A stretch of 32,582 nt of DNA. It comes from Opitutia bacterium. GTDB lineage: Bacteria > Verrucomicrobiota > Verrucomicrobiia > Opitutales > Seribacteraceae. Below the pieces are notes generated by a model. The model was not told the origin of the DNA and made no database searches. It saw only the letters and a list, made by a program, of their open reading frames with translations. Each line of letters starts with the position of its first letter. The stretch's first letter is position 1. The DNA lies in NCBI GenBank assembly GCA_018645475.1, contig JABGWU010000222.1, positions 1 through 32,582 of the forward strand. The letters are read 5' to 3'. Positions 1-32,582 of this stretch are shown piece after piece. The position numbers were made by a program, and so were the translations under genes.

Positions 1-660
1 AATTCTCTTATTGATGAAGTTAATGCACAAAAAGAGGCTTTGGAAAAAAGAATTTCATCTTTAGAGGATGGTTTTAAGGCTTCTTCTGAATTAGTGGATG
101 AACCGCTTGGTTTGTTAGTGGAGGAATTGAGTAAAGTGGATGATAAACTCGAAATCGCTCAGGATCGTTTAAACACTTTGGAGCAGGAAGAATACTTGGA
201 AAAACTGGGAAGAAAGCTCAATGGGGATTTTTCAGAAGATGACCTAGATAGTAAAAGTGGTTCGGCGAGTTCTCATGCTCCGAGTACACTTCCCTCTTCA
301 CTTGAAGATGCCGTGTTAACAACAGAATTAAAAAGCAGTGAATCTGTAACTTCTTCACAAAAATTTTCACCCCCTACACCCATTCTTATGAAAGCTCCTG
401 CTAACCGAATTGAAACTGAAGAAGAAACAAGTGGAGAAAGCATAACTCGAGTTTCTGATACTGAAGTTGCTCCCAAAGAAGCCAAACCTGAACAGTGCTC
501 TCCATCGGCTGTTCAAAACCTTGAAGAGTGTGCGAATGCTTTAGGGATTGAGCCTGACTTTCTTTTAAATAAAGGACTGCAAGCTGTTCTGCGTATGATA
601 GCAAGAAATGGAAACAAAATTAGTTTCCCGCTTGAAGTCGAACAGGTTGATAAAACATAA
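1..660 (+). CDS. Coiled-coil protein of unknown function (5' end outside window)
   Basis: The reading frame is open from base 1, so this is the C-terminal 219 residues of a longer protein. A TTG at 40 is only an internal codon of the same frame. The visible part begins with charged heptad-like sequence (roughly residues 1-75, rich in Leu, Glu, Lys and Asp) that looks like a coiled coil. A Ser/Thr/Pro/Glu-rich linker of about 90 residues follows, and then a compact C-terminal segment of about 50 residues ending in SFPLEVEQVDKT. The linker looks disordered. I recognise no family. A strong hairpin terminator follows 18 bases after the stop, so this gene ends its transcription unit. The coding call is secure from the long open frame and the terminator; the function is unknown. 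Confidence 0.75.
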   Translation, partial: NSLIDEVNAQKEALEKRISSLEDGFKASSELVDEPLGLLVEELSKVDDKLEIAQDRLNTLEQEEYLEKLGRKLNGDFSEDDLDSKSGSASSHAPSTLPSSLEDAVLTTELKSSESVTSSQKFSPPTPILMKAPANRIETEEETSGESITRVSDTEVAPKEAKPEQCSPSAVQNLEECANALGIEPDFLLNKGLQAVLRMIARNGNKISFPLEVEQVDKT

Positions 661-678
661 ATTTTAAAATTATTTTTC

Positions 679-703
679 AAAGTGGCCCTCAGGGTCACTT
701 TTT
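679..703 (+). terminator. Rho-independent terminator
   Basis: A 10-bp stem pairs 679-688 with 692-701 around the 3-base loop TCA, with one G-U pair. The stem ends in A residues on the left and runs into a T tract on the right. It lies 18 bases after the stop of the preceding coiled-coil gene. It also rules out the GTG at 682 as the start of the next gene, since that codon lies inside the hairpin. Confidence 0.85.
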
Positions 704-780
704 GTTTAGGAAGGTCAGTAATTTTTTTTAAAAATCAAAACATAAGTTTTACTTGCTTAAAATCATTTAATAAAACGAAA

Positions 781-2310
781 ATGAATACAATGAATATATC
801 TCACTTAAATTTAATCTTCATTTTTGGATTATTATCATTTTTCCCTTGGTTATGTTACGCTGAAAGAGACGGAAAAACTGAAAGCAATCTTCATAAAGAT
901 AAGAATTCGACTGACATAACAAAAGGTCTAGCAAAGAATAAGGAGTTAAAAACAGTGAAGGTGGTTCGCCAGAAAATTCGGGTAAATTTAAATTTAAAAG
1001 GTTACTTTGAGGACCCTGATGCAATGCCATTTAGTATAAACACTCAATCATGGAGCGAAATAAAAGTCGTTACTCCTCCAACACATGGAAAAGCTGTCAA
1101 AAAAGGAGATAGTCTCCTCAAGATAGATTTAAATAATATTCAAAAAAAATTACGCGAACTCGATCATGAACTTGCTATTCTTAATTTGAATCAAGAAATT
1201 CTTGCCGTTGAGTTAAAAAGGGATGAAGAAATAAATAAGATTGAGCTCAAGGAATTAGACCGTTTGGAAAAATTCAATCAGGAAAATTATAGTTATTTTA
1301 AAAAGATCGACTTACCTTACGAAAAAAAATCTGCTGCGTATGATTTGAAAAAGCAGGAGGAGAACCTCTCCTATTTGGTTGAAGAATTAAATCAACTCAA
1401 AAAAATGTATGAAGCTGACGATTTAACCGAAGAAACAGAAGAAATAATTTTAATTCGAACTCAAAACGAGGTTGATCGATACAAGTTTGCATTAGAGGGT
1501 GCGAAAATTCGTAAAGACAAACGTCTGAAACTCGAAATCCCCCAATCAGAATCTACTAAAAGTGATTTGTATAATAAGAAGAAACTTTCTCTCAAAACAA
1601 ACCGAGTCATTAAACCAACAGAAATAAGCAAGAAAAGATTGGAAATAAAAAAGGTTGAGGAAGAGAAAAAGAAACTGCTTGAGAATAAAAGTAAATTAGA
1701 AAAAGATTTAAATACATTGAAATCATCTTCCCCTACTACGGGAAATTTATTTGTGGGTACCTTTGATTTGGGTAAGTGGTCGGGTGCCAAAATATTCGAA
1801 CCAAAATTAAAAACTGGCGGACTACTTAAACCACATGAAAAGTTTTTAACCATATGTCCCGGTAAAAGAATTCGAGCCAGAATTAAAGTTCCTGAAAAAA
1901 ACCTTATTGAAATTTCAAAACTTAAAGACGGCTTGATTATTCCTGGAACGCATTCCAAATCGAAGTTAAAAGCCAAAATTACTGAGGTTCTAAAATTCCC
2001 AACTTCACCGGAAATTTATGATGCGATTGTAAATATAGAATTCCCCGAAAACCAATCTCTTCCCTTGCCCGGAACTTCCTGTACTTTTCAAGTGGTTACT
2101 TATGAGAAGAAAAATGCATTAACTCTTCCTGTAGAGTCAGTTTTCAAAGAAGACTACGATGCAGAAATCACTTATATTTACATCCTTAATTCGAATCAAA
2201 AACCTGTTAAGAAATTCGTAGAGACTGGCAAAACTATTGGTTCAAGAATTGAAATTTTAGATGGTATTCGAAATCAAGCCAAAGTACTTAAGGACAAACC
2301 TGAACTTTAA
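781..2310 (+). CDS. HlyD-family periplasmic adaptor-like protein (membrane fusion protein)
   Basis: This is a 509-residue exported protein. I chose the ATG at 781 because the upstream frame runs through the terminator at 679-703, and this start gives a clean signal peptide (hydrophobic residues about 8-25, cleavage after CYA). Around residues 100-115 the sequence HGKAVKKGDSLLKID resembles the lipoyl-like half-motif of HlyD/AcrA adaptors. A long, highly charged helical hairpin follows (about 120-315). The C-terminal beta-rich part (about 340-505) contains ICPGKRIRARIKVPE and ends with a membrane-proximal-like segment (IEILDGIRNQAKVL). Such adaptors normally bridge an inner-membrane pump to an outer-membrane channel. 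No pump or TolC gene lies nearby, so the partner is unknown. The next gene follows after 38 bases and may be co-transcribed. The family call comes from architecture and motif only. Confidence 0.7.
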   Translation: MNTMNISHLNLIFIFGLLSFFPWLCYAERDGKTESNLHKDKNSTDITKGLAKNKELKTVKVVRQKIRVNLNLKGYFEDPDAMPFSINTQSWSEIKVVTPPTHGKAVKKGDSLLKIDLNNIQKKLRELDHELAILNLNQEILAVELKRDEEINKIELKELDRLEKFNQENYSYFKKIDLPYEKKSAAYDLKKQEENLSYLVEELNQLKKMYEADDLTEETEEIILIRTQNEVDRYKFALEGAKIRKDKRLKLEIPQSESTKSDLYNKKKLSLKTNRVIKPTEISKKRLEIKKVEEEKKKLLENKSKLEKDLNTLKSSSPTTGNLFVGTFDLGKWSGAKIFEPKLKTGGLLKPHEKFLTICPGKRIRARIKVPEKNLIEISKLKDGLIIPGTHSKSKLKAKITEVLKFPTSPEIYDAIVNIEFPENQSLPLPGTSCTFQVVTYEKKNALTLPVESVFKEDYDAEITYIYILNSNQKPVKKFVETGKTIGSRIEILDGIRNQAKVLKDKPEL

Positions 2311-2348
2311 GATACAATAGGATTATTTCTTCCGCCCTATCTTTACGG

Positions 2349-3491
2349 ATGAATCAAATTCTACAATTTCTCTTTCTGTTTATTTTGTCTTTTTCTTGCG
2401 TTGCTTCTCAGGAAATAATTGAAAATGGAAAGCCGTTTGAATTAAATATAGATTTTGCTATTGAAAAAGGGTCTAGTTTCCTTCAACAAAACCAAAATAA
2501 AGATGGTTCCTGGGGGTCACCCCACCAAACAAAAGGCCTTAATATTTTTGCTCCTATTCCAGGGGCACATCGAGCTTTTCGGCTTGCTGCAACTGCTTTG
2601 TCGTTAAATGCATTGCTTCACAATCAGTGCAATAACCCGGAGTATAAAGAAACCATTACAAAAGCTAGGAATTACATCCTTACAAACCTTGGGCAACTTA
2701 GGAGAGCTACTCCAATGGCAATCTATAATGTTTGGTCTCATGCTTATGGAATTCAAGCTTTGGTTATGCTACACCAAACTCCATACGGTTCTAAAACTAA
2801 AGAAAGTATTAGGGCACTCATAATTCAACAAATCTCCATGCTTGAAAAATATGAATCCATAGACGGAGGTTGGGGATATTATGATTTTAACGCACAAACC
2901 AAACAACCTTCAGGATCTTCGATATCTTTTGTAAATGCCACCGTCTTGATTTCCTTAAAGGATGCACAAAATATTGGAATTGAAGTACCCCAAAAAGTAA
3001 TCAAAAAAGCGTTGGATGCAATTCGAAGGCAGAGATTACCTGACCATAGTTATTTATATGGTGAATACCTAAAATACAAACCCAGAAGGGGTATTAATCG
3101 GCCGGGTGGGAGCCTCGGCCGATCCCATGCTTGTAATTTAGCACTTCAAATTTGGGGAGAAAAAAGTATTACAACTGCAGTCCACAAAATATGCTTGGAT
3201 CGCTTAATCAAAAGAAATGGCTGGTTAGATGTGGCAAGAAAAAGACCAGTACCGCATGAATCCTGGTTCGCAGTTGCTGGTTATTTTTTTTACTATGGCC
3301 ATCTTTACGCATCTCTCTGCATAGAACAACTTCCAAACAATGAACGTCTAGCGTATCAAAAAGAACTATCCAAAATCTTAATACCGTTACAAGAAAAAGA
3401 CGGTTCTTGGTGGGACTTTCCTTTTTATAATTATCATCAACAATATGGGACTGCAATGGCATTGCTCAGTCTCAAGCAATGCATTCCTTAG
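2349..3491 (+). CDS. Secreted terpene-cyclase/prenyltransferase-like alpha-alpha toroid protein
   Basis: This 380-residue protein has an N-terminal signal peptide (about residues 1-20, ending CVASQ). It carries repeats of the kind found in squalene-hopene cyclases and prenyltransferase beta subunits: NQNKDGSWGSP near residue 50, ESIDGGWGYYDF near 175 and LQEKDGSWWDFPF near 350. I see neither the DxDD acid motif of squalene-hopene cyclases nor an obvious zinc site. Catalysis is therefore doubtful, and a binding or scaffold role in the periplasm is as likely. It starts 38 bases after the HlyD-like gene on the same strand. Its TAG stop overlaps the TAA stop of the convergent acylphosphatase gene within the four bases TTAG. 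The fold assignment is good; the function is unknown. Confidence 0.75.
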   Translation: MNQILQFLFLFILSFSCVASQEIIENGKPFELNIDFAIEKGSSFLQQNQNKDGSWGSPHQTKGLNIFAPIPGAHRAFRLAATALSLNALLHNQCNNPEYKETITKARNYILTNLGQLRRATPMAIYNVWSHAYGIQALVMLHQTPYGSKTKESIRALIIQQISMLEKYESIDGGWGYYDFNAQTKQPSGSSISFVNATVLISLKDAQNIGIEVPQKVIKKALDAIRRQRLPDHSYLYGEYLKYKPRRGINRPGGSLGRSHACNLALQIWGEKSITTAVHKICLDRLIKRNGWLDVARKRPVPHESWFAVAGYFFYYGHLYASLCIEQLPNNERLAYQKELSKILIPLQEKDGSWWDFPFYNYHQQYGTAMALLSLKQCIP

Positions 3492-3775
3492 AAATATTTG
3501 ATTTCAAATTTTTGGTGATGAGCTTCACCACATTTGACCTCTTCCCATTTGGTTGTCCAAAAGTCTTTTAAATTTCCGTCCATTTCTTCTATCATTTTAA
3601 GAACTGTGCTTTCTCTTCCCTCCACAAGTGCCTCCACTTTTCCTGTTGGGAGATTTTTTACATAACCTGAGACATCGTATGCTTTAGAAATATTGAGAAC
3701 ATTCCATCTAAATCCAACACCCTGTACATTTCCGGAATATGTAACCAGTTTTCGAAGCATCTCTGAAGTGACCAT
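3488..3775 (-). CDS. acyP: Acylphosphatase
   Basis: This 95-residue protein matches the usual small acylphosphatase length. It should hydrolyse the carboxyl-phosphate bond of acyl phosphates in the cytoplasm. The signature YSGNVQGVGFRWNV carries the phosphate-binding loop and catalytic Arg23. GYVKNLPTGKVEALVEG carries the substrate-positioning Asn41. Two ATG codons are possible, 3775 or the one five codons later (MLRKLV); I keep the first, but the family core begins only at the second. The stop overlaps the convergent neighbour's stop. No Shine-Dalgarno sequence is visible upstream. Confidence 0.93.
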   Translation of the reverse strand: MVTSEMLRKLVTYSGNVQGVGFRWNVLNISKAYDVSGYVKNLPTGKVEALVEGRESTVLKMIEEMDGNLKDFWTTKWEEVKCGEAHHQKFEIKYF

Positions 3776-3814
3776 AAATTAAACACTAATTTAAAAATAA
3801 TATTTGACCTATTC

Positions 3815-4543
3815 ATGGATATAGTGGGAAAGTGGTTTTGTAAATCGCCTAACAATTATCAACGCAACACATCAGATATGAGCCAATACGAGTTTGAAAG
3901 TAACAATGAAGGTGAATGGGAAGAAAATGGTGATGTTGCTTGGAATGAAGCAGATTGGCAAAAATTTCTAAGAAATGCGGATAAAGAAGTGTCCAAGTTT
4001 ATTTCAGCATACAATAAAGTAATTGAAGACCCGGAACGATTAGATGCTGCTGCGGCAATTATGGGGTGGCATCGGGAAGATTGGTCATCTTTAGACGAAG
4101 AACTTAACGAAGAGGAAATTAAACAATTACGCCCGATCGAGATGGAAGAACTCAAACAGATGGATCCATATACGATTCATCGGCACCCCATCTACATATC
4201 TTCCTCCGGACTCTATGCCTACCTAAGAAATTCGTGGGAACACTTCATGCGAAATAATAGCAACCAACCTGCGTCTCACTTAGCATGGAGTTATTGTGCC
4301 AGTCTTGCCGATGGCGAAAGACACTCTCTACTCGCCGCTAATTGTTTGGACCTAGGCGATTATTTATTAGCAGTTTGTCACTTCAAAAAAGCCCATGCAG
4401 CTCTAAATGAATCACTTCGCTTAAATCGTTTGTTTACCCATCAGTCTGAAAAAGTTTTAAATAAATACCAAAGTGAATCAAATATTCGGTTACATGATCT
4501 TCGCGAAATTTGGCTTAGAGTTATGCATGACTGTCGGAAATAA
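3815..4543 (+). CDS. Conserved-looking acidic protein of unknown function
   Basis: This is a 242-residue soluble protein without a signal peptide or membrane helix. The N-terminal third is very acidic and tryptophan-containing (EGEWEENGDVAWNEADW, then EELNEEEIKQL). The C-terminal half looks helical, with Ala/Leu-rich segments (SHLAWSYCASLADGE, CHFKKAHAALNESLRLN) reminiscent of a helical-repeat or four-helix fold. I do not recognise the family. The start is uncertain: ATG 3815 opens the frame, but ATG 3878 (MSQYEFESNN) avoids an atypical basic, Cys-containing leader and may be the true start. A strong terminator follows at 4569-4595, and acyP lies divergently upstream. Confidence 0.7.
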   Translation: MDIVGKWFCKSPNNYQRNTSDMSQYEFESNNEGEWEENGDVAWNEADWQKFLRNADKEVSKFISAYNKVIEDPERLDAAAAIMGWHREDWSSLDEELNEEEIKQLRPIEMEELKQMDPYTIHRHPIYISSSGLYAYLRNSWEHFMRNNSNQPASHLAWSYCASLADGERHSLLAANCLDLGDYLLAVCHFKKAHAALNESLRLNRLFTHQSEKVLNKYQSESNIRLHDLREIWLRVMHDCRK

Positions 4544-4568
4544 ATAACTTCCCATAATTCAAAATTTC

Positions 4569-4595
4569 AAACTCGTCTCTTGGGCGAGTTTTTTT
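4569..4595 (+). terminator. Rho-independent terminator
   Basis: A 9-bp stem pairs 4569-4577 with 4583-4591, with one G-U pair and the 5-base loop TCTTG. It runs directly into a T tract. It sits 25 bases after the stop of the acidic unknown gene and separates it from the sulfatase gene downstream. Confidence 0.88.
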
Positions 4596-4625
4596 GTGCA
4601 TTAAATACTTCGTTTAAAGATTTTA

Positions 4626-4643
4626 AGATTACTAGAGATTACT
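4626..4643. repeat. Tandem 8-bp direct repeat upstream of the sulfatase gene
   Basis: The octamer AGATTACT occurs at 4626-4633 and again at 4636-4643, with a 10-base period. It lies between the upstream terminator and the sulfatase start (ATG 4683). One helical turn between copies would suit a regulator binding one face of the DNA, but two short copies in AT-rich DNA could be chance. Confidence 0.4.
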
Positions 4644-4668
4644 CATTGCCAAAAAACCATACTAATTT

Positions 4669-4674
4669 AAAGGA
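4669..4674 (+). promoter_or_regulatory. Shine-Dalgarno sequence of the sulfatase gene
   Basis: AAAGGA lies 8 bases before the ATG at 4683. It is noted because it is one of very few recognisable ribosome binding sites in this window and supports the chosen start. Confidence 0.6.
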
Positions 4675-4682
4675 TTAACATT

Positions 4683-6125
4683 ATGTATAATATAAAGAAT
4701 TTTCTACTATTACTGTTACCCTTAACTTTAGTTTTCCCCATTTGCGGGAAGCAAAAGCCTAACATACTTTTTATTTTCGCCGATGACCAGTGCTTCGAGA
4801 CCGTTGGACATCTAGGATTAACTGATATTGAAACCCCTAACCTCGACCGTCTAATGAAATCTGGCACCAGCTTCACCCGTGCCTACAACATGGGGTCATG
4901 GAGCGGTGCGGTGTGTGTAGCAAGTCGACATATGCTCAATACAGGGCGCTTTCTTTGGCGAGCTGAAAAAGCATCAAGAACTGCAGAGGCAGAACGAGAA
5001 GCAGGTAGGTTTTGGTCTGAAAACATGAAAGCCGCAGGATATAAAACATATATGACCGGCAAATGGCATGTTCGTGCAAAAGCTGAGAACTGCTTTGATG
5101 TAACGAGCAATGTACGAGGGGGTATGCCCAACCAAACACAAGAGGGATACAATCGACCTTTACCAGGGAAATTAGATCCATGGAGTCCATCCGACCCCAA
5201 ATTTGAAGGATTTTGGAAAGGAGGAAAGCATTGGAGTGAAATCGTTGCTGACGATGCACTAGAATTTTTATCCCTTGCGAAAAAACATGTAAATAATAAA
5301 CCCTATTTTGCCTATATTGCATTCAATGCTCCGCATGACCCCAGACAAGCCCCCAAAGCTTATGTGGATAAATATCCCCTTGATCGGATTAAAATGCCCT
5401 CAAATTTCTTACCAATGTATCCACATAAGGACGAAATTGGCTGCAAACATAGCCTAAGAGATGAAAAACTTGGTCCCATGCCAAGAACTGAACATTCTGT
5501 AAAAGTTCATAGACAAGAATACTATGCCATTATTACCCACATGGACGAACAAATTGGTAAAATTCTTGACGGCTTAAAGAAATCTGGTTTGGAAGAAAAT
5601 ACTTATATCTTTTTCTCAGCGGATCATGGCCTTGCAGTCGGGCACCATGGACTCTTCGGTAAACAAAACCTTTATGAGCATAGTACTCGGGTGCCCTTTA
5701 TTATAAAAGGTCCTGATATACCCGAAGGGAGAAAAGTATCCGCACCCATTTATCTGCAGGATATAATGGCAACTAGCTTAGCAATTGCTGAAATCAAAAA
5801 GCCTGAGCATGTAGAGTTTACCAACATCCTTCCCCTGGCATTAGGGAAGACGAAAAAGTCACCCTACAAAGAAATCTATGGAGCCTATTTAAATGTTCAA
5901 AGATCGATCACAAAAAATAACATAAAACTTCTCGTTTATCCAAATGTGCCACTCATTCGTATCTTCGATATTACCCAAGACCCCGAGGAGAAAAACGACA
6001 TATCCAATACAACCATAGGTAAAAAGCTAAAACTTAAATTATTTCCCCGTTTACTAAAGCTACAGGAGCAAATGGGCGACCAATTAGATCTCGCGAAATT
6101 ATTCCCTACATTAACTGTTAAATAG
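4683..6125 (+). CDS. Secreted type I sulfatase (CxAxR active site)
   Basis: This is a 480-residue formylglycine-type sulfatase that should remove sulfate esters from a sugar or other substrate outside the cytoplasm. A signal peptide covers about residues 1-22. The metal-binding pair is D34-D35 in LFIFADDQ. The catalytic segment is GAVCVASRHMLNTGR, where Cys78 is the residue converted to formylglycine. Here the consensus is CxAxR rather than the commoner CxPxR, and both are accepted modification sites. Later blocks typical of the family are AFNAPHDPRQ, SADHGLAVGHHG and STRVPFIIKGP. Length is normal. It is a monocistronic-looking gene with its own Shine-Dalgarno AAAGGA, preceded by a terminator. 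The substrate cannot be told from sequence alone. A sulfatase-activating enzyme is not in the window. Confidence 0.93.
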   Translation: MYNIKNFLLLLLPLTLVFPICGKQKPNILFIFADDQCFETVGHLGLTDIETPNLDRLMKSGTSFTRAYNMGSWSGAVCVASRHMLNTGRFLWRAEKASRTAEAEREAGRFWSENMKAAGYKTYMTGKWHVRAKAENCFDVTSNVRGGMPNQTQEGYNRPLPGKLDPWSPSDPKFEGFWKGGKHWSEIVADDALEFLSLAKKHVNNKPYFAYIAFNAPHDPRQAPKAYVDKYPLDRIKMPSNFLPMYPHKDEIGCKHSLRDEKLGPMPRTEHSVKVHRQEYYAIITHMDEQIGKILDGLKKSGLEENTYIFFSADHGLAVGHHGLFGKQNLYEHSTRVPFIIKGPDIPEGRKVSAPIYLQDIMATSLAIAEIKKPEHVEFTNILPLALGKTKKSPYKEIYGAYLNVQRSITKNNIKLLVYPNVPLIRIFDITQDPEEKNDISNTTIGKKLKLKLFPRLLKLQEQMGDQLDLAKLFPTLTVK

Positions 6126-6175
6126 AATATTTTTGTAAGGTATTAAATTAGTATTCAAAAGAACCTTATTTTTAT

Positions 6176-7471
6176 TTAGTCGAATGAATTGAGATCGAGG
6201 CATATCAAACGCCTGCTATCTCTAGCAACGAGAACTCCACCTGCGATTGCGAAATGACTTTTCACCCCTGTACCCAGAACTTGCTGACTATATAGAATCT
6301 CAAATTTTGAAAATTCAGCTGAAAAAATTACCAATTCTCCCTTCTCCGTGATCGTTAAAATTTTATTTGCAACTCGAATTAAATTTCCCGACCCCATAGA
6401 ACCCTTCGACCACTGAACTTCAGCATCCTTTAGTCGCACACAACGTAAAACTGGGGATCTCTCCTGTCTTCCATGAAAACCGAATAAATAACCACCATGA
6501 CTAACGGGAGTTGAATAATGACAATCTAAAACATCATTTTTTCTCCAAAGCTGATGAAACATTTTCTGTTCTCTATCGCTCCCCTTTCTATATTCCCATA
6601 GACCTGCACCAACTTCGTAACACGAAGAAATGAAAACTTTATTTCCCAAAACCAATGGGCTAGCCGCATTTACGGACGAATCGATCGGTGAACGAAATGG
6701 AGCGAAATAATTCTTTTGCCCCGTTTTTAAACTAACCGCCAAAAAACCATCTCTCATGAATGCAAGACCTAATGCCTGTTGATCATTCAAGAATGGAACA
6801 GGAGAAGAATAATCATTTCCATGAGGTTCGCTTGCCCAAAGAGTCTTACCAGATTTCAATGATAGTGCGACTAAGCCACATAAAGGACCTCCCACATCTA
6901 AAATTACTTTGTCTTCAAAAATAAGGGGGGAAGAACAACGTCCAAAAAAACCCTTGGGTGATGAAAAATCCTTTTTTAGGTCACGCATCCAAATTAGTTT
7001 CCCATCTTTTACTGCGACTGCATGAACCAAACCTTGAGGTCCATGACTAACCATTACCCCCCTACTCAAAGCAGGTGTTGACCGAGGTCCATCTGACATA
7101 CCAAAACTATCCCTATATTCAGACAAATAAGAAAAGCTCCATCGTTCATCACCTGTATTTAAATCAAAAGAATCAATATATTCTTTCCCATTTTTTCGAT
7201 CATGTAAATATACTGCATTTTTATCTATAATCGGGGAAGACCATCCAATCCCAATATTTTTTTTCCACCTTACAATATATTCCTTTCCACTTGGAGGGAT
7301 TGTAACATCCATATTTTCAATTGAACCATCATGGTTTGGGCCAAGCCAATTACTCCACTCATTTGCTTTAATTTCAGAATGAGTAAAAAAAAGCATAACA
7401 AGACCTATCAAACAAAACATTTCAATTTTGAAATCATTAAGTACGCTAGTACGAAAAGGCCTAATAAACAT
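6176..7471 (-). CDS. Secreted PQQ-like beta-propeller protein
   Basis: This 431-residue protein has an N-terminal membrane or signal segment (about residues 18-37, ending EIKA). The mature region opens with WSNWLGPNHDG, an opening I associate with PQQ-like propeller proteins of Planctomycetes and Verrucomicrobia. Propeller-blade motifs recur, for example LNTGDERWSF, VKDGKLIWMRDL, LKSGKTLWAS and LKTGQKNYFA. No PQQ-dehydrogenase catalytic signature is visible, so it may be a scaffold or binding protein like BamB rather than an enzyme. Its start overlaps the last 11 bases of the DUF362 gene upstream, which suggests translational coupling and a shared function. The downstream neighbour is a convergent sulfatase, 50 bases away. 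Confidence 0.82.
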   Translation of the reverse strand: MFIRPFRTSVLNDFKIEMFCLIGLVMLFFTHSEIKANEWSNWLGPNHDGSIENMDVTIPPSGKEYIVRWKKNIGIGWSSPIIDKNAVYLHDRKNGKEYIDSFDLNTGDERWSFSYLSEYRDSFGMSDGPRSTPALSRGVMVSHGPQGLVHAVAVKDGKLIWMRDLKKDFSSPKGFFGRCSSPLIFEDKVILDVGGPLCGLVALSLKSGKTLWASEPHGNDYSSPVPFLNDQQALGLAFMRDGFLAVSLKTGQKNYFAPFRSPIDSSVNAASPLVLGNKVFISSCYEVGAGLWEYRKGSDREQKMFHQLWRKNDVLDCHYSTPVSHGGYLFGFHGRQERSPVLRCVRLKDAEVQWSKGSMGSGNLIRVANKILTITEKGELVIFSAEFSKFEILYSQQVLGTGVKSHFAIAGGVLVARDSRRLICLDLNSFD

Positions 7472-8543
7472 CGAATACCCGAATTTTGTTCATTTCTCCA
7501 AGACCTAATTCTTTAGCATATTTAAAAAGTAAAAGCGTACTCTCATCTCTTTCAATAAATCCATTCTTTTTGCGAATATTTTTGAATATACTTAATGCCG
7601 TGTAATCAAGTGAAATTGGATTTTCACTCAATAATAGACTTGGATCAGAATCTAAAAATTCAGCATCAAATTGCCCACCGTTGGCGAATTGATATTGGCT
7701 CATATCTAAGATCGAATAGACTCTTTTTTCCCAAAATTCCGGTATAGCTAAGATTTCAGTTACCGCAGCAGGAGCAAGGGTTGTTTTTTTCAAGAATCGT
7801 TGATGATTGGATATTGCACCTGTCGTCATATTTGAAGCTGCCCCATCAATACCTAAGTTAACATGGTCTGTGGCCACTGAAAGATTAATCCAAAAAACAT
7901 CTTTTAGAAACAGGATCGCAGGAAGGTAACTTTTTCTTTCTTCTTCTAATCGCTTTATTCTATCATTTGGATATTCAAGGAAAAACCGGGAGCGATCATG
8001 AATGGTGGGGGGCATAGGACTATCATGAAACCATTCCGGGTCATAATAAGTATCACTCGATGATGAAAAAGTTCTATATTTCCCATAAAAACCAATTTTC
8101 TCTCCTGTTGAATAAAATCCTCCCCGGATAAGAGTTTTCTCATCCCGGTCAACAATCATAATTTGATCGGATCGAAACCCACGACCTGATAAAAAGCTCA
8201 ACAGTGCGTCCAATAAATCTGCACTTACTTGATGACCCGGAGCATGTGCTGTTTTTACCTTAATTGCAATATGGGGAAATTGAGAAGGAGACAAAAATGG
8301 TCCGCTTTTTTTTTCTGCCTGCAAAATTAGTTTATTTAGATAGTAGAAATACTTTCCATTGACTCTTTGTGCTCGAAAGACATCGTCTGACCTATTATCT
8401 TTCGAAATTACTTTTACATTCCCCATCTCAGGGATGGAAAAATCATCTGCCCCGAAAATACTATTTCCAATAAAGGTGAAATTTAGAAATAAAAAATAGA
8501 CCCTTGCTTGACGTTTTACTATCCTTTGAAAAATATTAATCAT
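7461..8543 (-). CDS. DUF362-like exported protein
   Basis: I start this at ATG 8543, giving 360 residues, because a hydrophobic signal-like segment follows directly (YFLFLNFTFIGNSIFGA). The frame continues further upstream without a stop, but that part runs through the divergent TPR gene. The body resembles DUF362 proteins: HIAIKVKTAHAPGHQVSADLL with GRGFRSDQIMIVDRD, then DHVNLGIDGAASNMTTGA, and near the C-terminus DPSLLLSENPISLDYTAL. DUF362 proteins are poorly understood and some carry ferredoxin domains, but I see no Fe-S cysteine cluster here. The gene overlaps the propeller gene by 11 bases. Its start codon shares bases with the start of the divergent TPR lipoprotein gene. The family call is moderate; the function is unknown. 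Confidence 0.62.
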   Translation of the reverse strand: MINIFQRIVKRQARVYFLFLNFTFIGNSIFGADDFSIPEMGNVKVISKDNRSDDVFRAQRVNGKYFYYLNKLILQAEKKSGPFLSPSQFPHIAIKVKTAHAPGHQVSADLLDALLSFLSGRGFRSDQIMIVDRDEKTLIRGGFYSTGEKIGFYGKYRTFSSSSDTYYDPEWFHDSPMPPTIHDRSRFFLEYPNDRIKRLEEERKSYLPAILFLKDVFWINLSVATDHVNLGIDGAASNMTTGAISNHQRFLKKTTLAPAAVTEILAIPEFWEKRVYSILDMSQYQFANGGQFDAEFLDSDPSLLLSENPISLDYTALSIFKNIRKKNGFIERDESTLLLFKYAKELGLGEMNKIRVFDVY

Positions 8544-10038
8544 GTGTTTTACTAAAATATGCTTAAGGATCGTTTCGTCAGCGTCAATCTCGCTGATTAT
8601 TTTTAGTTGTGGTGAAGAAAAGATTGATAATTCTACAAAAGAACCCGCAGACGAAAAAAAAGTATTCCCTGATCTCACGGAAGCCATTCAAAAAAGAGTT
8701 GAAAATAAACCTGCAGAGGCAATCGAACTTTTAAGAAAGTATAATGAAGAATTTCCTGACTCCCCTAAAATACTGATTCAACTAGGAAGATCTCTCATCG
8801 AAAATAAACAGTATTCACTTGCTGCTTTTCGTTTCGACCAAGCGATTTCGTCAGATGCATCCAAGGATTTACTTCTCGAGTGTGCTCAAGCATATAAGTT
8901 GGCCGGTGACCTAGACGCGGCGGTAAAAAGATACTTTGACTACCTCGATGTCTACCCCGAAGATAAAAAAACGAGGATCGACCTAGCTAGAACACTGGCA
9001 CAAAATGGAAAAGATACAGATGCACTTAATACATTCGAAAAATCAATCGATTTAACCGATGCGAAAGACAGTCTGCTCATTGGAAACCTTTATCTTAACA
9101 AAAAAATTTATGTAAAAGCGGAATATTGGTTTCGAAAATCAGCAAAATTAGAAAGTTCACCTACTGCCCCCCCTCTCTTAGGCTTACTTCGAATAAAATT
9201 CGAAACCGGAGATGAAAGTGCTGTGGAAACACTTCTATTAGCCATTGAAAAATCTTTTCCGGGCACTTTAAACAATGTACCTCAAACGGACCGATATTCA
9301 AAACTTCTCATTAAAAGAAGGCTTGCCGAATTTAATCAGAGGGGAGTTATTGCTCAAAACCTATCAACAAGTGAGCTCATCCAAGAACTTTTTCCTAAAA
9401 AAAGAACAACCGAAGACCCCGTTGTTTCAAGCGGACCCAAACTTGCTCCTATTCTCTCCGAAACACCGGATAATATTCCCGAAGAAAATAGCAGGCCCAA
9501 TGCGATCGAACCTTCTCCTACTCCTGCAACAAGTCTAGCGGATGTATTTGCTAGCAAAGAAAAGGAAGTCATTCAACCAACTGCCTTAGAATTAGGCTGG
9601 AACTCATACCTCAAAGGAAATTACTCCACCGCATTATTACATGCTCGCAATTCCTTGAAAAACGACGGGGCAAATTCGGAAGCATGGCGTTTATCCTCAC
9701 AATCACATTTTCAGCTTGGAGAAATTCGGGAAGCAGAAATGACCATTCTTGAAGCGATTCGGCATGACCCCAGGGACTTACAAATTCGAATTGATTACCT
9801 TAATATTGCCCGAGACACCCTATCCTCTGCACGTTACCTCAGGGAATTAGAAAAAACTCATGAAAGGTTTCCTGATTCTGGAGAAATTCTATGGCAATTA
9901 GCTCGGAGATATCACCTTGTTGAAAGAATGCCTGTAACTGCTGGAATATTATACCGAAAACTCCTTACCATCGTGCCTAAAGGAAGTGGGTTATATCATC
10001 AAGCTGAAATGGAATTGATCAAAATACAAAATCTTTGA
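8542..10038 (+). CDS. TPR-repeat lipoprotein
   Basis: This is a 498-residue protein. The N-terminus has a short basic-hydrophobic signal ending LIIFSC, an imperfect lipobox with Cys23 as the probable lipidated residue. Tetratricopeptide-like helical pairs fill about residues 35-250 (for example PKILIQLGRSLIENKQYSLAAFRFDQAI, shown here only as the 20-residue core ILIQLGRSLIENKQYSLAAF) and about 345-495 (LGWNSYLKGNYSTALLHARN). Between them lies a Pro/Ser-rich linker of about 70 residues. TPR proteins scaffold complexes; no partner is evident. The ATG at 8542 overlaps the divergent DUF362 start. The dnaG gene begins 16 bases downstream, so TPR-dnaG-rpoD probably form one unit. Confidence 0.8.
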   Translation: MCFTKICLRIVSSASISLIIFSCGEEKIDNSTKEPADEKKVFPDLTEAIQKRVENKPAEAIELLRKYNEEFPDSPKILIQLGRSLIENKQYSLAAFRFDQAISSDASKDLLLECAQAYKLAGDLDAAVKRYFDYLDVYPEDKKTRIDLARTLAQNGKDTDALNTFEKSIDLTDAKDSLLIGNLYLNKKIYVKAEYWFRKSAKLESSPTAPPLLGLLRIKFETGDESAVETLLLAIEKSFPGTLNNVPQTDRYSKLLIKRRLAEFNQRGVIAQNLSTSELIQELFPKKRTTEDPVVSSGPKLAPILSETPDNIPEENSRPNAIEPSPTPATSLADVFASKEKEVIQPTALELGWNSYLKGNYSTALLHARNSLKNDGANSEAWRLSSQSHFQLGEIREAEMTILEAIRHDPRDLQIRIDYLNIARDTLSSARYLRELEKTHERFPDSGEILWQLARRYHLVERMPVTAGILYRKLLTIVPKGSGLYHQAEMELIKIQNL

Positions 10039-10054
10039 TGGAACTATTTTGATC

Positions 10055-11935
10055 ATGCCCATGTTTGCTGAAAACTTTGTTGAAGAAATCAAAGATCGGG
10101 TCGATCTATTTGATTTAATCAACCCCTATGTGCCCTTAAAAAAAAGTGGTTCTAAATGGGTTGGACTGAGTCCATTTAATCAAGAAAAGACACCTTCTTT
10201 TTATGTAGATTCTGCAAAAGGTTTTTTTCATTGCTTCAGTTCTGGTGAAAAAGGAGACGCCCTGTCTTTTGTTCAAAAAGTTGAGAACCTAACCTTTCCT
10301 GAAGCTATTGAATTTTTAGCGAATCGATTTGGCATTCAAATCAGATATGCAGAACTTGGAATTGGGAAACAACATACTTATCGAAAATCAATAAAATCCG
10401 AATTATATAACGCAAATGAAATGGCTATGGATTGGTTTGCTGAACAATTTAAACTGGATAACGAAGAGAGCAAAGTTGCCCAAAATTATTGGTTAACCGA
10501 AAGAAAATTTTCTCTCGAAGATGCCAATACATTTGGAATTGGATACGCACCAGTAAATCGATTTTCTCTAAGTAAATACCTCGAAAACAAAGGGGTTTCT
10601 GACACGGTTCTTGGCAAATCTGGTTTATTTAACGAAAAGAAACAATCCGGACAATTTGCATCACGATTTTGCGGAAGGTTAATGATTCCTATCCGAGAAA
10701 AAATTGGGAGAGTCTGTGGATTTACTGCAAGACAACTTTCAGTTACTCCAACTTGGGGAGACCGGAAATCTCCTAAATATGTCAATTCTCCCGAAACCCC
10801 AATTTTCTTAAAAGGTGACTTGCTATTTAACCTCCATTTAGCGAACAAAGAAATTAACGAAAATAAAGAATTTCTTCTTGTAGAGGGACAACTTGATGCG
10901 ATTCGCTGTTGGCTAGAAGGATTTAAAACAGTTATTGCCCCCCAAGGAACAGCCTTTAAAGAATCGCAGGCAATGTTGCTGAAGAAATCAAACCCAAAGG
11001 GTGTAGTCTGCCTTTTAGATGGAGACGCAGCTGGTCAGAAAGCAGCATTTAGCTATATTCCAACTTTTTTGAAAGCTGGGCTTGATGCTCGGTTTACGAC
11101 ATTACCGGAGGGAAAAGATCCGGATCAAATTCTGTTGGAACAAGGAGGCGACAGTCTGAAAAATATTATTGATAGAGGGGTTTCCTCCATCGAATTTGCT
11201 GTACGATATAAATTAAGAGGAAAACATAATCCTCAAGCCTCTGAGATTCAAGCAGTGAGCAGCTTGATCTTTTCCTCTATCTCTGAAGTTGACTCCTTAA
11301 TTATGAAGGATACTTACCTCAAAGAATTGAGTCGTCATTTGAAAGTTTCGTTTCAAACGATGAACGAAGAATTTAACAATTTTAACCGATCAAAAAAACC
11401 TAGGTACAAAGGGATTAACCATCAGTTGGAAGAAAATTCTTCAAAAAAACCTTCTCAGCGTTTGACAACTGCTGAAGATGATTTATTGTTCTGCCTTTTG
11501 CATGATAACAGAGTTGCAAGCCCGCTTGCCCAAATTTTCGATCCAACTTGGCTTAACCTCGATATACCAGCGGGGAGGATTTTGGCTAAAATCATGGCAG
11601 AAACAAAAGCAGACGGTCCAGTTGAGACTACCCGAATGGAACAATTCCTTGAAGATGATATGGAAAGAAATGCATATCAGCAGAACTTCTTTCAAGAAGT
11701 TTCTTCTTTTGACGAAAATTCTTTTCTCCAACATACAAACGAATGCCTCCTCGCCTTGTTTATTCGCTCCATCAAACAAAAAGAAAAAGAGATCTTGGAT
11801 AACCTCGATCAACCAAACGGAGCAGACGGTACAACAGAGTCGCTCAGAGAAAAGCTTCAACAAATTCGAAAACATCGTAAAAATCCACCTAAATTAATTT
11901 TATCCGACCAGCACACCCGTTACTCTCATGCCTAG
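10055..11935 (+). CDS. dnaG: DNA primase DnaG with degenerate zinc-binding domain
   Basis: This 626-residue protein should make RNA primers for DNA replication with the DnaB helicase. I chose ATG 10055; TTG 10049 and ATG 10061 are alternatives. The N-terminal CHC2 domain is recognisable ([20 protein letters not shown], later [12 protein letters not shown]). Against the canonical C-P-F-H and C-x-x-C pattern, the four zinc ligands are Ser39, Asn42, Cys60 and Ser63, so only one is kept. The catalytic core is intact: [36 protein letters not shown], the TOPRIM glutamate in [10 protein letters not shown] (about 270) and [14 protein letters not shown]. The C-terminal helicase-interaction region is divergent. 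Its last 8 bases overlap the start of rpoD, an arrangement like the classical dnaG-rpoD unit. Confidence 0.95.
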
Positions 11936-13847
11936 ACCTAAAAGTTCCACAACCACTAAAAAAACACCGGTGAAGAAAGCTTCTACCGCTAAAGCTAAAG
12001 CTAAGAAAGAACCAGCTTCAAAAACATCCAAAGCCAAAACTCCTACAAAGGTAGCAACTAAGACAAAAGCTGTTAGCAAAACCACTAAGACAACCAAGAC
12101 TTCATCGTCCAAAACCAAAGTTACCGCGAAGGAAATCGCCAAAAAAATCGATAAGAATATCGAACCCCATGCGTTAAATGATGAAGTTACTGAAAAAGTT
12201 AGAGAATTAATACATCTATCTAGGGAACAAGGCTATCTTACTTATAAAAACATTGATCAATCCTTACCTGAAATAGCCAACCAACCCGAGGAACTGCAAA
12301 ATGTTATTTCTATCTTTAACAATTTGGAGATTAAACTTCTCGACTCTAATGAAGTAGACAAATTTAAGAAGAAGAAAGAGGAAAGCGAAGAAGAGACTGC
12401 CCGATCGAACGTGAGCGATATGCTGGATGATCCTGTCCGGATGTATCTTAAACAAATGGGACAGGTTCCGCTTTTGTCCAGAGAAGAAGAAGTTGATATT
12501 TCTAAAAGAATTGAAACAGCCGAAAGCTCAGCACTCAAAATCATTTATTCTGTAAGTTTAACTGCTGATTTCCAATTGGATATTTGTAAAAGATTAATTG
12601 CTCGAGAAGAACGATTTGATCGCGTGGTTTTGGACAAAAAAATTGACAGTCGAGAGTCTTATTTTAAAAACCTTGCCAAACAAGTAATTGCATTGGAAGA
12701 CACGGTTCGAAAAATTAATAATGCATGGGTCAGTATCGAAAATGCAAATGACGAAACTCAAAAAAAGCGTTCCACTACTCGCTTTAAAAATTACGAATTA
12801 ACCCTAGCCCCTATCTTTAAAAAATGCTGCCTTAAGCTTAAGGTTTTTGAAGATTTCCTAAGCCAAATTAATCCTGAATTAAAAGCCATTTCGCGTAATT
12901 TACACAATGTAGAATTGGCTAAAAAAGACGCAGTTAAAGTCAAACGAAAAGGGGTTAAAATGGACCGGGTTAAAGAGGAATTGGAAAATGCCCGAACTCG
13001 TTTCAAAATGGAACCGGAGACATTGGCTCAGTTAATAAAGAATCTTCGGCTTAATATGCGCCAGGCCCATCGTGCAAAAACTGAAATGGTTGAAGCGAAC
13101 CTGCGTCTCGTCATTTCAATTGCAAAAAAATATACCAATCGTGGATTATCTTTCCTGGATCTTATACAAGAGGGAAATATGGGACTTATGAAAGCTGTTG
13201 AAAAATTTGAATATCGAAGAGGATACAAATTTTCCACTTATGCTACATGGTGGATTAGGCAAGCAATTACACGATCCATTGCAGATCAAGCTAGAACCAT
13301 AAGGATTCCAGTCCACATGATTGAAACCTTGAACAAGGTCATGCAGGTTCAAAAGCAACTAATTCAGGAATTAGGGCATGAACCAACTCCAGAAGAAGTG
13401 GCTATTGAAATGGGGTTACCCTTAGAAAAGGTACAGGGAATTATGAAAATGGCACAACAACCCATTTCCTTGCAAAGTCCTGTAGGAGATAGTGACGATA
13501 CCAATTTTGGCGATTTCATTGAAGATAAAGGAGCAGAAAATCCTTACGATATGACTGCATATTCCTTACTTCGTGAAAAAATCATTGATGTCCTTGACTC
13601 CCTTACAGAAAGGGAACGCAATGTATTATCTCTTAGATTTGGTCTTAAAGATGGTTACAGTAGAACTCTAGAAGAAGTGGGGCGTCAGTTTAAGGTCACC
13701 CGTGAACGAATTCGTCAAATCGAAGCAAAAGCTCTACGAAAAATGAGGCACCCAACTCGTATAAGACAACTTCACGGTTTCTTTGAGGCTGATCAAAGTT
13801 CCGTAAATAAACCCAAGCCTGAAGCTCTCAGGCAGCTTGGACTTTAG
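11928..13847 (+). CDS. rpoD: Primary sigma factor RpoD (sigma-70)
   Basis: This 639-residue protein directs RNA polymerase to housekeeping promoters. Residues 1 to about 75 form a low-complexity Lys/Thr/Ala/Ser-rich tail. A region 1.1-like helix set follows (about 85-145), then region 1.2 ([20 protein letters not shown]). A charged non-conserved spacer comes next. Region 2 starts near 388 ([40 protein letters not shown]), then region 3. Region 4 (about 555-620) contains [15 protein letters not shown] and [18 protein letters not shown]. All core elements are intact, so it should read standard -35/-10 promoters. The ATG lies inside the end of dnaG with an 8-base overlap and no Shine-Dalgarno, so translation is probably coupled. 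It is followed by a 76-base gap carrying the probable tatA promoter. Confidence 0.97.
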
Positions 13848-13888
13848 ATAACTCTTAAATAAAGAATTCATTATAACAGACAAAAAAG

Positions 13889-13917
13889 TTGCTTCAACTC
13901 GTTACTAATTATACGAT
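13889..13917 (+). promoter_or_regulatory. Probable sigma-70 promoter of tatA
   Basis: A TTGCTT (-35-like) at 13889-13894 and a TACGAT (-10-like) at 13912-13917 are separated by exactly 17 bases in the gap between rpoD and tatA. The tatA ATG at 13924 lies 7 bases after the -10 box, where transcription would start. If this promoter is used, the mRNA would be leaderless or nearly so. This is a prediction from consensus matching only. Confidence 0.45.
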
Positions 13918-13923
13918 ATTGAA

Positions 13924-14223
13924 ATGATCACATCTCCAATTCATTCACTTGCCTTCATCGGAAATTTCGGTGGCGGAGAAATTATACTCATCTTTCTCAT
14001 CGTTCTTCTTTTATTTGGAGCGAAGAAAGTACCCGAGTTGTTCAGGTCATTGGGAAAAGGAGTCAATGAATTCCGAAAAGCTAAAAATGATTGGGAACAG
14101 GATATAAATGAAGTTATGAATCAGGAACCTATAGAAGATCATGACTTTAGTAAGACTGAAGATAATAAGAAGGAAAACTCCGACTCTGTTTCTAGCGAAA
14201 GTGAGAAACAAACAGTAACATAA
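13924..14223 (+). CDS. tatA: Sec-independent protein translocase TatA
   Basis: This is a 99-residue TatA/Hcf106-family protein, the pore-forming subunit that moves folded twin-arginine proteins across the inner membrane. A single transmembrane helix (about residues 17-35, GGEIILIFLIVLLLFGAKKV) contains the characteristic FG hinge. An amphipathic helix PELFRSLGKGVNEFRKAK follows, then an acidic disordered tail. TatA rather than TatB is favoured by the short length and the classic hinge, but TatE is not excluded. No tatC is present here. At least one Tat-type substrate (the isomerase at 29462-30340) is in the window. Confidence 0.93.
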   Translation: MITSPIHSLAFIGNFGGGEIILIFLIVLLLFGAKKVPELFRSLGKGVNEFRKAKNDWEQDINEVMNQEPIEDHDFSKTEDNKKENSDSVSSESEKQTVT

Positions 14224-14231
14224 TTTCTATA

Positions 14232-14633
14232 TTATCCACCGGCAAGTACCGGTGAAAAACCTGACTCTTTGAGCCAGTGGTAAACTTCATTTCTTCGGTC
14301 CCCCTGTAATTCCATTGTATTCTTATTCCAAGAACCACCCGTCCCCAAACTCGTTTTTAAAATTTTCAAGGTTTTTAATTTTTTTGCCTCACCAAGGTAG
14401 GTTGGAAATCCTTGAATTGTAGTAACGGTCTTTCCACCACGACCACTTTTTTCACGCCTAATCTCAAGCCTCTCCCCCTGCCCTAACCTATCCATGGATT
14501 TGGGTGCATGTTTAGCAGATGTTACTTTGGGGGTTGGAGCTTCAGGTAGACCCGTTGGATCCAAAGAAGAAAAAGGTGATTCAGAAAATTCCGGATTCAC
14601 AGTTTCAGTCAAAATCTTTTTTTTCTTACTCAA
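14232..14633 (-). CDS. yciH: SUI1/eIF1-family translation factor, YciH-like
   Basis: This 133-residue protein ends with a SUI1 domain (about residues 50-133): IRREKSGRGGKTVTTIQGFP, then LKTSLGTGGS, ELQGDRRNEVYHWLKESGF and a terminal LAGG as in E. coli YciH. Bacterial SUI1 proteins are thought to influence start-codon selection at the small ribosomal subunit. The N-terminal 45 residues are a Pro/Ser-rich extension with a basic KKKK start. The start is a TTG at 14633, because no upstream ATG exists in frame; ATG codon 47 would remove the whole extension. It follows a small unknown gene by 8 bases. Its role is of interest because nearly all genes here lack Shine-Dalgarno sequences. Confidence 0.88.
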   Translation of the reverse strand: MSKKKKILTETVNPEFSESPFSSLDPTGLPEAPTPKVTSAKHAPKSMDRLGQGERLEIRREKSGRGGKTVTTIQGFPTYLGEAKKLKTLKILKTSLGTGGSWNKNTMELQGDRRNEVYHWLKESGFSPVLAGG

Positions 14634-14641
14634 AATATGGG

Positions 14642-14860
14642 CTATTTACCACAAATCCCCTTTTCTGGCTCACCGTTTTTTAGCCAAATTAATGCTTTTT
14701 CGTAACTACGGTTTTGAAGAAAATGTTTTAATCTCGGATTTAAATCAGCGCTAGAATTGTGTGCAATTTCATCCAATACTTTAAGAGCCTTAGGTAAGCT
14801 ACCTTTAGGAGTTCCTTTAGGATCAACAATTATTTGTAGATGGTTTACAATATCATCCAT
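14642..14860 (-). CDS. Small protein of unknown function
   Basis: This is a 72-residue protein starting MDDIVNHLQIIVDPKGTPKG. I prefer the ATG at 14860 to the GTG two codons earlier. It is predicted to be helical, with KALKVLDEIAHNSSADLNPR and FLQNRSYEKALIWLKNG, and has no signal or membrane segment. The SUI1-like gene starts 8 bases downstream on the same strand, so the two are probably co-transcribed, and the heme oxidase gene lies divergently upstream. I do not recognise the family. The coding call rests on tight spacing and protein-like composition. Confidence 0.6.
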   Translation of the reverse strand: MDDIVNHLQIIVDPKGTPKGSLPKALKVLDEIAHNSSADLNPRLKHFLQNRSYEKALIWLKNGEPEKGICGK

Positions 14861-14931
14861 ACACACCTACACAATGAACTTTCTAGTATTTGCCAAGCTC
14901 AAACCATTTTGTTAGTTTAGAATTACCAAAA

Positions 14932-16272
14932 ATGAAACACATCGCTATTATAGGAGGAGGAGTTACAGGTCTAACCTTGGCTTCTAAGCAAAAAAAAGCA
15001 GGGAATAAAGTTAAACTTTTTGAATCTGAAAATCGAGTTGGTGGAGTTGTTCAATCAAAAAGAATTAATGGATTTTTAATAGATTTGGGAGCAAATACTC
15101 TTAATGTTCGTTTAAAAAAAACCAAAAAAATTTTGGAAGATCACAATGCTTGGAATAATTGCGTAGAAGCAAATAAACTAGCGAATAAAAGAATGATCGT
15201 AAGAGGCGGTAATATCATTGAACTACCACATGGATTACTCTCCTTTATAACGAGTCCATTTCTTTCCATAAAAGGTAAGATTCGGCTATTTTTTGAACCC
15301 TTTATTCCTCGAGCAAAAAACTCGGAGCAGGAAACGGTAGCCTCTTTTATTTCACGCAGGCTAGGAAAAGAAGCACTCATGTATGGAGCGAATCCCTTCA
15401 TATCTGGAATTTATGCTTCGAAACCAGAAAGTTTGAATTTAAAACAAGCCTTCCCAAAACTTTGGGATATCGAAAAGAATTATCGTTCTATTATTTTGGG
15501 CATGCTGAAATTATCGAAAAAGAAAGGTAATCCAAACTTAAAAAAACCCCGCCTCATTTCATACCATAATGGTATGGAAGAACTTGTGGAAAATTTAAGC
15601 ACATCTATGAAGGATGAAATATTCCTTAGCCACTCCGTTCAAAAAATATCTCCAAGTAAAAATCGTTGGGCAGTAACTTGTAAAAATAAATCAGGTGAAA
15701 TATTAAAAGAAGACTTTGATGAAGTATTTTCCACAATTCCTTCTCATAAAATCTCTTCCATTGAATGGAATGGGATTAAAGAACAGCAAGACATAGCAAA
15801 GCTATCTACTGCTTCAAATTATCCATTAGCTTTAGTGTATCTTGGCTTTAAAAGGGAAAGTGTAAAACATCCTTTAGATGGATTTGGATTTCTTGTACCA
15901 GAGGTGGAAAATTTAAAAATCCTGGGTACGCTTTTTTCAAGTACCTTGTTTCCTGGTCGGGCTCCAGATGGGCAGGTTCTATTAACTACATTTGTGGGCG
16001 GAGAAAGAAACCCTGAATTAGCTAATTTACCAGAATCAAAAATTTTATCTTTAGTTAAAACGGAATTAGCCCATCTTCTCGATATTCATGGTGATCCTAC
16101 TTTTGTAGAAATTAAAAAATGGAAAAATGCCATTCCACTACCTGATCAAGGAATGGCCGAAAGAAAAAAAACAGCAGAAAACCTTTCAAAAATGTACCCT
16201 GGGCTTTTTTTCAGAGGGGGACATCTGGAAGGAGTTTCTTTACCCAACTGCCTTGACCCCCGATCATTTTAA
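14932..16272 (+). CDS. hemY: Protoporphyrinogen oxidase (HemY type)
   Basis: This 446-residue FAD enzyme should oxidise protoporphyrinogen IX to protoporphyrin IX, the step before iron insertion. The dinucleotide-binding motif IAIIGGGVTGLTLA and the FAD motif ESENRVGGVVQSKR are at the N-terminus. The block FISRRLGKEALMYGANPFIS followed by GIYASKPESLNLKQAFPKL is typical of the family. Near the end, FRGGHLEGVSLPNCLD matches the C-terminal flavin-contact block, but the usual following SG-x-x-AA helix is missing: the protein ends at PRSF. I use ATG 14932 instead of upstream TTG 14890, since the nucleotide-binding strand begins there. It heads a co-directional heme group followed by ferrochelatase. 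Confidence 0.9.
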   Translation: MKHIAIIGGGVTGLTLASKQKKAGNKVKLFESENRVGGVVQSKRINGFLIDLGANTLNVRLKKTKKILEDHNAWNNCVEANKLANKRMIVRGGNIIELPHGLLSFITSPFLSIKGKIRLFFEPFIPRAKNSEQETVASFISRRLGKEALMYGANPFISGIYASKPESLNLKQAFPKLWDIEKNYRSIILGMLKLSKKKGNPNLKKPRLISYHNGMEELVENLSTSMKDEIFLSHSVQKISPSKNRWAVTCKNKSGEILKEDFDEVFSTIPSHKISSIEWNGIKEQQDIAKLSTASNYPLALVYLGFKRESVKHPLDGFGFLVPEVENLKILGTLFSSTLFPGRAPDGQVLLTTFVGGERNPELANLPESKILSLVKTELAHLLDIHGDPTFVEIKKWKNAIPLPDQGMAERKKTAENLSKMYPGLFFRGGHLEGVSLPNCLDPRSF

Positions 16273-16376
16273 AACACGAAAAAAGTATCCTTTTACTTGG
16301 AAAGATCGAGTCTATAGGGTTTAATGAAAGACTGTCCTGTAAAGCAACTTTAAATTCCATTATCTAACAAAATTAT

Positions 16377-17492
16377 ATGTCTGAAAACGAAATAAGCGCA
16401 TCGGCCAAAACCGCTGTCATCCTTTTAAATATGGGTGGACCCCAAAATCCTGATGAAGTACATCCTTATTTAAAAGAACTTTTTCAAGATCGGGAATTAC
16501 TTAAGCTGCCTTTCCAAAAGATTTTGGGTAACATTATTGCATGGTGGCGTACTTCCAAAATCAAGAAACGCTATGCGGAAATTGGACAATATTCTCCCAC
16601 ATTAAAATTGATGGAAAAACAAGGAGAGCAAATTTCACGCAAACTTGACGAAATCCATCCTGAAACTGCTCCTCATGTATGTGTTTCTGGATTTCGATAC
16701 TCGGAACCTCGAACTGGTCAAATGATCAACGACCTAGATAATGCTGAGCGAATTATTCTTTTCTCTCAGTATCCACAACATAGTTGCTCCACAAGCGGTT
16801 CATCCCTCTGTGATGCCTATCGCTGGCTCCATAATCAAAACGATCAACAATTACAGAATAAAATCTCTGTTATTGATCAATGGTGGGATCGAGATGACTA
16901 TTCAAAACTTTGGGCTTTTCTTATTGAAAGGAAATTTGAGGAAATGAAAAAGCGACACGATTTACAAGATGAAGACATCAGAATTATTTACTCTGCCCAT
17001 AGTTTACCTGAGTCTTACTGCCTTGAAAAAGGAGACAAATACAACGAGGAAATTACTGGTTCTTTCCAAAGGATAGATAAAATTCTCAAAGATAATGGCT
17101 TAAAACATGAAGGTGCATTGGCATGGCAAAGTAAAGTTGGTCCTCAACGAACGAAGTGGCTTACTCCAGGTACACCTGATGTCATAGCTGAAACAAAGCA
17201 GAAAGCTATCCTGATGGTACCCATTGCTTTTACAACCGATCATATCGAGACACTTGATGAAATTGATATTGAATTCAAAGGTTATGCCGATGAAGTTGTA
17301 GATCATTTCGCTCGTGTAGATTGTTTTAATTTAGAGGAAAAATTTATCGATTTGTGTACGCAACTTGTGATCGAACACCTTAACAAAGATTGTACCTCTA
17401 AAATTCGTCCATGTTGTATTAACTGTGAAGGCAAGGACTGTTCAGCAATGAGAGAATATTTTCGATCAACGCCTGTTCACCAAACAGCCTGA
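16377..17492 (+). CDS. hemH: Ferrochelatase with predicted [2Fe-2S] cysteine ligands
   Basis: This 371-residue enzyme inserts ferrous iron into protoporphyrin IX to make heme. Family blocks are clear: AVILLNMGGPQNPDEVHPYL, FSQYPQHSCSTSGSSL, the catalytic-His block YSAHSLPESY, LAWQSKVGPQRTKWLTPGTP and TDHIETLDEIDIEF with the conserved acidic residues. The C-terminus contains CCINCEGKDC, i.e. Cys347-x2-Cys350-x4-Cys355. This spacing matches the C-terminal cluster ligands of animal ferrochelatase, and Cys137 in QHSCSTSG corresponds to the remaining internal ligand. Two extra Cys, 339 and 346, are nearby. It lies 104 bases after protoporphyrinogen oxidase, its pathway predecessor. Confidence 0.97.
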   Translation: MSENEISASAKTAVILLNMGGPQNPDEVHPYLKELFQDRELLKLPFQKILGNIIAWWRTSKIKKRYAEIGQYSPTLKLMEKQGEQISRKLDEIHPETAPHVCVSGFRYSEPRTGQMINDLDNAERIILFSQYPQHSCSTSGSSLCDAYRWLHNQNDQQLQNKISVIDQWWDRDDYSKLWAFLIERKFEEMKKRHDLQDEDIRIIYSAHSLPESYCLEKGDKYNEEITGSFQRIDKILKDNGLKHEGALAWQSKVGPQRTKWLTPGTPDVIAETKQKAILMVPIAFTTDHIETLDEIDIEFKGYADEVVDHFARVDCFNLEEKFIDLCTQLVIEHLNKDCTSKIRPCCINCEGKDCSAMREYFRSTPVHQTA

Positions 17493-17575
17493 TTTAACTT
17501 TAGACCAAAACTCATACTACCTATTTTACTCCCAAAGCCCTGTTCAACGATTAGTATTCTTTTCATTCTTTTATT

Positions 17576-18451
17576 ATGAACTTCAATGAAGCCAGAGATC
17601 TGTTATGGATTGCAGGCGGGCTGTACGGATTGGCCTTCCTTGTTGGCTTCCTTAAGACTTTTCGAATAAACTGGGCTCCATTACAAGAAGGGCCACTAGC
17701 AGCAATTATTTTAGGATTTATTATCCATACTAAGGCACTCTATTTACGTGGTTTAGAAGTTCATGGATGTCCATTAGGAAATGGATTGGAGAGAATTCAG
17801 TTCATCCTCTGGTCCTTGATACTGGCTTTTCTAATTTTAAGGATTATTTGGAAACTCGATTTGCTTGGTTCCTTTTGTGCGGGTCTCGCTTTTGGAGCGG
17901 GTTGGTTATCTCTTGCACTGCCTAAAATTGACCCAGCATATTGGCTTGCTCCAAACTATCAAAAGCTCTTCTCTAATCCATGGATTGAATTGCACGCCTC
18001 AATCGCCATTTTCAGCTATGGATTATTTTCACTTTTAGCGGTGGTGAGCGTCATGTATTTAATACAAAGGAAAGCTCTTCTTTCACGAAAATTTGATAAA
18101 CTCGGATCCTACCTCCCTCCAATTCAGGACTTGGAAGTTGCAGGATGGCGACTTCTATCAATTGGAGTTATTTTTCTTACTGTATCTATTATTGTCGGAG
18201 GCATGCATTGGACCCGACATCCGGAATTTGTATCAAGTTCCAAGTTGCTCATCACGATCTTGCTATGGATCGGTTATTCAACTGTTTTTTTTCTGCATAC
18301 AACAAAACATTTATATGGGTCCAAATTTGCTAAAGTATCTATCCTTTTACTATGTATAGCTATCGCAAGCCTTGCCCTCGTTAATTCAAGGAAAGGTGTT
18401 AAGCAAAAAGATATCATACCTCCAAATCAAACGGAGACTTTGGGTTCATGA
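17576..18451 (+). CDS. HemX/CcsA-like cytochrome c assembly membrane protein
   Basis: This 291-residue integral membrane protein has about eight hydrophobic segments. The segment HASIAIFSYGLFSLLAVVSV is typical of the CcsA/HemX superfamily, which contains heme-handling cytochrome c maturation proteins and HemX, a membrane protein encoded next to hemA that can lower GluTR levels in Bacillus. The tryptophan-rich WGxxW-type heme motif of CcsA is not evident; GGMHWTRHPEF occupies the corresponding late region. That, and direct coupling to hemA (ATGA overlap at 18448-18451), favours the HemX subgroup. A role in regulating or assisting heme synthesis is inferred from context. Confidence 0.78.
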   Translation: MNFNEARDLLWIAGGLYGLAFLVGFLKTFRINWAPLQEGPLAAIILGFIIHTKALYLRGLEVHGCPLGNGLERIQFILWSLILAFLILRIIWKLDLLGSFCAGLAFGAGWLSLALPKIDPAYWLAPNYQKLFSNPWIELHASIAIFSYGLFSLLAVVSVMYLIQRKALLSRKFDKLGSYLPPIQDLEVAGWRLLSIGVIFLTVSIIVGGMHWTRHPEFVSSSKLLITILLWIGYSTVFFLHTTKHLYGSKFAKVSILLLCIAIASLALVNSRKGVKQKDIIPPNQTETLGS

Positions 18452-19515
18452 ATAACACGACTAACCATTCCTTATTTCTTTTAGGGAGTTCCCACCAAGT
18501 TGCCGACTTAGCTGCCCGCGAACGTATTAGCTTACCGGCAGACTCTATCGATGAATTCTATAATGGCTTAGGACAAATTGATGGCTTAGATGAATATCTT
18601 TTACTGAACACATGTAATCGAACGGAAATTTATGGAGCTTCTCGCGAAAAATTTTCAATAGATTCATTGCTTTCATACCTAAGTAAATTTCGTAAACTTG
18701 AACCTGAGTTCTTAAGTAAGCATTCATATCAAATAAATAATCATGAAGTCATAAATCATTTATTTAAGGTAACCTCTGGAATTGATTCTCAAATGATAGG
18801 AGAAACCGAAATTTTGGGACAAGTAAAGAAAGCATATGATGAAGCCTGTAAAAGAAATGCTTCAGGAAAAATGCTTAACCGGCTTTTTCAAAAAGGATTT
18901 CAAGCCGCGAAATGGGCACGAACAAATACCGGCATTTCAAAAGGACAGGTAAATTTGGGAAATGTGCTCTGTGATTTGGCACGAAGAATCTTTGGTAAAG
19001 TTTCCAATTGTAGATTACTTGTGGTTGGAGCCGGAGAGGTTGCTGAAAGTACCATAGAAGCTTTTAAATCGAGAGGATCGCAAGCTATAACTGTCACTGG
19101 GAGAACATTTGACTGGTGCCCTCTCAGTCGTCGAAAACCAGACGAGTTGGCAGAAAAATTTGGCGGATTTGCTCTATCTTTTAATCAGTTTAAAAGTTCC
19201 CTGCACCTCTTTGATGTTGTTCTCACATCTACTGCAAGTGGCCGATCAATGATTGACCTGACCGATGTAAAACATGCGATGAGTAAAAGACCGACTCAAC
19301 CTTTATTTCTGATTGATGCATCTGTTCCCAGAAATATTGAAGAGCAGGTCTCCCAAATAGATAATGTCTTCCTGTACAACATGGATGATGTTTCTGCCAT
19401 TGCGAATGAAAATTTAAAATCTCGAATCTCAGAAGTAGATCGATGCAGAGGAGCCCTCGCCCGAAGGGCCCGTAAATTATGGGAACAAATGATTCAGGCT
19501 AGAGAAGCAACTTGA
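18448..19515 (+). CDS. hemA: Glutamyl-tRNA reductase, short form
   Basis: This 355-residue protein reduces glutamyl-tRNA(Glu) to glutamate-1-semialdehyde with NADPH, the first committed step of C5 heme synthesis. The catalytic Cys56 lies in LLLNTCNRTEIYG. SGIDSQMIGETEILGQVKKA and KWARTNTGISKGQVNLG are further family blocks. The NADPH fold begins LLVVGAGEVAEST. The protein stops shortly after the long connecting helix (GALARRARKLWEQM), about 60-70 residues shorter than the usual 415-430, so the C-terminal dimerisation domain is largely absent. The stop lies 22 bases inside the convergent lpxB gene. The start overlaps the HemX-like gene by ATGA. A partial Shine-Dalgarno (GGAG) lies 12 bases upstream. 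Confidence 0.95.
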   Translation: MNNTTNHSLFLLGSSHQVADLAARERISLPADSIDEFYNGLGQIDGLDEYLLLNTCNRTEIYGASREKFSIDSLLSYLSKFRKLEPEFLSKHSYQINNHEVINHLFKVTSGIDSQMIGETEILGQVKKAYDEACKRNASGKMLNRLFQKGFQAAKWARTNTGISKGQVNLGNVLCDLARRIFGKVSNCRLLVVGAGEVAESTIEAFKSRGSQAITVTGRTFDWCPLSRRKPDELAEKFGGFALSFNQFKSSLHLFDVVLTSTASGRSMIDLTDVKHAMSKRPTQPLFLIDASVPRNIEEQVSQIDNVFLYNMDDVSAIANENLKSRISEVDRCRGALARRARKLWEQMIQAREAT

Positions 19516-20666
19516 ACCAACCAGTCCACAGCTGATTTTTGGTTCGATGAGGTCAGGCATGCAATTAGTTTTTTCGCATTCCCATCTGCTTTATTTCGTG
19601 CCTGGTCATCGCTTAAAATTTGACTCATAGAGTCACTCAATGATACTCCATTTGCATTATGTTGGAGGAATTCAGAGTATGGCGGATTATCTGGCAGTAA
19701 AATATTGGCCATTCCTAAATATGGAACTTTTACCAAAATTCGTCCAAGAAAATATGTGAGAGGGTGAACCCGGTAAGCAATTACACCAGGAATTCCAGCT
19801 AAAGCACAGGAAAGTGACATGGTTCCTGAACTCATAAGAGCTGCCCTAGCCCCCAAAATAGTTTCACCTTCAACCACTTGAATATTCTCTTTAATTTTAT
19901 GTCTTTTTGATAAAAGGGAAGATACTAATTTACGAATCCTTAAATCTGGAACAGGAATTTGAGCTTTCAAATCAGGATAAATTATTAATAATTGCTCATA
20001 AGCATCAAGTAGAACAGGCAAGATTCTTTCCACCGGTTGAGACCGACTGCCGGGCAAAAGAAGTAACGGTCCACTGGAATCATAATGAACCGGTGATATA
20101 AAATTACTCTTGGTAAAAGGATGCCCGACAAAAGAGACTGGTAATTTGGTATCGCTATAACAATCTACTTCAAATGGAAAGATAACTCCTAATCCATCTA
20201 AAACCTGTTCCATTATAAACCTTCGTTTTGGCTTCCATGCCCAAAGTTGTGGGCTAATATATTGAATAATTTTCACCTGTCCTCCACCCTTATCGGAAAT
20301 ACCAATTTTTTTAAGTTCTTTTGCTAGCCTTAGGTTAAAACCAGGATAATCAATCAAAAGAACACTCTTTGGTTTATGCTTTCTTATCCATTCAATCGTA
20401 TTTGAAAAAATTTGTTTAAAAGTTTGATAATTTTTTAAAACCTCAATGACACCAACAACCGCGTGCTCAACTAAAGGATAAACTAAAAAAGCACCTTTTT
20501 TCTCAAGACAGGGTCCACCAATGGCAGCACAATTTAAATGAGGGTATGACGAGATTAAATCCTCCATTAATAGAGATCCATGCTGATCTCCTGAAGCTTC
20601 CCCTGCAATGATCAAGAGATCAATTGACTGATCAGAAGGTGAATTAAATTGTAAATTTGCAATCAA
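19494..20666 (-). CDS. lpxB: Lipid-A-disaccharide synthase
   Basis: This 390-residue glycosyltransferase joins UDP-2,3-diacylglucosamine and lipid X to form the lipid A disaccharide at the inner membrane. Diagnostic blocks are LLIIAGEASGDQHGSLLMED, LLIDYPGFNLRLAKELKKIG, QYISPQLWAWKPKRRF, PVSFVGHPF and LLLPGSRSQPVERILPVL. The start is a TTG at 20666, one base after the TGA of the upstream oxidoreductase gene, since no ATG lies before the family's first strand. It is the last gene of a nine-gene minus-strand run and overlaps hemA tail to tail by 22 bases. Confidence 0.96.
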   Translation of the reverse strand: MIANLQFNSPSDQSIDLLIIAGEASGDQHGSLLMEDLISSYPHLNCAAIGGPCLEKKGAFLVYPLVEHAVVGVIEVLKNYQTFKQIFSNTIEWIRKHKPKSVLLIDYPGFNLRLAKELKKIGISDKGGGQVKIIQYISPQLWAWKPKRRFIMEQVLDGLGVIFPFEVDCYSDTKLPVSFVGHPFTKSNFISPVHYDSSGPLLLLPGSRSQPVERILPVLLDAYEQLLIIYPDLKAQIPVPDLRIRKLVSSLLSKRHKIKENIQVVEGETILGARAALMSSGTMSLSCALAGIPGVIAYRVHPLTYFLGRILVKVPYLGMANILLPDNPPYSEFLQHNANGVSLSDSMSQILSDDQARNKADGNAKKLIACLTSSNQKSAVDWLVQVASLA

Positions 20667-20667
20667 T

Positions 20668-21603
20668 TCACAGAGTTGCGTTGATTTGCTTCGTGATTAA
20701 CAAAGCAATTTCCAGAGCGGTTTTTCCGAATGCACCATCAGTCTTCGGAGTTAAAGCTCCGTTAACACACTGAATAAAAGATTCTAGCTCCAATGCCAGT
20801 GGTTCCCCCTTCTCAACAGGAACATCCTGTTTGTTCAAAGTAATTCCTTCTTTTTTAATAAGATGTCCTTTTTGGTTCATGAAATCTAGAGATAAATAAC
20901 CGCTGTCTTGAAAAACTCTAATTTCTCGGGCCTTTTTTTCACTTACTCGACTCGCACTTAAATTAGCAACGCAGCCATTTTCAAAACAAATCCTCGCATT
21001 TGCAATATCTTCTGTAGGGGAAAGAACTCGTACCCCAATTGCGTCGACCTTGGAAATGGAGGAGGAAACGAGTGCCATAGCTATACCAATATCATGAATC
21101 ATCAGATCAAGTACCACTCCTACTTCGGTTCCCCTGGGTTGAAAAGGAGCAAGTCTTTCGACCGTAAGGTATTTAGGCTGCTCAACGGCATCCTCAAGAA
21201 AAGTCATAACGGGATTATAATGCTCAATATGTCCAACCTGTACTATAGTTTTATTCTTTTGTGCCACATTTAGGATATCCTCGGCTTCGCTCAAAGAAAC
21301 GCACAATGGTTTCTCAATTAAAACATGACAGCCTAAATCCATAAGAGGAATAGCTACCTCTGCATGAAGGTCTGTGGGTGACACCACACTTACCACATCG
21401 CAACTTTCTCCCAATTCCTTCAAGCTACTAAATACAGTGCAATTTTGATCATTTGCCACGCTTTCGCATACATCCAAATGAGGATCAAAAACGCCAACAA
21501 GTTCGCAGGAATTCAATGAATTGTAAATTCTTGCATGATGTTGTCCAAGATATCCCACTCCGGCTACTCCACATTTGATTTTTTTCTGTGATAATTCAGC
21601 CAT
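20668..21603 (-). CDS. Gfo/Idh/MocA-family oxidoreductase next to lpxB
   Basis: This 311-residue NAD(P)-dependent oxidoreductase has a Rossmann motif GVAGVGYLGQHHARIY at the N-terminus, the VVSVVSPTDLHAEVAIPLMD block, the EKP substrate-site motif in VLIEKPLCV, and VGHIEHYNPV. Its position one base upstream of lpxB suggests a role with UDP-sugar or lipid A precursors. Such a gene is, to my knowledge, a recurrent lpxB neighbour in several phyla. A GnnA-like UDP-GlcNAc 3-dehydrogenase is one possibility, but the aminotransferase partner GnnB is not in the window. The enzyme family is secure; the substrate is inference. Confidence 0.88.
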   Translation of the reverse strand: MAELSQKKIKCGVAGVGYLGQHHARIYNSLNSCELVGVFDPHLDVCESVANDQNCTVFSSLKELGESCDVVSVVSPTDLHAEVAIPLMDLGCHVLIEKPLCVSLSEAEDILNVAQKNKTIVQVGHIEHYNPVMTFLEDAVEQPKYLTVERLAPFQPRGTEVGVVLDLMIHDIGIAMALVSSSISKVDAIGVRVLSPTEDIANARICFENGCVANLSASRVSEKKAREIRVFQDSGYLSLDFMNQKGHLIKKEGITLNKQDVPVEKGEPLALELESFIQCVNGALTPKTDGAFGKTALEIALLITKQINATL

Positions 21604-21608
21604 AATAA

Positions 21609-22304
21609 TTATTGGTTTTGCAATGTACCCTTTTTTAAAAAGAGTGAACGGTTTGTTGCTTGAGCGAAAATTGGATTATGGGTCACTAAAATGAGGGCGG
21701 CATTTTCCTCGTCACAACTTTTCAGTAGTAAATCCATCACTTCTGCCCCAGTCCTCTCATCTAAATTCCCCGTAGGTTCATCAGCAAGTATCAATTTTGG
21801 ATTATTAATTAACGCTCTGGCTATGGCCACCCTTTGCCTTTCCCCGCCAGATAATTTTGAAGGCACCTGCCTTTCTTTTTGCCCAACTCCCATTCTGTTA
21901 AGTAATTCACGAGCTCGTGTCGTAGATTCTTTTCCAAAGGAACCAGACAATCTTGCTCCAATGAGTACATTTTCTAAAACATTCAACTCCGGAATTAAAT
22001 AATAAGCTTGGTAAACAACACCGAGAAAACTTGCTCTTATTAAAGCCTCAGCGGAAGCACATTTCGAAGATGCACTCATTTTATGATTTCCCCATCTTAT
22101 CTCACCGCGATCTCCTGTCTCCAAACGAGCCAATAAATTCAATAAAGTTGTCTTGCCACAACCAGAATCCCCACGAATGCTCATAGATTGACCAGCAGAA
22201 ATACTCAGATCGATATCTTCCAAAACCTGAAAGCTACGGCCCTCAAAAAGAAAGCTTTTTGCCAAGCCCTTTGCTTCCAGTACAATATCGACCGAACTAC
22301 TCAC
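21609..22304 (-). CDS. lolD: Lipoprotein-releasing ABC transporter ATPase LolD
   Basis: This is a 231-residue ABC ATPase. The Walker A motif is GDSGCGKTT, the signature is LSGGERQRVAIARAL, and Walker B is LILADEPTGNLDE. The sequence belongs to the LolD/MacB-type group and powers extraction of lipoproteins from the inner membrane. The start is a GTG at 22304 inside the end of the permease gene (8-base overlap), so the two are translationally coupled. The next gene begins 5 bases after its stop. A MacB-type or FtsE-type role is possible from the ATPase alone, but the LolC/E-type permease supports LolD. Confidence 0.92.
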   Translation of the reverse strand: MSSSVDIVLEAKGLAKSFLFEGRSFQVLEDIDLSISAGQSMSIRGDSGCGKTTLLNLLARLETGDRGEIRWGNHKMSASSKCASAEALIRASFLGVVYQAYYLIPELNVLENVLIGARLSGSFGKESTTRARELLNRMGVGQKERQVPSKLSGGERQRVAIARALINNPKLILADEPTGNLDERTGAEVMDLLLKSCDEENAALILVTHNPIFAQATNRSLFLKKGTLQNQ

Positions 22305-23904
22305 CTCTTAAAGCATCAGCAGGTTTTAAACGAGTTGCACGCCAAGCCGGCAGTAATCCGGCTAAAGTTGAAACAAGGACGGCAAAAAAAGCAAAAGATA
22401 AAAATGTATGAAAACTTCCAACAGATTCCCATGGATAATATATTTCCAAACTATAAAAATCATAAAATTGAGATACCCCAGCCTGTCCATCCTCTCCTGC
22501 AATATTCTTCACTATAAATGACATTAACTCATCTCTGTAATACATAAATATCAACGCAAATCCACACCCTAAAACAGCTCCCATTATCCCAATAATAAAC
22601 CCCTGCAAACAAAACACCGCACCCACAGAAAACCTGCCCCCCCCCATCGCAATCAATAACCCAATCTCACGAATCTTTCTTAAAACTGAGGTCATCAATG
22701 CAATGGCAATGGCAAAAGCTGCAACTAATCCGATCGGAACCATAATTAATATCATAAGATACTCCTCAAATTTTAATAAATCAAAAAACCATGCATTTTC
22801 AACAAACCAAGGTACCACGCCCCATCCATCACCAAGAAATTCTTCCAATGCTTGGCAGGATTTTGCTAATTCCCGCTCGTTGCTTGCAACTGATTTAATC
22901 GCTCTTAAGTAAAACCCGTCAATGCGACCTTCATCTCCACGCATATCTTGCATAAACCGGATTGTACTGAATAATGCTTCGGTATGAAAACCTTGCCAAG
23001 GAACTTCAAAAATTCCTCCGACTCGAACTTCTCTTGGCGGAATCATCTCATCTGCCTTAATCTTTTCAATCATGGAAGGAGAAAAAGCTTCGACTGTTGA
23101 ACCTTTAAAAACATGAAATTTAAACAGATCTCCTTTTCTAAATATTTCATTTCCAATTACCGGTTTAAAAATAGGGAATCCGATTCCTCTATCGATTGGA
23201 CCATCGCTTAATAAACATTCAATCTCATCACCTGTGCTGATATCTCGAACACGGTATTTCTGTTCACTTTTGAACTCAACTTCCCACTCGCCCGATTCAA
23301 CAAAAGGATCCAACCTTGAAACCGAAATCGTCGAAGATACAGAGCTCCTGCTATTATTTACATCATAAAATCGGATTACCGATGGTGGTCTAACACCCAA
23401 TCGCTTCGCCACTTGAGAACTTACAAAAATAACATCATCCTCGAGAGTATCAATTGTGGGAACTGGGGTTATATCTTCGGCGTCATGAGCATCCATCTTC
23501 ATTGCCCCACCTGTTAAAAATGAATCAATATCAAGAACCAAGCTTTCTCGATCAGGCTTAATTCCCATTGAAAATGGGATGGAGTGATAATCTCCCTTTT
23601 GTAAAAGAAGTTGTCCCTGTAAATAAGGCATTACTGAATCGATAGAAGAATATTCTTCTATTTTCTTTTGTTGTTTTTGCCAATTACTCGAAGGTTTCCA
23701 TTGAATCACTCGTCCATGTCCCTGTGCGTCAATGATGTCATTTCGAAATTTATTTTGAAAACCTTGCATAAAAATAATGACCACAATCATTACATTTACA
23801 CCAAGAGCGACACCTACAATGGCCAAAAGTGAGAAAAAAGATACTTTCTTTTGACTTGGGAAAAGTTGCTTCCAAGCCAAATATAAAGGCCAAGGTAATT
23901 TCAT
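22297..23904 (-). CDS. lolC: LolC/E-type ABC permease with enlarged periplasmic domain
   Basis: This 535-residue permease has four transmembrane helices in the LolC/E layout: one near residues 22-48 (SLLAIVGVALGVNVMIVVII), then three at about 385-412, 428-458 and 500-522. Family blocks include the N-terminal LAWKQLFPSQKKVSFFSL and the C-terminal LAGLLPAWRATRLKPADALR. The periplasmic domain between helices 1 and 2 is about 330 residues, and the protein is over 100 residues longer than typical LolC or LolE (about 400-415). Only one permease gene accompanies lolD, so it may work as a homodimer. It overlaps lolD by 8 bases. Confidence 0.88.
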   Translation of the reverse strand: MKLPWPLYLAWKQLFPSQKKVSFFSLLAIVGVALGVNVMIVVIIFMQGFQNKFRNDIIDAQGHGRVIQWKPSSNWQKQQKKIEEYSSIDSVMPYLQGQLLLQKGDYHSIPFSMGIKPDRESLVLDIDSFLTGGAMKMDAHDAEDITPVPTIDTLEDDVIFVSSQVAKRLGVRPPSVIRFYDVNNSRSSVSSTISVSRLDPFVESGEWEVEFKSEQKYRVRDISTGDEIECLLSDGPIDRGIGFPIFKPVIGNEIFRKGDLFKFHVFKGSTVEAFSPSMIEKIKADEMIPPREVRVGGIFEVPWQGFHTEALFSTIRFMQDMRGDEGRIDGFYLRAIKSVASNERELAKSCQALEEFLGDGWGVVPWFVENAWFFDLLKFEEYLMILIMVPIGLVAAFAIAIALMTSVLRKIREIGLLIAMGGGRFSVGAVFCLQGFIIGIMGAVLGCGFALIFMYYRDELMSFIVKNIAGEDGQAGVSQFYDFYSLEIYYPWESVGSFHTFLSFAFFAVLVSTLAGLLPAWRATRLKPADALRGE

Positions 23905-23920
23905 GAGAAATTCAAATTAA

Positions 23921-24235
23921 TCACTCCCTCGGAGTATCAGTCATGTTTAGTTCCGGCACTTGATCATCTTCGAAAAGAGTAACATTCAAATCAATGGAAC
24001 GGTAAGGTTCAATCCATTCATTCCATTGATCTACTAAGTCATCATCAATTTTGGGCAATGGATAATCATCCTGAAGAAAAGAAACATAGCCAAAATAAAG
24101 GACAACTAAAATCAATGCAGTCATAACCAGCTTTATTAAACCTTTTAAAATGGCGAATAAGAGGAGAACGCACAACAACGCTAATGTAAAACTGAGTAAA
24201 GGGTGACTTAAAATTTGCTCTAGTATTTCTTCCAT
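23921..24235 (-). CDS. Small membrane protein of unknown function
   Basis: This is a 104-residue protein with a long hydrophobic stretch (about residues 14-52, LSFTLALLCVLLLFAILKGL then VMTALILVVLYFGYVSFL). The stretch is probably two closely spaced helices, followed by an acidic soluble tail (DDLVDQWNEWIEPYRSIDLN). No family is recognised. It lies 16 bases before the lolC start and 45 bases after the lipoprotein gene, in the middle of the envelope gene run. An accessory role at the inner membrane is plausible but unproven. Confidence 0.72.
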   Translation of the reverse strand: MEEILEQILSHPLLSFTLALLCVLLLFAILKGLIKLVMTALILVVLYFGYVSFLQDDYPLPKIDDDLVDQWNEWIEPYRSIDLNVTLFEDDQVPELNMTDTPRE

Positions 24236-24280
24236 TTTAGCTTTTTTTTAAATTACTTAAATATTCGACTAAAGAAATAT

Positions 24281-24808
24281 TCACTTGGGATGACTATTTG
24301 CAGATAAATCGACACGGGGATTAGGTAATTGATAATGAAACCCCTTTCGAAACAGTTTAGCCTCCAATTCCTTCATATCTCTACTTAATAAACGAACAGC
24401 TGCTCTTTGTCTCTTTGTCTCTGCATTTTTTACCTTTAACCTTGCTAACCATTCAATCCTCTTACCTTCGGTTATAAAACCTTTATCGGATGGAAAACGA
24501 TCTTCAATCGCTTGAAATTTCAAAAATTCTGACTCAAGAATTATTTCACTTCGACGTGCCTCATCAGAGCGAATCTGAGCCTCCACAATCAATTTTCTAA
24601 TTTCCAACCATTCTAGTTCAAGATTTGATGCTTGTAGTTTTTTTTGAATTTGAACTTTTTCTGCACCAAGACCAAGAACCGTATTACCCGAAAAACTGCT
24701 TGGATTCTCTGAAGACGATTTGTTCGGTTTACTTGATTGGCAAGAACACAGGAGTAAGAAAAACCCACTCCACGCACAAATAGAAAGGTTTTTTACTTGG
24801 AAACCCAA
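24281..24808 (-). CDS. Lipoprotein with charged coiled-coil body
   Basis: This 175-residue predicted lipoprotein has hydrophobic residues 11-21 and a clear lipobox LLLCSC ending at Cys22, followed by a Ser/Lys/Asn-rich linker. The body (about residues 50-160) is strongly helical and charged (LELEWLEIRKLIVEAQIRSD), probably a coiled coil. The start is a TTG at 24808 inside the end of ydbL (16-base overlap); no ATG precedes the lipobox in frame. I recognise no family. The overlap ties it to the YdbH/YnbE/YdbL unit, and a structural or regulatory role there is inference. Confidence 0.75.
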   Translation of the reverse strand: MGFQVKNLSICAWSGFFLLLCSCQSSKPNKSSSENPSSFSGNTVLGLGAEKVQIQKKLQASNLELEWLEIRKLIVEAQIRSDEARRSEIILESEFLKFQAIEDRFPSDKGFITEGKRIEWLARLKVKNAETKRQRAAVRLLSRDMKELEAKLFRKGFHYQLPNPRVDLSANSHPK

Positions 24809-25158
24809 TTTCCCGAAGAATTCTTAAACCAATGACCTTTCTTGGCTTTACTTGCGATCGCTTTGGCAAACTTCTTGGCTACATCTTTAGTCTCACCTCC
24901 AGTTTTCTCAGCCAAAATTTTAAATAGTGTAACACGGTCCTTGTTTTCTGCTTTGACCAAATTTGCAAGCTCAGTGGATGCCTCATTTCGGACTAGAAGC
25001 ATTCCATTTAATCCCTCGCCAATAGAACCTGCATCTTTGGCAGCAAGAACACTTGGCAAACGAGCTTTCATCCGACTTGTAAGGTTTGAATCAGCAAATA
25101 CCGAAGAAAAAGCAATTAATGATATGAAAAGAAGGTAAATAAAATGTTTAAAATTCAT
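24793..25158 (-). CDS. ydbL: YdbL-family periplasmic protein (DUF1318)
   Basis: This 121-residue exported protein starts at ATG 25158 (MNFKHFIYLLFISLIAFSSV), with signal cleavage after VFA. A longer frame reaching 25218 has an implausible leader and overlaps the ynbE gene. The mature part matches DUF1318/YdbL: SIGEGLNGML, NLVKAENKDRVTLFKILAEK, AKAIASKAKKGHWFKNSSGN and a terminal WVSK, parallel to the E. coli YdbL ending. YdbL acts with the YdbH-YnbE bridge, probably by keeping YnbE from improper assembly. It follows ynbE by 25 bases and overlaps the next lipoprotein gene. Confidence 0.88.
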   Translation of the reverse strand: MNFKHFIYLLFISLIAFSSVFADSNLTSRMKARLPSVLAAKDAGSIGEGLNGMLLVRNEASTELANLVKAENKDRVTLFKILAEKTGGETKDVAKKFAKAIASKAKKGHWFKNSSGNWVSK

Positions 25159-25183
25159 AATGAGTATAATTTCAGTTGCTTGA

Positions 25184-25357
25184 TTATTCGGACTCTTTTT
25201 CGTCGCCATACAAATCATCCAAAAAATCGTTCACTTCTTTTTCAATTTTAATAGAAATATTATGATCAAGTGTAATGTGATGTTCTGTTTTCATAACTGT
25301 ACAACCAAAATTGCCGAAGAAAATGAAAATGGGTAATATACGAAAATAAGAGGACAT
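25184..25357 (-). CDS. ynbE: YnbE-like small lipoprotein
   Basis: This 57-residue gene is easily missed because of its size. It begins MSSYFRILPIFIFFGNFGC, a short signal with Cys19 as the probable lipidated residue. The mature part, TVMKTEHHITLDHNISIKIE followed by KEVNDFLDDLYGDEKESE, resembles E. coli YnbE: a short lipoprotein with an alternating beta-strand segment of the form PITINMNVKIEHE. It sits exactly between ydbH (68 bases upstream) and ydbL (25 bases downstream), the order found in E. coli. YnbE is an outer-membrane lipoprotein that associates with the YdbH C-terminus to complete a bridge across the periplasm. The call rests on motif, length, lipobox and position together. Confidence 0.85.
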   Translation of the reverse strand: MSSYFRILPIFIFFGNFGCTVMKTEHHITLDHNISIKIEKEVNDFLDDLYGDEKESE

Positions 25358-25425
25358 TTATCGAAAATAAGTTTATCTTTGTTTTCCTGCAACCGATAAG
25401 TTTTCTACAATTAAAAAAACATGAA

Positions 25426-27684
25426 TCACAAACCTAGCTTATTCAAGTTTAGTTTATGCATAATTTCCGATAAACCTGCAATAATTTTGGGACGATAATC
25501 TAATGAGACCTCGGTATTTTTCTTAATTGTGGATTTCCCCCGTATGCTCCCTAGTATTTGTCTTTGCTCTCCATCGACCTCAAAGGAAAGTCTAAGTGAA
25601 TCAAGTTCAAGATTTTTCAATGCCATCTCTGTCATTTGCATACGCTTAAACTCTTCTGTCCCCTCTTGAATTCCATTTGTCAAAAAACCATTAGATTTGT
25701 AACTAAGTTTTGCATTGGCATTTGGATCCAACTGTAAAAAACCACCTTGAAAGTCCCAATTCCCTCCTTGATTTGAAAAGGGAACACGACCAGAAAAACT
25801 TCCATTAATATCCAAATCAATCCCCTCAACGAGATTAGCAATTTCCTGACCGTTCATTTTATTAATAACAGTATTTATAAGCATATCATCGGCGTATAAA
25901 TTAAATCTACTCTCTGAGAATCCAATCTCTCCATCATAAAGTTTTGCAATGCCGTGATTGATGAGAAAACTTCCATCTTGTAAAATTTGGAAACTGAAAT
26001 TTCCATCTACGATTTCAATGTCACCAAGTTGACAACTTTCAAATATTAATGTTTGGCTTCCATTTGTTTCCAATGGGTCGAGCGAATTAAAACGAATTTC
26101 ACCGTCTAAACCAAAAATTGAAATCTCTTCATTTGGTAAAACAAGAGAGCTTTTATCGAATTGAAAACAGATTTTCCCAAAATCATTTTCTGGGATTTCA
26201 ACAATCATATTTGCTGGTCGCATTTCAAGAATAGTATTACCCAAAGTTAAAGTAAGCATATCAATCAGGACATGATTTAAATCCTGGGTCCGAAAGATTA
26301 AGGCCAAGTCCTCCAATAACACTTCATCTCCCGAAATAACCCGCCGACCGGAAATAGTTTGAGGCATCTTAATTTGCGGAAATTGATCAATATCTACTAT
26401 GCCAAAATAAGAGAATTGAACAAAAGAAATGCCCAATTCCAGAAGGGCGGCATCTATTGGAAACATTCTCAAATTTACATTTCGATCCTGTGTAAATAGA
26501 AATGAAATATTTCCATTATACAGCCTAAAGAAATTGTCATCGTAGGAAAATTCCTGAAAAGAAAACTTTTTTTCTTCTCCATATGGAATTTTGGACGGAT
26601 TGCTCATATCAAAATTGATTGTGGGAAATCGTAAACCATGGAGTTCTAATGGAGGAAATTTATTATTCGTCTTCAAATAACTAATCCCTCCATTTAAATC
26701 CATGTTCGTTCCATTCTTTGTGACCTTAAGATGAATTTCTTCAGCATCCAGATTGTCTTCGTTGCTAAGATTCAAGTAAGAATTAACAATCCAATTATTT
26801 ATACTTTCAGGCGTGATAAAAAAAATCGATTTTGGAATTGAGAAATTATGATCACCCCAACCTATTGAAAAATCAGTCCCATTTAATTCTAGAAAAGTAT
26901 CTATTAATCCATCGGGAACAATTCGCGTTAGTCCATCCAAAAATATATTACCGGTGGAAAGTTTAAACTCTTGGGGTATCATCTTCCTTAACCTTGGATC
27001 TGAAAAGACCTCATCAATAAGTCCTGCGGTATTGTTAATTTGAATTTGAGTGGATGCAAATGTAGAATTTTCTTCCCTACTTAAGTTAAATTCTCCGATA
27101 ATAGAAGTGCCATTATAATCTGCTTCCCACAAAAGGTGAGTCAGGTTCTCCAAAAAATCTATCTTCGCCAAGAAATCTATATTTCTGGATTTATTATTAT
27201 CAAGTAGAGTAACGCTTGAATCTCTTATTCTTAAATAGGACAAAGGAGGAGGGCTTAAAAGATCTTGAATCATATTAAAGGTTTCAGAAAAAGAACTCTC
27301 ATTAGAGCTTTCCTTCGAATTCAAAATATGTTCACCAATATCAACTTTAGCTGAAATACCACTCATCGAAATTGCATTAATTTCTCCTAATGCAACGCTT
27401 GCAGGGTCGTAAAGGATGTCAACTTGACTGATTTCCAATAAATTCTGATCCGTTCCTGTCGATAAATTCAAAATTTTAGTTTTCCAGGGATCCAATTGAG
27501 CAACTTTCATTTGAAAGTCGGGAAAACCGTTATCTTTTGCCGCTCCCTTTATGCCCCATTCTAGAAAAAAGGGCAGACTGTTCCAAATTCCAATTAATAA
27601 AATCAGGAAAAATAAAACTACCAAAAGAATAAACCTTGGAATGGAGAACCATTTGTTGAGTATCTGTTGTATTTTCTGAAACAC
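25426..27684 (-). CDS. ydbH: YdbH-family (AsmA-like) intermembrane lipid transport protein
   Basis: This 752-residue protein is anchored by one N-terminal transmembrane helix (about residues 18-38, FILLVVLFFLILLIGIWNSL) and has a long beta-rich periplasmic body. In E. coli, YdbH (about 880 residues) is one of the AsmA-like proteins thought to carry phospholipids to the outer membrane. The C-terminal region fits the YdbH pattern: DLDINGSFSGRVPFSNQGGN, then GGFLQLDPNANAKLSY, MALKNLELDSLRLSFEVDGE and KNTEVSLDYRPKI. Gene order ydbH-ynbE-ydbL supports the call. The start is a GTG at 27684. It heads the minus-strand envelope run and is divergent from a Gfo/Idh gene across a 101-base gap that must hold both promoters. 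Confidence 0.88.
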   Translation of the reverse strand: MFQKIQQILNKWFSIPRFILLVVLFFLILLIGIWNSLPFFLEWGIKGAAKDNGFPDFQMKVAQLDPWKTKILNLSTGTDQNLLEISQVDILYDPASVALGEINAISMSGISAKVDIGEHILNSKESSNESSFSETFNMIQDLLSPPPLSYLRIRDSSVTLLDNNKSRNIDFLAKIDFLENLTHLLWEADYNGTSIIGEFNLSREENSTFASTQIQINNTAGLIDEVFSDPRLRKMIPQEFKLSTGNIFLDGLTRIVPDGLIDTFLELNGTDFSIGWGDHNFSIPKSIFFITPESINNWIVNSYLNLSNEDNLDAEEIHLKVTKNGTNMDLNGGISYLKTNNKFPPLELHGLRFPTINFDMSNPSKIPYGEEKKFSFQEFSYDDNFFRLYNGNISFLFTQDRNVNLRMFPIDAALLELGISFVQFSYFGIVDIDQFPQIKMPQTISGRRVISGDEVLLEDLALIFRTQDLNHVLIDMLTLTLGNTILEMRPANMIVEIPENDFGKICFQFDKSSLVLPNEEISIFGLDGEIRFNSLDPLETNGSQTLIFESCQLGDIEIVDGNFSFQILQDGSFLINHGIAKLYDGEIGFSESRFNLYADDMLINTVINKMNGQEIANLVEGIDLDINGSFSGRVPFSNQGGNWDFQGGFLQLDPNANAKLSYKSNGFLTNGIQEGTEEFKRMQMTEMALKNLELDSLRLSFEVDGEQRQILGSIRGKSTIKKNTEVSLDYRPKIIAGLSEIMHKLNLNKLGL

Positions 27685-27785
27685 GACTCATACGATGCCA
27701 AGTTCCAGGAAAGTTAAAAGCCCAAAACAAAAAATCTGTGGCTTGCGCTTGTAATCTTCTTCAATAATCGAAATAAATAGATCAT

Positions 27786-28742
27786 ATGATTAAAGTTGGA
27801 TTTATCGGTGCAGGAGATATTTCACTCCTACATAGTGAAGGCGTACACTCGGCTGAAAATGCTGAACTTACCGGGATTTGGAATCGAACGCGCGAAAAAG
27901 CGGAAGAAAAAAGCAGACTCTTTAATTGCCAGGTATTCGAGACTGTTGAAGATTTAATCGAGGCAGTTGATGTGGTCTATGTTCTGACCAATATGGAAAC
28001 CCACCATCAGTATGCTCGCCAGGCAATTGATGCGGGTAAACATGTATTAGTTGAGAAACCCACGGCCGTCACCATCGATGAAATCGAGGATTTAAAAAAA
28101 GCGGCAAGTGAAAAAGGCGTGCAAGTGGCACCAGTACATAACTATATTTACGAACCCTCCGTTACCCGGGCCAAGGATTTAATTGAGAGTGGAAAAATAG
28201 GTGACTTAGTATCCCTCTATGTTCTTTACAATATTCATCATCCAGAATCAGTCGCCGCCCGCTACCCCGGTGTCATTAGACAAATCCTCACGCATCATGC
28301 GTACTGCACGCTCTATCTGGTTGGTCAACCTGATAAGATATCCTGTATGAAAGCAACCGTGAACGATGGTACGGTGCCTCAGGAAAATATTGCCATGGTC
28401 ACGATGAAAATGAAAAATAATGCCTTATCTCATTTATGTGCAAGTTTTGCTGCCGATGATCATGCGGGAGACCCTTGGACATTTATGATTAAAGTTGTGG
28501 GAACAAAAGGAGCGACTCGTTACAGCTATCGAGACTGGGTTGAAAACACACCTGCCGTGGTTCACTCTCAAACTTACTCAGCATATCCATACACTATTCG
28601 TGAGATGGGCAAACACTTCCTGGAACAGGTAATTGGAAAAGGAGAAAAACCACTTTCCACTTTGGACGATGCCTCCACCTGCATGAAAATAATTGAAGCC
28701 TGCGAACAATCAGTAAGCGAAGAAAGACACATCACACTTTAA
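27786..28742 (+). CDS. Gfo/Idh/MocA-family oxidoreductase (sugar metabolism)
   Basis: This 318-residue NAD(P)-dependent oxidoreductase has the Rossmann motif VGFIGAGDISLLHSEG, VVYVLTNMETHHQYARQAID, and the conserved EKP in HVLVEKPTAV. The catalytic-region histidines lie in the NIHHPESVAARYPG and LTHHAYCTLYLVG blocks. It differs clearly from the lpxB-linked paralogue in this window. It begins a plus-strand run with a membrane protein, a sugar isomerase and a sulfatase, so oxidation of a sugar derived from a sulfated glycan is a reasonable inference. The substrate is not determinable from sequence. Confidence 0.9.
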   Translation: MIKVGFIGAGDISLLHSEGVHSAENAELTGIWNRTREKAEEKSRLFNCQVFETVEDLIEAVDVVYVLTNMETHHQYARQAIDAGKHVLVEKPTAVTIDEIEDLKKAASEKGVQVAPVHNYIYEPSVTRAKDLIESGKIGDLVSLYVLYNIHHPESVAARYPGVIRQILTHHAYCTLYLVGQPDKISCMKATVNDGTVPQENIAMVTMKMKNNALSHLCASFAADDHAGDPWTFMIKVVGTKGATRYSYRDWVENTPAVVHSQTYSAYPYTIREMGKHFLEQVIGKGEKPLSTLDDASTCMKIIEACEQSVSEERHITL

Positions 28743-28760
28743 TTTTTACTGTGTCCTAAC

Positions 28761-29420
28761 ATGAATGGAATTATCTCGATTTGGAGGGATGCACTTCATC
28801 AGGTTCTTGATATTTATGAACGGAAAAGAGGTTCCATCAAAATCTTTTTCCCGCTTCTGTTTCTGTTTTTCATCATCTTAAATATCGCCTGTTATTGGTG
28901 GGCGATCTATACGGCTTTTCCCTTCTACATGCAGACACATGAAGCCTCCCATTATATTAAATTACAAATACCGGTGGGTTTTCTCGGTGCCCTTTTTGAC
29001 AGCCTCTCTTTCTTTGTCACTATTTGGATTATAAAACGAGCCCTCGCTTCCACAAAAACTTCAGAATATGTTTTCCACCTATCTCTGGATCTGATTATTG
29101 CGATCCTCGCCACTCTATGGGTTCTATTCGTTTTCAGTTTTGGAGGCTGGTTAATTAGCCTTTGGGAATCTGCCCCGGAGCAACTAGCAGAAAGAGGAAA
29201 TAAATACACCGCCCGTGCAGTTCAGGCACTTAAAGATCCAACAGGAAGGGAAAATGCAAAAAATATTTACTTCGGTCTTATTATGGGAATTTCCGCGGCA
29301 CTTCCAACCTGCCTGCATGTAACTCTTTTCATTTCAGCCCTAATACGAAAAATTAAAATTACCTTTTTTCCTAAGAAAGCAACCGAGACTGGTTCGAAAG
29401 ATCAGGTCTTGGAAGATTGA
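28761..29420 (+). CDS. Four-helix membrane protein of unknown function
   Basis: This is a 219-residue inner-membrane protein with four hydrophobic segments at about residues 28-52 (FFPLLFLFFIILNIACYWWA), 68-92, 104-132 (LIIAILATLWVLFVFSFGGW) and 166-191. A polar stretch (GNKYTARAVQALKDPTGREN) lies between the third and fourth. No transporter signature is recognised. It starts 18 bases after the oxidoreductase gene and is followed 41 bases later by the isomerase, so it is probably part of the same unit. Confidence 0.8.
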   Translation: MNGIISIWRDALHQVLDIYERKRGSIKIFFPLLFLFFIILNIACYWWAIYTAFPFYMQTHEASHYIKLQIPVGFLGALFDSLSFFVTIWIIKRALASTKTSEYVFHLSLDLIIAILATLWVLFVFSFGGWLISLWESAPEQLAERGNKYTARAVQALKDPTGRENAKNIYFGLIMGISAALPTCLHVTLFISALIRKIKITFFPKKATETGSKDQVLED

Positions 29421-29461
29421 TCTCTTGCTTTTCTCTAAAAACTTCATTCAGTTAATTCCTA

Positions 29462-30340
29462 ATGAAAAGAAGAGAATTTATAATAAACTCGGGTGGGTTA
29501 TTTTTAGCTCTACCCTCTTTCGCAAGCTCTTCCAAGCTTCCTTACATGGATCAGATTGGAATTCAATTGTACACTCTAAGAAAAGAAATCAATAAAGATT
29601 TAAAAGGAACCATTCAAGCAGTGGCCAAGGCAGGCTATAAACAAGTTGAACCCTATGGCTTCCCCTCCCCTCAATCAATTCAGATGATCAAAGAAGCCCG
29701 CAAATGTGGAATGAAGGTAAACTCGTCACATTTTGACTGGAATTCTGTATTACATCCCGAATACAAAGGAGTACTTCCTTTTAAAGAAATTCTATCTCTT
29801 GCTGGAAAGCATAAATTATCCCACCTCGTGATTCCCTATCTAGCAGAGGGCGACAGGAGAAATTTAGATGCATATAAGAAAGTGAGCGAGTCTCTTAACC
29901 AAGCTGCTGAACTTTCTTCATCGGCCAATATTCAACTCGCTTATCATAATCATGCATTCGAATTCAAACCCATGGAGAAGGGGAAAACGGGATACGATAT
30001 TTTCGTTGAAAATTTTTCTTCCAAAATGGCATTTGAGATGGATGTATTTTGGGTCAAGCTCGGTGGAGTGAATCCCATATCCATGATTAAAAGTTTAAAA
30101 GGACGAATTTCACAACTTCATCTTAAAGACTTAAAGAAGGAGTCCATTATTCCAAATTTTGGTAAAGTAAAACCCGATGCATTTGATGAGATTGGAGATG
30201 GAATGATTAATATGGAACCCATTATGAAAATTGCTAAAAAAACCGGGATTAAGCATTGCCATGTCGAACAGGACCAATCCTCCAATCCCATGGCTAGCAT
30301 CAAGAAAAGCATTGAATTTCTAAAATCCAAATCATCATGA
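29462..30340 (+). CDS. Tat-exported sugar phosphate isomerase/epimerase-like TIM barrel
   Basis: This 292-residue protein begins MKRREFIINSGGLFLALPSF, a twin-arginine signal (RR-x-F-I, hydrophobic stretch, cleavage near SFAS). The mature domain resembles xylose-isomerase-like TIM barrels: QIGIQLYTLRKEINKDLKGT at strand 1, LAYHNHAFEF, FEMDVFWVKLGGVNP, ISQLHLKDLK and KHCHVEQD. The Glu, Asp and His residues in these blocks are the usual divalent metal ligands. It probably isomerises or epimerises a free sugar in the periplasm. Its TGA overlaps the ATG of the following sulfatase gene (ATGA), so the two are coupled. The Tat route fits export of a folded metalloprotein. Confidence 0.87.
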   Translation: MKRREFIINSGGLFLALPSFASSSKLPYMDQIGIQLYTLRKEINKDLKGTIQAVAKAGYKQVEPYGFPSPQSIQMIKEARKCGMKVNSSHFDWNSVLHPEYKGVLPFKEILSLAGKHKLSHLVIPYLAEGDRRNLDAYKKVSESLNQAAELSSSANIQLAYHNHAFEFKPMEKGKTGYDIFVENFSSKMAFEMDVFWVKLGGVNPISMIKSLKGRISQLHLKDLKKESIIPNFGKVKPDAFDEIGDGMINMEPIMKIAKKTGIKHCHVEQDQSSNPMASIKKSIEFLKSKSS

Positions 30341-31701
30341 ACAGACTAATTGGGTTTCTTTTTTTTTCCGTTCTTTTTGTAGATGCGAAAGTTGACAATA
30401 TTCTCCTCATTGTCTCGGATGATTTAAAAGCAGATGCCTTGGGGTGCTATGGCAACCCGATCGCTAAGACCCCAAATATAGATCAATTGGCAAAACAAGG
30501 CACTCTCTTCAGGAATGCATATTGCCAAGGGACTGTATGTCGTCCATCCCGGGCCAGTTTCATGCGCGGGCGTTACATCGGAAAAGAAGAAATTACATGG
30601 GGTGAACATTTTCAAATAAATGGCTTTTCAAGCACACGGGTAGGTAAAATTTTCCACATGCGTGTGCCCGGGGATATCATCGCTGGCACAGACGGACAGG
30701 ATGTCCCCGCTTGTTGGTCAGCCAAATTTAACATGCCCGGGAAAGAAGCCCATACACCCGGAAACTATGCCTGCCTTAACCTGAACAAATTTACCACTAA
30801 ACTGGAAGGTCGTCAATCCACCCAAATGCCCTACAGGATGTTTGTCACAGTTGATTATGAAGGCGATGGGAGTGATCAACCGGATTGGAAAGCGGCAAGC
30901 AAATCCATCGAATTGCTAAAAAAGTTCAAGAAAGATAAGCAGCCCTTTTTTCTGGCCACAGGTTTGGTTCGTCCTCATTACCCCAATGTCGCACCGAGTC
31001 AGTATTTCTCAGCATATCCCTTTAAACAAATGAACTTACCCTTCGTGCCTGCAGGAGACTGGGAAGACATGCCAAAAGCGGCCATTTCGGGTTCAAATTC
31101 AAAACGCTTTGGGATAGATAAGTTTCAAGATAACCAGAAACGCATGTGGGCAGGCTATCTTGCCACAGTTACCTTTATGGACGAACAAGTGGGTAGAATT
31201 CTCCGGACCCTAAAAGAACTTGGTCTGGATCAAAGTACAGCAGTTATGTTCACTAGCGACCATGGTTACCTCCTCGGCGAACATTACTTTTGGCAAAAGG
31301 GAAACCTTCGGGAAGAAGTAACTCGGGTACCGCTGATCATAAAGTCACCGATTGATAAACCGGGCATCAGCACTTCTCTGGTCGAACTGGTTGATCTTTT
31401 TCCAACCGCATGCGAAATGGTTGGTTTACAATCTCCACCATCCGTACAAGGCTCCAGTCTTCTTCCCATTCTCAAAAACCCGAAAAAAGAAGTTAAGAAG
31501 TCGGCACTGTCCTTTATCCCCAAAGGAACTTCTATGAGAACTAAAAAATGGGCATACATGAAATATAAAGATGGGACAGAAGAACTTTACGATATGAAAA
31601 ACGATCCCAAACAATTTAAAAATCTCGTTTCAAACGATAGTTATTCTGAAGTTTTAAATAAACTAAGAACTCAATTCAAAACCAGAAATAAATCCAATTA
31701 G
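30337..31701 (+). CDS. Secreted type I sulfatase, iduronate-2-sulfatase-like (CxPSR)
   Basis: This 454-residue formylglycine sulfatase has a signal peptide covering residues 1-17 (ending VDA). The metal pair is D28-D29 in LLIVSDDLKADALGCYG. The modification site is Cys68 in GTVCRPSRASF. LATGLVRPHYPNVAP and TSDHGYLLGEHYFWQKGNLR follow, then VTRVPLIIKSP. The RPH and LGEH-x-x-W blocks resemble the iduronate-2-sulfatase-like subgroup common in marine Planctomycetes and Verrucomicrobia; this subgroup assignment is from memory. It is coupled by ATGA to the isomerase gene, suggesting desulfation and sugar conversion in one pathway. The stop shares TTAG with the stop of the convergent deacetylase gene. 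Confidence 0.94.
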   Translation: MNRLIGFLFFSVLFVDAKVDNILLIVSDDLKADALGCYGNPIAKTPNIDQLAKQGTLFRNAYCQGTVCRPSRASFMRGRYIGKEEITWGEHFQINGFSSTRVGKIFHMRVPGDIIAGTDGQDVPACWSAKFNMPGKEAHTPGNYACLNLNKFTTKLEGRQSTQMPYRMFVTVDYEGDGSDQPDWKAASKSIELLKKFKKDKQPFFLATGLVRPHYPNVAPSQYFSAYPFKQMNLPFVPAGDWEDMPKAAISGSNSKRFGIDKFQDNQKRMWAGYLATVTFMDEQVGRILRTLKELGLDQSTAVMFTSDHGYLLGEHYFWQKGNLREEVTRVPLIIKSPIDKPGISTSLVELVDLFPTACEMVGLQSPPSVQGSSLLPILKNPKKEVKKSALSFIPKGTSMRTKKWAYMKYKDGTEELYDMKNDPKQFKNLVSNDSYSEVLNKLRTQFKTRNKSN

Positions 31702-32582
31702 TTTTCGGTAATTGAAATAACCTCCCTTGAGGCTTCAAGAAACAAGTCACAGAATGCATCTACAGTGTCGGTAATAGGCTTGGCATAACCTCCCCCCATA
31801 AAAATAAGTAGAGGAATCCCCAAGCTTCTTCTCCATTCAAAAACCTTCTTATTTCTTCGGTCAAGCCCCTCGCGCGATAGGCTAAGCAAACCCAACGCAT
31901 CCGATGCCAAACCATCTACACCCGCCTGAAAAAAGATCAAATCGAATTCATCTAGAGCTAATTTCTCTAATACTCGATCAAGAGAATCGAGGTATTTTTC
32001 ATCCTTCATTCCATCTGGAAAACCAATATCCAGATCACTTCTTTTTTTTCGGAATGGAAAATTATTTTCCCCGTGTAAAGAAACCGTATAAACTCGTTCA
32101 TCACCAGCAAATATTTCTGCAGTTCCATCACCCTGGTGGACATCCAAGTCCAAAATGAGTACGCGGTTTATATTCTTTTGTTGCAAAGCTACTTCTGTAC
32201 AAACCGCTAAATCATTAAAAATACAATAACCTGCACCTTCGCCACGAAATGAATGGTGTGTTCCACCAGCCATATTACCTGCGATAGAAGCCCCATTCAG
32301 CAACTCTCCTAATGAATCCAAAGCCCCTCCCACCAAATGCAAAGTCCTAGGCACAATCTCAGGTTTCCAGGGCTTCAAACCAATTCGGCGGATTTCTTTT
32401 TCAGATAGGGAATTGGAAAGAAACCGGTCTACAAAATCCCTCTCATGTACCAATAAAATCTCTTCGCGATTAGCTAACCGGGGTTCCTTAATTTGTATAT
32501 TTTGTTCAATATCTAACCTAGGTAACTGTTCAGCAAGTAAACGATACCGATCAACAGGAAAACGGGCCGTACGGTCTAATCC
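31698..32582 (-). CDS. Histone-deacetylase-family acyl hydrolase, class IV-like (5' end outside window)
   Basis: The frame is open to the right edge, so the N-terminus is missing and 294 residues are visible; a TTG at 32453 is only internal. The edge reads GLDRTARFPVDRYRLLAEQL, the usual early block of this family. Catalytic elements are complete: GGTHHSFRGEGAGYCIFND (His pair), LDLDVHQGDGT and QAGVDGLASDALG (zinc ligands), and GGGYAKPI (catalytic Tyr). DLDVHQGDGTAEIF with SLHGENNFPFRKKRSDLD resembles class IV/HDAC11-like proteins. It removes acyl groups from lysines or small amines, and the bacterial substrate is unknown. The gene is tail to tail with the sulfatase. Confidence 0.92.
   Translation of the reverse strand, partial: GLDRTARFPVDRYRLLAEQLPRLDIEQNIQIKEPRLANREEILLVHERDFVDRFLSNSLSEKEIRRIGLKPWKPEIVPRTLHLVGGALDSLGELLNGASIAGNMAGGTHHSFRGEGAGYCIFNDLAVCTEVALQQKNINRVLILDLDVHQGDGTAEIFAGDERVYTVSLHGENNFPFRKKRSDLDIGFPDGMKDEKYLDSLDRVLEKLALDEFDLIFFQAGVDGLASDALGLLSLSREGLDRRNKKVFEWRRSLGIPLLIFMGGGYAKPITDTVDAFCDLFLEASREVISITEN

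Follow-up and report, generated by a model that had tools for sequence, protein, structure and literature searches.

A YdbH-YnbE-YdbL gene set in an Opitutia bacterium and its occurrence across Verrucomicrobiota

How phospholipids are delivered to the outer membrane has long been debated, and most of the work on it concerns Proteobacteria. One of the systems described in E. coli is YdbH-YnbE-YdbL (b1381-b1383; PF11739, PF13617 and PF07027), and according to PMC12977461 E. coli YdbH interacts with YnbE. YhdP, which together with YdbH belongs to a redundant trio in E. coli, is likewise a large AsmA-like protein, but it belongs to another family and is encoded elsewhere. In TamAB/TamL, as described in PMC8912898 and PMC12045153, an inner-membrane AsmA-like protein has a dedicated outer-membrane partner. 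The exporter LolCDE is also of relevance, YnbE-type lipoproteins being its expected cargo.

Here, we analyze a 32,582-nucleotide stretch of DNA from an Opitutia bacterium (contig JABGWU010000222.1 of assembly GCA_018645475.1), called the window in the following. It carries the same three genes as E. coli, in the same order and all on one strand, with YdbH and YdbL in the same Pfam families and with an anchor and a lipobox in common. Unlike its E. coli counterpart, the window YnbE misses the PF13617 cut-off, and YdbH has 752 residues compared to 879. The set is followed by an extra lipoprotein gene and by lol/lpxB genes, whereas in E. coli feaR follows on the other strand. Compared to TamAB/TamL, the partner is a small lipoprotein with no barrel. 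The window has lolC/E-like and lolD-like genes reminiscent of LolCDE, but these are below the NCBIfam equivalog cut-offs, and among the loci examined they are linked to ydbH in the window's family only. We will argue that the window genes probably encode an intermembrane bridge as in E. coli, situated within a gene run for outer-membrane assembly.

Gene layout and the YdbH protein

The initial annotation had described three consecutive minus-strand genes in the E. coli order, and all of these open reading frames are indeed present where it placed them (Table 1). Gaps of 68 nt (ydbH/ynbE) and 25 nt (ynbE/ydbL) separate them, and the reading frame of the extra lipoprotein overlaps ydbL by 16 nt. 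An alternative in-frame ATG upstream would extend YdbL to 141 residues instead of 121. Promoter and terminator scans of the gene run gave signals no better than shuffles, and it is thus the spacing and the common strand that argue for a single operon.

Table 1. Genes of the ydbH-headed run in the window.
Gene or product	Position	Strand	Description
ydbH	25426-27684	minus	752 aa, GTG start; AsmA-like, N-terminal membrane anchor, beta-rich body
ynbE-like	25184-25357	minus	57-aa predicted lipoprotein, motif KTEHHITLDHNISIKIEKEVNDFLDDLY; between ydbH and ydbL
ydbL	24793-25158	minus	121 aa; member of DUF1318 with a signal peptide (judged by eye)
Extra predicted lipoprotein	24281-24808	minus	175 aa, TTG start; family-restricted
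104-aa protein, function unassigned	23921-24235	minus	N-terminal half hydrophobic by eye
lolC/lolE-like permease	22297-23904	minus	535 aa; TIGR02212 below cut-off, FtsX and MacB_PCD above Pfam cut-offs
lolD-like ABC ATPase	21609-22304	minus	best NCBIfam match TIGR02211 LolD, below cut-off
Gfo/Idh/MocA oxidoreductase, UDP-GlcNAc 3-dehydrogenase-like	20668-21603	minus	PF01408 above cut-off
lpxB, lipid-A-disaccharide synthase	19494-20666	minus	PF02684 match; TIGR00215 above cut-off

The match of the 752-residue protein to PF11739 confirms the proposed family: it scores 43 bits against the curated Pfam cut-off of 26.3, over residues 520-718, although only model positions 658-852 of 893 are spanned. 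By this profile match, the protein is a member of the Pfam YdbH family. The hydropathy peaks at 2.9 at residue 15, in the N-terminal anchor, and the AF2 model has a helix at residues 2-51 with strands after it (mean pLDDT 72, pTM 0.48). Residues 340-501 are mostly below pLDDT 50, and the last strand consists of residues 738-746, the final 30 residues having pLDDT 42-60. The top PDB match of the model is the lipid-bridge LPD-3 complex with an E-value of 5e-5, yet the TM-score is only 0.18, which makes the match a weak one. The modest confidence of this model, its low TM to solved structures and its weak C-terminus, as well as the YnbE score under the Pfam cut-off, are points against a bridge model.

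The identity of the window YdbH to the 56 other aligned YdbH rows, from Verrucomicrobiota and Desulfobacterota, is 11-20%. Two of these 56 rows in the structure-model alignment are not YdbH, namely L273, rejected by eye as an esterase-like frame, and L285, rejected as an off-frame ORF; both are still in the model input. The YdbH profile reported here, and the tree used to test the fusions for a single clade, were built without these two and also leave out L251, L279, E. coli and the window. Before this clean-up the profile found YdbH at 74 of the 110 phylum loci and at 17 of 19 fusions, and after it at 73 and 16, respectively. While holding no E. coli sequence, the profile recovers E. coli YdbH at E 3e-6. 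Counts from PF11739 alone are too low: it has no match in the genome of Cerasicoccus maritimus, yet our own profile finds ydbH before the ynbE of this genome.

By analogy with E. coli, the N-terminal helix of YdbH would anchor in the inner membrane and its beta-groove would span the periplasm, while YnbE would be lipidated and brought to the outer membrane via the Lol route. YnbE would stack strand-to-strand on the YdbH C-terminus, by which the gap would be closed, and phospholipids could travel along the YdbH groove to the outer membrane. YdbL would hold YnbE and control its stacking. The literature searched contained no functional data on the bridge in Verrucomicrobiota.

YdbL and its fusions to YnbE

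The 121-residue protein had been assigned to DUF1318, and it matches PF07027 at 74 bits (cut-off 27). The match runs from residue 30 to residue 120, the last one scanned, and takes in nearly the full model (positions 2-92 of 92), and on this basis the protein belongs to the Pfam DUF1318 family. With the YdbH and DUF1318 matches both above cut-off, the outcome that would have refuted the initial annotation did not occur. E. coli YdbL scores 71 bits against a DUF1318 profile built without E. coli.

Elsewhere in the phylum, several lineages have YnbE and YdbL as one polypeptide. The single-frame fusion is found at 19 of 110 Verrucomicrobiota loci and at 29 of 80 named-genome loci, and ydbH precedes it in 16 and 25 of these cases, respectively. 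Of the 31 fusions called by rule, 12 (families f9, f12, f13, f14 and f19) were dropped, with the YnbE profile finding 0 of the 12 and ydbH being upstream in one; locus G283 was counted, by eye, as having none rather than a separate ynbE. A single clade of fusions is rejected (p-AU 0.0037), and no fewer than three gains or losses are required. In the model of one fused relative (L246), the DUF1318 part fits the E. coli YdbL crystal structure (PDB: 28oj) with a TM-score of 0.90 over 88 columns and an rmsd of 1.2. The YnbE motif (residues 35-54) is a helix in this model and not a strand, with pLDDT 54 at residues 31-40 and 87-89 at residues 41-60; its input alignment combined fused sequences with DUF1318-only ones, and the chain was modelled without a partner.

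The fusions bear on the role of YdbL, which, instead of remaining in the bridge, could be a soluble chaperone for assembly that has to dissociate from YnbE. This is the interpretation for E. coli. The PDB title of 28oj, "probable chaperone-like protein YdbL", is in line with it, as is the unfused window YdbL, in which a signal peptide but no lipobox is recognized by eye. The covalent joining to YnbE in several lineages, on the other hand, argues against a departing chaperone, since in those lineages YdbL stays with YnbE unless it is cut off. We consider the chaperone role a real possibility, with somewhat less than even chances. The fusions constitute a natural test of the matter, because a fused partner cannot simply leave.

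The downstream lipoprotein, lol-like and lpxB genes

In the window's family, the bridge set heads a run with the private lipoprotein, the lolC/E-like gene, the lolD-like gene and lpxB. The last of these is in the same place at 28 of 28 loci, these being the family loci with more than 4.6 kb of sequence downstream. The 104-aa protein, which has no family match above cut-off in Pfam or NCBIfam, is in the same place at 31 of 33 family loci, and the two misses have less than 600 bases downstream. The lolC/E-like gene is found at 30 of the 33 loci, and the lolD-like and oxidoreductase genes at 29 each; all three, four and four misses, respectively, are loci that end early. The permease scores 160 bits against TIGR02212 (cut-off 362), with both FtsX and MacB_PCD above the Pfam cut-offs, and the ATPase 210 bits against TIGR02211 (cut-off 308). 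Because the NCBIfam equivalog cut-offs are missed, the genes are named lolC/E-like and lolD-like. The oxidoreductase has 219 bits against NF040723, under the cut-off of 450, while LpxB has 255 bits against PF02684 and 196 against TIGR00215, above the cut-off of 190.

Within the stretches examined, relatives of lolC/E or lpxB (E <1e-20) were found at none of the 108 other phylum loci and none of the 80 named loci. ABC ATPases do occur close to ydbL elsewhere, at six phylum loci and six named loci. Eight of these were read by eye: six are sugar/nucleoside importer-like, one is peptide importer-like, and one (L269) is LolD/MacB-like and on the opposite strand. A wider lolD link by way of these ATPases was rejected.

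The extra lipoprotein, suggested initially to be a lineage-specific part, has relatives in 25 of the 42 genomes of the window's family, directly after ydbL in 25 of 33 family loci. Among 103 sampled genomes of the order, 8 of 9 matches are in this family, the ninth being weak (E 5e-4) and having an internal stop. These sequence matches support the suggestion. The protein is charged and probably helical, as judged by eye, and the lipobox cysteine is present in 23 of 23 aligned rows, partly by construction as the rows were chosen with a lipobox rule. The window protein has no match in Pfam and none in the PDB at E 0.01; one of the 23 family members matches DUF3810 (E 0.0057).

That lol and lpxB genes accompany the set throughout the family suggests co-expression of the bridge with lipoprotein export and with the synthesis of lipid A. 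This arrangement also raises the option that the homology of YdbH and YdbL is genuine but that the bridge mainly carries non-phospholipid cargo. With lipid A precursors or lipoproteins as the cargo, for example, the lpxB and lol neighbors would be accounted for. The linkage to the lolC/E-like, lolD-like, UDP-GlcNAc dehydrogenase-like and lpxB genes does hold throughout the family. However, it is restricted to that one family, while ydbH-ynbE-ydbL is far wider, and a shared operon does not require a shared substrate. We find this option unlikely, and phospholipids remain the preferred cargo. For phospholipids, one can further imagine that the lolC/E-like, lolD-like and 104-aa proteins serve YdbH by extracting inner-membrane phospholipid, with the extra lipoprotein as a second outer-membrane docking part, which we judge to be quite improbable. 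If true, a Lol-type exporter would be a candidate for the energy source or loader of AsmA-like bridges. In PMC10900882, LolCDE as a possible loader of such bridges is raised and doubted.

The YnbE-like lipoprotein and the spread of the set

The window YnbE scores 14.2 bits against PF13617, where the cut-off is 25.8, and it is therefore named YnbE-like and not a PF13617 member. Against a YnbE profile lacking its own family it scores 22.4 bits, a value reached by 0 of 2000 shuffles (best 13.5); E. coli YnbE scores 13.4 bits against a profile without E. coli, and again 0 of 2000 shuffles reach this value. Lipidation is predicted from the lipobox GNFGC, in which position -3 is non-canonical. The pattern C-x(2,4)-K[TV][EQ]HHI[TI]LDH[NT]I[TS][IL] is found in 32 of 33 sequences of the window's GTDB family, and a motif-bearing small lipoprotein sits between ydbH and ydbL in all 32 other loci of the family. 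Loci G076, G120 and G209 each have a proper small lipoprotein. The earlier assignment to YnbE holds up in position, motif and shuffle-controlled profile, but not at the PF13617 cut-off.

That an unrelated lipoprotein took over the same place is very improbable: in its favor are the low PF13617 score, the failure of all 9 YnbE-bearing proteins from other loci to pass that model (2 sub-threshold, 7 with no row) and one of 2000 shuffles of the window protein reaching E 0.008 against the YnbE profile, but position, lipobox and motif are common to loci across the phylum, the window and E. coli proteins score above every shuffle, and the motif precedes DUF1318 in 19 of 19 fusions by a profile trained on unfused YnbE.

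The phylum proposed initially for the window, Verrucomicrobiota, holds; GTDB also places Oligosphaera ethanolica in it. DUF1318 is present in 102 of 288 Verrucomicrobiota genomes and in 37 of 148 genomes of Desulfobacterota, the phylum of Desulfosarcina. In the 288 genomes, ydbH is found in 88 and the two together in 73 (Fisher p 2e-29, kinship ignored). The synteny survey gives a complete adjacent ydbH-ynbE-ydbL set at 72 of the 110 DUF1318 loci of the phylum. A full set outside Proteobacteria, as initially reported, is thus no rarity there; the set is common in Verrucomicrobiota and the window is not an isolated case. In the window's GTDB family, a profile without family rows finds ydbH directly upstream of DUF1318 at 33 of 33 loci, window included. 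No ydbH was detected upstream at 37 of the 110 phylum loci, some of them at contig ends, and DUF1318 may therefore also exist without ydbH. The spread of the set is wide but patchy. In a separate tree of the YdbH C-terminus that included both, the window groups with E. coli, but each sits on a long branch and the join may be false; the window is thus not placeable, and this tree gives no conclusion on an old versus an exchanged set.

TamB (PF04357) is above cut-off in 0 of the 42 genomes of the window's family, with one sub-threshold match, which may make YdbH less redundant in this family than it is in E. coli. A sub-threshold YhdP-like C-terminus occurs in 20 of the 42 genomes, for the most part within reading frames of some 870-916 aa, and is absent from the window's own genome (82.6% complete). 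With a less redundant YdbH, a deletion phenotype could be easier to interpret, bearing in mind the YhdP-like protein that remains in those 20 genomes. A bridge set known from E. coli is common in a distant phylum.

Identity of the three predicted bridge genes

The initial annotation had read three consecutive minus-strand genes as ydbH, ynbE and ydbL. Their coordinates are correct, and the order in the window matches that of E. coli, which we checked. With Pfam, residues 520-718 of the window YdbH match PF11739 (YdbH) at 43 bits against a cut-off of 26.3, and the window YdbL matches PF07027 (DUF1318) at 74 bits against a cut-off of 27, so that both proteins on which the proposal had been staked lie above the cut-off. 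In the reverse direction, E. coli YdbL scores 71 bits on a Verrucomicrobiota DUF1318 profile, and a 64-row profile of the YdbH C-terminus, from which E. coli and the window were excluded, recovers YdbH of E. coli at E 3e-6 and that of the window at E 2e-28 among 34,393 ORFs.

The 57-aa protein scores 14.2 bits on PF13617 (YnbE), below the cut-off of 25.8. A test profile was made of 64 small lipoproteins standing at the equivalent position in the phylum's other families, with the window's family left out; on it the 57-aa protein scores 22.4 bits, the top of 2000 shuffles being 13.5 (E 0.008). On the profile of all 97 rows, YnbE of E. coli reaches 13.4 bits (top of 2000 shuffles, 10.0). The pattern C-x(2,4)-K[TV][EQ]HHI[TI]LDH[NT]I[TS][IL] is present in 32 of the 33 family sequences, the sole exception, from genome G327, differing at one position. 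Judged by its sequence, the 57-aa protein is YnbE-like and not a PF13617 member. The YdbH-YnbE-YdbL set in the window is real.

The predicted structure of the window YdbH has an N-terminal helix and then a long series of strands (mean pLDDT 72, pTM 0.48; 2 of the 57 alignment rows are not YdbH), and is weak in the middle and at the end. A PDB search with this model puts the LPD-3 lipid-bridge complex first (E 5e-5), then ApoB100 and LptD, all at low TM. The model would assign the protein to the long-beta-sheet class of fold, and no more.

Positions of the bridge genes, the gene run and other features in the window
Feature	Position	Strand
ydbH (752 aa)	25426-27684	minus
ynbE-like gene (57 aa)	25184-25357	minus
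ydbL (121 aa)	24793-25158	minus
Run: ydbH, ynbE, ydbL, lipoprotein, 104-aa protein, lolC/E-like, lolD-like, MocA-type oxidoreductase, lpxB	27684-19494	minus
Private lipoprotein to lpxB	19494-24808	minus
SGSH-type C-terminus sulfatase adjoining xylose-isomerase-like TIM-barrel gene	30337-31701 and 29462-30340	
dnaG primase adjoining full-length housekeeping-type sigma-70 factor	10049-13847	

Spread of the set

The set is common across the phylum Verrucomicrobiota. DUF1318 was found in 102 of 288 sampled genomes and YdbH in 88, with both together in 73 (Fisher p 2e-29, kinship not corrected for). At 56 of 110 DUF1318 loci the Pfam YdbH profile detects a same-strand ydbH at most 3 kb upstream, and a cleaned profile detects one within 1.5 kb at 73; ydbH and YnbE accompany DUF1318 at 72, with YnbE separate in 56 and fused in 16. 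The 68 of 68 YnbE-profile matches of separate proteins are partly by construction, because the profile was trained on these. No ydbH was detected upstream at 37 of the 110 loci, some of which lie at contig ends. Of the 42 genomes of the window's family, 32 have DUF1318, and ydbH precedes it at all 33 loci. Matched text of one paper states AsmA-like proteins for all outer-membrane phyla except two (PMC8912898).

Among 148 genomes from the phylum to which Desulfosarcina widdelii belongs, 37 have DUF1318 and 3 have PF13617 above its cut-off. The named-genome scan covered the best 80 of 440 confirmed stretches, from Lentisphaeria, Kiritimatiellae, Opitutia and many Desulfobacterota ('Deltaproteobacteria'); ydbH stands ahead of DUF1318 at 71 of these 80 with the cleaned profile, which drew training rows from about 60 of the same loci.

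Extra DUF1318 copies were also observed. At L065, L151 (genome G131) and L158 (G210), the gene ahead codes for another small lipoprotein, one that lacks the YnbE motif. Lipoproteins in which a divergent strand-like motif precedes DUF1318, and for which no ydbH was detected upstream, occur at L133, L142, L143, L079 and L135 in family f9, where five of six genomes have two DUF1318 copies, and similarly at L160, L165 and L167 (f12), L166 (f14), L081 (f13) and L155 (f19).

Downstream genes and other candidate bridges in the family

The nine genes of the run overlap or are spaced by 1-68 nt. Over the 33 family loci, the lipoprotein that directly follows the bridge genes is found at 25, the 104-aa protein at 31, lolC/E at 30, and lolD and the oxidoreductase at 29 each; misses other than those of the lipoprotein are loci cut short, and lpxB is present at 28 of 28 loci with more than 4.6 kb downstream. 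Relatives of lolC/E or lpxB (E <1e-20) were found at none of 108 other phylum loci and none of 80 named loci (best 80 of 440), within about 6 kb or less downstream. Among the loci examined, the variant with lol-like and lpxB genes is restricted to the window's family. LolCDE and LptBFG have been suggested as possible loaders, both with doubt, in the matched text of PMC10900882.

All 23 aligned rows of the extra lipoprotein show a lipobox cysteine, partly by construction. Pfam gives it no relatives apart from DUF3810, which a single member matches at E 0.0057, and the PDB gives none. It was not found at 8 of the 33 family loci: at seven, within the window's genus, the 104-aa gene directly follows ydbL, and in G327 a different lipoprotein-like ORF takes its place.

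According to matched text, YdbH, YhdP and TamB maintain outer-membrane lipid balance in E. coli, where they are jointly essential, and a ydbH-ynbE-ydbL plasmid suppresses the tamB yhdP double mutant (PMC8593681; PMC8912898). TamB is above the cut-off in none of 42 family genomes, with one sub-threshold match, and matches in 6 of 14 control genomes. A sub-threshold YhdP-like C-terminus, on a second large AsmA-like protein (e.g. in G305, C53, and G319, C3), is found in 20 of the 42 and not in the window's own genome, from which absences are weak because the assembly is 82.6% complete.

Fusion of YnbE with YdbL

YdbH is described in matched text as interacting or working with YnbE (PMC12977461; PMC11784454). 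Rule-based sorting of the 110 phylum loci gave 31 with the YnbE motif and DUF1318 in one frame, 69 separate and 10 neither. All 19 secure fusions match a YnbE profile trained on unfused proteins only, and 16 have ydbH upstream; both forms occur in families f17, f22, f33 and f34. In the best 80 of 440 named loci, 29 are fused (L246, L224, L227 and L269, for example) and 51 separate, with ydbH preceding 25 of the 29. Twenty fusions bear titles of Lentisphaerae, Victivallales, Kiritimatiellae or Verrucomicrobia, nine have no taxon, and none has a Desulfobacterota title.

In the model of the fused L246 protein (mean pLDDT 84), the DUF1318 part has the YdbL fold, with TM 0.90 to crystal structure 28oj, titled 'probable chaperone-like protein YdbL' in the PDB. 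Kumar et al. 2024 (PNAS) reportedly put forward a stacking and chaperone model. The YnbE motif of L246 is predicted as a helix at residues 35-54, not a strand, for a single chain without a partner and with mixed alignment rows; strand stacking, the proposal for E. coli YnbE, is not displayed by this partnerless model, which is read as neither for nor against it.

Fused and separate labels, taken from gene structure and not from the tree, were placed on a YdbH C-terminus tree of 64 rows, for which six of 70 had been dropped beforehand: the window, E. coli, L285, L273, L251 and L279. The label needs three changes, and a single fusion clade is rejected (p-AU 0.0037, bootstrap not fully settled); a 66-row tree needs three changes (p-AU 0.0013) and the 70-row tree four. 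At least three changes are needed on the YdbH tree, each of which may be a gain or a loss.

The YdbH set in Verrucomicrobiota, YnbE-YdbL fusions and a lol-lpxB link go unmentioned among the matches listed from one open-access library, which is no proof of absence. Two variants of the set were found without mention in that matched literature: the fusion of YnbE with YdbL, and the run that continues into lol-like genes and lpxB in the window's family.

In all 16 loci of the fused Kiritimatiellae-type clade (including L269 at 4676-6001, L283 and L245), YdbH has 434-497 aa, each with an N-terminal hydrophobic stretch, compared with up to 974 aa at other named loci (best 80 of 440). Given these differing lengths, a YnbE stack may have a variable gap to fill.
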